This document shows positions 1-64,000 of a stretch of 64,000 bases of DNA, piece after piece. A program made the translations under genes and the position numbers. Under the pieces are notes generated by a model. The model saw only the letters and a program-made list of their open reading frames with translations. It was not told the origin of the DNA and did no database searches. Every line of letters starts with the position of its first letter. Position 1 is the first letter of the stretch. The stretch covers positions 1,397,501-1,461,500 of the forward strand of contig JACVVK020000005.1 of the NCBI GenBank assembly GCA_018292915.2, read 5' to 3'. Source of the stretch: Batillaria attramentaria. Lineage: Eukaryota; Mollusca; Gastropoda; Batillariidae.

Positions 1-3000
1 GCAGACTCATCATGCCTTTCTCCTCTTTGGTCCACTTGCTTCGTTCTGTCACGAGGCTTTTACCTTTGATCTTCGGCTTGTATCCGTACCATCCACTCGT
101 CGTCCTGTTAGACAGAAAAAGGTGCTTGTCTCATGGAAACAAATTCTGCTTCCTTTCTTGTGCTCGCTTACATGCAGCTGATCATGATTTCGAAAGTGGC
201 CTTCGCTTTTCATTATGAAACTGCCCATTAATGATTCTCAGAGTTCTGTATACATGCGGGGACGCATGACACTCACAGGCAGTTTGGCTAACTGGTTAAC
301 ACGGAGGGTAAGCTCGCGACGTGAGGCATGAGGAGCGCAGTCATATAACAAAGATGGCCCGTCAAAGGTAGGAGACAGGTAGGAACGTTCACGGCCGTGC
401 GAGGAGATGCGTGGAACGCACACTGTCTCGTACCCAGTGGACAATGCCTCAATGCTTTCTCATCGGAAATCGCGGACTCCTCGTAATCCTTCAAGTTACG
501 TGGTTATCCCCTGTGGTGAAGGCGTCCGCTACGGATTCTGAGATAGCTACGGATCCGTTGGGCAGGACTTTGGTGGGATTTTTCCTTTCCAGATCCGGGT
601 CAAAATTAATTCACTCGCAGGCACCGTTATGGCGCCTGTCTCGCACAAGCAAGTGTGCACGTTAGAAAATCCCATCCCAGACGTACACGAAACACGTACA
701 AGCAAAAAAACAACAACCAAAACACGTGTGGTGCACCGCGGGAAGAAGCCCTATTGAAGTTCCAATACTCCGATTTTGGACTGCAAGTTGTACATGTACC
801 GGTCACCAACCAATTACCAATGCGACCAAGAGCAACTGATAAATAAGGCGGGGACACAGCCGAGATTCACCCACTTCACGGGTGCGACTTTGGGGGTGCT
901 TCCCTTAGTATGACACGTCTTCTTATGATGTGGATGATTACACGGCCGGCACCGCAGGTGCCGTAGTTCCCGGGCCTGGTGAACGCCGGGACATTTATGA
1001 CAGGAAGCGTGGAAGGCGGCCCTGTCCTGCAGTGCCAAACCACACGGACCTCCATGGCATCATCTTACCATCATCCTCATCTCCATCCTCATGCATAATA
1101 AAAAAAATTGCCCCAGCTTTCGCCACCCATGACCTGGGAGGAACACCACTGGAGCTGGCAAAAAGAGTTGGGGCAGCAAAAAAAGAAAAAAAAAAAATAT
1201 ATATATAAATAAATAAATAAAATAAAAATAAAAACTAAGGCGGGTAAACGTGGTATCACCAAACCAAGGGCGTTTACCCGCCTTATTTTTTTCATGAAAT
1301 TGGGTAAAGCGCCTATACAATACTCATTATTATTATTATTATTATCATACCATACCAATACAGCATGCACATTTACTTGGGTATAGTGGTGACTGGCAGA
1401 TCATGGTCGATGGGCGGGAGGTGCAGCCTTCCTGACTTCTTTCTGGGGGGTGGCGGGTAGTACCAGCTGCGCCAGTTGTAGGGAGACATGGGCCTCTTCC
1501 CCTCCAAGGCCTCTCGCAGCTGCATGATTTATTCGCCGACCAGTTTTAGAAACCGACTACATACAGATATCATTGATTGTGGTAGGCAGGGCCCGTATGT
1601 AAAAGTAGAGGTTAATTTAACCCACGGCTACAGGCCTATCCCAGACTAGGACAAAAGAAACCCAAAAGCAAAATCAAATAAAAAGGAAGCGAAGAAAGGA
1701 TGAAAAAAAAAATCCTTCTATAACGGCTTAGGCACCTTGCTGGAAGGGGCCCTCTTCTTGGTTTAAAACAAAATAAAAATAATAATTTAAAAAAAAAAAA
1801 GCAGAAAATTTAACCCAAGAGGTAGTTTAGTTCGAGGTTAGACTCTAACCCGGGGCTAAAAGCCCTAAGCTCGACTATTACATACGGGCCCTGATCTTGT
1901 TTTTAACCTGTCGTGGCTCAAAAAGTGGAAATTGATGCTGTAACATAGCTAATGGTTATCACTCACTGACGCACATTTCGATTTCGGGTTCTTCAAACAA
2001 CACTATAACGGGACACCATTTAACTTTTTGAGGATGACGAGTCGAGCTGGACTGCTTATCGTAATGGGGGGGGGGGGGGGAGGGGAGGGAAGGGGGGGGG
2101 GCAGCACTTGAATGCCTGAGCGACTGGGTGGGTGTTACATGTAGCGGTTGAGTGACTGACTCACTCATCGGTTGACTGTGTGGTCGACGAAAACTGGAGC
2201 ACTGACGACTGTAGAAGAGGCGGGACTGACAAAAACAACGGTCAGTCTACCGAGCTGTATTCAGTTGAACCAGGCTCGTATCGTGAATGCGACCCATCAC
2301 GTGCAAAAACCTCAGACAAGGACGGAGAGTTCGTACGGGGATGTACCGGTAATGAGCAAATTTGCCGTTGCTGGTGTAGCCGAGTGGTTTGGACCCTCTC
2401 GCCCACTACCCTAGGTTCTCCGGCCAGCTGTGTGCCGCCGGCTTTGTTCGCCTGTAGGCTACCGCACGCGTGCAGCGTTGCGGATCCACGATAGCCACGT
2501 GTCAGTTAGTTGTGTTTGGTTGTGTCCATTTAGTGCAAAATATCTCGGCAGTCAATTAGCCTAAAGTTATCATTTAAACTATAGTAGTTTCGGAAGAGTT
2601 TGTACTTTTTAGTTATGTTTTGTTTTTAGCGCTGTTTTGTAGTTTAACGGGTGTATTTTGCCATTTTCACCACTTTTCGAATGCGTGGTCCCAGCCTTTA
2701 CGCTCTTAAATCGGCGATAGGAAATTCTTTGTACATTGATAATGTTCCAAACTTATGCCATCTTAGAGTACTTTTCACGCTCTTTTCAATGCAGTTTGTT
2801 TGAAGTTTGTAGCTGTTGTATTACGCCCGCTATTGTTAGTTTTCTGTGTGTAAACAAACACAGATTTCGCTGCTACCCGAGCATCTAGCCCTTGTTTCTG
2901 CTGCGAGCGGCCGTTGCTTTCTTTGCGGCTCGCGCTGAGCGCATAAGTAGCCGCGAGCTACGCCTCACTGGACAGTCGCCAGCCAGCCCTGCCGCGAGTC

Positions 3001-4381
3001 ACTGCACGGATTGTCGCTCTCCGCTCTGCCATTTGTTGCTGTTTTCCTGTTGAAATAAAACTCATGTCATAGCGACCTCTGTGTTTGGTCTCCCTGCCTG
3101 CCTGATTCACTCAACACCATCACACTGGCATTATCAAGAGCCGTATAACTAAGAGCTGGTCAGACACCATAGGGTCAGGTTCGCCTGGGCGAAACCCTCC
3201 TGAGCGGCCGGATGCCCTGCAGGTCAGTTACACAACGGTTCCTCGCCACGCCAGCCAACATCCAGTGACCGCGCACTACGCGCTTTGTGTAGTGTCCAGC
3301 ACCAGGCCGGCAGTGCGGTCCGCCCAGTGAACGCTGAGAGCGTGTGAACAGATAATCCACTCGGCGTCAGTGCGAGTTCGCTGCAGGCACTCAGCATGTG
3401 CAAAGGCTTTAGAACTGTTGGAGGTCCCAGCCTCCGGTCCCAAGACAGTCACGCTTGACTGATAATCCTCCATTCTCGTGATTTCGCAGGCCGCGATAAC
3501 TGGAAACGGGACCTGACAGACAACGAAAAGCTCGCCGCTTCCGCGGACATCGGCCTATGGGGCGGTCGGTGGTCTAGAGGTTAAGACTTTGTCACCAATG
3601 CGAGAGGCCAGGTTCGAGTCCCATTCGGGGCGAAGAATTTTTCTTTCTCGTATGTGGCACCGTTCATTCGTCGCCGTCGGGGATATATCTGATAGTCGGG
3701 GGTTCTTTCCGGGTACTCCGGCTTCCTCCCCCTCTGCTTTGGAAATGTTCAGCCCTCAAAATACAAAAATAAATGCAATTCTACAATTCCGAAACTTAAA
3801 TTGCTGACCTGGCCCTTCGCACCACGTGATTGTAATGTCAGTGTTCATGTCCAGTGTGTGAGAGAATGCGTGTGATTCACGTGAGCGTGCGTGTTGGATT
3901 CAGCTCGCGGCGCTTTAAGCCAAATATTTGGGATAAAGCACGTGTATTAATGCGCTTATTAGTATTATTATTATTATTGTAGCCCCTGAGCAGCTCTTAG
4001 TGATGTTGCGGGAGCCGGGGTGGTCGAATGGTAGAGCGTTGGACTTCTAATGCTCGGGTCGTGAGTTCGATCCCGGCTGGGGCTAAATATTTGTGCTGGC
4101 TTTTTCATCGTTGCCCCGTCTTTGATATCACCCTATGTGGTGGAAAAGGACGTTAAACCCCAAACACCCACTCTTAGTGATGTTGCTCGTGGTTAGGTAT
4201 AATACATTTTACCAGAGAAGGTGGCAGTAAGACGGAGAAAGTAAACTGAGACCAAACCTTTTTGTATTCGTCAACCAGGAAATTCCATCGCTCAGGCCAG
4301 ACTTTGTAAGCGGTGAGAGAACACTTGTCCACATGGACCCTCCTGTTAGACAGTGCACATAAATTCACCTTTGGAATTCGC

Positions 4382-4412
<31 letters not shown>

Positions 4413-5035
4413 TGTAATTTTAAAGTTTTATGACTGTGTTTCCCTAGGAATTATAGTTTCAAAGAACAAATCTGAAACGAGGCTACAAATAATTTTGCAA
4501 TGTGTGTCCAAAATACGAAGCATAAAGATGACGCGGCGCCTCAGTGTCTCGCCTTCGCCAGTGTACGCACGCACGCGCAGTATCAAGGGCGCACATTAAA
4601 CATCTCATTTTCAAACGGGTGGGGCTGTTGAATGAAAAACAGTTAACCAGCTTTACGACAAAACTGATGGCCGTGGTCACAGTCGTCACAACGGAAGAAA
4701 AAGAAGAAGATGCCCCCAACAAAATGAAGGCTATATCTCCGGCAAAACTGATGTTACCACGAGTGAAGACGCTCCATTCTTGAGCTGTGCTTCAGACAAG
4801 TTTCGACCCTTAGCCAAAGATAATAATTATGGTCTCTAGAGCCGTAGAAGAGTGAGATGGAGGAGAGCTGTTGAGGCCCTATGCTTCTCTAGGAGCCAAA
4901 AGGACTAAACTGAGAGCCGTAGAGATGGGCTGCATGTACGACGCGTCGTTTTGACAACATAGAAACTCACAGCAAATGGTCTAGTTCGACGTAGTTGAGG
5001 ACCGGTGGGGCCCGGGCCAGTCGCTCCTCCGCCAT
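1..5035 (-). CDS. Tandem paralogue C of a ciliary microtubule-inner-protein-like gene (3' end outside window)
   Basis: Coding exons read leftwards: 5035-4971, 4342-4258, 1519-1377 and 104 to beyond base 1. Phases are 2, 0 and 2, the same as in the two copies to the right, and all visible exons are open. The protein starts MAEERLARAPPVLNY. Exon 2 gives KVWPERWNFLVDEYKK, exon 3 gives MSPYNWRSWYYPPPPRKK, and exon 4 begins [16 protein letters not shown] and is cut by the window edge. Splice signals are good: GTGAGT after exon 1, TCTAACAG before exon 2, and GTAAAT after exon 3. The layout resembles the small C20orf85/C2orf50 ciliary microtubule inner proteins; that link rests on motif memory and is inference. 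This copy differs from its sisters in having DHLL where they have DKLW, so a likely anchor tryptophan is lost. An X-box lies 16 bp upstream of the ATG. A SINE and a MITE sit in its introns. Confidence 0.82.
498..700 (+). mobile_element. Degenerate SINE-E copy
   Basis: The order 'gtggtgaaggcgtccgctac', 'gggcaggactttggtggg', 'ggcgcctgtctcgc' and 'agtgtgcacgtt' follows the better copies at 37.0-37.7 kb, with many substitutions. It lies in the intron between copy C exons 3 and 4. Confidence 0.55.
853..1235 (+). mobile_element. SINE-C, 5'-truncated
   Basis: This matches the body of the full copy at 12424-12948, from 'cccacttcacgggtgcgac' through 'ggagctggcaaa...ggggcagc' and an A-rich tail. The 9-bp direct repeat TAAGGCGGG at 844-852 and 1236-1244 is the probable TSD. 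Confidence 0.75.
1236..1285. repeat. Perfect 15-bp inverted repeat
   Basis: TAAGGCGGGTAAACG at 1236-1250 faces CGTTTACCCGCCTTA at 1271-1285, leaving a 20-base loop. It directly abuts the SINE-C tail. Confidence 0.7.
1293..1347 (+). mobile_element. SINE-B 3' tail fragment
   Basis: It contains 'gaaattgggtaaagcgccta', 'tacaatactcatta' and a (TTA)n run, identical in layout to the 3' end of the SINE-B copies at 13.2, 49.9 and 57.7 kb. The tRNA-like head is missing. Confidence 0.6.
1590..1890. mobile_element. MITE-1 copy 1
   Basis: A non-coding element of about 300 bp with terminal inverted repeats GGCCCGTATGTAA...TTACATACGGGCC. Sister copies lie at 34518-34805 and 60737-61017. It is flanked by CAG on the left and CTG on the right; the other two copies have CAG on both sides. 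Confidence 0.8.
1891..2499. other. No gene supported
   Basis: Within copy C intron 2. It holds a short G-run at 2065-2100 and otherwise unique sequence. Short open frames lack splice signals or recognisable motifs. Confidence 0.5.
2500..3122 (+). mobile_element. Possible solo LTR
   Basis: The stretch starts TGTCAGTTAGTTG and ends CACCATCACA. In between it has a GC-rich promoter-like block with CATAAGTAG, then AATAAAACTCATG near 3053, in the order expected of a retrovirus-like LTR (promoter, poly(A) signal, end). The terminal TG...CA fits. No second LTR or protease/RT was found, so this is a weak structural call. It could instead be a promoter and poly(A) site of an unrecognised gene. Confidence 0.3.
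3560..3981 (+). mobile_element. SINE-B, near full length
   Basis: The head GGTCGGTGGTCTAGAGGTTA and the B-box-like GGTTCGAGTCCC derive from a tRNA. The body runs through 'ttccgggtactccggcttcc', 'aataaatgcaattctac' and 'cgtgagcgtgcgtgttgg' to a (TTA)n tail. Confidence 0.8.
4010..4170 (+). mobile_element. SINE-A, complete, young
   Basis: A tRNA-like head (GGTCGAATGGTAGAGC and GAGTTCGATCCC) is followed by 'atatttgtgctggc', 'tttgatatcaccc' and a GGACGTTAAACCCC end. A perfect 16-bp TSD, CTCTTAGTGATGTTGC, lies at 3994-4009 and 4171-4186. The element body reads identical to the copy at 39233-39397. Confidence 0.9.
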
Positions 5036-5050
5036 GATGGATAATCGCAC

Positions 5051-5064
5051 GTTGCTGTGGCAAC
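5051..5064 (-). promoter_or_regulatory. RFX X-box of copy C
   Basis: Read on the minus strand the site is GTTGCCACAGCAAC, which fits the published X-box pattern RYYNYY-N(1-3)-RRNRAC with a 2-bp spacer. It lies 16 bp upstream of the copy C start codon, inside a roughly 60-bp block conserved among all three paralogues. RFX transcription factors use such sites to drive ciliary genes. Confidence 0.72.
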
Positions 5065-5309
5065 CCTTGTCATTACAGTTGCTTCCCTTTCAGGGGCGGC
5101 AACTACGTTTATTAGGAATGATCGCACATGGTAGTGTTTTGGGGGTGAAATCAAATACACACGCACGCTAACACACACTAAACAATTCAACACAGAAAAA
5201 GGTTGTACGAGGTGTAAACAAAACTATTAGATATATATAACAACAACAAACAAATCAACAACTACAACAATTCACTAAGACAGTCATCGGCTTTGACAAA
5301 TGTCCGTTC

Positions 5310-5315
5310 TTTATT
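5310..5315 (-). terminator. Candidate poly(A) signal for copy B
   Basis: TTTATT on the plus strand is AATAAA on the coding strand, about 130 bp past the copy B stop codon. Several more lie in the T/A-rich stretch 5330-5370. Confidence 0.4.
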
Positions 5316-5446
5316 TCATATTTTTAATATATTTATTCATTCATTTATTTATTTATTTCCCAATAAAATACTAGCGAATACAACACATACAAAAGCATAT
5401 ATATAGATATACATATAAAATTAGTTCTTTTGAAAAAAATCGGACG

Positions 5447-7436
5447 TCAGTCATAAATATCAGGCCAGCCAAACTTCTTGTGTAGACTAGTAATGCCTGT
5501 CTCCACTTTCGTCCATTTGCACCGTTCGGTCACCAGACTTCGGCCTTTGATCTGCGGCTTGTGTCCGTACCATCCGGTCGTCGTCCTGTTAGAAAAAAAA
5601 AAGGAAAAAAAAACCAAAAAAAACAAAACAAAAAAACCCAAAGAAAACCCAATGAAAACAAATATGTCTCCATTTGTGTGCTCTTTTTTTTTTCGTGCAG
5701 CTGACGTGTAATGAAATCAAAAATTGACCACAGCTTTTGAATATGAACATGTCCGTCACTGAATCTTAGAGTGATTTGAATACATGCACGGTTTTAATGC
5801 TGCCATCGTCGTTGCTTTGTCGGACGCTTGGTAGCTACGCCAAAAACTGAAACGTCTCGTAGTGTCTCTAAAACCACTGATCATTTGTGTATAAACATAC
5901 AATATAATTATGCGCATATACTTGGGTATAGTGGTGGCTGGCAGATCATGGTCAATAGGCGGGAGGTAGATCCTATGACCCTTCTTCCTCGGGGGTGGCG
6001 GGTAGTACCAGTTGCGCCAGTCATACGGAGACATCTTCCTCTTCCCCTCCAAGGCCTCTCGCATCTGCATAATTCAGTCACCGACCAGATATGGACACTG
6101 ACCACACGGGTTTCATCGTCTTGTCATGGCAGGTATTTTGTGCTGGTTTGTTGGTTGTTGTTTTTGTTTGTTTGTTTTTTTGGTTTTTGTTTTTTGTTTG
6201 TTTTATTTTTGATAAAGGCGCTAGTTCTGATATTTCTATGCTTTACAGAAGACAACTTTGCTCTGAAACAGTGGACCTTGTGAGTGAGCCGGCAGGCAAG
6301 GAACAGTCTATCTCAATCACAATGACAAATACAGTTTGGAAAAACAATGCACTGACATGTAGCGTTACTCCTCTTGAGAGGAAGCCACACCCAATCTCTG
6401 TATCAAAATATAAACCGTTTCCAACCCGTACAACAGTTTATTGAGTCATCGGGTCGCTTCGCCATTTAAATGTCTATACTTTACGATAATCTTATGTCCA
6501 CGCGGACGGGCAGTTGCCACCACCAACTCACTACCACTTGCAAACACTCAGAGAGGTTGAGCGTTTTTGGTTTGTTTGGTTGTTTTTTTTTACGGGGATC
6601 ACGGGGAATAAACAAAACGGATGGGCATTTTTTTCCTGCCGCTTCCAAGCCGTAGGATTCTCATTTCAGTTGGCGTTCTTCCACGCCACAGCACCGCGTT
6701 TTTCCAGCGGCAGACTCTCAAATTCAAAAATTCTTCCTACAAAACAACAACAACAACAACAAACCTGCTTTGGGATTTCCGCCTGTCGATAAGAAACAGG
6801 CTGGGGAATAGCTGAAGGGAAAAAAGACTGAAACACAGATCGGGGTGCAGGGGAAGCACCCAGATGGGGGATCTGGGGAGGAGAGAAAATGAATGTTAGC
6901 AATTTTAGAGGCGTTTAGTGGCCTCTCTCCTGGCACCCAAAAGTAATGTGACATTAACACCTGACGTTTACTTCGGCAGAAACTTTTTTTTTTTTTTTTT
7001 TGCTGAAAAGATATGAAATTTGGCTGAAAATTGCCAAATGACTGAAAATTCCCCACCCTGAAGAAAGAATGATGGAGGACAACAAAGACGATGTCTGAGG
7101 CGCATCTCCAACATCCGATGGCCAAAGAAGATCCGAAACGAAGAGCTGTGGGAGCGAGCAGGACAGGAACCAGTGGCCAAGCAGATCCTGCGGAGGAAGT
7201 GGGGCTGGAGTGGACACACCCTCAGGAAGCCAGCATCCAGCACCACACGCCAACCCCTGACATGGAGCCCGCAGGGGAAAAGGAAGAGAGTCCGGCCTCA
7301 CGACAGCTGGAGGCGGGACACTGAGGCAGAGCTATGTAGGACTGGAGTGGCAAGAATAGCCCAGAACAGAGTGCGATGGCGAAGGGTCGTCGATGGGCTA
7401 TGCTCAACTTGGAGCCATGGGCCTAAGTAAGTAAGG

Positions 7437-7471
<35 letters not shown>

Positions 7472-7536
7472 GAAGTGAGTAAAGAAGGAAAGAAGGAAGG
7501 AAGGAAGTAAGTAAGTAAGTAAGGAAGTAAGTAAGG

Positions 7537-7571
<35 letters not shown>

Positions 7572-7696
7572 GAAGTAAGTAAGGAAGTAAGTAAGTAAGG
7601 AAGTAAGTAAGGAAGGAAGTAAGGAAGTAAGTAAGGAAGTAAGGAAGGAAGGAAGGAAGGAAGGAAGTAAGTAAGTAAGTAAGTAAGGAAGTAAGG

Positions 7697-7736
<40 letters not shown>

Positions 7737-8468
7737 GAGGAAGTGAGTAAAGAAGGAAGGAAGGAAGTAAGTAAGTAAGTAAGGAAGTAAGTAAGGAAGT
7801 AAGTAAGGAAGTAAGTAAGGAAGTAAGGAAGTAAGTAAGTAAGGAAGTAAGTAAGGAAGGAAGTAAGGAAGTAAGTAAGGAAGTAAGGAAGGAAGGAAGG
7901 AAGTAAGTAAGTAAGTAAGGAAGTAAGGAAGTAAGTAAGTAAGGAAGTAAGTAAGGAAGTAAGGAAGTAAGTAAGTAAGTAAGTAAGTAAGGAAGGAAGG
8001 AAGTAAGGAAGTAAGTAAGTAAGGAAGTAAGTAAGTAAGTAAGGAAGTAAGTAAGTAAGTAAGGAAGGAAGTAAGTAAGTAAGGGAGTAAGTAAGGGAGT
8101 AAGTAAGGGAGTAAGTAAGGGAGTAAGTAAGGAAGGAAGGAAGGAAGGAAGGAAGGAAGGAAGGAAGTAAGGAAGGAAGTAAGGAAGGAAGGAAGTAAGT
8201 AAGGAAGGAAGGAAGTAAGGAAGGAAGTAAGGAAGGAAGTAAGGAAGGAAGTAAGTAAGGAAGTAAGTAAGTAAGGAAGTAAGTAAGTAAGTAAGGAAGT
8301 AAGTAAGTAAGTAAGTAAGTAAGAAAGTAAGGAAGTAAGTAAGAAAGGAAGTAAGTAAGAAAGGATATAAGTAAGTAAGTAAGTAAGGAAGTATGGAAGG
8401 AAGTACGTAAGGAAGGATATAAGTAAGTAAGTAAGTAAGTAAGGAAGTAAGGAAGGAAGCAAGTAAGG

Positions 8469-8503
<35 letters not shown>

Positions 8504-9651
8504 CAAGGAAGTAAGTAAGGAAGGAAGTAAGTAAGTAAGGAAGTAAGTAAGTAAGGAAGTAAGTAAGTAAGGAAGTAAGTAAGGAAGTAAGTAAGTAAGG
8601 AAGTAAGTAAGGAAGTAAGGAAGTAAGTAAGAAAGGAAGTAAGTAAGAAAGGAAGTAAGTAAGTAAGTAAGTAAGGAAGTAAGTAAGTAAGGAAGTAAGG
8701 AAGGAAGTAAGGAAGTAAGTAAGTAAGTAAGGAAGTAAGTAAGGAAGTAAGTAAGTAAGTAAGGAAGTAAGTAAGTAAGGAAGTAAGTAAGGAAGTAAGT
8801 AAGGAAGTAAGTAAGTAAGGAAGTAAGTAAGTAAGGAAGTAAGTAAGTAAGGAAGTAAGTAAGTAAGGAAGGAAGTAAGTAAGGAAGTAAGTAAGGAAGT
8901 AAGTAAGTAAGGAAGTAAGTAAGGAAGGAAGTAAGTAAGGAAGTAAGTAAGGAAGTAAGGAAGTAAGTAAGTAAGGAAGTAAGGAAGTAAGTAAGGAAGG
9001 AAGTAAGGAAGGAAGTAAGTAAGTAAGGAAGTAAGTAAGTAAGGAAGTAAGTAAGTAAGTAAGGAAGTAAGTAAGTAAGAAGAAGGAATGGGGCCGATTA
9101 TGAACAAGAAAACAACTGATACAGTTCAGCACTGAGCTCGGCGAAGAATCACGTGCTTCTCGTTTGCGCAGCGTGCAGGGCACCTCAGTTCTGAGCTGGA
9201 GTATTCTAGCTGAGTCCCGAAAACATTACCACAATCTAAAGGTATGTGCATATTATATACTCATATTTCAACATAACGGGCTTTTCGAAACTTTTGAAGC
9301 GGCAGGGCACCGGGAAAACGCCCGTCCATCTTGCTTAATCCCCGTGGGGGTGGGGGTGAGGGGTGGGGGGGGGGGGGGGAGTGCGGCTGAGGAAATTTGA
9401 GTCGCTCAATCAGTGACGATTTTACAGGATAAAGGTGACAGTGATAAAGACGGGGGAAAAGTGAAAGACACCAAACCTTTTTGTATTCGTCAACCACGAA
9501 AGCCCATCGGTCAGGCCACACATAGTATGCGGTGAGGGCACACTTGTCCACATCGACCGACCTGAAAGACAATGCACATAAACTGACCTTTTGTGAATCG
9601 CGCGCGTTTGTGTGCGTGTGTCACTGCGTGCGTGCGTTCGTGCGTGCGTGC

Positions 9652-9682
<31 letters not shown>

Positions 9683-10669
9683 GTACTTCACTGTTTGTTG
9701 TTGTTGTTTTTTGATATAGGTGTGGAATTTTACAGTTTTATGACTGGAGTTTTAAAAAAGAGAAAGTCAGTTTAAGTTTTAAAGAAAAATATCAATATGA
9801 AACGAAGCTCTGAGGAGAGCAGTACCCAAAATGCGATCAATCAAAATTTGCTCCCAACAAAACGTATCATAAAGGAACCCATTTTCGTCGGCATTTAGAA
9901 AAATACCGCAGCATTTATGAAGTGTGGAATGCGGAACAAAGTGTGTGATGCATGATCGACATCGCAGGTATCGTCGCTACTCCTTGAGCCGGTGTGTTAG
10001 TAAATTATCGAACGTTACGGTCAGGACAGTTTATCGGCGGCGGTCATTCCAAGAGTGTTATGCGGTCCGTTGCCTTCTCGGAAGACTCGTTTTACTCGGT
10101 TCTGCGGTTACTCTAGGCCACACGTTATTATCGCTCCTCAGCGCACACACCAGACCAGGGCGACGATAGGAACTAATCATGCAAACAGACTATAACAGTG
10201 AGAGAGCGGTGCGCAACCTACCAGCGGGCGGCCAGCTCCGCTTCGGTGGTGTGCGCCATCTTGGATCTCTCTCTCTCTCGTGTGTCTTCGGTAGTTTCCG
10301 TCAGTAGGTTACCGACCACACAGGCGTGAGATGCTGGTGTTTACTCTTAAAACGTTATGTGAATCGATGTGGATTTGTTTCTTTCCGATCAGCAGTGAAT
10401 CCCTTTAATGCGTTGCCGAAAATAGGTTCCACCGGGTCAGTTATGTCTCAGAATTTTACTGGCTTGAAACGGCAAGACCGACGCCACTCTATTTTTGCAC
10501 TGACTGTGCTTCAGATCATCTTCAACCGTTAGCAAATTTTAAAGTTTAGCAGTATACGTGGTCTGCAGCCAAGGAAGGCCATTACGTCCAGCAGTAAAAC
10601 TCACCACAGCTTGTCATGGTCGACATAGTTGAAGACAGGCGGGGCCCGGCGAAGTCGCTCCTCCACCAT
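5447..10669 (-). CDS. Tandem paralogue B of a ciliary microtubule-inner-protein-like gene (complete)
   Basis: Four coding exons read leftwards: 10669-10605 (65 bp), 9561-9477 (85 bp), 6064-5922 (143 bp) and 5585-5447 (139 bp). They sum to 432 bp, 143 residues plus TGA, with exon lengths and phases identical to copy A. Exon 1 is MVEERLRRAPPVFNY followed by VDHDKLW; exon 2 contains YVWPDRWAFVVDEYKK; exon 3 contains MSPYDWRNWYYPPPPRKK; exon 4 ends [13 protein letters not shown]. There is no signal peptide or membrane span, and the protein is basic and rich in aromatic residues and proline, as expected of a filament- or tubule-lining protein. By motif order (DxLW, W-P-x-R-W-x-F-L, late GW...GWP) it resembles the C20orf85/C2orf50 ciliary family; this is inference. 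Intron 2 is 3.4 kb because it holds a MITE, a retrotransposon end and a 1.65-kb AAGT array. An X-box precedes the start codon. Confidence 0.88.
6797..7060. mobile_element. MITE-2 copy, inverted and internally deleted
   Basis: The ends CAGGCTGGGGAAT...ATTCCCCACCCTG form the terminal inverted repeat. TSD AAGAAA is at 6791-6796 and 7061-7066. Internal blocks such as 'ctggcaccc' and 'ggggtgcag' match the copies at 30.6 and 56.0 kb read backwards. Confidence 0.78.
7061..7432 (+). mobile_element. Non-LTR retrotransposon 3' end (RT C-terminus)
   Basis: The translated pieces EELWERAGQEP, KWGWSGHTLRKP and RVRWRRVVDGLCSTW are the RT C-terminal tail common in invertebrate LINE-like elements. Other 5'-truncated copies are at 31862, 33640 and 40304. 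The element ends in 'gggcctaagtaagtaagt'. Small frame breaks show it is inactive. Confidence 0.8.
7424..9079 (+). repeat. 1.65-kb (AAGT/AAGG)n tetranucleotide array
   Basis: It is an unbroken run of AAGT and AAGG units with rare AAGA, AAGC and ATAT variants. It begins exactly at the AAGT tail of the adjoining retrotransposon, so the tail probably seeded the expansion. The long open frames it produces in every frame of the minus strand are artefacts of the repeat. It lies in intron 2 of copy B. Confidence 0.95.
10222..10259 (-). CDS. Candidate alternative first exon of copy B
   Basis: On the minus strand CAAGATGGCGCAC opens a 12-codon frame, MAHTTEAELAAR plus TG, followed at once by the donor GTAGGT. 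It ends in phase 2, exactly the phase of the regular copy B first exon 350 bp upstream, so it would splice in frame into exon 2 (TG+G gives Trp, as in DKLW). No equivalent was found in copies A or C. It could instead belong to an unrelated transcript or be chance. Confidence 0.35.
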
Positions 10670-10684
10670 GATGAACGATAACAG

Positions 10685-10698
10685 GTTACTATGGTGAC
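10685..10698 (-). promoter_or_regulatory. RFX X-box of copy B
   Basis: The minus strand reads GTCACCATAGTAAC, a match to the X-box pattern, 16 bp upstream of the copy B ATG. It differs from the copy A and C sites at several bases, yet every change stays within the consensus, which argues for selection on the site. Confidence 0.68.
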
Positions 10699-11234
10699 CT
10701 TTGTCATTACAGTTACTTCCTTTCAGGGGCGGCAACTACTCTTTTTTTATTATGGAGTGATCGTACATGGATGTATACATGTAGTTTTATAAAGGTGAAA
10801 TCAACAAATCGACGCAAGCACACAACACGTTAAATCAAAGACTGTAAGGTTTCTTTTTTTACTCTAGGCGAAAATGAAGAGCACAAATGTTCTTCTAAAG
10901 GCGAACAATGAAAAATACACGTGATATTTCCAAAAAGTGTCGCAAAAAAAATACTCACATCGAAATAAAACATTGACAGAAGTCAATAAATGTCAGCAAA
11001 GACTCACTGATAGGTGTAAACAAAACTGCTAAAACAATCAATCAATCAATCAATCAATTAATCACTAAGTCGGCCATCGGCGTTGACCAATGACCATTAT
11101 AATTATTTTTTTAATTGTTATTAATTTTTCGTTATTAACCTTTTTCGGGGGCAAAAATAAAGCAACACCTAAACTGTTCATACATGTACTCATAGATTTA
11201 AAAAAAGTAAAAGTTAAAAAGAATAGTAATAAAT

Positions 11235-13545
11235 TCAATCATAAATATCAGGCCAGCCAAACGCCTTGTGTAGACTAGTGATGCCTGTCTCCACTTTCGT
11301 CCACCTGTTCCGTTCGGTCACCAAGCTTTTCCCTTTGATTTTCGGTTTATATCCGTACCACCCGCTTGTCGTCCTGTTGTGGTAACAAACAGCATGAATA
11401 ATAATAATAATAATATATATTTTTTATCGTCGACTCTGCGAGACGCTCTGGGCGTTTTACAAGGGTGGGTGGGTGGGTGTTTGGGAGTTTAACGTCCTTT
11501 TCCACCACATAAGGGTGATATCAAAGACGGGGCAACGAGAAAAAAGGCCAGCACAATTATTTGGCCCCAGCCAGCGGAATTCGAACTTACGACCCGGGCC
11601 CCGGGCGTTTTACCAAAAACAAAAATGTATACATAAGTAAGTAAACAAATGATCAGTCAGGGCAAATAATCAGGTAAAAAAAGTGAGTAATGAGTATTCA
11701 GTAAATAAATGACCAGTCATATAAGAACGCACATAAAAGCATGCATACAAACACACGGTAGCGGTCTTTCAGCCTTTCAAAGCGTAGGCATTGAGGGAGT
11801 AAGCGAACGAGTCAATGTCAATTACTTAATTCTGCTGGATTGGACTGCATAATTTCGATGCCATACGCTCACAACATGCACATTTACTTGGGTATAGTGC
11901 TGGCTGGCAGATTATCGTCTACGGGCGGGAGGTAGATCCTGTGGTCCTTCTTTTTGGGGGGTTGCGGGTAGTACCAGTTGCGCCAGTTATAAGGAGACAT
12001 CTTCCTTTTCCCCTCCATGGTCTCTCGCATCTGCATAATGTATTCACCATTCAGCGATCGATTTCAGAAAGTGACTATACAGATGTCATCTCTCATGGTA
12101 GCACCCCCCTCCCACCCCCACCCCCCACCCCCTCACCTTCGTCAATATTTCAAGATGATCACTAATCTTCAATGAAAGACAACATCTGGTGTGGAGTAGT
12201 CGCGCTTGTACACGGAGAGCGATCAAAATGGGACGACCTTTTTTTCTGTTGCTATGCAATGCCGCTTCCAAAGTTTCCACGGCTGTCCTCATCTAAAGCC
12301 GATAGTTTTAAACGTGAGCATATACACATCTGTAGATTGTAGTAACATATCAGCAGAAGTCGGCTTCTGGTTGATAACCATAGAACCAGTCTTTTTAACC
12401 GACACCTGAAAATCCAAAGCGTACCGGTACCCGTAGTGTAGTTGTTAGCACTTCGGACCATGGACCAGGATACCCGGTTCGAGTCCCAGCCGAGGCAAGC
12501 GGGATTTTTTCTACCTAGGTCGGCCCCTACCCAGAGCGGATGTGCTATGGACCCAATGGGGAGGCTGTTGCCACATAGTCGAGTTTCACCCACTTCACGG
12601 GTGCGACTTTGGGGGTGCTTCCCTTGGTATGACACGTCTTATGATGTGGACGATTACACGGCCGGCACCGCAGATGCCGTAGTTCCCGGGCCTGGTTAAT
12701 GCCGGGATATTTATGACAGGAAGCGAGGAATGCGGCCCTGTCCCGCAGTCCCAAACCCCACGGACCTCCATAGCATCATCTTACCATCATCTTCATCTCC
12801 ATCATCATTGCCCCAGCTTCCGTGCCCTCCGTGGATTCTACCCATTACCTGGGAGGAACACCACTGGAGCTGGCAAAGAGTGGGGGCAGCAAAAAAAAAA
12901 CCAAAAAAAACCCAACAACAACAAAAATAAAATAAAAAAAAATCCAAAGCGTATTTCCGGGGCTGCGGCGTTTTGAATTTGGAAATAGCGGCCGATCGTC
13001 GGGAGTTCTCTCCGGGTACTCCGGCTTCCTCATCCTCTACTTTGGAAATGTTCAGCCCACAAAATGTGAAAAATAAATGCAACTGTAAATTCTGAAACTT
13101 AAATAGCTGAACTGACCCTTCGCACCACGTGATTGTATTGTGTCCTTGTCCAGCGTGTGATTCACATGAGCGTGCGTGTTGAGTTCAGCACGCGGCGCTT
13201 TGAGCCAGTTCAAGAAACTGGGGTAAACGCACCCACACAATATACAGTTATTATTATTGTCATTATTAAAATGGGGTGGAGCGCGTATGGGCTTATCCGA
13301 GCGCATACTGACTGAAGTAACTGAACTAAACTGACTATAAAAACGTCAGAAAAAAAAGGGGGAGGGGGGGGGGGTGGAAGGGAACCAAACCTTTTTGTAT
13401 TCGTTGACCAGGAAAGCCCATCGTCCGGGCCAGACATGGAACGAGTTGAGGGAACACTTTTCAACATAGGCCTTCCTGGTAAACAAAGCACATCAATTGA
13501 CGTCTACAAATAAGCTGGTGTGTGACAGTGTGCGTGCGTGCGTGC

Positions 13546-13622
<77 letters not shown>

Positions 13623-13625
13623 TGC

Positions 13626-13678
<53 letters not shown>

Positions 13679-13689
13679 TGTGTCGTGTG

Positions 13690-13728
<39 letters not shown>

Positions 13729-13967
13729 CGCGCGCGTGTGTGTGTGAGTGTTCCTTACTACGCAGATATGTGTGTCGTTTACACAGACATTTCAGAATCT
13801 GACGAGATTTTTGAGGTTGTGCGTCAATGTGACGCATGATTTTCACAACTTGAAAACCAAAAGTAAAGACAATGATCACTGGAATTGGCAGCAGCAGAGA
13901 AACCTGCCCTGGTCCTCGGTTTTCCGATTCATGAATCACAAGTCAAAGCACGTATAGTCTTCGACGA

Positions 13968-14022
<55 letters not shown>

Positions 14023-14045
14023 GTGTGTGTGTGTGACAGTGTGTG

Positions 14046-14103
<58 letters not shown>

Positions 14104-14111
14104 GGTGGTGT

Positions 14112-14147
<36 letters not shown>

Positions 14148-14346
14148 GTGGGTGTTTGGGTGTTTAACGTTCTTTTCCACCACGTACAGGTGATATCAAA
14201 GACGGGGCAACGATGAAAAAGCCAGCACAAATATTTGGCCCCAGCCGGAATGCTAACTCACGACCGAGACAGAAAGACAGAGAGAGTCATGGTGTTTCGC
14301 TCACATTTTTCTATGTACATGCAGAATTTAATGTTTTCAACCACGA

Positions 14347-14380
<34 letters not shown>

Positions 14381-14713
14381 AAGGGAGGCGGGGGGGGGGG
14401 GGGGGGGGGGGGGCATGCACTCGATTCTCAAATAGAACGCCTTCAACAAGTGGACTGCTTGGTAAAACATAGTTATCCCAGGGACCCTAGATCTGTGATC
14501 CTGGCCTATACTCAGAAGGAGTTCGCTGGAATTTCCCGCGCATAGATCGCTACAGTTTTACGGTGAGCATAAACGCAACTGATTCAGTCGTTGAACATAA
14601 TGATCTGCACGCAAGGCATCTCACTTTGATCTCAGCATCAAAACTCACCATAATTTGTCACTGTCGGCAAAGTTATAGACCGCAGGGGCCCGTTGCAGTC
14701 GTTCAAGCGCCAT
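11235..14713 (-). CDS. Tandem paralogue A of a ciliary microtubule-inner-protein-like gene (complete)
   Basis: Four coding exons read leftwards: 14713-14649, 13475-13391, 12030-11888 and 11373-11235. Joined they give 143 residues and TGA with no internal stop. Exon 1 reads [15 protein letters not shown] then ADSDKLW; exon 2 holds [17 protein letters not shown]; exon 3 holds [18 protein letters not shown]; exon 4 holds [16 protein letters not shown] and ends [13 protein letters not shown]. The start was chosen because the ATG lies at the same place in all three copies and is followed by E/LERL...RAP. Intron 2 holds a full-length SINE with its TSD. Exon 4 here and in copy B are very similar in DNA, whereas exons 1 and 2 differ more, so either constraint or gene conversion acts on the C-terminus. 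Function as an axonemal microtubule inner protein is inferred from motif layout plus the RFX X-box. A lineage-specific gene of another ciliary role is the main alternative. Confidence 0.88.
11462..11610 (-). mobile_element. SINE-A, truncated in the tRNA head
   Basis: It reads backwards from GGGTGTTTGGGAGTTTAACG through 'atcaaagacggggcaac' to 'gaacttacgacccgggc', where it stops short of the A-box. Confidence 0.75.
12424..12948 (+). mobile_element. SINE-C, full length
   Basis: The head is CCCGTAGTGTAGTTGTTAGC with the B-box GGTTCGAGTCCC, followed by a roughly 400-bp body and an A-rich tail. The perfect 15-bp TSD AAAATCCAAAGCGTA is at 12409-12423 and 12949-12963. This copy defines the family. 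Confidence 0.88.
12973..13270 (+). mobile_element. SINE-B, 5'-truncated
   Basis: It begins inside the body ('cgatcgtcgggagttctctc') and ends with (TTA)n. The tRNA head is missing. Confidence 0.7.
13520..13750 (+). repeat. (GT)n microsatellite cluster
   Basis: Long GT runs are interrupted by GCGCG and TCGTGT units. They extend from copy A exon 2 into its first intron. Confidence 0.95.
13969..14142 (+). repeat. (GT)n then (GA)n microsatellite
   Basis: Two GT blocks are followed by about 14 GA units, directly left of a SINE-A copy. Confidence 0.95.
14147..14265 (-). mobile_element. SINE-A, head truncated
   Basis: It runs from GGTGGGTGTTTGGGTGTTTA through 'ggccccagccgg' to 'ctcacgaccgag', where the tRNA-like A-box is lost. 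Confidence 0.7.
14344..14414. repeat. poly(A) then poly(G) run
   Basis: About 32 A followed by a G tract of about 23. Assembly errors are likely here. Confidence 0.9.
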
Positions 14714-14725
14714 GTTGCAAGATAG

Positions 14726-14739
14726 GTTTCTATGGCAAC
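14726..14739 (-). promoter_or_regulatory. RFX X-box of copy A
   Basis: The minus strand reads GTTGCCATAGAAAC, a near-ideal X-box, 13 bp upstream of the copy A ATG. Further upstream, at 14741-14780, lie a conserved GGAAGT (ETS-like) and a GCCGCCCC (GC-box-like) that are also present in copies B and C. Confidence 0.75.
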
Positions 14740-14847
14740 CTTGTCATTACAGTTACTTCCCTTTCAGGGGCGGCAACTACGTTTATTGTGGGTTATCGCA
14801 CGTGGCCCGAAATGTTTTGGTGAAATAAAAAAAAATTAAAGGCACGG

Positions 14848-14912
<65 letters not shown>
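14848..14912. repeat. (CA)n microsatellite
   Basis: About 32 CA units between the copy A promoter and the homeobox gene 3' end. Confidence 0.95.
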
Positions 14913-14915
<3 letters not shown>

Positions 14916-14995
14916 AGGCAGACGAGTGAACAGCACAAGACATGGAATATATATATAATGACACGTCACATTGTGTATTACAAAAATACTGTTCT

Positions 14996-15001
14996 TTTAT
15001 T
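14996..15001 (-). terminator. Poly(A) signal of the homeobox gene
   Basis: AATAAA on the coding strand, about 125 bp past the TAA at 15125-15127. Confidence 0.55.
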
Positions 15002-15124
15002 ATCATAAAAAACCAACAAAATCACATTCACACTTTCACTGGGACAGTCAAGCACACAGATCAAGAACCAGGAGAATTCCTTATTCACTGGCTCTGGCAC
15101 AGACGTTCAGCGGAACGCGCGTTT

Positions 15125-18100
15125 TTAAAGCTGTGCAAAGGAACTCGAAGAAGACGAGTCCGCACCGGGTGGGGTTGGCCACTGAGAAGAGGGTGGAGGG
15201 TGGGGGAAGAAAGGGTTTGTCAACGATGAGATCATGACGGGTTTGTAAGAGTCCGCTACGCTGCCCATAGAAACGATAGGCCCGAGGTGTGGCGGGGTGG
15301 GAGGGGGTGGATGGGTGGGCCAGTGAGCCGGAGTGCGCAGCGAGTCGTGCTGGTGCAAGCTGGACAGCACGATAGGAGGGTCAGCGATGAAAGGAAACGG
15401 GAAGACGCGGTTCATTGCGAGGGAAGGAGTCGGCAAAGCCACGCCGTTGTGGTGGGAAGCCGGGCTGAGAGCGTCCGGTAGCTTGGGTTTCCCGTCCCCG
15501 CCGACCCCCAGGACAGAACTCTGGGCCTGAGCCGAGTCCCGCGCAGCCGCGGAGGCGGACTCCAGGTGCTGGCGGTAGCTGAGGAGGTCGGACAGCACGG
15601 GAAGACTGTCGTGCACGCCTGGACTCTGACCAACCGAACCCAGCCCCATCCCCATGCTTGCCAGTCCGCGCGCGGCGTTGGCGTGGTGGTGGTGGTGGTT
15701 CAGGTCATTAGCCACAGCCCCACTCATCTGCTGACCGAACCCAGCCCCCTCCAGCCCCTCCCAGGGGAAGCGAGGAGCGCCGGCTGACATCAGCAGACCG
15801 TCCGTGCGAGCGTCCCGCGGGCTGCTGAAAGCGGACGTGTTGTGAGAGTGGTGGAAGCGGTTAGCTGCTGTGTTGAGGAAGGCGGTGGGCGTCACCTTGT
15901 TTGGAGGAGCCACCATGTCATAGGTGTGGAACAGCCTGCCCGTGACAGAGGGCGGCCCACCAGAACCGGACCCACCCACCCGCTGCCCCACCACCACCAC
16001 CACCACCACCACCACCAAGGTGCCCACCACCACCGCCGCCGCTGCGTCCCGAGGATGAAGACGAATGGTGGGATCTGTGTTTGTTCTTTTTCCTCTTCTC
16101 CTTCCGGGATTTGAGGTTCTCGTTGCTGAATCGTCCAAGTTCCGAAATGACACTCCGTACCACAACGTCTGGTACCATCTTAGCCTGTCCTGAATCACCC
16201 TTGTCTCCGCCACCCCCTCCACCATCACCACCACCACCTTTACCACACACACTTTTCCCACGTGAATTTACTCCACTGTCCGCGTCGCCAGAGTCTGCAC
16301 TGTGGTTCTCGTGGCGTAGCTCCGAGGGGCTGCCCTGGCCCGTGTCGTTGATGGGTGAGCAGGACGTGCTTGTCTTGCTGGAGGTTGTCGTTGTCAGTGG
16401 GGAGGACGAGGACGTGGGATTACTCTGGGACGTGTCTGTTTTGTCGGACGATGTCGTCTGCTTGTCGCCGGTCTTGCTGCCGCCAACCACATCTTTCCGT
16501 CGTCGGTTTTGGAACCAGATCTGAAAATTAACAATGATAACGTTTATGAGCAGTTATTAGGTGAGTTAAACAATGATTCAATCCTTTCTGAGAACGCTCA
16601 GTACTGTCCTGCCCATGATGCTCTACCAAGTCAAACCTTGCCAGAGGGCGCAGGGCTATACAGGTGCAGCTTTGGTGGTAGCCGTCATGACCTGGAGAAG
16701 ACCGTGGAATTCGTCATGGCGACCGGGCTGCAGATCTGACGTGACCAGTCAAATCGGCAGAAGCAGAAGAAGATTTCTGAGAAAGCCATTCAAGAAATGC
16801 GTGGATATAGACAACATATAATGAGAATCCTGCTCTTCTTCTTCAATTATCGACCTTCCTGTTTTAAGTTACCGGGGAAAATCCAGCATCTGGGAGGCTT
16901 ATGGCTACACACAGGAAGGCGTAAACAAAGAAACAGACTCTGAGAGTACATGCACATGAGCCCATAATTCCTGATCGACAAACCTTGACTTGTTCTCGCG
17001 TGATTCCCACGCGCTTGGCGATGAGCTGTTTCTGGACGCTGTTCGGGTAGCGCACCTCATTGTAAATACCGTTCAGCAGCTCCAGCTGGTACCGAGTGTA
17101 GCTCAGCCTCTCTCGGGGTGGGGGTGGAGTGAAAGGGCGGTAATCTGAAACAGAAACCAACAAGATCAATTAATCAGTCTGTGTGGCATCAGTGCAGTCC
17201 CCTTCTGAAATACTGCATATCTTGCCTACCTTTTCAACAATGCTACGAGTATGCGTCTAGCTAGGGGCATCTGACAGAGACGAGACTAACTAGCATGCGT
17301 CTAACTCGAAAGTGTCCAGATCGGATGCGTCTGTCTGGGAGCGTCTTGATGGGACAAATCTAACTGGGATGCGTCCAACTGGGGGCATCTAACGGAGACA
17401 AGACCTAACTAGAATGCGTCTAACTCGAATGTGTCCAGCTCGGGTGTGTCTGTCTGGGAGCGTCTTGACGGGACAAATCTAACTGGGATGCGTCTAACTG
17501 GGGGGCATCTAACGGAGACAAGACCTAAATACAATGCGTCTAACTGGAATGTGTCCAGCTCGGGTGCGTCTGTCTTGCACCGTCTTGATGGGACAAATCT
17601 AACTGGGATGCGTCCAGCTTGGAGCATCTAACTGGGACAAGATTCACTAGAATATTAGCTGGGAACGTTTACGGGGGATATATATATATACCTAACTGGG
17701 GTGCGTCTAACTGGAAACCCAGGTCCCCAGTGACAGCGATCTTCTGGAGGCACTCACCTTCATCCTCATCCTCCTCAGACCCATCCCGTTCCGGACCTGC
17801 TTGCACGCTGGGTCCGCTCTGTGTCCAGTGTACCACAACGTGACCGCCTACCCCCTCGGGCCCTTGTGGCTGACCCCCTGGGCCCGGCCGTGGGGGCGGG
17901 GCCGCTGGAGGGAGGTGCATCGTCGGCAGGCCCGACCCCCCTCTGAGCTGTGTGTCATACAGGGGCGATCCTGTGAACAGAAGAAAATTAGAAATATCAT
18001 TGTGCACATTTGGGTGGGTAAGTGGGTGGGTGGGTGTTTAACGTCTTTTTCCACCACATTCGGGTGATATCAAAGACGGGGCAACGATGAAAAAAGCCAG

Positions 18101-18247
18101 CACAAATATTTGGCCCCAGCCGGGATACGAACTCACGACCCGAGCATTGAGAGTCCAACGCTCTACCATTCGGCCACCCCGGCTCCCCTTGTGTACATTT
18201 GGAACTAGTTCGTTTACTACAAACTCTACAGACTAGTTCAACGCATA

Positions 18248-18280
<33 letters not shown>

Positions 18281-19205
18281 GATAAAAAGCTAAAACATTT
18301 TCAGTTCATCGATAAGGAAAACAAAAATCAGTAGTGTTGTGAACACAAATGTTGCCATTTTGGGGGTGCCTCGTTCACTTTTATCTCCAGACTTGTTGAT
18401 GGGCTTTGAAAGCAGAGCCGGGTATGCCTGTCGTGTCTACCGGTACATGTATATATGTCTCGGGTGTAATTTATCACTGCGATGGTCCACACGGCAACAG
18501 AATCCTCCAGAGACCGGCTAGATCGCTCCAAACTACCATTACATCTTCTTGTCCTTGGCACAAAGTAAGGAATACACTGAACATTCCTCTTACAGCGACT
18601 AACACTGTGGTACAGACACAGTCCTCGAGGGTCGGCATCTTTGGAGTTTGAAAGCCCAGACTAAAAGCAAACCACTTCCATGCAGATCTTCGCCCTAGGA
18701 ATTCCGGTATTCGCCCATACTTAAACAGTCTCCATCCAGCTTTCCGTACTGGCTTGAAAGGGTAGTTGCATGAGCCGTGGCGACGTGGTTATCTGCCGCT
18801 GTTGACAAGTTGTTCCCCCTGTGTTGACGTGCCAGTCGGTCAGTGTGTACCAAAGGGATTAGCGAAGCCGGAGAAAGATGAGGGCATCACACGTTAAAAG
18901 CTTACCGATAGTTTGGCGATTTCACATGGCGTGACCGGGTATGACGTACGTTAGGGTACGTTTACACCGATGAAATTTGTCGGAAACGTTTTGGTTGAAA
19001 CAAATCAAAAACCTGATTGCTATATGATCGAGATATTTTCTGGTGTGTCTTGACTCAAAACAAACTTTAGGACGTTAGCCGAGTATTCTCTGCTGCCTGC
19101 ATCTAACACTGACCTAGATTGTGAAGAATGAATTATAATTCCACTGGCGCACAAATAATCAGTCGACCTGTGCGTGCGTGCGCGCGTGCGTGCAGTGTGT
19201 GCGTC

Positions 19206-19298
<93 letters not shown>

Positions 19299-22235
19299 AT
19301 GCCCGGCCTAAATCAGTTTCGGCATTTTAATTACATTGGCGTCGTAAATTTGTAGTACATTAATTAGGATCGAACCATCAACAGTCCGGTTGCTGTACAC
19401 AAAATACTTCCAGAACATGCTTCAGAGGAGGAAACACACTTTTGCGGCCGGGGGGGGGGGGGGGGGGGGTAGCCAAAGATGGAAATCCGGCGAAAGGTGG
19501 ACAGTTTTAAGCCCTGGCTATCCAAACCCACTCAACCCGGCCACGTCATCGACAACCCTACTGAGTCTCCGGCAACTTGAGAAGAGCGGCGTGCGACCGA
19601 AGGATCCCACGTGGGAAGTGCTCTTTTCAAAAGTGCCGATCAAACGCAGTTAGGCAGATTGCGAGGCGATACTCCACAATGAGCGTGTTTGAAGCGCAGC
19701 GCGTTAACCCCAATTTCCCCATGGTTGCGCAACGTTCCCTTTGTCACTCGAGCCCTGATGAGTGGGGTACCTGTCGAGACCCTGCCTCCGGCCGATCTGT
19801 TGCCTGTCACGCTATGGTGATTTCCGGGGTCGGTGGACCGTGTCCGGTATGAACCTTTGTTCTCCTCTCGAGATTTTTGGTACATGTATAAGTTACCTTT
19901 CTTTGGGAAGGACACGATTTTGTCTTATTCCCATGCATAGGTGTTATTTTTATTTTTTTCTACATGTAGTTGTATGAACAAGTAAAAAAAAACAAAACAT
20001 AGGGTGGGTGGGTGGGTGTTTAGGAGTTTAACGTCCTTTTCCATCACGTACGGGTAATATCAAAGACGGCGCAACGAGAAAAAGGCCAGCACAAATATGT
20101 GGCCCCAGCCAGAAATCGAACTCACGGCCCGAGAATAATGAGTAAAAAAAGAACAAGTCTATTTGCACATACAGGGACATTCTCAACAACGACAGTGGGG
20201 AAAATTGCTAAGAGCTGGTATGGAGTGCATATGGGCTTTTCCGAGCGCAGTGATACCATTTTGAGCTGAGAGACATTACCTAATATGTGTCCCTGCACAC
20301 TAGCAGGTCATACACAATACTAATGTTCTCACCAAGGGGTGAAATTTCCCCAGAGACATAACTTAGCTTAAAGTGCGGTTCAAGTGTTACTTTTATCTAT
20401 GAAGGTGACAATTTCACACCCTCGAGCGTTAATTGCATTTTGCAGCTCTTGGCACTTCTTAAGTAGATGCGCCAGCTTAATGTATTCTTAATGTACGCTT
20501 TGTTAAAGTGTGGTATAGCTGTCACTGCGTGTACATAATGCACACAGTACCAACGTAAGTTTAATTAGTTTAATTTTAGGATGGCTACGCTCAGTAAATA
20601 TCTATGAAGGTGACAATTTCACACCGCCGAGTGTTAATGACATTTTGCAGCTCTTGGCGTTTGTTAAGTAGATGCGTCAGCTTAATGCATTCTTAATGTG
20701 CGCTTTGTTTAAAGTGTGGTTTAAATGTCAGTGCACACAGTACCAAAATAAGTTTAATTTTAGGATCGCTACGCTCAGTAAATATCTATGAAGGTGACAG
20801 TTTCACACCCTTGAGTGTTAATTACATTTTGCAGCTCTTGTCGTTTCTCAAGTAGGTGCGTCAGCTTAATGTATTCTCTTTTTTGTTGTTGTTGTTGTTG
20901 TTGCTGCCCCAACTCTTTTTTCCAGCTCCAGTGGTGTTCCTCCCAGGTCATGGGTGGAATCCACGGAGGGCTCGAAGGCTGGGGCAATTATTATGCATGA
21001 TGATGGAGATGAGGATGATGGTAAGATGATGCTATGGAGGTCCATGTGGTTTGGGACTGCGGGACAGGGCCGCATTCCACGCTTCCTGTCATAAATATCC
21101 CGGCGTTCACCAGGCCCGGGAACTACGGCACCTGCGGTGCCGGCCGTGTAATCATCCACATCATAAGACGTGTCATACCAAGGGAAGCACCCCCAAAGTC
21201 GCACCCGTGAAGTGGGTGAAGCTCGGCTGTGTGGCAACAGCCTCCCCATTGGGCCCATAGCACACCCACTCTGGGTAGGGGCCGACCTAGGTAGGAAAAA
21301 TCCCGCTTGTCTCGGCTGGGATTCGAACCCGGGTCTCCCAGTCCATGGTCCGAAGTGCTAACCACTACACTACGGGGGCCGGTGCTTAATGTATTCTTGA
21401 TGTACGCTTTGTTAATGTGTGGTTTAGCTGTCCGTGCACACAGTACCAAAGTAATTACTTTAATTTTAGGATCGCCACGCTCAGGAAATATCTATGAAGG
21501 TGACAATTTCACACCCCCGAGTGTTAATGACATTTTGCAGCTCTTGGCGTTTGTTAAGTAGATGCGTCAGCTTAATGTATTCTTAATGTACGCTTTGTTA
21601 AAGTGTGGTTTAGCTGTCAGTGCGTGTACATAATGCACACAGTACCAAAGTAAGTTTAGTTTTAGGATCGCTACGCTCAGATACCAAATATATTTGTTAA
21701 AGTGGTTTGTCCGTAAAGTTAATGAAGTTGAATTTACATTCGCTACACTCAAAGTAAAACAGCCAGTTGGAGTTTTGTGACTTTTTTTTTTTGGGGGGGG
21801 GGGGGGGTGTTTGGGAGTTTAACGTCCTTTTCCACCACATATGGGTGATATCAAAAGACGGGGCAATGAGAAAAAGGCCAGCACAAATATCCCCAGCCGG
21901 GATTCGAACTCACGTCCCGAGCATTGAAAGTCCTACACTCCACCATTCTGCTATCCCGGCTCCCTGTCGAAGATGGGGGAATATGAAAAAAATTCGGCAC
22001 AAATAATTTTGCTCTCAACCGGGATTCGAACTCATGACCCGAGCACTGACGGTCCAACGCTCATCGGGGGTTTCTCTTCGGGTTATCCGGCTTTCCTCCC
22101 CCAGCAAAACTGGAAAAAAGATATAGGATAGGTATTGGGTGGCGCTGCACCGCGGCGACGCGCTTCCCCCGAGGGGAAGCAGCCCGAATTTCCCGAAAGG
22201 GGTAATAAAGTAGTCAAAACACACACACACACACA

Positions 22236-22274
<39 letters not shown>

Positions 22275-25200
22275 AACAAACAACAGCAACAGCAGCAGCA
22301 GCAGCAAAACCACGAACGCTGCCAAACCCTCGAACCATTCTCCAACGTTCAGAGGCCCCCAACTTCCCACTGCCGTACCTTGTGACACAGCCTCTTGCAC
22401 CGGAGGAACCGAATCTCACTTCAATCTCAAGTGAGGGGGGTAGAATAATGAAAGTGGAAAGTGTTGACTGATAAAGCATGCATGAGCCCGTTTGTGTGTA
22501 TTGTCACGAACTTCGCAAGTGCCCTGTCCGTCAAGTCAGTTTGCCCGCTAAACCCGTGTCACAACTGAAGCTCGCCGAAGGAGTAGAGTTCAGTTGTTAA
22601 GGGGAGTGGAGACTAGCGTGTGCTCGCAAATCGCTTCTTTTGTGTCGCGTAGATAACAGCCGATAGCAGAGGGGACATTCCATGACACAACACTGGGTCA
22701 GTTCGCAGTGGACTGTCAGTGACCACGAGTGATGTCGGCGAGGTTTGATTCACTGTGAAATCCACGTGAGTTTGGCTTTTGGCTGAGTAAGGCACGGCGT
22801 GTAGTCAGTACACGAGCAAACGGGCGGCTGGGTGCCGTTCTAGTTTCTACCCTTGGCAGTTGGCAATACCCGAATCACTGCCCCGTACCGAAATCGTTCC
22901 TTTGACAACCCTAACCACCCTCCTCGGTCCTCTTGACATCTCCCCTGATTACCGAAGCACAACAGTGTTACCCAGTTCACCAGTACATATCCCCCACCTT
23001 CTCAATCCTCATCCCCTCCCCCCCCAAAAAAAAAAAGTAAATAAAAAAACAACAGCACCCCCCCCCAAAAAAAAACAAAAACAAAAAAACAACAAACAAA
23101 AAAAAAACCCAAAACTAAAACAACCCACAAAAATACCCCAAAACCCATAAAACCAAAGCAAAACAACAACAACAACAACAAAAACACCACCAACAACAAA
23201 CAAACGAAACCAATCAGAACAGAACAAAAACAAAGAGTTTTGAGGGTTTGACGTCCTTTCCCTCCACACCGCATGGGTGATGTTGACACAGAGAGAGAGA
23301 GAGAGAGGCGTATATATACCGAGAACATTATATTTTTCAGCGTGTACTTTGCCCAACTATAGCCAGTATAGGGCCAAAGACCGTAGATAATAAATAGATC
23401 AATAGATAAACAGATAAACAAATACATTCTCCAACTAAACAATGACTACTGCCATCAAACGCCAATCAAGCAATCCAAAGGTTACGTCACAACGAAACAG
23501 CGTAAATTTAAGACATACCACACACACACACACACACAGAGGCAAATTTGGCCAAAATGAGCCGGTCCTTACCCAAAACCATTGCAAAAATTTCCACCTT
23601 ACTGTTAAATGCTGTCTCCCGTAAACTACGACCTGTCAGCGCAAGCCTAACAGCCATTCTTACGTCAACACCCTTCGGGACTTTTGAAAAATTCCCCCCA
23701 CTGAGTTGTCTTCATAAAGGGGACACGACTGTGTTGTGGAGGAGGGACAGTCGAGGGGCCGTGTAATGACAAGTTGATGCCAGGGGCTCAGCAGTAAATC
23801 CTTTGGGATTTTTAACAAATCCCTCGGGATTTTTAGTCGCGTGGGGAGGTGTAAAGGCCGTGTCAATACGGGGATTAAGAAATTAGGAGGTATCTGAGCT
23901 ACTGTAAAGTACTAAGAGTTATTGGCTGATTTTTGGTATCGGGGAAATCGCTGTAGTATCGGTAGTGTACGTGAACCGACGGAGGTTTTCGTCTGCTGCA
24001 AACTCATACGAGCCAGTGCAGCATGGTTACGCTGGGCATGTAAGTATGTAGGCTTTTGTCTGCTGTTTGTGCGCATTTATTTTGAGTGCATGCAGTATTT
24101 CATCTTGACAATCATAGATCTTAATTACGTCTCAGTAAACTTGTTTCAATACAGTGAGGAAAAACCAATATGCACAATCATTTATCTGGAGAATCACGGA
24201 TCTTGATTATGTCTCGGTAAACTTGTTTCAATACAGTGAGGAAAAACCAATATGCACAATCATTTATCTGGAGAATCACGGATCTTGATTATGTCTCGGT
24301 AAACTTGTTTCAATACAGTGAGGAAAAACCAATATGCACAATCATTTATCTGGAGAATCATGGATCTTGATTATGTCTCAGTAAACTTGTTTAAATACAG
24401 TGAGAAAAACCAGCATGCACAATCATTTATCTGGAGAATCATGGATCTTGATTATGTCTCAGTAAACTTGTTTAAACAGTGAGAAAAACCAGTATGCACA
24501 ATCATTTATCTGGAGAATCATGGATCTTGATTATGTCTCAGCAAACTTGTTTAAATACAGCGAGAAAAACCACCATGCTCAATCATTTATTCATTTAAGT
24601 ATTTGAGTAGTAGGTATTTAAGACAGTGAAGGGACACGATGCGCTCCAGAGAACATCAAAGCAAGTGGTAAATCTACAATGCACATTTATTTATTCAGTT
24701 ATTATTTATTTAAGCATATTTATAAACACTAAACACGCACCACAGGAAAAAGGCGTTGAAATGACTATTGACCGCACCAGGAGTTTCAAAACTGTACAGG
24801 TGACTATTCACAAATCCCAGAGGTCGATAACTGTGCCTAAACTGCAAACTGATAGTCGGTTATAGCTTAAGTCTAGAAATGTCGTTACATCATCCCTTTT
24901 CACTGAAGGCCGAGTAACTGTGAGGGGTATCGGGTGATAAGAGCTGAATGCGCCAAGAACCCTTGAAAATTAGTCAAGAGATTTTCAGTCACAATCACAA
25001 GGTGTGGGGGGGGGGGGGGGGGGGTTGGGGGTGAAATTATAAAGAATGGGACCCCAATCAGCAGCAGTGGACGGCCGCCGTTCGTGTGGAAGTAGTTTGA
25101 TAAAGGTCTCTACGCCTGATTGTGTCAAGGACCCAAGACATCTCCCTCTGTTTTGTATAGCAACGGCAGATTGAAAACTGACCAGAGTATGACTAGATAG

Positions 25201-25357
25201 ACCTTTCCGATAGAAACTAAAGTTCTGTTTACAACAGATATATTTCGTTGCACTGGAGGAAATGCAGAGAAACAGTTTGAACATAATCAAGACGAACTTA
25301 TGATATGCTCAATAAAAAAAATTCAATTAAGGCAACCGTGCAAAAGCAGTTCACGCA

Positions 25358-25398
<41 letters not shown>

Positions 25399-26379
25399 CA
25401 GTTGGTGAGCATTTTCTTTTCAAAAGAAACTAAAGTTTTGTTTGTTCTGTTTCTGTCTCCTTCTTATCGAAAGATTCTATGTTCAGTTTACAAGTTTTAC
25501 AGCACAGGCAAGGGAGTGATCGAATTTAAGTAATTGAATAGTCAATAATTATGTCAGATGATAAAAGTTGGAAGTATATCCGGTGCCCCTCTCGACCAAA
25601 CCCCTAAAGAGATTTACACAGGCTGACCTATCGACATGCCATAGTCAACGGTCAATAATTACATGTGCGTTAGCTGATAAAATTTTAAGTATGCCAAGGT
25701 CCTTTGTCTGCCAAACCATTGGAGAGATTTTTCACTTGCAATTACAGCGCCTCGGGTGTCGTATGCTAATTCCCTTGCCTCTCCTTGAACCTAAGTAGAG
25801 ATTTTACAACAATCGCCGACAGAGCATTGTCACATGCTCGTCAGATGAGTAAAATTTCTTTGTCAGCCAAACCCTCGGACAGATTTTCACTTGCAGTTAC
25901 AGGCGTTTTGCAAATTCCCTTTTCTCGCCATTCGTTTTGCTTATTGGCAGGATACAGCAGTGATGAATACATGGCCCTTACTACTACATGTACGCAAAAT
26001 AAATTGTGTCAAGATAACCATCCACATAGTCCCACGAGAGATTGTCACTTGCACTGCACAGTGCCATGCGGGTGTGTGTTCTGCTAATTCCCTCGTTCGC
26101 CTTAAATATCGGCAAGTCACAGTCACTGAATCAGTCAGCGCTCAATACACGTATACACTGACGTCAGATGATAAAACTGGTAATAATTTTAAGCAATCCA
26201 AGGTTCTCGTCAACTTAATCCCATGAGAGATTTTCACTTGCAATTACAGTGCCGCGGAAGGGCAGTCTGCTAAATTCCCTTGTCTCACCTGCAGCGGCGG
26301 CGGCGGCGGCCACGGAGGCGGACGCGCTGTCGACACAGGAGCGGGAAGAGGGGCCCAGATTATTATCCACTTGAATCAT
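15125..26379 (-). CDS. Homeobox transcription factor, class unresolved
   Basis: Coding exons: 26379-26289, 17970-17758, 17144-16984 and 16520-15125. Phases join exactly (G|GA, G|AT, then a clean codon break). The product is about 619 aa if one extra base in the last exon is discounted. The homeodomain spans roughly residues 110-169: RERLSYTRYQLELL in helix 1, QKQLIAKRVGI in helix 2 and REQVKIWFQNRRRK in helix 3. Key residues R5, L16, W48, F49, Q50, N51 and R53 are present; Tyr replaces Phe at 8 and 20. An intron splits it at 46/47, common in PRD and some other classes. An acidic EEDEDE lies N-terminal. After the domain come a Ser/Thr-rich stretch, a basic KSRKEKRKKNK likely nuclear signal, poly-Gly, a His run, and a Pro/Ser-rich end SSSSSSFAQL. 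Q50 plus D56 and the unusual LLNGIYNEVRYPN do not match any class I can name with confidence. Exon 1 is the least certain exon. Confidence 0.85.
16585..16760 (+). mobile_element. RT C-terminal fragment in a homeobox intron
   Basis: The translation contains QYCPAHDALPSQTLPEG and MATGLQI, matching the fragment at 30.95-31.3 kb. It is about 170 bp and lies between homeobox exons 3 and 4 in the opposite orientation to the gene. Confidence 0.65.
17264..17720. repeat. About 120-bp tandem repeat, 3.5 copies, in a homeobox intron
   Basis: Units start at 17264, 17383, 17503 and 17623 with GGGGCATCTAACGGAGACA or a variant. Inside each unit a shorter motif, CTAACTGGGATGCGTC, recurs with changes, so the unit itself grew from a short repeat. 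Confidence 0.88.
18014..18188 (-). mobile_element. SINE-A, full length
   Basis: The complete tRNA-like head lies on the right (GCCACCCCGGCTCC end). The TSD TTGTGCACATTTGG at 18000-18013 and its one-mismatch partner at 18189-18202 delimit it. It sits just upstream of homeobox exon 2, in the 8.3-kb intron. Confidence 0.85.
18203..19205. other. Homeobox intron 1, no features seen
   Basis: Apart from a short (CAA)n run at 18248-18280 it is unique-looking sequence without credible exons. Confidence 0.5.
19206..19298 (+). repeat. (GT)n(GA)n compound microsatellite
   Basis: About 28 GT units pass directly into about 16 GA units. Confidence 0.95.
20002..20145 (-). mobile_element. SINE-A, head truncated
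   Basis: It runs from GGTGGGTGGGTGGGTGTTTA to 'actcacggcccgag' with several substitutions, an older copy. Confidence 0.7.
20397..21705. repeat. About 190-206-bp tandem repeat, four units, split by a SINE
   Basis: Each unit opens CTATGAAGGTGACAATTTCA and contains 'cattttgcagctcttgg', 'cagcttaatgtattctt' and 'acgcttTGTTaaagtgtgg'. Units start near 20397, 20603, 20790 and 21493. The third is interrupted by a SINE-C. Confidence 0.85.
20878..21384 (-). mobile_element. SINE-C, full length, inside a tandem repeat unit
   Basis: The head GTAGTGTAGTGGTTAGC with GGTTCGAATCCC is on the right and the poly(T)/(GTT)n tail on the left. The perfect 13-bp TSD CTTAATGTATTCT is at 20865-20877 and 21385-21397. 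Confidence 0.9.
21795..21963 (-). mobile_element. SINE-A
   Basis: Near-complete copy from GGTGTTTGGGAGTTTAACG to 'ctatcccggctcc', preceded by a G-run. 'ggcca...atatccccagcc' has a short deletion. Confidence 0.75.
21964..22218 (-). mobile_element. Chimera of SINE-A head and SINE-D body
   Basis: 21964-22065 resembles a SINE-A head ('gggattcgaactcatgaccc'). From 'catcgggggtttctcttcgg' to the end it matches SINE-D at 62.3-62.5 kb ('ataggtattgggtggcgctg', 'aataaagtagt'). The switch falls in the tRNA-derived part. Confidence 0.55.
22222..22310. repeat. (CA)n, (CAG)n simple repeats
   Basis: About 25 CA units with one break, then CAACAG and CAGCAG units. Confidence 0.9.
23015..23240. repeat. A/C-rich low-complexity tract
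   Basis: Runs of CAAAAACAAACAACAAC with C-runs. The long open frames across it are compositional. Confidence 0.9.
24110..24592. repeat. 82-bp tandem repeat, about six units
   Basis: The unit carries GGATCTTGATTATGTCTC, 'gtaaacttgtttcaatacag' and 'catttatctggagaatca'. Successive units are 82 bp apart, and neighbouring units differ by a few bases. It lies in the long homeobox intron. Confidence 0.9.
24600..26288. other. Homeobox intron 1, 3'-proximal part
   Basis: It holds a G-run at 25003-25023, a (GA)n at 25363-25394, and two or three loosely repeated blocks around 'gagattttcacttgcaatta' (25720, 25880, 26040, 26225), which suggests an old diverged tandem duplication. No exon seen. Confidence 0.5.
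26289..26379 (-). CDS. Homeobox gene coding exon 1
   Basis: It encodes MIQVDNNLGPSSRSC followed by an Ala run and ends GCTGCAG|GTGAGA in phase 1, which fits the exon starting GA TCG at 17970. An in-frame TGA lies about 35 bp upstream of the ATG, supporting the start or marking an intron edge. A TTTAG just before could be an acceptor, in which case translation starts further upstream. Confidence 0.6.
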
Positions 26380-27435
26380 GCCAGGAGTAGGTGGGCTAAA
26401 CACGCCGTCACGTCACGGAAACACAGAGCCAGCGCGCGTATAGTAGTAGAGTCCCTGTACACATTCACTCACGCACAAGTCTCCTTGGGCCCAGTCATTC
26501 AGATTGATGCTGCCGCGGCTCCCTCTCTCAGCGTCTGGCAAATTGCACTTGGGGTCTGCCGCACGTCCCTCCGGAGTTTGGGTCTCAGTGACCGTCCTCC
26601 CCTCCCCCCTTCTTACCCACCTTGATCAGTCAGTCGTAGGACTGTACAAAGTAGGAGTAGCCTACTAGCACAGACCAAGAGCCTAGAGGGGAAGGGTGGG
26701 GTGGGGGTGGAAGGTAGATCCATACAAGCGCCAGTTAGTACATTGCTACTCTTAGTGTAAGGTATTTTCAGACCCTTCCCCCCTCCCCCTCCTACGCCCC
26801 GCCTTCCCTCCCTCCTTCCCCCTTCCTCCCCCCTCCCCCTCCCCCCGCTCCAGCGCGTACCTGTGTCACGCCGCCTTCCTTTCCTCGCGGGACGCGCTCA
26901 GGTATGGTGGGTGGCGCTGGCCGTGTCCGTGGACCCCCGACTGACCAGTCGCTGACCAGCTCCCGGCGCGACACGCAGGACACGATGGGTGTGGTGGGGG
27001 TGGAAGGGATTGACGGGGTATTGCCGTGATGGAGGCCCACCTGAGTGCCACTGACTTTCCCAGTATGTTGGCTTACCCGTGTAGGCAAATCCTTCTCACG
27101 GTGGATAAGCTGTCATCGCCTTCGCTACCCTGTTTTAATGGACCTCACTCCCCCTACCCGCGGGTCTCATGACCCCCAGCTGTCTCGGTCAGGCTTTTCT
27201 TTTGAAATTCAAGAGGCGAAAAGCCTGTCAAGTACAAACAATTGCGAAATCAGTCGCCTTTCCGGAGCCTCATAATTTCCTAGACATCTTCAGACCTTCC
27301 TAGAAGTTCAGGTGACGTTTAGCAACTTGCCTGTTGCCGAGAAACAATATTTCCCCGGTATTTCCCTTTTCTTTTTCCCAGGCACATCAAGGTGTGTGTT
27401 TCTTCTTTTTCTTGCTTGAACATAGCCACTTCCCT
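26380..27435. other. GC-rich 5' region of the homeobox gene
   Basis: C-rich and CpG-containing sequence upstream of coding exon 1, with a possible 5' exon ending CACAG|GTACGC near 26874 on the minus strand. Its reading phase does not fit exon 1, so if real it is untranslated. No clear promoter motif. Confidence 0.35.
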
Positions 27436-27671
27436 CCCTTCTCGTATGTGGTGGAAAAGGACGTTAAACCCCCATTTTTTTGCGTTCAAGACAGGTTAAG
27501 ACTAACTCGCCTGTCACATACGTACAAACAAAATCTTTCGTTTTTCATTCGCGAAACCAGTCGTTTCTTTAATTAAAAATCCCCGTTTGTGATTTCTCAG
27601 CCACCTAAACACCCAGCTTTAAGCTTTTCTGATTTTCAGTCTGAATGTGCCTGTTACATGTTATGTATGAC

Positions 27672-27845
27672 TCGGGAAGCCGGGATAGCCAAATTGTAGA
27701 GCGTCGGACTATCAATGCTCGGGTCGTGAGTTTGAGTCCCTGCTGGAGCCAAATATTTGTGCTGGCCTTTTCCGCGTTGTCCCGTCTTTGATATCACCCA
27801 TATGTGGTGGAAAAAGACGTTTAACTCCCCCAAACCCACCCCACC
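27672..27845 (+). mobile_element. SINE-A
   Basis: Full-length layout with head CCGGGATAGCCAAATTGTAG and tail 'gtggtggaaaaagacgtttaa', more diverged than the copy at 4010. Confidence 0.8.
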
Positions 27846-27929
27846 CATCCGTATGTATGTCTGAGCTGTTACCTGCAAACAAAATCTTTCGTTTTGCTTT
27901 GTCTCTGGCGAAGTCAGTCGCTTCCCCCA

Positions 27930-28118
27930 GCGGGTGGGTGGGGTGTGGGTAAGTGGGTGTTTGGGGGTTTAACGTCCTTTTCCACCACATACGGGTGATA
28001 TCAAAGACGGGGCAACGATGAAAAAGCCAGCACAAATATTTGGCCCCAGCCGGGATGCGAATTCACGACCCGAGCATTAGAAGTCCAGCGCTCTACCATT
28101 CGGCCACCCTGGCTCCCC
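27930..28118 (-). mobile_element. SINE-A
   Basis: Full-length reverse copy ending 'cattcggccaccctggctcc'. It forms part of a head-to-head cluster with the neighbours at 27672 and 28130. Confidence 0.82.
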
Positions 28119-28129
28119 TCTTCCCCCAG

Positions 28130-28210
28130 CAGGGATGGCCGAATGGTAGAGCGTTGGACTTTAATTATGTGGTGGAAAAGGACGTTGAACCGCCAACCCA
28201 CCCCGCTCCC
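28130..28210 (+). mobile_element. SINE-A with internal deletion
   Basis: The A-box part GGCCGAATGGTAGAGCGTTG joins directly to the tail 'atgtggtggaaaaggacgtt'. The middle of about 85 bp is missing. Confidence 0.75.
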
Positions 28211-28922
28211 CCCCCCCCCCCCCCAACCACGTCTTGTGATTACCCAGCCTCCCAGACACCCATCCGTCTTCAGGCTTTTCTTACCCCAACTACAAACAAT
28301 TTCATTTGGTGTTGTCTTTTGCTGAGCCAGTCTCTCTTCCCAAGCCCTTCTCGTGATTCCCCTCGCCACCTAGACACCACAGCCCCTCCCTGGAAATCTA
28401 AAGTGGACAATAACTCGTTACGGCTGACTGCCTCTTCCTTGTGTGCTTCTTAATGCGAAGGCGCCTCTCACACACCTTCGCTAAAGTCACTGGCTAAGTA
28501 CATAAGCCCCCATTGCATGGATGTCAACACGTTTTCGTGTTAACCCCATCGAGGTGTTTGTCAGCGTATCAGCACCTGACAAGTGATGAACTGAGACGAA
28601 GACTGACTGAGGCACGTCGACTGCAAGTCTGTTCGCCCGGAAAGGCCCAGGAAAACTTTTCGCTAGAATATCACCAGTGTAAAACAAAGGAGTTCACAGG
28701 ATTGCGTGAGACCGTGACACTGTACCACCACTGATTGTACGTTTCTGTTGGTTTCCGCGTTCAAGACTTTTTACTGTAAATGTCTAGAATTTTTTTTTTG
28801 TAGTCTGCTAACGAAGGAAATGTAGTTATGGCGATGATAATATTACTTAAGGGGAGGGGGTGTAGTAGGTAATGTATCACTCCGAGGCTCACACACACAC
28901 ACACACGCCCACAGAGAGAGAG

Positions 28923-28953
<31 letters not shown>

Positions 28954-29540
28954 CAAACACACACTTAAATAGAGAGGGGGTAATATCAACATGTGCAAAG
29001 TCTCCCGTCTCGATCGCTCCCTCCTCCCCCTCCCCCTTCCGAGTCCCCCACCTCCCGACTAATTCTTTGTCTGAGAAACTGTACAGTTACAAAACACTGA
29101 GCTTAAGGCTAGACAGACTATGTTGAGTTGATGTTTATCAGGCGCCCCAACACTGACTGGCAACAGTGACGAATCTCCGACAAACAGTGAAAGAGTTATG
29201 AAATCAGCAAGATGTCGATCATCGGTCAGTTTCACTAGGACACAGCTTTGGGTCTGAACTGACTGGACGTATGTATGTGGCCTCGGTACCTGTCATCATC
29301 ATCATTAGCTTGCTTTACGTCCTATGGCTTTTGGCCCTTAAGGACAAGTTGTTCCTGGCGTGTGACTTTGGCTGCTCGGTACCTGTAGTGAGTTGACATG
29401 TTTTGTACAACTCACTGGACTTGTTCGCCTCCACCCCTGGGGCGAGGGGACAAGGAATCTTGACCACCTCTCTCTCTCTCTCCCTCTCTCAGAGTGAAAC
29501 ACTGACACACACACACACACACACAGAGGCAGACGAAGCA

Positions 29541-29585
<45 letters not shown>

Positions 29586-29980
29586 GGCCGAGCCCCACAG
29601 ACTGAGAGCGGAGTGAGTTCGCCTCAGTCGCCGGCCGACGAAGTTCATTCGAGCGAATCCGCGCGCAGTAAATACCGCCTCACGCTACAATGCGGATAGG
29701 AAAACTTTCCCCTCGTTAATGACTTAACTGGTCTCAGGCCCCTTTGTGTTCACCTGGGGCGGATTAGGGTGGACAAAGGGCACCATGGGCTCAACTGACG
29801 GGCCAAGCCAGCCAAAAAGGCCGTTAACGCATTTGGCAAATCCCCTCACAATCACTCGTTGCGCTGGTTTGTACAGGCTGGCTGTGGCAAACACAATCTT
29901 GAGGCTTACGCGGTAAGGGCTCACGTCCACCACGCTGACCAGTGACCAGTATATATACACGGGGGTGTATGTCAGTGTGG
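28211..29980. other. No gene supported
   Basis: It contains (CA)n at 28890-28966 and mixed (TC)n/(CA)n at 29470-29585. Otherwise nothing recognisable. Confidence 0.5.
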
Positions 29981-30569
29981 ATGGAAGTGTTTCCGGTGTT
30001 ACCCAGGCTGCGTACGCTATTATATTCCTCTTACACATAAGGTTGCAGATGACACCCTAGAAATGCTTTAAAATTCACCAAAAAAAAAAAAATCACAAAA
30101 ATCAGGCAGCCATAGACTCATGTGTAGAGTAAATTTCAACAAATTCCAATATTCCGTTTTTATGGCAATGTTGGCAGCGACCACATACCCCCTCATTCCA
30201 CGGTCGTCTGCTGGCTCCTCAGTGTGCCAGCCGCGCATGAATACAAATAGTCCACAAGCCAGCCTCATCAGTTTTCCCCTAATTTTACTATTACCTGGCA
30301 CGAAACTTGTTTACAAAGCCAACAAAAAGCACCAGATTGCCATTTTGTACTCTGCACACAAATTTTAAAAGGGGCAAAGATTTTCTACTATAGTTAGCGT
30401 AGTTCTTACTTCATCACCCGGAAGCTATTACTGGTCTGTAACCTAAGTGTTTCCGGTGTTACCCAGACGGGAGCATCCGAGGGCCGGGAAGCTACCAACA
30501 GTTGTATACTGATATCGATTGTACTGTATCTCTACCAAAAGTCGTATATATCGTTTGTACTGTATCCTT

Positions 30570-30941
30570 CAGGCTGGGGAATTATCAGTCACTTGGCAAT
30601 TTTCAACCAAATTTCCTATCCTTTCAGCAAAAAACATCTAAGTTTCTGCCAAAGAAAGGGAAGGAGGAAAAAATGGTTTCACACACAGTAATGATACATG
30701 CAATGCCATGCAGCACAGTCTAACTTCATTTTTGAAGACTTCCTTATCAGTATCAAGGCAGTATTTTACTTTTCGGTGCCAGGAGAGGCAACTAAATGTG
30801 TTTAAAAATGCTAAACTTTTTTTTCTCAAGTAGGGCAATGCCCCTGTGTTTCCCCAGCAGGACGCTGCCTCTGCACCCCAGCCAAGGTTTCAGTCTTTTT
30901 TTTTCTTGTTTTTTTTTTTCTCTCAGTAATGCCCCAGCCTG
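30570..30941. mobile_element. MITE-2 copy, complete
   Basis: Ends CAGGCTGGGGAATTA...GTAATGCCCCAGCCTG. The 6-bp TSD ATCCTT is at 30564-30569 and 30942-30947. No coding capacity. Confidence 0.88.
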
Positions 30942-30947
30942 ATCCTT

Positions 30948-31340
30948 CTACGTCTTTTTTTTTTTTTCTGCGGTCAATTTGACTGGTTGCGTCAGATCTG
31001 CAGCCCGGTCGCCATGAGGCGGAATCGCACGGCCTTGTCCAGGCCATGACGGCCGCTAACCAAGAGCTGCACCTGTAGTTCTGCGCCCTCTGGCCAGGTT
31101 TGACGTCGTAGAGCATCATGGGCAGGACAGTACTGAAGGATGTGTTCTGGGGTTTGGGATCCAGTGCCACATGGACATTCATCAGTGTGGGCAATCTTGA
31201 GTGGGTTGAGGTGGCTCAGTAGTCTGCAGTGGCCAGTCCTCAGTCTGAAGAGGATCGTCTGCTGGTGCCTCTGGACTCGGAGCTGGTGGATTGGGTCAAC
31301 ACCACTGTATCAGTGTATCCGAATTCCTAGACGCCTTCTT
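30948..31340 (-). mobile_element. Non-LTR retrotransposon RT C-terminal fragment
   Basis: The minus-strand translation includes LFRLRTGHCRLLSHLNPLK, TDECPCGTG, EHILQYCPAHDALR and LMATGLQI, the zinc-knuckle-like C-terminal tail of LINE-type RT proteins. It is a short 3' remnant. Confidence 0.78.
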
Positions 31341-31861
31341 TGACGCCTGGGCGCCTTCTGTTCAATTCTCCGTTTCTATCATCATTATTGCTCCCCCCCC
31401 CCCCCCCCTTAGCGTTTTTAATAATTCTTTTCGGTTGTTCCCAATCACTCCTGTGGAACACATCAGTTTCATGATAGGATGATTGCTCCTACCAGAGAAG
31501 ACTGACACACATAAAATGTACGCCTTTGCTCTCCCGTAAAATCATAATTATGTCTGAATATGAGCCTGCACACGTCTTAGCATTGTAGTGCAGCGTTAGT
31601 CAATGTCGTATCTGGTTTCCAAACAGTAGCACCGAGTGTTTCCATTTTCAAAATTTGAGTAGCTCCGCGTGTTTCCGACGGACTTGGGTTTGTCGACGTG
31701 AAAGAAAGGCACGGTTTGTCAGCCAGACAACGACTGTGACGAATGCATTTCTAATTTACTACACACTGCGAAGATGTGCGCAGGTCAAAGAACACAAATG
31801 CACGAGGTCTCAAAATGCCTATTATATATATATATATATTCCTTACTAGCCTCAGGCATCA

Positions 31862-32125
31862 CTTACTTACTTACTTAGGCCCTTGGCTCCACGTGGAGCA
31901 TAGGCCATCGACAACCCTTCGCCATCGCACTCTGTTCTGGGCTAGTCTTGCCACTCCAGTCCAGTTGGTCCCCTGCTTACATAGCTCTGCCTCAGTGTCC
32001 CGCCTCCAGCTGTTGCGAGGCCGGCCTCTCTTCCTTTTCCCCTGCGGGTTCCATGTCAGGGCTTGGCGTGTGGTGCTGGATGCTGGCTTCCTGAGGGTGT
32101 GTCCAATCCAGCGCAGGCATCACAG
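31862..32125 (-). mobile_element. Non-LTR retrotransposon 3' end
   Basis: Reverse copy of the 7061-7432 family. The tail (ACTT)n is at 31862-31876 and the piece WTHPQEASIQHH is visible out of frame. It is 5'-truncated after about 250 bp. Confidence 0.8.
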
Positions 32126-32129
32126 TTAC

Positions 32130-32702
32130 CGCTAATAATGCTTCAATCTGGAAACAAAAATTACCATGCACAGACCATTCAAGGGCACGCACCTGACAGG
32201 AGTTTATATATATAAAAAATTTAATGTCTTTAGGCCTTATTGGAGTAATGCTAGTCTACTTTCTGTTTAGGCCAGAAAGCCGCTTTAACCAACACCGCTC
32301 ACGTCGCCTTTGCCACTCTTCTTCGCAACAGGTCCCAGCTTCACTGGCAGCTTGCCTCTTGTTGCGCCCCCATGGCATACACCTTGGCTACATAATTTAA
32401 AAAAAAAATCACGAAAATCACGCATTTCATGACAAAAAAAAAGGATTACAAACTAGCACACTCGCCAAACAGGGTTCTCCAAATAAACACCAAACGCTCA
32501 ATTTGTGTCCTTACGCCTGCATGCTCATATTTGGTTTAAACAGGTTTATCAGTTGCAACACTGACAAGTCGTTCCAGTAAACAGATAATGAGCATAAACA
32601 AGCGGCACCGCTTATGTTAATGCTCAATGGGAGAAGTACATATTGACAGCATTGAAATGGCATACTAGACTGGTAAGTAATTATGATAGATTTAAACTAC
32701 AG

Positions 32703-32755
<53 letters not shown>

Positions 32756-33639
32756 TCTATGTGCACTCACAACAACGAAAAACAAAACAAAAAAAAAACA
32801 AACAAACTAAAAAAAAACACCCCAAAAAACGAACAAAAAACAACAACAACAACAACAACAAAAAACCCACTCCACTGGGTTGCGCTAAACTCTGTCAAGG
32901 AAGAAACATGTTACTAAAAACAAAAACAGAAAACCTAAAAACGTGCTGCACGTGCTCATATTTCAAACATACAGTTCTACGTGAGAGCAATTGTGATAGG
33001 AACTTCAAAGACGGAGTAGCACCGGAAACGCTCACGTCCAGTTTGACTGCACCCCGTAGAGATTTACCCCACCACCCCCCCCCCCCCCCTTCTTCCACGC
33101 TGACCAGCGTGCAGTAGAGATAGGTCCTATCAGGAGAGTAATTCCACTTTCAACACTATCTACGCGGACACCGATGTCCTACAAGGTCTCCATGGTGAAC
33201 GATAAAGTCCACAGCAATTTTTCACAAACCACCATGAGAATTTCCCCTCTCAGTCCTTTCCTCCCCCAGCCAAGCAACACAACCTGTCGTTTCGTTTTGA
33301 GTTAGCTGAAGTTGATGGCTTCGCTTATTAATAACTGGGTAACCGATCTCCGGGGCTTAATGGCCATTTGCAGAGTATGTATGATCAGCATTATTCGATC
33401 GCGCTGCCTGGGAGATCTGTGACCCCCTCCTTCAGCGATTTTCCAATCTACGCTAAGTAGAGGGGAGGGGAAGCGAGTGCTTCATTGGCTTCTTACCTTG
33501 CTTGTTTAAGCTGTGTTCTGCTACCGTCAGCGGAAGTGTTTCCCCAATAGCTATTATAAACTTTAGAAGCACAAGCAACGACTTTGGCTTCATTTTAACT
33601 GGGTTTCGTTGTGCGAACTGAATAGATTCATTCTAATAC
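32130..33639. other. No gene supported
   Basis: It has a (GA)n run of about 25 units at 32704-32753 and an A/C-rich tract at 32770-32870. No exon pattern recognised. Confidence 0.5.
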
Positions 33640-33948
33640 CCAGAGCGAGCAGGGCAGGAACCAACGGCCAAGCAGATCCTGCGGAGGAAGTGGGGCTGGA
33701 GTGGACACACCCTCAGGAAGCCAGCATCCAGCACCACACGCCAAGCCCTGACATGGAACCCACAGGGGAAAAGGAAGAGAGGCCGGCCTCGCAACAGCTG
33801 GAGGCGGGACACTGAGGCAGAGTTATATAAGCAGGGGACCAACTGGACTGGAGTGGCAAGAATAGCCCAGAACAGAGTGCGATGGCGAAGGGTTGTCGAT
33901 GGCCTATGCTCCACGTGGAGCCAGGGGCCTAAGTAAGTAAGTAAGTAA
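33640..33948 (+). mobile_element. Non-LTR retrotransposon 3' end
   Basis: It matches the 7061 and 40304 copies from 'gagcgagcagggcaggaacc' to the (AAGT)n tail at 33932-33948. The tail here is short, unlike the 1.65-kb array. Confidence 0.8.
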
Positions 33949-34009
33949 TACTCAGAATAATGTGTATTTATTACATTATTCATTTCCATATTTGTTGCCT
34001 ATATTCCTC

Positions 34010-34193
34010 GAGCCGGGACAGCCGAATCGTAGAGCGTTGGACTCGCAATGCTCGGGTCGTGAGTTCGAATCCCGACGGGGGCCAAATATTTGTGCTGGTC
34101 TTTTTTTTTTCTTTATCGTTGCCCTGTCTTTGATATCACCCACAAGTAGTGTAAAAGGACGTATACTCTTAAACACCCACCCACACCCATCAG
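34010..34193 (+). mobile_element. SINE-A, full length
   Basis: Perfect 12-bp TSD CCTATATTCCTC at 33998-34009 and 34194-34205. The body has a T-run expansion at 34101. Confidence 0.88.
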
Positions 34194-34440
34194 CCTATAT
34201 TCCTCATGTTTATGAGCTGTGAGAAACGTCTTCGCAGCTACACATAGGAGAAAAAAAAATCAATGAGCACTGCCATATAGTTTTGTCCATATGGTACGCC
34301 ACTTTTATACGAGATTTTAAAATCGGTGTACAGTGTCGCTGGCGACAGTCAGTGTAGGCGGCATACCATATCGCCAGAATTATGCAACAGAGACCACGCA
34401 TTTCAGAGCAATTCTGAATCCTAGGGCCGGTTTTGTTCTT

Positions 34441-34935
34441 TTTTTTTGCGGTCGATTTGACTGGTTGTGTCAGATCTGCAGCCTTGTCGCCATGATGAAT
34501 CTCACGGTCTTCTCCAGGGCCCGCATGTAAAAGTCGGGGTTAGAGAGTTTAGCCCCGGGTTTAGAGTCTAACCTCGAACTAAACTAGCTGTAGGATTAAA
34601 TTTTCTGTTTTTTTTTTTTTGTTTTAAATCAGGAAGCGGGTCCATTCCAGCAAGGTGTCTATGCCGTTATAGAAGGATTTTTTTCTTTCTTTCTTGGCTT
34701 CCTTTTTTATATTTAACTGATTTTGTTTTGTGGATTTCTTTTGTCCTAGTCTGGGTTAGCTCCGTAGCAGTGGGTTAAATTAACCTCGAGTTTTACATAC
34801 GGGCCCAGATCATAAAGGCTACCCCAAAGCTGCACCTGTAGCTCTGCGTTCTCAAGCCAGAGTTGACGTGGTAGAGCATCATGGGCAGGAGGGCAGTACG
34901 GAAGGATTCCAAGGGTTTGGGTCGTAACTTCTAAT
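34441..34935 (-). mobile_element. RT C-terminal fragment interrupted by MITE-1
   Basis: 34441-34517 and 34806-34935 are the two halves of the same fragment family as 30948-31340. They are separated by MITE-1 (34518-34805). Confidence 0.75.
34518..34805. mobile_element. MITE-1 copy 2
   Basis: Ends GGCCCGCATGTAA...TTACATACGGGCC, flanked by CAG at 34515-34517 and 34806-34808. The host fragment is known from another copy, so the 3-bp CAG TSD can be read directly. Confidence 0.88.
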
Positions 34936-35344
34936 CAAACACTCTGGACATTCTTGCATCTCGAGCATGAGACACAAGTGTCAGGCTCCCCCCCTCCCCC
35001 TCCCCCCTCCCCCTCGACCTTTCACACAACCTCCCGTTGTCGGATGAGACCCAAAGTCAGCTTACACTGCGATTAAAGTGAAAACGAAAAGCACCTGTCA
35101 TTGCCCTCCCCCACAAAACTACGACGGCACTCAAGTATTGAAGAAAATTATGTCTCCGTTTATCTCCCCTGATGGCGCCAGGTGACCGTCACGAGCATGT
35201 TATCTCCCCTCGCTTCGCGACCAGATAAAGGCGCAAATCAAACACGGGTAGAGATTAGGGATTCAGCCCTTCTTCACGGAGTTACCGGCGCTTCGCTGCT
35301 GATCCTGATCCTAGGGAGGTGGAAAGGGGAGACGCGGATTGGGG

Positions 35345-35530
35345 GTGGGGAGGAGGGGGTCTTTGGGAGTTTAACGTCCTTTTCCCACCACGTATTGGTT
35401 ATATCAAAGACGGAGGGGAACGAAAAAAAGGCCAGTACAACTGAATAATTATTTGGCCCCAGCCAGGATTCGAACTCACGACCCGAGCGTTGAAAGGCTA
35501 ACGCTCTGCCACTCGGCTATCTCGGCTCGG
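35345..35530 (-). mobile_element. SINE-A
   Basis: Full-length, diverged. The head ends 'actcggctatctcggctc'. Confidence 0.78.
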
Positions 35531-36059
35531 GAAGGAGAGATGCGGAAAACAAAGTTGTCGATTCAAGTTCATCTGAACCAACTTGAACCATCAACCGACC
35601 CGTCCATTTGAGCCACTCAGTAATCAACAAACCAATGTCCGAAATTCCCAGGCGCGGAAATCAATAGGAACTGCCCCCCCTCCCCCCCCCCCCCCACTCC
35701 CCTCACTCTCCCCTCACCCAAACACATGCACCCGTATTCCAGCAAGTCTGGAATTCCATAGGCCGTCAACTACAGATGGCGTGTTTGAATGAAGATTTCC
35801 CTGAACTGCTTGTTTCTGACTCCATCAGCGAGGTCTCCAAAATCGGAAAAATCAAATCAGACCTTAATTAAATTGAGGTCAGTGTGGCCAGCTGCTTGAA
35901 ATCTTTAGATAGATGACATTCTGATGAAGGCAACACGTTTGTCGAAATATCAAAGGGCGTTATGTTGTTTTCATGATTCTCTACTTCTTCGCATAAAATC
36001 ATCCAGGACAAACATGCTACTGATATATATGCCCTTTGTGAAATATTTCAGCCGTGAAA

Positions 36060-36315
36060 GGAATGAAAAAAAAAAAAAAAAACTCAACCAAAAAACAAAA
36101 AGAACACCCCCCAAAAAACAACAACAACAACAACAAACAAACAAACAAAAAAAAACACCCCACAAAAAGCACAAAAAACAAAAACAAAACAACAACAAAA
36201 ACAAACAAAAACCCTACCAAAAACCAAGACAAACAATAACCAACACCCTCCCCCCCAAAACAAACAAACAAACAAACAAACAAACAAACAACACCAACAA
36301 CAACAACAACAACCT
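36060..36315. repeat. A/C-rich low-complexity tract
   Basis: AAC, AAAC and CAAA units with C-runs. Long open frames here are compositional. Confidence 0.9.
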
Positions 36316-37045
36316 GCAAAGACGCTACAGTTGCTTTCCACATATGTCATCATTTACCAATGCAACTGATGTCATCATCCTTCACATCTAGAAGAAAACA
36401 ACAACAGAAGACCTAAGCAGAATCCTCAATAACCAAATTTCGAAGACAATTCTGTTGCCTTGAACACTCTTCGATCCCTCTTGGCCTTCAGTCGGCCCCC
36501 AAACCTCGCCCATCTTACCACCAGCGGATCTCACAAGAGCTAAGTCAGTACTGAACGACAGAGAGCAGTAATGGTGATGAGCTTTAGATGAACGGTGGCC
36601 GTCGCCTGCAGGGGTTCGCATTGTGAGAAGGAATCCCTCCCCTGTGGCGCCCTCTACCTCGCTCGCAAGGGGGCGTTTGGTGCGAACAAGGCCGGTAATC
36701 CCAGCCCAGCTCGTTAGGGGATTAGGGGCTCACTCTACACAAAGTCTGCCTGTCGACTCACTCATTGGAGGCTTTGCGAGGGCTCTGCCCACCGCGGAGA
36801 GGCGTGTGGCCTGCGGTAGTGGCGGTGTACAGGTGAAACTACAAGCTAGGGGGATGCGGATCAGTCGCCGGAATAGCTCAGTTTTTTTTTGGTTTAAACA
36901 AGTTTATTGCAATACAGTTTTTTTTTTAGGGAGAAAGACTCGCAAGGAAACTAATTATTATGTCAATAATTCACAAAATTGTCTTTGGCGGTTGCTGGTG
37001 GTGGAAGCCAGAGGAAGGTTTAAAAAGTGTTTCTGAAGTATGACA
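36316..37045. other. No gene supported
   Basis: It contains GGTTTAAACAAGTTTATTGC at 36892, a motif shared with 41656 (reverse), 32531 and 46412 and probably the end of another old repeat. No exon seen. Confidence 0.45.
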
Positions 37046-37255
37046 TTAAAAGGGGATTTGGTCGGGTGGTTAAGGCGTCCGCTGCGGATCCTGAGGCACG
37101 AGTGTGAATCCCTGGTGGGCAGGGGGATTTGTTGGGGGACTTTCCTAACCAAATCGAGCAACAACAAAAAAGTCACGTCCAGACTCGTTTACGGTGCCTA
37201 TCGCGCCTTCTTGTACACACACACGCATGACATAAATATCAAGTGTGCGAAAGCC
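37046..37255 (+). mobile_element. SINE-E, 3'-shortened
   Basis: The head GGGATTTGGTCGGGTGGTTA is tRNA-like. The body 'tttacggtgcctatcgcgcc' and 'agtgtgcgaaagc' follows the copy immediately downstream. Confidence 0.72.
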
Positions 37256-37309
37256 TGAGAGACTGACAGAGAGCTGTAGAACTTAACCGATCCTACAGTT
37301 CTGCCCTCA

Positions 37310-37727
37310 GGGGATTTGGTCGAGTGGTTAAGGCATCCGACTTCGGATCCTGAGCTGCCTGGTTCGAGTCCCCGGTGGGCAGGAATATGGTGGGATTTTT
37401 CCTTACCATATCGAGTCAAATCCATGTGCAGACTCCTTTACGGTGCCTGTCTCGCCTTCGTCTACACACGCACGCACATACATAAAGTGTGCACGCTAAA
37501 CATCCCACGTACATCTTTCGAAGAAGAGTAGGCTGTGGTCGGTGTCGCGGTAAACAGAAATACTATCGCACGCACCAGAGTGAATAGCAGGGTGGAGGTT
37601 TACACATAAAGTTGCGCTTAGCGGCAGCAGGCTTTTACTCTTACGTCCTCCAGCACTGCGGCGCCGCGAGCATTTCAGCAGAGATGGATATGTGCGCCGA
37701 GGAGAAGTACACCATACCATACCATAG
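37310..37727 (+). mobile_element. SINE-E, full length
   Basis: The head GGGATTTGGTCGAGTGGTTA with B-box GGTTCGAGTCCC resembles a Leu/Ser-type tRNA. A body of about 330 bp ends in (ATACC)n. The 57261-57672 copy matches it end to end in reverse. Confidence 0.85.
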
Positions 37728-38054
37728 GTATGGGAGGTCCCGTCCCGCTTTTGCACCTGAGAGATCATCATCTGCCGGTAACACTTTGATCACCGTAATC
37801 AGGGTGATCATCTCACCTGTGGAAAGTCCCTGAAGGGAATGCTCACGATTGCATTTGCATTGCAACAATACAACGATATGCTAACTGACTTTACGATCGC
37901 AACAGTACAGCGATATTCACACCGACTTACAATCCATGGCAAGATTTACCAGCGATTGTCAGCAGCTGTGACTGACCAAAATGAGGAGGGAGGAAGGGAG
38001 AGGAGGGGGGAGGGGGAGGGGGGGGGGGTGGATGGGAGGGAGGGGGGGAGAAGG

Positions 38055-38200
38055 GGTGGGTGGGTGTTTGGGGGTTTAACGTCAATTTCCACCACATAGG
38101 GTGATATCAAAGACGGGGCAACGATGGAAAAACAGCAACAAATATTCTGGCCCCAGCCGGGATCGAACTCACGACCCGAGCATTAGAAGTCCAACGCGGG
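38055..38200 (-). mobile_element. SINE-A, cut by a G-run
   Basis: It runs from GGTGTTTGGGGGTTTAACG to 'gaagtccaacgc', then a poly(G) of about 25 replaces the A-box. A collapsed or mis-assembled join is possible. Confidence 0.7.
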
Positions 38201-38301
38201 GGGGGGGGGGGGGGGGGGGGAAGCACACACTTGACAACAAGGGATAAGAACATTTTCGTCCGACTGGCCAATCATCATTTCGGGCTTTCTCTCTTTTTTT
38301 G

Positions 38302-38333
<32 letters not shown>

Positions 38334-38857
38334 GGTTACTTTCTCCTTGTTCATGTTATTTGATTGCTTGCTTACTGTTGTACTCTGCGGTTTGCTTGCT
38401 CATTGTTGCTTTTTGTTTCTTATTCGTACAGTTCGTCGTAAGTTAACTATTGTGGCAATTACTATTTTAATGTATTGGTAGTATACGGAAATGCCCACAG
38501 ACCTAAACTACTTTGATGCCTCAGTTGGGTGGGTATAAGTATTTGGCGAAGTATTTATGCAGTTTCCCGCGGGCACTCACTTCTATCGGTACGCGAAACA
38601 TGCTTCACTGGTCGATGGATTTTTTCCAGTGGGTAGGAGTACACGTATCTTGAACGAACACTTTGGGGATTTCCAACTGGAATGGTATTTCGAATAAGTT
38701 TGAAAACAACAACAACAACAACAACAACAATTTAACATTCTTACTAATATAGCGCAGTATCCCCACAAAGTGAGCTCTATGTGCTTGACAAATACAGTCT
38801 AAACTATTTTTTTTTAAAAGTACACAACACGTACTGACACAACACAAGACACAAGAC

Positions 38858-39000
<143 letters not shown>

Positions 39001-39232
39001 GCCACTGCACTAGCAAGAGGGCTCACTGAGAAGGGCGGAAGATCTGTGAATGTTTCTCAGCACTTCGGCAGCGACCCAACAGATCCTCGCACCAGCCGAA
39101 AGCCTCTCAAAATTTTTACTGAGACTGATTTTTATTTCAAGACATTCGACGACTACCTTTGAGTTGTTCATAATGCAGATTTCTTATACTAAAAAATTAA
39201 ACCTATAATATGCACTTCTCATAAGGGAATCA

Positions 39233-39397
39233 GGGGTGCCGGGGTGGTCGAATGGTAGAGCGTTGGACTTCTAATGCTCGGGTCGTGAGTTCGATCCCGG
39301 CTGGGGCTAAATATTTGTGCTGGCTTTTTCATCGTTGCCCCGTCTTTGATATCACCCTATGTGGTGGAAAAGGACGTTAAACCCCCAAACACCCACC
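39233..39397 (+). mobile_element. SINE-A, complete, young
   Basis: It reads base-for-base like the copy at 4010-4170. The near-perfect TSD is CTCATAAGGGAATCA on the left and CTCATAGGGAATCA on the right. Confidence 0.88.
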
Positions 39398-40104
39398 CTC
39401 ATAGGGAATCAAAGCTTCTTAACACTATTACCGAGGCTGAACGACTTTCAAAATACGTTTGATGATTTTTGTTTTCAGTTTTTCGCGAAGTAAGCAAATA
39501 TCCCGTAAACTTGAAAATGTGTTTACTCTTCCTTGGTGATAAGAATTCTCTGCACAATAATTTAGTGAAACGCCAAAATGATTCCGTGTGAATTTCCAGT
39601 ATTCCTGACTTATCGACGATGCGTAAGTACGGTTACAAAGATTTCCCAGCATATCGCTAATCTTTCCAAACAAATTTGAAAATGCGTTTACTCTTCGCCG
39701 ATGACACGAATGTTCTCAATATCTCACTGAAACCTCAGCCACCCATCCTGTTTCATTTCCGCTCTCTACGCTCTCTTTGTGTACAGCGACATCTTTATAG
39801 TCACCAAGGCCGATAACTCTCCGCTCGACGAAACCATGTCGCTACTATTACGAATCCGTCTTAGCACTTACAGCGTTTGAACTTGAGTCAAGCGGGGGGT
39901 AGTGTTCGAATCCTTTTGAAGCGGCTTATCTTGGGCGTTGGTGGAGTGTTCGTCGAGTTTTCTTTCAACCCTGTCTCGTTTGATTGGTGATATCATCGTG
40001 CGATGCTCCATAATATTTTGTCGAAAATGTCGTTTATTCAGTTGCCGGGACAAGGAACGATCGTGTGACAGATCGTTGACTTAGATAGGCGTGAGTTTGT
40101 GTTG

Positions 40105-40235
40105 AAGGTAGATGGGTGGGTGTTTGCCTGTTTTGGGTGTTTAACGTCCTTTTCCACCACGTAAGGGTGATATCAAAGACGGGACCAACGAGAAAAAGGC
40201 CGGTCAGCACAATTAAATATTTGGCCCCAGCCGTG
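40105..40235 (-). mobile_element. SINE-A, head truncated
   Basis: It runs from 'ttgggtgtttaacgtcct' to 'tttggccccagccg', then unrelated sequence. Confidence 0.72.
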
Positions 40236-40303
40236 AGTGTGTGTTGAAGAGGTGGTGTCAGTACTGGCCCGGTACAGGTAACAACAACAACAACAACAAC
40301 AAC

Positions 40304-40650
40304 TACTTACTTACTTAGGCCCTTGGCTCCACGTGGAGCATAGGCCATCGACAACCCTTCGCCATCGCACTCTGTTCTGGGCTAGTCTTGCCACTCCAGT
40401 CCAGTTGGTACCCTGCTTACATAGCTCTGCCTCAGTGTCCCGCCTCCAGCTGTTGCGAGGCCGGCCTCTCTTCCTTTTCCCCTGCGGGTTCCATGTCAGG
40501 GCTTGGCGTGTGGTGCTGGATGCTGGCTTCCTGAGGGTGTGTCCAATCCAGCCCCACTTCCTCCGCAGGATCTGCTTGGCCACTGGTTCCTGCCCCGCTC
40601 GCTCCCACAGCTCTTCATTCCGGATCTTCTCTGGCCATCGGATAAAACAA
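40304..40650 (-). mobile_element. Non-LTR retrotransposon 3' end, longest open copy
   Basis: The minus strand reads openly through KIRNEELWERAGQEPVAKQI, KWGWIGHTLRKP, GKRKRGRPRNSWRRDTE and RVRWRRVVDGLCSTW. It is preceded by (GTT)n and ends in (AAGT)3. Confidence 0.82.
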
Positions 40651-43188
40651 CAACAACAACAACAACGTTCAAAATTTCGAGAAATCAAATGAAAATTGGG
40701 AGTGCCGGATGCTGCAGCCGGGTTGATAAAAAACAAAACAAAACAGCAAAACAACAACTGAAAACAAATGCGATTCTGAAAGTACTCTGATTTACGATTT
40801 TTGGTTTTCGTTTCTACAGTTGGCTGGAAGGGAAACTTATACTTTGCATGTTAATGTTTCACTGGTTTATTCAGTGTTACATAATGTAGACTTAACGTGT
40901 TTTACTTAGGACTTGGTCGTACTGAGGGGGACATTTGTTGGTCTGTATATTTCATCGATTGACTTAAAAACGTGGCAGTCCAACAAGGTGAGCATGTCTG
41001 GGGGTTATTTGTGTATGAGCGGCCACTATTGTGACTCTACATTATCAGCTTTAAACCCAGTTTTCAGTTAAATTTATGATGAATTTAATAATACAAAAGT
41101 CACATTTATACAGCGCAATTCTTGAAAAATACATCAGCTTATTGTGCATTTAAGGAACGAACGAACTTTGCCTGGGAGTGATTTGCAAAGGTAGTGATTT
41201 GGCACCAAAACATGTCAGATTTCAACCAGCCGTTGCAACGAAATTAAAACTTTTAACATTTCAGAGTTTCTTTGTTTGGTCTTTTAAAAAAAATCTATTT
41301 CTTTATCAGTTATTTATTTATCTTATTATATTTGTTATGGTTCTGTTTTACTTTGAGTGTGTGTGTATATGTGAATTTGTGTAAGTACTGTAAAAAGAAA
41401 AAATACGAATAATAATATTTTTTTAAATTAAAAAACAAACAAACAAACAAACAAACATTTCAAAGAGTTTCAAGTTGATGCTTTTTTGTGACTACACTTA
41501 GACTCCCCCCCCCCTCTCTCTCTCTCTCTCTCTTAGCTTTAATTTATTATAATTACCGCCATTGCAATACCGTTAACATGCACTTGTTTGATCCCTGAGC
41601 ATTATTATAAGCCCTGCTTGTTGATGCTCAGAAATTGCTTATTTACTTTGAACAAATTGTATTGCAATAAACTTGTTTAAACCAAGCTGGTGCTAAGCAA
41701 TATCTTCTCGAACATTTACATCCAAACGTCACCCAACACCGCCACACCACGACTCCCGACAAGTCTACTGAACGCCACCCGTCATGGCGACGCATCCCCC
41801 CGTAAGTAGACGACAGATCATTCATGGGGTCTAGCCGCACCTAAAACATTCCGCTTTTCGTTTGCATTCCGTGTTTTATCTACATGGCGACAGGTAGCAG
41901 ACGACTTTTAGGTACCGGCTACCTAAAACCCCCGCGCGCGCCTCAAGCCATCCCCCACCTCCCTCCCTCCCTCCACAGTCTCTTCCCATCTCACACTTCG
42001 CTCCGCCCCTTTGGCAGTGGCTAACTTGCCAGTTTCTTGGTGTCACTGTTTACAAACCGGATGTGACGTGATAGTCAAATGCTATTACCCGCCGGGGGGT
42101 GTTGGGATAGGGTGCCACCTTCTGCGACCCTGATTCTGGAGGGCAAACAGTCGTAAAGTCACCGACACAAAAACTATATTTGCATAAAGAGAGAGTGGGC
42201 TGTGTCTGTCGTTTATGTGAGAAAAAAAAAATGTTATCGTGGTCACATGTGGAGTTTGTTACATGCTTGGATGAAAGCCGAGAGAAACAGTACCAAAGTA
42301 GATACATGTATTGTGAAAAGCTCGGCCGAGGAATAGGACAATATGATAATGATAAAAGGAAAACGAAACGAACGCAGATGCAAACAGGACAGCAAAGTAA
42401 AACAAAACAAAACAAAACAAAAACAAAGACCCACGCTGTTATGTTCTGAGACAATGGTGTCTTTTCTGGCCTTCTTTTTGTACTGAAAAGAGATGACGTG
42501 AAAATGAAATGAAATGAAATAAAATAAATGACGTGAAAATATAATAAGATAAAATAAAATAAAATAATTATGATCTTTCACACTTTAAAAAACAAAACAA
42601 AAAACAATTGCTGTTGTTGGTTTTTAAATAATGTTTATTGTTGAGTCGGACTTTTATTTTTTAATGCATTTTTTGTCACAAAAACTTGACCATGTGAATA
42701 TTGCAAATTACTGCCATAATAATTGTTATCTGGCAAACTCGCGTGTGTTCCAGTTTGTGCCAACAGTACGGCTTGAGAGGTGCGGGGCCGGATAGGGGGA
42801 GGATGGAGAGTAACATTGGAAAAGTAGGAGCCAACAACACTTTTTTTTCCAATAATTTATTTGATTCGTGTGGGTGTTTCCAACTCATAAAATATCTCGA
42901 TACGCGCGGACGCCCCATGTTTCTGGGAGCAGCCGAGCCGCGTGAAGCCCAAAACATCATATAAAAGCACCCCATTAGAACAAATTTATTACGGTTTCGC
43001 TTAGCATGTGTGATTTTACGCATTACAGGAGGCGTGCTGGGTCATTGTTATTGCAAATTATATTCCATGTGTTTATCGTTTTATGACTGATTTGCGTCGC
43101 ATTTCACCTGCATAATCAGTTCGCCGACAAACGCCGTGTTTGCCATTTTTGTATTTAAACCCTTTGTATCTGTGTAAGTGATCGTTGT
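40651..43188. other. No gene supported
   Basis: AT-rich, with (CT)n at 41514-41533 and AAAAT-type runs at 42500-42570. A TATAAAAG at 42960 has no adjoining open frame of note. Confidence 0.5.
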
Positions 43189-43261
43189 CAGTCAGTCAGT
43201 CAGTCAGTCAGCCAGTCAGCCAGTCAGCCAGCCAGTCAGCCAGCCAGCCAGCCAGCCAGCG
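43189..43261. repeat. (CAGT/CAGC)n tetranucleotide repeat
   Basis: About 18 units, CAGT at the left changing to CAGC at the right. Confidence 0.92.
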
Positions 43262-44280
43262 TTTTCAGGATCGACACAAACCTCGTGAAACAAACTGTCA
43301 TCCTCCCACGACTTGACTTGTTTTCCAGTTCTATCTAGTGATTTACTGGCTTCATTTCAATCGACGGAATCTCAGGAGTGTTACTCCAAAAGACTGCGAA
43401 ACACCACAAACATAGAAAGATGACTATATTTCTGGAAACACCCAACACTCCAGGCACTGAAGATCCAGCCCACTAACTTTAGTAAAACTAAAAGCCTTGA
43501 CTCAAACTGCACGCGCCGATTGCGCCTCTCATCTCATCTCTGCCACAGTTGATGATCACTACGCGCAACTGAGTAGATCCGCATCCGTGCACTGCGATCG
43601 TGTTAGTGACTCGTAAGCAGCCAGAACCTCTCCACCGCGCGAAACAACCGAAAAAGTACCGAAGCACTACGTCAACAAGTAGTTCCCGAGAAACGTGAGC
43701 CTAGTTTGATTATCGTCGGTTTAGCTGTACACCTTTAGCCTGTTGCTGACAGACTTCATAGCAGCTTAGACATAATTATGTATTGTCAAAGACATGGAAA
43801 AGGACACTAGGAGAGATTTTCCGTCAAATTTCCACACTCAGTGTGGCTGGGACTTGATGGTGGCGACGTCACAATCGAAGCGAGCTGTGTGAGGTAGAGA
43901 ATGCCGTACTGAGCTGATCAGATCAGCTGACAACTTTAGGGAGCTGATTAGAGGTTCAGTCTCAATGACATCAGGATTATTTCCGAGCCGATGCAGATTG
44001 CGTTTACGATCAGCAATCAACGGCCAGTCAATTATCTCCTCACGCACTTGTCACCAGTTTTACAGCTCCTTAACAACCCTCACCCCCGAAACACAGGAAA
44101 AAAGGTCCACACCCGGCAGACACACACACACCAACCCCATCACAGCTGCCCGGTCACATGCAGGGATGTGGATATTATCCGCAGGGTTGTGTGGTAGATA
44201 GGGTGGCCGTGGAGGCGAGGTCTGTACCAACATCATGACGCCATCGAAGGAAGGAAAAACACACAGCCGGAGGGGTGGGG
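43262..44280. other. No gene supported
   Basis: Unique-looking sequence. Open frames are short and lack motifs. Confidence 0.45.
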
Positions 44281-44284
44281 AAGA

Positions 44285-45297
<1,013 letters not shown>

Positions 45298-45657
45298 TAA
45301 CTACAGTCATGTGGAAACCAGAGTCAAGCACCCTGGATCTGAAAGGCGCTTGGACCCTTTTCGAGATGACAGGAGGGGTTTTGTCTAGACCGAAAATAAG
45401 CGGAATAACTTGTTCTCGGTGAACCCTGCCTTATGATTTACAACCAAAAAAAAAGAAACTATGTCTTGTCTCTTTATATCTACCTCTCGGTGGCGTCCTG
45501 CCTGTTACGGAGCAGAGCGAGAGATTTGTTTACAGGTTAGTACCCTGTGACTTCTCTAGGTAAGAATGTAGCAGAGTCACACTTGTAGATGTTACAAAGG
45601 AAACGAATATGACATCAAAAGATGTACGGCTATGGGCTGGTGACCCATATGCAGGTG

Positions 45658-45772
<115 letters not shown>

Positions 45773-46302
45773 GTTCCAGTTCGACTGGGAAAACCCCGAA
45801 CGAAAAGGAAACAAAACGAAATGAAATAACTTAGTAAACGGAAGGAAACAGCTGCAGATTTCACAACCTTCCTGGAATATGTGATATTTTTTTTTAAATA
45901 GCAAGACTAGAGAAGTCTCAGTTCCGTTTTTACTTTCAAAGTGTTTTGTAAACGTTATATCCAAAACAGAAGGCTATGCCCATACCTCATTTTTTTTTTC
46001 CTCACCTGACACTATCAAATAAAACGTTTCACACTGTTCTGCTTCATCTGTCTCTTCTTTCTTTCTCCTTCTTCAGTTTGTTAATTGTTTTATAAGATAT
46101 CATGGTCTTTCATTTACCTCCGTCCGTTCAATTTTTATTACAGACCTGGAAGAAATTAATCTCTTATGGATCTCCTTTAAGTCTCACAAATTTTTAGTAT
46201 ATATTTACATCTTGTTTTAAGCTGAGCATTTTTATGTTTTAAAAAACCTGGCAAGAAGGGACTCGGTTTAGCCGCGAAATAGTCTTAGTTGCTTGCGCGG
46301 CG

Positions 46303-46411
<109 letters not shown>

Positions 46412-47404
46412 TGGTTTAAACAGTTTTATTCATTTTGAACAAATAGAAAAGGCACTCTCACAATTTCCACGAGGCCGAGCACAACAAGTTAAAAACTTAT
46501 AAATGTGCTCATAAGTACAAAAAACATTTGCGGTGGAGGCGTCAGATACAGTATTATAAGACAGATAACTAACTAACTTCAGTTTGTTTAAAAAAAAAAA
46601 AATGTCACGGACTGCGCTTCTGCCGCCCTAAAGAATGTACACCACTTCCGTCCTCATCTCCCCCAGACTTGAATAATTATCATGTTTTGCAAGATTTCTC
46701 GCAATGATCTGATTCTGTCATAGTCAGGATGGTTCGCCTATTTTCGACCCAACAGGGTAACCAAGGTACAGGAATGACGACCAATCAAACTTCTCCAGCG
46801 GCCGTCTTCTTCAAACACTTCATACTTTACCACTGAGCGGCCGACGGAGCTAAATCTTACTAGGTGCTTTGTAATCGTGTGGACAGACCTTCCGAATTAG
46901 AACCTCAACTGAGCCCACGAACTTGACGTAGAGCAGGAATCAAAGGTGGCCGGTTATTCTCAGAGATTAGCAGAATTGCTCTCAACTTTACAGCGATTGC
47001 AATTTCTTCAAACTCCCGAGAGACCCCCTCCGACCACCACCACCTCCGCAGTTCCTCTGAAAAAGAGGGTGGAGCGACACCTAGCGGGCAACCGCGGCAT
47101 CTCTCCCTCAAGTTGGTCACTTCCGGCTTACCGAGTACCGCGGCAACTAAAACTCCAAATATTTGGTCCTCCACCTTTGATCTGTCCGTTTAAACTGCTT
47201 TTAGGACGACGTCGAGTGGGGCAGTCAGCTAAACGTTCACTGTCAAAAGCTGATGCTCTTCCGTGTAAACTTCATAATGTTTAACCGCGGGGAAATGAAC
47301 TCGTGGGGTGGCGGGAAAGGTAGGCTTACAGAAATACTATTGCTGAAATGATCACTGTCGCATACTAACTGAAACCGGCTCGTACTGGTATAACACGCGG
47401 TATA
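46412..47404. other. No gene supported
   Basis: Nothing beyond the TTGGTTTAAACAGTTTTATT motif at its left end. Confidence 0.45.
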
Positions 47405-47423
47405 TACTCCCCAGCGTGAAGTG

Positions 47424-47915
47424 GCCCGGATCAATGCAGTTTGAAGCTAGATGTGCTCCGGATCAATGCAGCTTGAGGCTGGAAGTGGCCGCGGGTCTAA
47501 GCAGCTTGAGGCTGGAAGTGCCCCGGGTCAGTACAGCTTGAGGCTGGAAGTGGCTCGGTTCAATACAGCTTGAGGCTGGAAGTGGCCGCGGGTCTATGCA
47601 GCTTGAGGCTGGAAGTGCCCCGGGTCAATACAGCTTGAGGCTGAAAGTGGCCGCGGGTCTATGCAGCTTGAGGCTGGAAGTGCCCCGGATCAGTGCAGCT
47701 TGCGGCCGGAAGTGGACGCGGGTCTAAGCAGCTTGAGGCTGAAAGTGGCTCGCGCCAATGCAGCTTGACGATAAAAGTGCCACGGGTCTAAGCAGCTTGA
47801 GGCTTGAAATACCTCGGGCCAATGCAGCTTGAGGGTAGAAGTGCCCGGGTCGAAGCAGCTTGAGACTGGAAGCGCCCCGGGTCAATACAGCTTGAAGCTA
47901 GAAACGCCCGGGAGT
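47424..47915. repeat. About 34-bp minisatellite, 14 or more units
   Basis: The unit core CAGCTTGAGGCTGGAAGTG is followed by a variable block of either CCCCGGGTCAATA or GCCGCGGGTCTAAG. The two block types alternate for part of the array, so a two-unit (about 69-bp) higher-order repeat exists. Confidence 0.9.
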
Positions 47916-48593
47916 CAAGCGGGGGAGTACATCTGGCTTATTACACTGGCCGACCGTACTCATTATAATCGTACCGTTACCGGTTTTGCTGAATGATGGC
48001 AGAAGTTGTTTCCTCCCCCCCCCCCCCCTTTTTTTTTTCTGACATCGTAAAATGCCACTATCTCGTGTGGAAATCTCGCAAAGAAAATCAGTGCTCTCGT
48101 ACACTCCCTTCCTTACCTCGCCCATTCTGCTTTCGATACCATTCTGTGTATATTTCCCCCGTCCGTCGAGTAGGTAACTTTGTTGTAACATTTTCCCTTT
48201 ATTTGTGTTTGTCTTTCTAGTCAAACGCCATTCCACCCGCGACGCACGAGTCTCCATCTGTAGTAATAATTCAAACGGGAAGGAATGCACGCAGGCGCCT
48301 CACATTTCAGTTTCATTGTTTCGTAACCCAGTCGGCAGTGACATCGCAGTCTCGAAACTTCACGAACGACCCCCAGCGGCTGACTTTAAAGCGACGCGGC
48401 AAGATCTGGTAACCGATACGCGAGTTTAAAGCGACACATAAGCAGGTGTTAATCAAAGAGCGCGGGGTCAGAAATTACAAGATAGTTATCGGTAACTGGA
48501 GAGCAGGGCGCACGTGTGCCCGGCGGAGGAAACAAGGGTGATATGAGATACAGTGGGTGTGACTTGTAGGACGGTACACAGCCGACTGTCACG

Positions 48594-48787
48594 ATTGTCA
48601 CACCCGCTCTTGTGTCGCGTATAGCTGTGAGGCAAAGCGGTAAATGCTGACATAGAAGGGCTGTGATTTTTTTCCTCCTTAAAATGGGGGATTGTCACAC
48701 CCGCTCTTGTGTCGCGTATAGCTGTGAGGCAAAGCGGTAAATGCTGACATAAAAGGGCTGTGATTGTTTTTCTCCTTAAACTGGGGG
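48594..48787. repeat. 97-bp tandem duplication
   Basis: ATTGTCACACCCGCTCTTGT starts at 48594 and again at 48691. The two units differ at only a few positions, so the duplication is recent. Confidence 0.92.
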
Positions 48788-48789
48788 AT

Positions 48790-49570
48790 TACTTTTGATT
48801 AATGCTTGAATTCTTGGTCTTGAATACGCGGTCAATTCTTTACGTTACTGAAGGTATGGGTACATAAGAGCATGCTATTTCTAAATCGTCTCATCAGTCG
48901 ATCAGTCACACCCTTTGCAATTGAATCCACTCACGGAGAAAAATATTTTATCGGGTCCCGCAGTTCTCCTCTTTCAACTTCTTAAAAGCGTTAAAAGGGT
49001 TGACCTCTGACCCTTCTGGATACTGACTATACAGTGTTACAGGACCTCAGATTTATCGTTCCTGACCAGAGTCCAGTGTCCGCAAGGGGTCGCTCCTCCA
49101 TCGCACCCCACCCCCGCGGAGACATCCCCGATGGGTCGTAAAAGTACTGACTCGGGCCGGTCACAGTGTTAAAACGCACGCTGTGACCCACACTGAAGGC
49201 GTTTGCCAAGGAAGCTTGCTGTTTAAATCGGTAGTAAATCCATTGACCACCAAAACATGAAACTATAATGCCCGGCCAATGTCTTTGCCGGGGTTGTCCT
49301 AGTCAGTCAGTATGGCCTTTGAATTATCTCATGTTTCAGCGCACACCGGGTTGAAAATAAATACTTTGTTGTGTAGCTGGGGTGAGACAGCTGAAGAGGA
49401 AAGAAATGAAACCGAAGAGCTGACAATGGTTATTCGAAAGGCCCGGAGTTCAGTTTGTGTGGTTTCCGCAAGAATTGCCTGGACTGATTTCACACTTCTG
49501 CCCGTTGCTGGAATCGTCAGTGGAGATTTCTTACTGACTATTTTTCTCGAATAGTCAGTTTTCATTTAGA
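48790..49570. other. No gene supported
   Basis: Unique-looking sequence without recognised exons. Confidence 0.45.
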
Positions 49571-49571
49571 G

Positions 49572-50008
49572 GAACGGTCTTTGGTCTAGTGGTTAAGACG
49601 TCGTCACCAATGCGAGAGGTCAGGTTCGAGTCCCGCTTGCGGCAAAGGACGTTTCCTTCTCGTTTTTTTGGCATCGTTCATCAAGTTCAAGTTCGGGCGG
49701 ATCGTCGGGGGTTCTCTGTCCCTGTATTCCGGTTTCCTCCCCCTCTGCTTCGGAAATATTCAGTCCACAAAATTAGAAAATAAAATGCAATTCTAAATTC
49801 CGAAGGTTAAATTGCTGAGCTGACCCTTCGCACGTGACAGGATTGTAATGTGTTCATGTCCAGTGTGTGAGAATATGCGTGTGTTTCACGTGAGCGTGCG
49901 TGTTGGGTTCACTGAGCCGGTTCGCACTTCGCAGCGCTTTGAGTTAGTTGAATAAATTGGGTAAAGCACCTACATAACACACAATTATTATTATTATTAT
50001 TATTATTC
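49572..50008 (+). mobile_element. SINE-B, full length
   Basis: From GGTCTTTGGTCTAGTGGTTA to (ATT)n, with the complete body. Confidence 0.82.
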
Positions 50009-50035
50009 TTTTATTTATTTAATTTTTGCACCACT

Positions 50036-50215
50036 GGGGAGCCAAGATAGCCGATCCGATAGAACGCTGGATTATCAAGGCGCGGGTCGTGAGTTCGAAT
50101 CCGACTGGAAACCGAAAATTTCAGCTGGCTTTTCCCTCGTTGTTCATTCTTTGATATCACCCTTCTCTGGTGGAAACTTGAAGGACGGTAACCCCCGAAC
50201 AACCAACCAGTTGTA
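50036..50215 (+). mobile_element. SINE-A, old copy
   Basis: Head GCCAAGATAGCCGATCCGAT, end 'ggtggaaacttgaaggacgg'; many substitutions. It directly follows the SINE-B tail. Confidence 0.68.
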
Positions 50216-50435
50216 TACCCTCCCTTGAACTGATGCCCGACATCTCCTATTCGTCACACAAACGATAGTCAAACGAACCAACGGAATTGATTTTGTTTCG
50301 TTTCTTTCCCTGTTCGGCTGTGCCTGCAAAATGTCATAAGTGTGAGAGAATTTGTAGTCTCCTGAAGAAGGAAAGGATAATGATGATGATGACAGCATTA
50401 TTATAAGCTCATAATTGGTGTTATTTCTTGACCTC

Positions 50436-50832
50436 GGGGCGGTCGGTGGTCTAGTGGTTAAGAGACTTGCCACCATGTACCAATGCGAGAGGTTGATGGT
50501 TCGAGTTCCACTCGGGGCAAAGAATTTTTCCTTCTCGTATGTGGCACCGTTCATTCGGGCCGATCGTCGGGGGTTCTCTCCGGGTACTCCGGCTTCCTTC
50601 CCTTCTGCTTTGGTAATGTTCAGCCCACCACATTTGAAAAATAAATGCAATTGTAAATTCCTTAATTTAAATAGCTGAGCTGACCCTTCGCACCACGTGA
50701 TTGTAATGTGTTTATGTCCAGTGTGTGAGAGAATGTGTGTGATTCACGTGAGCGTGCGTATTGGGTTCAGTTCGCGGCGCCTTGAGCCGATTCATGCCTA
50801 TACAATATTCATTATTATTATCATTATCAAAT
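50436..50832 (+). mobile_element. SINE-B, full length
   Basis: Head GGCGGTCGGTGGTCTAGTGG with a small duplication around 'caccatgtaccaatgcgag', body and (ATT)n tail intact. Confidence 0.82.
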
Positions 50833-52189
50833 AATGACAATGACATTTCCTGCCACAAAACTTTAAAAAAAAAATGCTGGAAGAAACATAACAGTCCAGT
50901 CAGTCCAGCTCATCCCTCTTGGCATTTTTCATTGTGCCCACAGCAGAGAATTATTCTGAGATCAAATTCAGATTATCCGCGTCAGATTTCTGCCTCTCAG
51001 GCTTTCACTTCATTCCATTGCATGTAAGATCTACCAACACTGACCACGGCTATGTTGTGTTTCATTACATAAACCGATCTCTTATTTTGATCCACCACCG
51101 AAATTAGTTCATATTCCCTCCGGTCTGGGCCATGGGCATTACAAACACAAACACAAGAAACTTGTCAACACAAGACCATAATGGTGCTTGTCCGTTTTTT
51201 TTGTTTTTTTTTGTTTTTTTTTGCTGCTAATCTTCTTAGCCTCACGGTTGGCTGGAACGGTCCCATACCTATCTCACGCTATTAATGATAATCGGCAGCA
51301 GTTAATCATAGTCCCTCTGACAAAAGTTGACAGCCAGGCTTGAGCCCATAACGAGCGCTGATCCACGGTACTTGCTCTCGCTCGAATGCTCAGCGCACAA
51401 ATGACGCCAGCTTTTTTTCTCCGAGCGCTTTCACCCCGTCTGGTGGCGGATTAGCAGAATCGTTCCTCGTGGACCTAACAGTCATTAAGGCTCCGAGTTG
51501 TTCTGGCGGGCTGAGACGAACAATGGCCATCAACACCCCGGCCATTGGTCGCCGTCACGCAGGGTGTGGGTCGGCCAGGATTTGCGGCCTGAGTATGGTA
51601 CACGTGACACGCAAACTGTAATTAGGAATGAACTTCCAGAGCGGCAGCTGATCCGAAGGTTTTATTCGGTGTGTTAGTAATGACATGCGACAGTTTGAGA
51701 TTAGAAAGGTCATGTTAAAATAATTAAGAGCAGTTTGTGTTTGTATCCTTTGCGAAACTGAATATTCCGGCTGCCGACAGCATATAGACTGACAGCATTT
51801 CCGAGTCCGCAAAAGCATGTAAGCAATTAAACATTAATTGTCTTTTGTCAAATTTAAAATACTACGAAAAAGACTTTCATGTGTGGAACATTTTTTTTTT
51901 CGTGGTATCGACCTGCACGAAAATGTAAAACAACAACAACCACCGGCCACAACTGATAAAACGACAAGTGAATGACATAAAAACAATAACATACCGCCCC
52001 CCTCCATCCCCCACTGTGACAAACCGGCCAACCAACCAACCAACCAACTTGAAAAAAAATCTTTTGTTACAATTTTGACATTCAGTTCAAGCTGTGGACA
52101 TGGGGAATATTTCTTGTGTCGTCACCTGGCATTAAAAAAGTTCAATCTGAAGTTCAAAGTTTGTACTTATTCATTCATTTAATTGGCCA

Positions 52190-52192
<3 letters not shown>
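50833..52192. other. No gene supported
   Basis: AT-rich unique sequence. Confidence 0.5.
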
Positions 52193-52255
<63 letters not shown>

Positions 52256-52285
52256 AGTGTGTGTGTGTGTGTGTGTGACGGTGTG
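52193..52285 (+). repeat. (GT)n microsatellite
   Basis: About 30 GT units, then shorter GT blocks. Confidence 0.93.
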
Positions 52286-53014
52286 TGTGTATGGTTCAGT
52301 CGCGAACTTGGAGCAGGGAATGAAACACTTCATTTGCTGGCAGAGCACCTTGTGTGGTCACAGTTTAGCCGCTGGGCCCGCGCTTGTATGGCTCTGCTGA
52401 AACACGTCACCGTCTTGGCGGTCCGCATGACGTGATCAGTTTTGCCAGTTCAATTGCGTCTCGCCTTGTTGTTGCCGCGGAGAGAACGAACGTAGCGCAA
52501 ATGTTACATGTGCGTCCGTAGTCAGTATTTTGAAACCCTCAAAGTGACAACTCAATCGGCGTATGGCTTCTAGCCTGAACTGACCGGCCTCGTCACGGTT
52601 TCGCCGGCTTCCACCATAGTCGGTGCTTGGGCGCTATGTTGCAGTTTTGGTTGCTGGTACATGGGGCCGCTACTCTGCGGTTCTGTGGTCATTGACGCCG
52701 GGATGAATAAAACAGAGAAACCGGCACAGTTACATTTATGCTGGACAGTTAGTATTGACTGATATAGTGTCCCATTACTGGTGTCGATGATAAGGGGGGG
52801 GGGGGGGAGGGAGGGGAGGAGGTCACAGTGGTTCGGCCGGCGTCACTGACTCTCCGACTGAGTTCACTGCCGCCGCCGAAGTCAAGTTTCGGCTGAGCCG
52901 GACCGCCGCAGCGTCAGCCGCAACTGATTCAAGTTCAGCTGACTTGTACCCGGCCGCGGCAGCGCCACCTCAGTTGTTCAGTGTTTTTTGGTTTTGTTTT
53001 TCCTTTCCTTTTCA

Positions 53015-53254
53015 GTTTGGACAGGCATGGTGTGTGCTCAGTCTTTCCGGGCCACTCCCGAACCAAACAGGATTCTTAACTTCCACACTGGCTTCGTTGA
53101 CGATACTATTCAGTGAGCCGGACTGATGTCCGACACTGCGGAACTGAGCCGCGGCGGCGGCAGACCCCTCGATCACGGCAGTGGGCGCCGCCGGCCTGGA
53201 ACTGAGACCATCCCTTTCTTTTACGGCTGGCACTGATACCAACTTGACCGGCAA
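53015..53254 (-). other. Possible minus-strand terminal exon
   Basis: After a good acceptor (GTTTGTATTTCAG) an open frame of 79 codons follows, beginning LPVKLVSVPAVKERDG and ending HHACPN stop. It lies just left of the divergent propeller gene. No upstream exon was found, the Ala-rich content fits GC-rich DNA, and the opposite strand is also open, so this is only a candidate. Confidence 0.2.
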
Positions 53255-53510
53255 CTGAAATACAAACATAAGCAGGAAAAAAAAATCACCGCAAAATAAA
53301 CCGTGACAGACAAATGTAATATGTAAGACTTCTGAATGATTAATTTTTGTCAACTGAAGGGGAACGCCTCCGTCCAGGAAACCCAAGCGCAGCATCTCGT
53401 GTTATGAAGAAGGGGAGGGCGATGAAGCTTTTGAACGGCGGAGAGAACAGTAGCAGAGCAGTATTCAAGGGAGACCACTGCTATCTAAAGCGGAAGTACT
53501 ATTTTGCAAT

Positions 53511-53543
53511 ATGGCGGCAGATTCGCTCGATTTTTGCGGTTGA
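53511..53543 (+). promoter_or_regulatory. Upstream ORF in the propeller gene 5' leader
   Basis: ATGGCGGCAGATTCG opens a 10-codon frame (MAADSLDFCG, stop) ending 26 bp before the main ATG. If the transcript starts upstream, it would be met first by scanning ribosomes. Confidence 0.4.
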
Positions 53544-53569
53544 GTACTTTGCACAGAGAAGAACCAGCT

Positions 53570-56500
53570 ATGAAGTTGAAGAAAACGACAGACAGCACAA
53601 CCGACCGTTTGCAGTGTTCAGTACTTTGGCACTTTCAGACCCAAGAGGGTTTTAACAATCTCTGTGTCGACACAGTGCTCCGGTTAGTCTTGTCCACGTC
53701 CGGCGTAGCTCTCTCATTCTCATTCCTGCTGCATATCTCAAGATCAAGACAGACTTTGTCACCTCTGAATTTACTCTCGAGCCCTAAACAAACTACTGTT
53801 ATAAAATTACAAAAAAAATCTACATTTTCAGTTGTCACTGGCGTTCAGCAGGCGTATGAGGGATGTCTGTGATTCCGTGACATTCCGAACAGATGTGCTT
53901 TGTATATTTTATAATAAAACTTAAAACATGTTTACGATTCATTTGACTAGTTTGTCTGCTGAATGATAAATGCGTGATGAATTTTGACATTGCTTAAATA
54001 ACAGTCACCACTTACTCTTGCAGACCAAAAGGGCTTGGGATCATAACAGGAGGTGAGGATGGAATCATCCGAATTTATGAAATCAGCAGCCACACACCGT
54101 CTGCAGAACCACAGGTTCGTTTTTATGTTGTTTCCATAGTAATGGAAACAACATCATAGGACGGGCAAAATTTTCCACGTTCATGGGCAAACATCTGTGG
54201 TACAAACGCACGTCACTGCCGATCTCCCGCAGAGACGATTATGCAAGTGTAACTCTGACAATGACGTAAGAAAACATGCGTCATCGATGCTGGCATGTAT
54301 GGTCCGCCGAACGCGCTTCTCCTCCTCAGTGAGTGCCGTCTGTGTGGATGTGTGTGTGTGTGTGTGTGTGTGTGAATTGTGTCCGGGCCCGTTTCTTCGA
54401 AAATACTTAACCGAATGGCTTCAAATTTGGGGTATCCAAATATATCAAAATGTTACATTAGACGATTCAAGCGTGTGATGATTGCTTAAGTGATTTGGGA
54501 GTTATCGCCCTTTTGAGACAAGTTGGTTGTCTTTCGTTCACAGGCGTAATATTTATTTAAATCACTCAATTGTTTGGCAGTAGATAGCTTGAATACGGAC
54601 TCTGAACAGAATCACTACTAGAAAATGGTCGCTCTTATAGTTTTCATGTAAACCGAGCCTGAGTTGACATTGCATGTGAACCCAGTTCAGATGCCTATTT
54701 CTCCGAAAATACTGAACCGATCGATTTCAAATTTGGGGTTTCTAAATGAATCAAGATTGTTGAATAGAAGGCCCGATCCAGGTACGATTGCACACATGAT
54801 TTGCGAGTTATCGCCCTTTTCTAAAAAAAGTGGCTTTCTGGCGTTTAAAGGCGTAATATTTATCTAAACCACTCCATTTTTTGGACATAGATAGCATGAA
54901 TACGGACTCTCAATCGAGTGAATTTTGGAGGTTGTCACTTCTATACTTTTGGCGTAAGCTGTACCTGATGAAAGTGCTGGTGAACACACTTTAGATCTCA
55001 AAATCGCTCCTACTATACATAGATAATAAGCCTGGAGTGCCATAAAAAATTTACCAAAAAAATTAGAAAAATTCACTGCAGCCGTTATCGTCAGTTTACT
55101 CGAAAATTTGTACTCGAAGCACATTTCCTCTACACAAGCCACACGCCTCACAAACATCGCAGAAAAGGCACACGCGCACTGACGCAAAACTGTATCAGTG
55201 TCAGTTTGCGGACGTCATGTTTGATTGACGTGATGCTGGCATTTCTTGGGGATGTGTCGTCACTTTTCGGAAGTTCTCTATTTATAGACGGGGAAAGCGG
55301 GAGTTTCATTGATGTAGTGAGCTTTGTTTTTCCCACTGACTCTCACTCAATAGCATAGTAGAGTGAGAGAACACCACATAGGTCTCAATGGAGCACATGC
55401 ACAAACACGGCTCGCGCAAGTCTGTGTGCGTGCGTGCGCGCGCGCGTATGTCTGTGTGTGTCTGTGTGCGCGCGCGCGCAGCAGACATAACAGATAGTGA
55501 AAAAACGTTCGCCACGCAGAATTGTCTGTTAAACACATTGAGCCGGTATAAATTCGATCTTTACACTGCGCAGCAGCAACACTTCAATTTTCATGGGGCT
55601 GCTTTCATTGCAAGAATTGTATCCGAGTCAAAGTTATTACGTCAAATGTATTATGCGTCATCCCAATGAGGAAAACGTCATAGATTTCAAAGAAAACAAC
55701 TTGATGTCTCTCTTCCAAAACCAAGATTGGTCTGACAAGCCCGGTCAGTTGTTTCCATTCAGAGAGAGAGAGAGAGAGAGAGAGTGTGTGTGTGTGTGTG
55801 TGTGTGTGTCCTCCCGAATACATGGCATTACAAAAGAACGACCGTGACGACAGCAGGTGATTAAATGGAAACAACATATTGGGCTGGTGGCCATCTTTTT
55901 TACGCCTTGATCACTTGTGTCATGCAATGTACAGCTGCACTTGTTTTAGTTTATAAATGTACTACTATAATAAATGAACAAATAGTGATAATTATTCAGG
56001 CTGGGGATTTTTCAGTCATTTGGCAATTTTCAGCCACATTTCGTATCCTTTCAGCCAAAAAATCTAAGTTTCTGCCGAAGGAAAGGAAGGAGGGAAAAAA
56101 AAAGGTTTCACACACAGTAATGATACATGTAATGCCATACAGCACAGTCTAACTTCATTTTTGAAGACTTGCATGTCAGTATCAAGGCAGTATTTTACTT
56201 TTCGGTGCCAGGAGAGGTTACTAAATGTGTTTAAAAATGCTAAAATTTGTTTTCTCAAGTGGGGCAATGCCCCTTTGTTTCCCCAGCAGGAGGCATCCTC
56301 TGCACCCCAGCCCAGGTTTCAGTCTTTTTTCCCTCAGTAATTCCCCAGCCTGATTATTGTCAATAAATGGACGCGGTGTCTCTGTTTACGTGACAGTAGA
56401 TCTGTACCCCAGACTAGCCCTACACAATAGCAGCCACCTACTGTTCACAAGGGGCCTCCTGGGGCGCAAAAATTTTACAGTTGGAGATTACCAGTCGACA

Positions 56501-58022
56501 CTGACATACGGTAATACTAATACTAGTTATAGACACTAAGAGCTAGTTTGGGGAACAGATCTGTGGTCATCTAAACAGAGGCACTGCTTATATGAAGCTA
56601 ATGATCAGTGTAATATTATCATAGCTTAGTACTTAGCTGATTAGCATGTTGTCACACATCAAAATGTCGGGTCCTTCCAGGCTTGTGTGGAGACAAAAGG
56701 TGGCCCAATCCAATGTGTTGCGGCTCACAATGTGACACGCTTTGGCCAGAATGACCTCATGACTGCCGACAGTCAGGGCACACTGACTGTCGTGTGTGGG
56801 CAGCAGATACTGTCACGCCAAAGTCTGGCATCGCACGCACTTACTTGCTTACAGGTGCAGGAGGATGGAAGTGAGTGACTAATTTATTTGTCTTTATGGG
56901 GCGGTCGGTGGTCTAGTGGCTAAGAGACTTTGCCACCAATGCGAGAGGTCAGGTTCGAGTCCCACTCGGGGCAAAGATTTTTCCTTCTTGTATGTGGCAC
57001 CGTTCATTCGGGCCGATCGTCGGCGGTTCTCTCTGGGTACTCCGGCTTCCTCCCCCTCTGCTTTGGAAATATTCAGCCAACAAAATTTGAAATAAATGCA
57101 ATTCTAAAATTCCAAAACTTAAATAGCTGAGCTGACCTTGGCATCACATGATTGTTATGTGTTCATGTCCAATGTGTGAGAGAATGCGTGTGATTCACAT
57201 GAGCGTGCATGTTGGGTTCAGCTCGCGGCACTTTGACTTTGAGCTGATTCAAGAAATTGGTGGTATGGTATGGTATGCTAGACTTCTCCTCGGCGCAAGT
57301 ATCCATCTCTGCTGAAATGCTCATGGCGCCGCAGGGCTGGAGGACGAAGCAGTGAAAGCCTGCTGCCGTTAAGCGCTACTTTATGTGCAAACCTCCACCC
57401 TGCTATTCACTCTGGTGCGTGCGACAGTATTTCTGTTTACCACGCCACCGGCCACAGCCTACTCTTCTTCAAAAGATGAACGTGGGATTTTTAGCGTGCA
57501 CACTTTATGTATGTGCGTGCGTGTGTACACGAAGGCGAGACAGGCACCACAAACGAGTCTGCACATGGATTTGACTCGATATGGGAAGGAAAAATCCCAC
57601 CATATTCCTGCCCACCGGGGACTCGAACCCGGCAGCTCAGGATCCGAAGTCGGATGCCTTAACCACTAGACCAAATTGGGTAAAGCACCTATACAATACT
57701 CATTTATCATTATTATTATAACAGTTTAGTGATGCGTACTTGTATAGTTGATTGTGTAATTGACTTATCAGATGTTCTGGCATGTCAGGTTAAGAAAAAC
57801 AACAACTATCGCTATCTGAGAACCATTGATTACATACATGTATAACTGATGATTTCAGGAGGATACCTTGAAATTGTGACTGGAACAGAGAGAGGACTGA
57901 TCACAGCTTGCCAAGCTTCAAGTCAGCTATGGACTATGAACTTGAATGACATTGTCAAAGTGAGCAGTAATGTAAATCTAAGAATTTGGTTAATATGTGT
58001 GCATATTTATGTGTGTGCGCGT

Positions 58023-58098
<76 letters not shown>

Positions 58099-58915
58099 CA
58101 ACAAACATGAACTACAACATCCTTGAACTGACCTGGCCAAACCAGAAATTGTCTTTGTCAACTCTGTCATTGGACCAGAACAAAAAGAAAACAACAAACA
58201 GGTCAGTAACACCCCCCCCAAAAAAACAAACAAACAAACAAAACAACAAAAAACAAAAACCCAACAACAACAACAAACAAAAAACAACAAACAAAACAAA
58301 ACAAAACCAAAAAAACCCCTAAAACAAACAACAAAAAAGAAAAAGAAAAAAAAAAAAAAGAAAACACACCCACACACACACACACACACACACAAACCCA
58401 ACAAAAAACAAACCAACAAACAAACCCCCAAACAAACCTTCCAACAAACAAAAACCAAACAAAAATAAAATCAAAACAACAACAAAACACAAAAAACATC
58501 AACAACGTACAAACAAAAAAAAAAAAACAAAAACAAAAAACCAACACAACTAAAAACACAACAATCAAAAAAATAAACAAAACAACAACCAAACAGCAAC
58601 AAAAAATTTGGAAAAAGCAACAGTAACAAAGAAATCGGAAAACTAGCCTTATTTTCACCTTCCTTACTGTTGTGACGACCACTAGGTGCCCACAGCGCCG
58701 GTGTCTGTTAGGTGCTTGCTGGGAGTGGAACTGCCAGACTCGCACGGACACAATCACCACTACATGCTGGCCTCAGACAACATGCGCCGGCTGCATCTCA
58801 TTCTCCACGGACACTTGGTCATGTCCTTATCGGTTCCAGCTGTTATCACTGCGGTCAGTTTGTGTGGAACACTTACCAGCATTCTGAATTTTTGTTCCCC
58901 CTTGTAGTTTAGTCA

Positions 58916-58952
<37 letters not shown>

Positions 58953-60580
58953 TTTGTGTGTGTGTGTGTGTGATTTGTGTGTGTGTGTGCAGCGATCGTC
59001 AAATGTGTCAGGACCATGGTAGCCATTCGGGCTACCGCCCTGAACAAAACTGGTAGCCCGAAGAAAATTCTGGAAGCCGGAGTGGCTGCTAGGTTCTGAT
59101 TCATCTCAGAATTCCTGCCCGCCATTCGGGCTACCGCTACCGGAGCTTTCACTCGCCCGATGGTAAATTTGGTAGCGAAAGCGAGCGGGCGAGCGCATTT
59201 GACGATCGCTGGTATGTGTGTGTGACATAATGGCATGTGTGACAGAAATTCATCTTGTCAGTACCTTGCGTTGAAACTGCTTTTGAAGTACATGTAAATT
59301 TACCTGATTTTATTACATGTTAATTTAAAGTTTAGCTTGTTCAATTTCTTATAGATCTTGAATAGTTTTATAACACTAAGCTTAGAAAACAGAGACTAGA
59401 GAAAATTATGTTTCAGTGAAGGGCACAAACAAAAAAGAATAAAATACAGCAAATTTGCAGTTTTCAGCAACATGTACTAACAGTTTTCTTTGAACTCAAA
59501 AAATTCTAGATGGCACAGGGGGCGTTCTTCCCAGCATCTCAGCTGGGCCCTGCAGGGAACCCTGGATCAGGGGCGGGCGACTCCAAGCAGGTGGCGCTTG
59601 GGGCAGCCAATGGCTCCATTTACATTCTATACAATATGTCGGTAAGTGCAATTCTCTCTTTTTTCCGTATTACTCTCTTAGTTACTGGTAACATTGTTTC
59701 CAATATTTGAATTGGATAAGCATCACTCTAGTATAATTTGCAGTCCAGACAGACACCACAAACACATAGCATACACAATCTTTCTCTTGCACACAATCGC
59801 CCACACATAAAGAATGCATGATGTAATGTACATGTATACAATTACATGTACAATCAACTTACCAGAGTCAAGTATTTTTTATGTTGTGTTATTTGTGGCA
59901 GGTGACTGCAGAGGAAGTGGCACGAGCAGAAAGCCCCATTACCCACCTGGCATCTCTGTCTTTGCCAGACAATCCGCTGGACCTCCTGTTGTGTGCTGGA
60001 CACTTCAAGATGCTCAGTGTCTACAGGCAGGGCGAGGTAATGTTTCCAGTGGGTGTAGAGAAGTTTTCAAACAGTATTTGAGTTTCTGGCCATTTCATGA
60101 TATCAAGTAGAGAATGTCTGCGTTTTTCAAAGTCTACTGTACTATTAGGCAGTTATATACTGTCCCTCGTGTCAGCATTGTTGTTTCTAAAATAACAATA
60201 AAATAAAAATTAAAAAAATAAAAACCTTTGTGCCTTCACTATCCTGTCGCAACCACTCCACCATAGATGGTAGTCCATGTACTGTAGATAGGACCTGAAA
60301 TATATGTGTTTCTTCGTATCTTTTTTTTTGTTTGTGTGTGTGTGTTTCTTCGTATCTTTATCTCAAGAGAAGTGTTTGGCGTTTCATATCAGTGTGTGCT
60401 CACATTGCAAATGCAAAGCTCAGGGTGTTTCTGTTGTATATTCGTTTCACAGCTGGCCTACAAACATGCAACAAGTGATTGGGTCAACTCTGTGGTGACG
60501 GCCGATGTTGATGGTGACGGTGTAAACGAGGTTGTCATTGGGTGCTTGGACAAGACAGTTACTGCTCTGAAATTCTCTTG

Positions 60581-60581
<1 letters not shown>
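53570..60581 (+). CDS. Beta-propeller-like protein with C-terminal FG-GAP-type blade, not identified
   Basis: Eight coding exons: 53570-53682, 54024-54114, 56681-56870, 57859-57959, 58686-58853, 59510-59641, 59902-60036 and 60453-60581. All joins keep frame (CG|A; A|GA; the rest between codons) and give about 351 aa ending LKFS and TGA. The N-terminus is MKLKKTTDSTTDRLQC. Blade-like strands recur: GLGIITGGEDGIIRIYE, LMTADSQGTLTVVCG, YLEIVTGTERGLITAC, YMLASDNMRRLHLI, VALGAANGSIYILYN, DLLLCAGHFKMLSVY and VVTADVDGDGVNEVVIGC. The last is an FG-GAP/EF-like DxDGDGxxE loop. No signal peptide or membrane span, so probably cytosolic. The shape recalls small propeller subunits such as those of KICSTOR or BBSome, but I could not match it to either. 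Introns hold MITE-2, nested SINEs, MITE-3 and simple repeats. Confidence 0.85.
54389..54985. repeat. Two diverged tandem units of about 304 bp
   Basis: Both units carry CGAAAATACT-AACCGAT, 'tttcaaatttggggt', 'gagttatcgccctttt', 'ggcgtaatatttat' and 'tgaatacggactct' in the same order. Similarity is moderate, so it is old. It lies in intron 2 of the propeller gene. Confidence 0.8.
55997..56352. mobile_element. MITE-2 copy, complete
   Basis: Ends CAGGCTGGGGATTTT...AATTCCCCAGCCTG. TSD ATTATT at 55991-55996 and 56353-56358. Confidence 0.9.
56897..57722 (+). mobile_element. SINE-B split by a nested SINE-E
   Basis: 56897-57260 and 57673-57722 together make one SINE-B. The break lies at 'aagaaattgg', and the 3' part resumes with 'aaattgggtaaagcaccta'. 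Confidence 0.88.
57261..57672 (-). mobile_element. SINE-E nested in SINE-B
   Basis: A reverse full-length copy starting with (TATGG)n and ending 'taaccactagacc'. The TSD AAATTGG is at 57254-57260 and 57673-57679. Confidence 0.9.
58019..58097. repeat. (CA)n microsatellite
   Basis: About 38 units starting 60 bp after the propeller exon 4 donor. Confidence 0.95.
58205..58620. repeat. A/C-rich low-complexity tract
   Basis: CAAA, AAC and ACAC units. Apparent open frames are compositional. Confidence 0.9.
58917..58989 (+). repeat. (GT)n microsatellite
   Basis: GT runs with two GATTT breaks, forming the insertion target of MITE-3. Confidence 0.92.
58990..59211. mobile_element. MITE-3
   Basis: 222 bp with perfect 16-bp terminal inverted repeats CAGCGATCGTCAAATG...CATTTGACGATCGCTG. 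Internally 'cattcgggctaccgc' occurs twice. It is flanked by GT-repeat DNA on both sides. Confidence 0.85.
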
Positions 60582-60619
<38 letters not shown>

Positions 60620-60638
60620 AAAGAGAGACAGAGGAGAG

Positions 60639-60644
60639 AATAAA
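60639..60644 (+). terminator. Poly(A) signal of the propeller gene
   Basis: AATAAA 58 bp past the stop codon, just after a (GT)n run. Confidence 0.7.
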
Positions 60645-60736
60645 AGGATTGTAGCAGCAGAAGTGCTTCTGTGTTTGGACACAATGTTTATTGCAGAAAG
60701 TTTTGAGTGTGTGTTTGTGTGTGCGTCTCTGCTCAG

Positions 60737-61017
60737 GGCCCGTATGTAATAGTCGAGGTTAGGGCTTTTAGTCACGGGCTAGAGTCTAACCTTGAACTAA
60801 ACTAGCTCTAGGGTTAAATTTTCAGTTGTTTTTTGTTTTAAATCAGGAAGCGGGCCCATTCCAGGAAGGTGCCTGAACCGTTATAGAAGGATTTTTGTTG
60901 TCCTTTGCTTCTTTTTAAAAAAATTTTCCTTTTGGGTTTCTTTTGTCCTAGTCTGGGTTAGGCCCGTAGCCATGGGTTAAATTAACCTTGACTTTTACAT
61001 ATGGGCCCAGAGCAGTT
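60737..61017. mobile_element. MITE-1 copy 3
   Basis: Ends GGCCCGTATGTAATAG...TTTTACATATGGGCC with CAG at 60734-60736 and 61018-61020. It occupies the space between the two convergent genes. Confidence 0.88.
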
Positions 61018-61113
61018 TGACCGAGGTTTACAGGTACGTGCATACAAAATGTTTTTAAAAACTGAACATCAAGGCAAGAGGAAGTACATGTACTGACTTC
61101 TGTTACCTTAGGT

Positions 61114-61119
61114 TTTATT
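61114..61119 (-). terminator. Candidate poly(A) signal of ARL2
   Basis: AATAAA on the minus strand, about 750 bp past the ARL2 stop. It is the clearest signal in the interval, but the distance makes it tentative. Confidence 0.35.
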
Positions 61120-61341
61120 CAACTTTTTCTAAAGACATCAGGTCTAACTGTACAATACAGGTACAGTCAGCTTAAATTGTCATTCCGTCTTGATCCCAAT
61201 CAAGCAGCAAATCATGAAAACATTTATATACAAATCAATTCACAAAGGAAGCATGGTAGTTGCATATCAAGTGATGTTTTTCACTTTGGGACAACAAAAG
61301 CTGATATTGCCAAGTCGGAACTGAATCCTATTTTATAATCA

Positions 61342-61372
<31 letters not shown>

Positions 61373-61870
61373 TTGGCAGTGCAAAACATAACTTTATAGA
61401 TACTTGACAGATGTACTAACTACGAAGCACAAGATTTCTGAGCACGCTGCAACTTCTGCAAATGAACAGACCGATTCCTCACAAAGTGGAAAGTAGCAGG
61501 CATGGTGAACGCTGTCTCATGCAAATGCCAGGGACAAAGTTGACGGGTATGAAGGTCTAACAAGTCACATGGAAAATCGCGCACAAAAAAAACAAACAAC
61601 CCCATATACACATAAAAACAAATTTAAACTCAAGTAGGAGCAATGACACGGTGATGTGGAGGCCGAGTGTAAAAGTTTAACTAAAAGTCTTATCATCACA
61701 GACATTTAAAATGTATACAAGTGTACATGTATAGCACTTCTTTGCATTTCCATAACCCAAACACACCTGAAGAAGACTTATGCATGTTTTGGAAATTATC
61801 AAATAAATGGACATAAGCAGGACCAGATCGGAGAACAATAAAATACCACTGTGACCTGTACAAACACAGC

Positions 61871-63924
61871 CTAATCCATGGTGAAAATGCGGGAAGCTAT
61901 GTCATTTATCAACCAGTCGATGCCTTGCAGCAAGTGTTCTCCTGTCACAGCGCTGCAGTCCTGAATGAGCCAGTGATGTGTTTTTATGCTGTCCAAGTCC
62001 AGAGCCTGAGGAGGAAGAGGTCAAATGTACGACATCCCAGTAAGTCTAGTTGTCAAAATGTGAAAGGGCCAAGGTGCGTACCAAAATCCATGGCGATCAG
62101 AACGATTATCAGTTAATAGTTAAAGCATTTTATGTTATGCACGCCATGCCATGTGCATTTACTTACAAGGGGTGAGCGGTGGTCTGGGGTAAGCGGTGGT
62201 CTAGTAGGTAGCGCGTCGGATTTAGCCGCTGCGCTACTGAACGGCCGTCACCAATATCACGGCGATGAAGCGTGGGTTCGAGCCCAGGTCGAGTTCGTGA
62301 TATATGTGATACCGTTTTTTCCTGGCTGCCGGGCTGCTCATCGGGGGTTTCTCTCCGGGTTATCCGGCTTTCCTCCCACAGCAAAATTGTAAAAAAATAT
62401 AGGATAGGTATTGGGTGGCGCTGCACCGCGGCGACGTGCTTCCCCAGGGGGGAGGCATCCCGAATTTCCCAAAAAGGATAATAAAGTAGTTTTTAAAAAA
62501 AAGCCATCCTACTTGATCACTCGCTCTTACACAATCCTTCACAGCTGAAAGCCAGTGGAGACAGTGACAGTGTTCTGAGTTAATCCACCATCAAGGTAAA
62601 TAATAAATCTTTAATTCTATGTGAAAAAATGATTAAATGATGCACATGTATGGATTTATAAAATTTTAAAAACATTCACTAACTTGCTTTTGGAAAAGTT
62701 CTGACTGAACTGAAGTTATAGACATGTATGCTCACAGGCAATTTGTGATCACCAGTACTGTGTCATGAAACTGTTCTGGTTCAGTTTACCACCAGTGTCT
62801 ACATTTTCCTGGGGCAGTCACAGTAAACTGACAATGAATTGCACAGTGTGGTACATGAACTTGGAAACCTGGAAAACAACTGCCTCAACCGAAATTACGG
62901 ACTCGCTCGCAGGCAATTTGTGATCACCAGTTTTGTAACTGAACCAGTTCCCACTGCATACCAGCACACTGTCTACACTTCTGAGGGGCAGTCGCATTGA
63001 ACTGACAACAAACTGCACAGTAAAGTACATGTCAGAATCAAAATCAGAAATGTTCCTGTACTTTTTTGATGAAAAATCTGTCTGCTCACCTGTCTGATTT
63101 CAGCTGAAGAGAGTGCACCTGGCAGATCCTGTTTGTTGGCAAATACCAAAACCGTTGCTCCAGCCAGCCTCTGAAAAATGGTAATAATAATAATTTATAA
63201 CATTAACAGGCATCAGATTAGTCTGTGGTACAAGAGATCTTATCTGTGACAAACACATCACGTACTACAGTCCAGTGTCTGACAGTGATCGTGCTAGGCA
63301 TTTTCCAAACCGGTACGACGTCACAGTAAACAAACCTACGCGCACGCGAACCGGTAGGCCAGTCACGGAAACCAGTAACTAATTTTGCCACCGAAAATCT
63401 GCCGACGAATGCAGTGATAAGTTAATTGCTAACTGTAACTGTTACGGTGTTTGTCAATTAATTAAATGACAGGCGTCATACACTCACTACTACATCTCGG
63501 CACGGCTCTCTCTCTCTCTGACCCAGAGACTTTTTTTCTCTCTTTTCCTTTATTTTTGAAACCAGTCAAATGAAATAAGAACCGGTAGGTTCTACCGGCT
63601 ACTGATTTTCCAACCAGTATTTTCCTTTTCAAACCAGTATTTTACCGGTAATTACTAGTTAAATCCATCCCTGGTCTGAGTTCAGTATCTGTGTGTACCT
63701 GATGTGCACAATAGTGAATTCAGGATGGTCAGTGTGCATCTAATGTCTGTCTACACTGTACCTCCTCAAAAAGCAATCCTTGCAGCTCGCGGGCACAGTC
63801 TGCTACCCGCATTCGGTCAGCGCTGTCAACGACCCAAACCAGCCCATCTGTGCTCTCAAAGTAATTTCGCCAGTAGGAACGTAGTGACTTCTGGCCACCA
63901 ACATCCCACACATTCAGTTTGAAC
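61871..63924 (-). CDS. ARL2: ARL2, ADP-ribosylation factor-like GTPase 2 (5' exons outside window)
   Basis: Three exons read leftwards: 63924-63762, 63170-63090 and 62005-61871, in phase, giving the last 125 residues. The first holds the switch II region, [17 protein letters not shown], then [14 protein letters not shown]. The second holds the guanine-specificity motif NKQD in [14 protein letters not shown]. The third holds CSAVTGE and ends [14 protein letters not shown] with TAG. These motifs and the end sequence are those of ARL2, which works with tubulin cofactor D in tubulin folding, binds BART and PDE-delta, and supports ciliary and mitochondrial roles. The myristoylation site, P-loop and switch I are beyond the right edge. 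Introns hold a SINE-D, a tandem duplication and a hAT-like element. Identification is strong. Confidence 0.97.
62185..62495 (+). mobile_element. SINE-D in an ARL2 intron
   Basis: The head GTGGTCTAGTAGGTAGCGCG and the B-box-like GGTTCGAGCCC are tRNA-like. The body 'ccgggttatccggctttcct' and 'ataggtattgggtggcgctg' leads to 'aataaagtagttttt'. The 3' part recurs at 22066-22218. Confidence 0.78.
62733..63045. repeat. Diverged tandem duplication of about 175 bp
   Basis: CAGGCAATTTGTGATCACCA begins both units (62737 and 62911). Each ends near 'aactgacaa' and 'tgcacagt'. It lies in an ARL2 intron. Confidence 0.8.
63283..63673. mobile_element. Probable non-autonomous DNA transposon in an ARL2 intron
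   Basis: The ends CAGTGATCG...CATCCCTG give a weak terminal inverted repeat of CAG-x-GAT form. The 6-bp TSD GTCTGA is at 63277-63282 and 63674-63679. 'accggtag' and 'accagtatttt' motifs repeat inside. hAT-like by its ends; no transposase. Confidence 0.55.
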
Positions 63925-64000
63925 CTGAAGGCACACAGGGAAAAAGTGTATGTAAAAATATTTTACATGTATTTGATCTGTAGTATCATCTACCCCCCCC

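Follow-up and report, generated by a model that had tools for sequence, protein, structure and literature searches.

The 64,000-nucleotide stretch of Batillaria attramentaria DNA that we analyzed (the window) carries three intact-looking tandem genes of a non-canonical LLC1 branch, which very probably encode axonemal microtubule inner proteins under RFX control. New here are the X-box-type sites of the three promoters, the separate locus of canonical CIMIP1, and a member of the same subfamily in Littorina.

An array of three four-exon genes

The three copies (A, B, and C) lie head-to-tail on the minus strand, with conserved phases, stop-free frames, and GT..AG borders at all nine introns. Exons of 65, 85, 143, and 139 nt recur in B and C, and copy A has 65, 85, 143, and 104 nt, its exon 4 being interrupted by the window edge at nucleotide 104 (Table 1). 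These coordinates, verified on the minus strand, bear out the tandem triplication with equal exon lengths, phases, and open frames reported in a preliminary description. B and C each encode 143 aa and have a stop codon, and A is open over 132 aa. A protein record (P0002) holds the complete C-terminus of copy A, which shows the same block as B and C.

Table 1. Exons, X-box-type sites, and conserved promoters of the array (positions within the window)
Feature	Position	Strand	Remarks
Copy C exon 1	14649..14713	-	65 nt
Copy C exon 2	13391..13475	-	85 nt; phase-2 and phase-0 borders also in canonical CIMIP1, C89
Copy C exon 3	11888..12030	-	143 nt
Copy C exon 4	11235..11373	-	139 nt including stop
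Copy B exon 1	10605..10669	-	65 nt
Copy B exon 2	9477..9561	-	85 nt
Copy B exon 3	5922..6064	-	143 nt
Copy B exon 4	5447..5585	-	139 nt including stop
Copy A exon 1	4971..5035	-	65 nt
Copy A exon 2	4258..4342	-	85 nt
Copy A exon 3	1377..1519	-	143 nt
Copy A exon 4 (initial 104 nt)	1..104	-	ended by window edge
X-box-type site of C, GTTGCCATAGAAAC	14726..14739	-	starts 26 bp before ATG; one base off consensus
X-box of B, GTCACCATAGTAAC	10685..10698	-	starts 29 bp before ATG; full consensus
X-box of A, GTTGCCACAGCAAC	5051..5064	-	starts 29 bp before ATG; full consensus
Conserved proximal promoter of C	14714..14805	-	~100 bp
Conserved proximal promoter of B	10670-10770	-	~100 bp
Conserved proximal promoter of A	5036-5131	-	~100 bp

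Between copies, nucleotide identity is 77-82%, amino-acid identity is 67-76%, and dS is ~0.4-0.6. The dN/dS ratios among the three, a comparison that the preliminary description had proposed, were 0.40 for A-B, 0.42 for A-C, and 0.28 for B-C (NG86), and over 400 codon bootstrap draws per pair the ratio reached 1 once for A-C and never for A-B or B-C. The coding parts of the array are under purifying selection. When the copies were compared by blastn, the matches covered the exons with flanks of at most ~120 bp and the promoter of ~100 bp; within introns there were one 27-nt stretch in intron 1 (B-A) and three C-A matches, the latter being dispersed repeats, with further occurrences both in the window and in other parts of the genome. 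Given that the matches are almost confined to exons, flanks, promoter, and dispersed repeats, the earlier reading that introns diverged while selection held the coding parts stands. Copy A has Leu at the exon 1-2 join, the position at which its aligned relatives have Trp.

The array had also been thought to possibly continue past the left edge, a suggestion that found no support: the 35 kb of readable left flank (C2:1357501-1392500, on the array's own contig), which ends 5 kb short of the window because the adjoining letters read N, gave only weak matches, at E 0.8 or worse, and no convincing extra copy. We expect the remainder of copy A exon 4 beyond the edge. Outside the array, a whole-genome protein search returned no match at E < 0.05. 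Of its 16 matches at E <= 10, 12 fell in exons of the array on C2: 10 of these had E <= 8.1e-5, and the other two, both in exon 1, had E 0.31 and 1.52. The remaining four, on contigs C6, C62, C537, and C189 (E 0.05-5.6), we judged to be chance matches; three of these four contain internal stops. A small-database tblastn of the same four loci gave 4e-5 for B-L020 and 1.3e-4 for B-L022, values that we discounted because the loci had been preselected from the whole genome. Scanning the window for Rfam families and tRNAs produced no matches.

In the public annotation, copy C is represented by BaRGS_00001718, which spans part of exon 3 plus exon 4, and copy B by BaRGS_00001717, which has exons 3-4 with surplus intron residues at the junction. 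Unlike the spliced proteins, these truncated models fall below the Pfam LLC1 cut-off; the array is thus invisible to domain annotation because its first two exons are absent from the public models. A protein search with B alone found Batillaria records only (three of seven candidates).

A non-canonical LLC1 branch separate from canonical CIMIP1

The preliminary description had suggested splicing the exons and searching Pfam LLC1, and all three spliced proteins exceed the curated cut-off of that family (PF14945, 27.3 bits), with 46.5 bits for C, 43.3 for B, and 43.7 for A (E 7e-11 to 7e-12). LLC1 is the sole Pfam family to exceed its own cut-off with A, B, or C. Among PDB chains, copy C matched 9v10_Ea at E 2.8e-5 and copy B matched 8snb_1f at E 0.0017, while 8otz_P, also C20orf85, matched at E 0.023 and 0.55 and the remaining matches were at E 0.2 or worse, so that matches better than E 0.03 are exclusively C20orf85/CIMIP1 chains. 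A 19-row family profile likewise retrieved just 9v10_Ea, 8snb_1f, and 8otz_P at E <= 1. According to the available part of PMC13066092, structures 9V10, 8OTZ, and 8SNB are sperm doublets of mouse, bovine, and sea urchin, respectively. The predicted array proteins belong to the LLC1 (C20orf85/CIMIP1) family. Of the likeness to C20orf85 and C2orf50 first put forward, the C20orf85/CIMIP1 half is upheld by LLC1 and the PDB chains, and for the C2orf50 half, LLC1 alone rises above a Pfam cut-off. C2orf50 and other SNYG-module proteins, as grouped in the accessible portion of PMC10973386, would have only the short SNYG-type module in common with the array. The module's motif is given there as [ST]-N-x-x-[ILVY]-G; the array block T-[ST]-G-W-Y-G matches it but for the N, which canonical members also do not have, and across the 19 aligned rows the final G is present in 19 and the leading T in 18. 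An AlphaFold model was not usable (pLDDT 52, pTM 0.24).

Canonical Batillaria CIMIP1 (BaRGS_00014956) is a separate locus on a different contig (C89). The array resembles it in matching the LLC1 profile across most of its length, in its N-terminal D-x-[IL]-W and WPxxWxFL-type blocks and TT-(x)-G SNYG-type block, and in introns 1 (phase 2) and 2 (phase 0), which match in place and phase, canonical intron 1 being judged from its acceptor only since exon 1 was not found. In contrast to the single canonical locus, however, the array consists of three tandem copies, lacks TPIEKYIKV, carries SPYxWRxWYYPxPP and a C-terminal FGWPDIYD, and has its intron 3 elsewhere (phase 2). Identity between array and canonical proteins is 22-26%, compared with 82% between the canonical CIMIP1 proteins of Batillaria and Littorina. 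An uncharacterized Littorina saxatilis protein, P0050, groups with the array with support of 100/100. Found as one cluster (2 member sequences), it belongs to the array's subfamily, although it has a longer middle and a different C-terminus, possibly a misprediction. The subfamily therefore predates the divergence of Batillaria and Littorina, and the triplication probably came later. Batillaria-Littorina identity within the subfamily is 50-53%, and Kimura distances, orthology being assumed, are ~0.72-0.80 for the subfamily versus 0.21 for the canonical gene. Judged by its sequence, the array is a distinct, divergent, fast-evolving non-canonical LLC1 branch, common to Littorina. It does not qualify as a one-to-one ortholog of canonical CIMIP1, given that a separate gene holds that match to Littorina's and given the P0050 grouping.

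When P0050 was kept in its group, uniting the array with Batillaria canonical CIMIP1 (p-AU 0.21) or with ten gastropod canonical rows (p-AU 0.087) was not rejected, and uniting it with both the Batillaria and Littorina canonical proteins was at the edge (p-AU 0.047); we accordingly refrain from assigning the subfamily a point of attachment within the family. A p-AU of 0.00088 against the array plus Batillaria canonical was set aside, as that constraint also expelled P0050. The sea urchin long C20orf85-like protein LOC105441157 (PDB 8snb_1f, from the sperm doublet) is, like the array, a non-canonical LLC1 member, with a similar N-terminal NWPERWGFITNEYTRM block, but it has 206 aa and a long insert; its possible placement as sister of the array received support of 75/11. 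Such proteins do not strictly follow the single-copy rule that had been assumed for them: Batillaria retains its canonical gene on another contig, the array forms a separate subfamily, and Nucella lapillus has two canonical-type CIMIP1 records.

X-box-type sites in the promoters

The promoters of the copies are near-identical in their core. Measured against the published X-box consensus, GTNRCC N0-3 RGYAAC (RFX), all three contain an X-box-type site, and the four variable positions among these sites all fall at degenerate consensus positions (p 0.015). With the promoters excluded, a relaxed-pattern X-box occurs in 0.22% of the window's 60-nt stretches. The window holds four strict matches, two of them away from the array promoters, and counts this large arose in 10 of 200 shuffles. 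One-mismatch sites are no commoner than chance (17 observed versus 14.2 expected), and the looser pattern RYYNYY N1-3 RRNRAC was uninformative (70 versus 115). The three array X-boxes descend from one ancestral site and therefore are not independent evidence. A search of C89:990000-1035576 for canonical exon 1, intended to provide an X-box control, did not locate it. By the criterion of an X-box in the proximal promoter, the array would fit an RFX-regulated ciliary gene, its sites being putative RFX sites.

Proposed function and competing explanations

Most likely, A, B, and C would be transcribed under RFX control in cells building motile cilia or flagella, and their 143-aa products would extend along the luminal wall of doublet microtubules in the axoneme. 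There they may contact tubulin through two blocks, WPxRWxF near the N-terminus and the SNYG-like PKTT[ST]GWYG, either alongside ordinary CIMIP1 or as its replacement. We infer that the exons are spliced, that the genes are active in sperm or ciliated cells, and that the products occupy the lumen; any specialization among the copies would likewise be inferred, and a role of the array in sperm is plausible only.

It is possible, if somewhat unlikely, that the subfamily serves sperm flagella only, perhaps divided between eusperm and parasperm, with canonical CIMIP1 left to epithelial cilia. Cerithioids produce fertilizing eusperm and non-fertilizing parasperm, and rapid change is frequent in reproductive proteins. 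The faster change of the subfamily than of the canonical gene would suit such a specialization, although it is also compatible with relaxed constraint. A divergent long LLC1 member is part of sea urchin sperm doublets, but mammalian CIMIP1 is classed as shared rather than sperm-specific, both according to the available part of PMC13066092; a few axonemal proteins, in the portion of PMC11779644 at hand, have sperm-specific paralogs that substitute for epithelial ones. We would give similarly limited credence to the copies being redundant duplicates under partly relaxed constraint, retained by drift or dosage without separate roles, as the moderate dN/dS (0.28-0.42), the loss of Trp in copy A, and the near-identical promoter cores might suggest. 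Against this, none of the three copies has lost its frame, its splice sites, or its X-box-type site, although dS corresponds to a time in which an unconstrained copy could have decayed.

That the proteins are true LLC1 members but no longer ciliary seems highly improbable: their low identity to canonical CIMIP1 and different C-terminal block point that way, yet all three promoters retain X-box-type sites and the LLC1 scores exceed the cut-off. The genome is a draft of 863 contigs, and a single gene might have been made three by haplotype or assembly errors. However, coding sequences diverge by 18-23% between copies, the introns are largely unrelated, and all three genes sit on one 5.66-Mb contig; since the coding difference and unrelated introns far exceed allelic difference, an artefact is close to refuted.

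Annotation-based family counts can overlook genes such as these. Microtubule inner proteins are usually viewed as a slowly changing scaffold, and a divergent branch that changes fast and comprises three intact genes in tandem offers a snail test of whether luminal proteins diversify by sperm type or tissue. One could go further and imagine a second CIMIP1-like lineage in caenogastropods, evolving fast and serving sperm axonemes, that was tripled in Batillaria so that luminal proteins differ by sperm type or axoneme section, a reading that we regard as doubtful. If the sperm-lineage reading were true, the "fixed" doublet lumen would have diversified through tandem gene duplication.

The array and its family

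The preliminary description had claimed a three-copy array with matching exons, and this was upheld: the minus-strand genes A, B and C, lettered from left to right, lie head to tail with open frames and exons of 65, 85, 143 and 139 nt (the last exon of A is cut at 104 nt), and all nine introns have GT..AG borders. B and C each encode 143 amino acids, and the frame of A is open over 132. The array sits on contig C2 (5,657,558 bases), of which the window spans 1397501-1461500, in a genome of 715 Mb and 863 contigs from Batillaria attramentaria, a caenogastropod of the Cerithioidea. A leftward extension had also been proposed; we found no convincing further copy in the left flank at C2:1357501-1392500, where weak matches had E values of 0.8 or worse.

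The suggested profile check placed all three spliced proteins above the Pfam LLC1 (C20orf85/CIMIP1) cut-off of 27.3 bits (C 46.5, B 43.3, A 43.7), and their top solved-structure matches were CIMIP1/C20orf85 chains. When a 19-row family profile was compared with the PDB, only 9v10_Ea, 8otz_P and 8snb_1f passed E <= 1, all three with values of 1.6e-27 or lower; according to passages of PMC13066092, these entries are sperm doublets of mouse, bovine and sea urchin origin. In the public gene models, B and C (BaRGS_00001717 and BaRGS_00001718) lack exons 1 and 2, and none of the three protein records P0001-P0003 (these two models and a window-encoded A record) reaches the LLC1 cut-off; domain annotation therefore misses the array. 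Intron 2 of A, B and C alike has the donor GTTTGG, which is perhaps one cause of predictors missing exons 1 and 2. Excerpts of the literature on C20orf85/CIMIP1 as a microtubule inner protein, and on its duplication, those of PMC10973386, PMC13066092 and PMC8470418 included, report no such array.

Intron 2 of B also holds a TTCC/TTAC tetranucleotide repeat of about 1.6 kb (window ~7425-9085), a source of spurious long ORFs. Directly upstream of C is a homeobox gene that, in the PDB, best matches homeodomain chains, DUX4 among them. Its frame apparently shifts around position 15980, inside a glycine-rich tract where two ORFs overlap; either a sequence error or an intron missing from the model appears to be the reason.

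Coordinates of the array genes, their neighbor, canonical CIMIP1 and dispersed repeats
Feature	Position	Strand	Remark
Gene C	window 14713-11235	-	predicted exons, open frame
Gene B	window 10669-5447	-	predicted exons, open frame
Gene A	window 5035 to past left edge	-	predicted exons, open frame
Homeobox gene	window 15125-17144	-	Pfam Homeodomain 7.9e-17
Canonical CIMIP1 exons 2-4	C89:1035576-1035657, 1041524-1041643, 1045939-1046097		
Dispersed repeat	window 13266-12573		C intron 2
Dispersed repeat	window 3922-3691		A intron 2
Dispersed repeat	window 1345-854		A intron 3
Dispersed repeats	window 20883-21232, 49700-50788, 57015-57236		

Divergence within the array and from canonical CIMIP1

Amino-acid identity among the copies is 76% (A-B), 67% (A-C) and 74% (B-C), and the dN/dS check called for earlier gave 0.28-0.42 by three methods, with bootstrap 95% ranges of 0.25-0.68 (A-B), 0.26-0.76 (A-C) and 0.15-0.49 (B-C). 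Copy-to-copy blastn aligned the exons, flanks of up to ~120 bp and ~100 bp of promoter. Beyond these, B and A shared a single 27-nt stretch of intron 1, and introns of C and A matched three times, bearing out the claim that the introns have diverged; the three C-A matches are dispersed repeats, ~75-90% alike, that recur elsewhere in the window, on C89 and on other contigs.

A genome profile search returned two matches among four candidates, both exons of one gene, the canonical CIMIP1, on contig C89, and the protein from exons 2-4 of this gene is 100% identical to BaRGS_00014956 over 99%. Canonical and array genes share the positions of intron 1 (phase 2, read on C89 from the acceptor side) and intron 2 (phase 0), but differ in that of intron 3. 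Their proteins are 22-26% identical; the array lacks the canonical TPIEKYIKV block and has middle and C-terminal blocks of its own. Nucella lapillus has two differing canonical-type records (P0007 and P0009), so some species may carry more than one canonical CIMIP1 gene.

When C, A and a sea urchin piece were combined into a search profile, six of 74 candidate proteins matched at E <= 10: the three Batillaria array records, P0050 of Littorina saxatilis, and two sea urchin long forms, divergent C20orf85-like proteins. In a 24-row tree, comprising 18 of 46 protein-search matches (28 were dropped by choice), three array-profile matches and A, B and C, the array grouped with P0050 at 100/100. The A + B + C group received 96/69, below the tool's star and with a long-branch warning, and the link between the subfamily and the sea urchin long forms 75/11. 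Joining the subfamily with canonical rows gave p-AU values of 0.11 (caenogastropods), 0.21 (Batillaria), 0.047 (Batillaria and Littorina) and 0.087 (ten gastropod rows), none of them a clear rejection. Batillaria and Littorina each carry a canonical gene as well as the subfamily, which should therefore be older than their split; unless gene conversion gives the same picture, the triplication probably came afterwards. Assuming orthology, identity between the two snails is 50-53% for the subfamily versus 82% for canonical CIMIP1, and Kimura distance ~0.72-0.80 versus 0.21. Beyond KWTK, the C-terminus of P0050 is unlike the array's FGWPDIYD block and may be a wrong last exon of the public model.

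Promoter sites and a possible sperm role

An X-box-type (RFX) site starts 26 bp ahead of the ATG in C and 29 bp ahead in B and A. The published consensus, GTNRCC N0-3 RGYAAC as quoted in parts of PMC10530576 and PMC5752003, is fully matched in A and B, and C is one base off. Mismatch-free matches to GTNRCCNNRGNAAC number three in the window, all at these promoters (shuffle mean 0.64; three reached in 8 of 200). With spacers of 0-3 bases the window holds four strict matches, two of them elsewhere (10121 and 59692), and six relaxed ones, three elsewhere; 10 of 200 shuffles reached the strict count, and likewise the relaxed count. All four X-box positions that vary among the copies are degenerate in the consensus (p 0.015). 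This pattern shows retention, not three independent gains, because the three sites share ancestry. The block GTAGTTGCCGCCCCTGAAAGGGAAGTAACTGTAATGACAA (window ~14741-14780, with counterparts ahead of B and A) is almost identical in the three copies and contains two further RFX-like half sites (GTTGCC and AGTAAC).

Sections of PMC10973386 place C20ORF85 among the SNYG-module proteins that touch alpha/beta tubulin at the inner microtubule wall. In the family alignment the G of this module is invariant (19/19 rows) and the leading T is present in 18/19; the array's version reads T-[ST]-G-W-Y-G. AlphaFold confidence is low for the array protein and uninformative. We infer that the array genes are most likely under RFX control, with a product that binds in the doublet lumen. 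A sperm role for the array proteins would be attractive, given their fast change, the sea urchin precedent and the sperm paralog swaps known from portions of PMC11779644.
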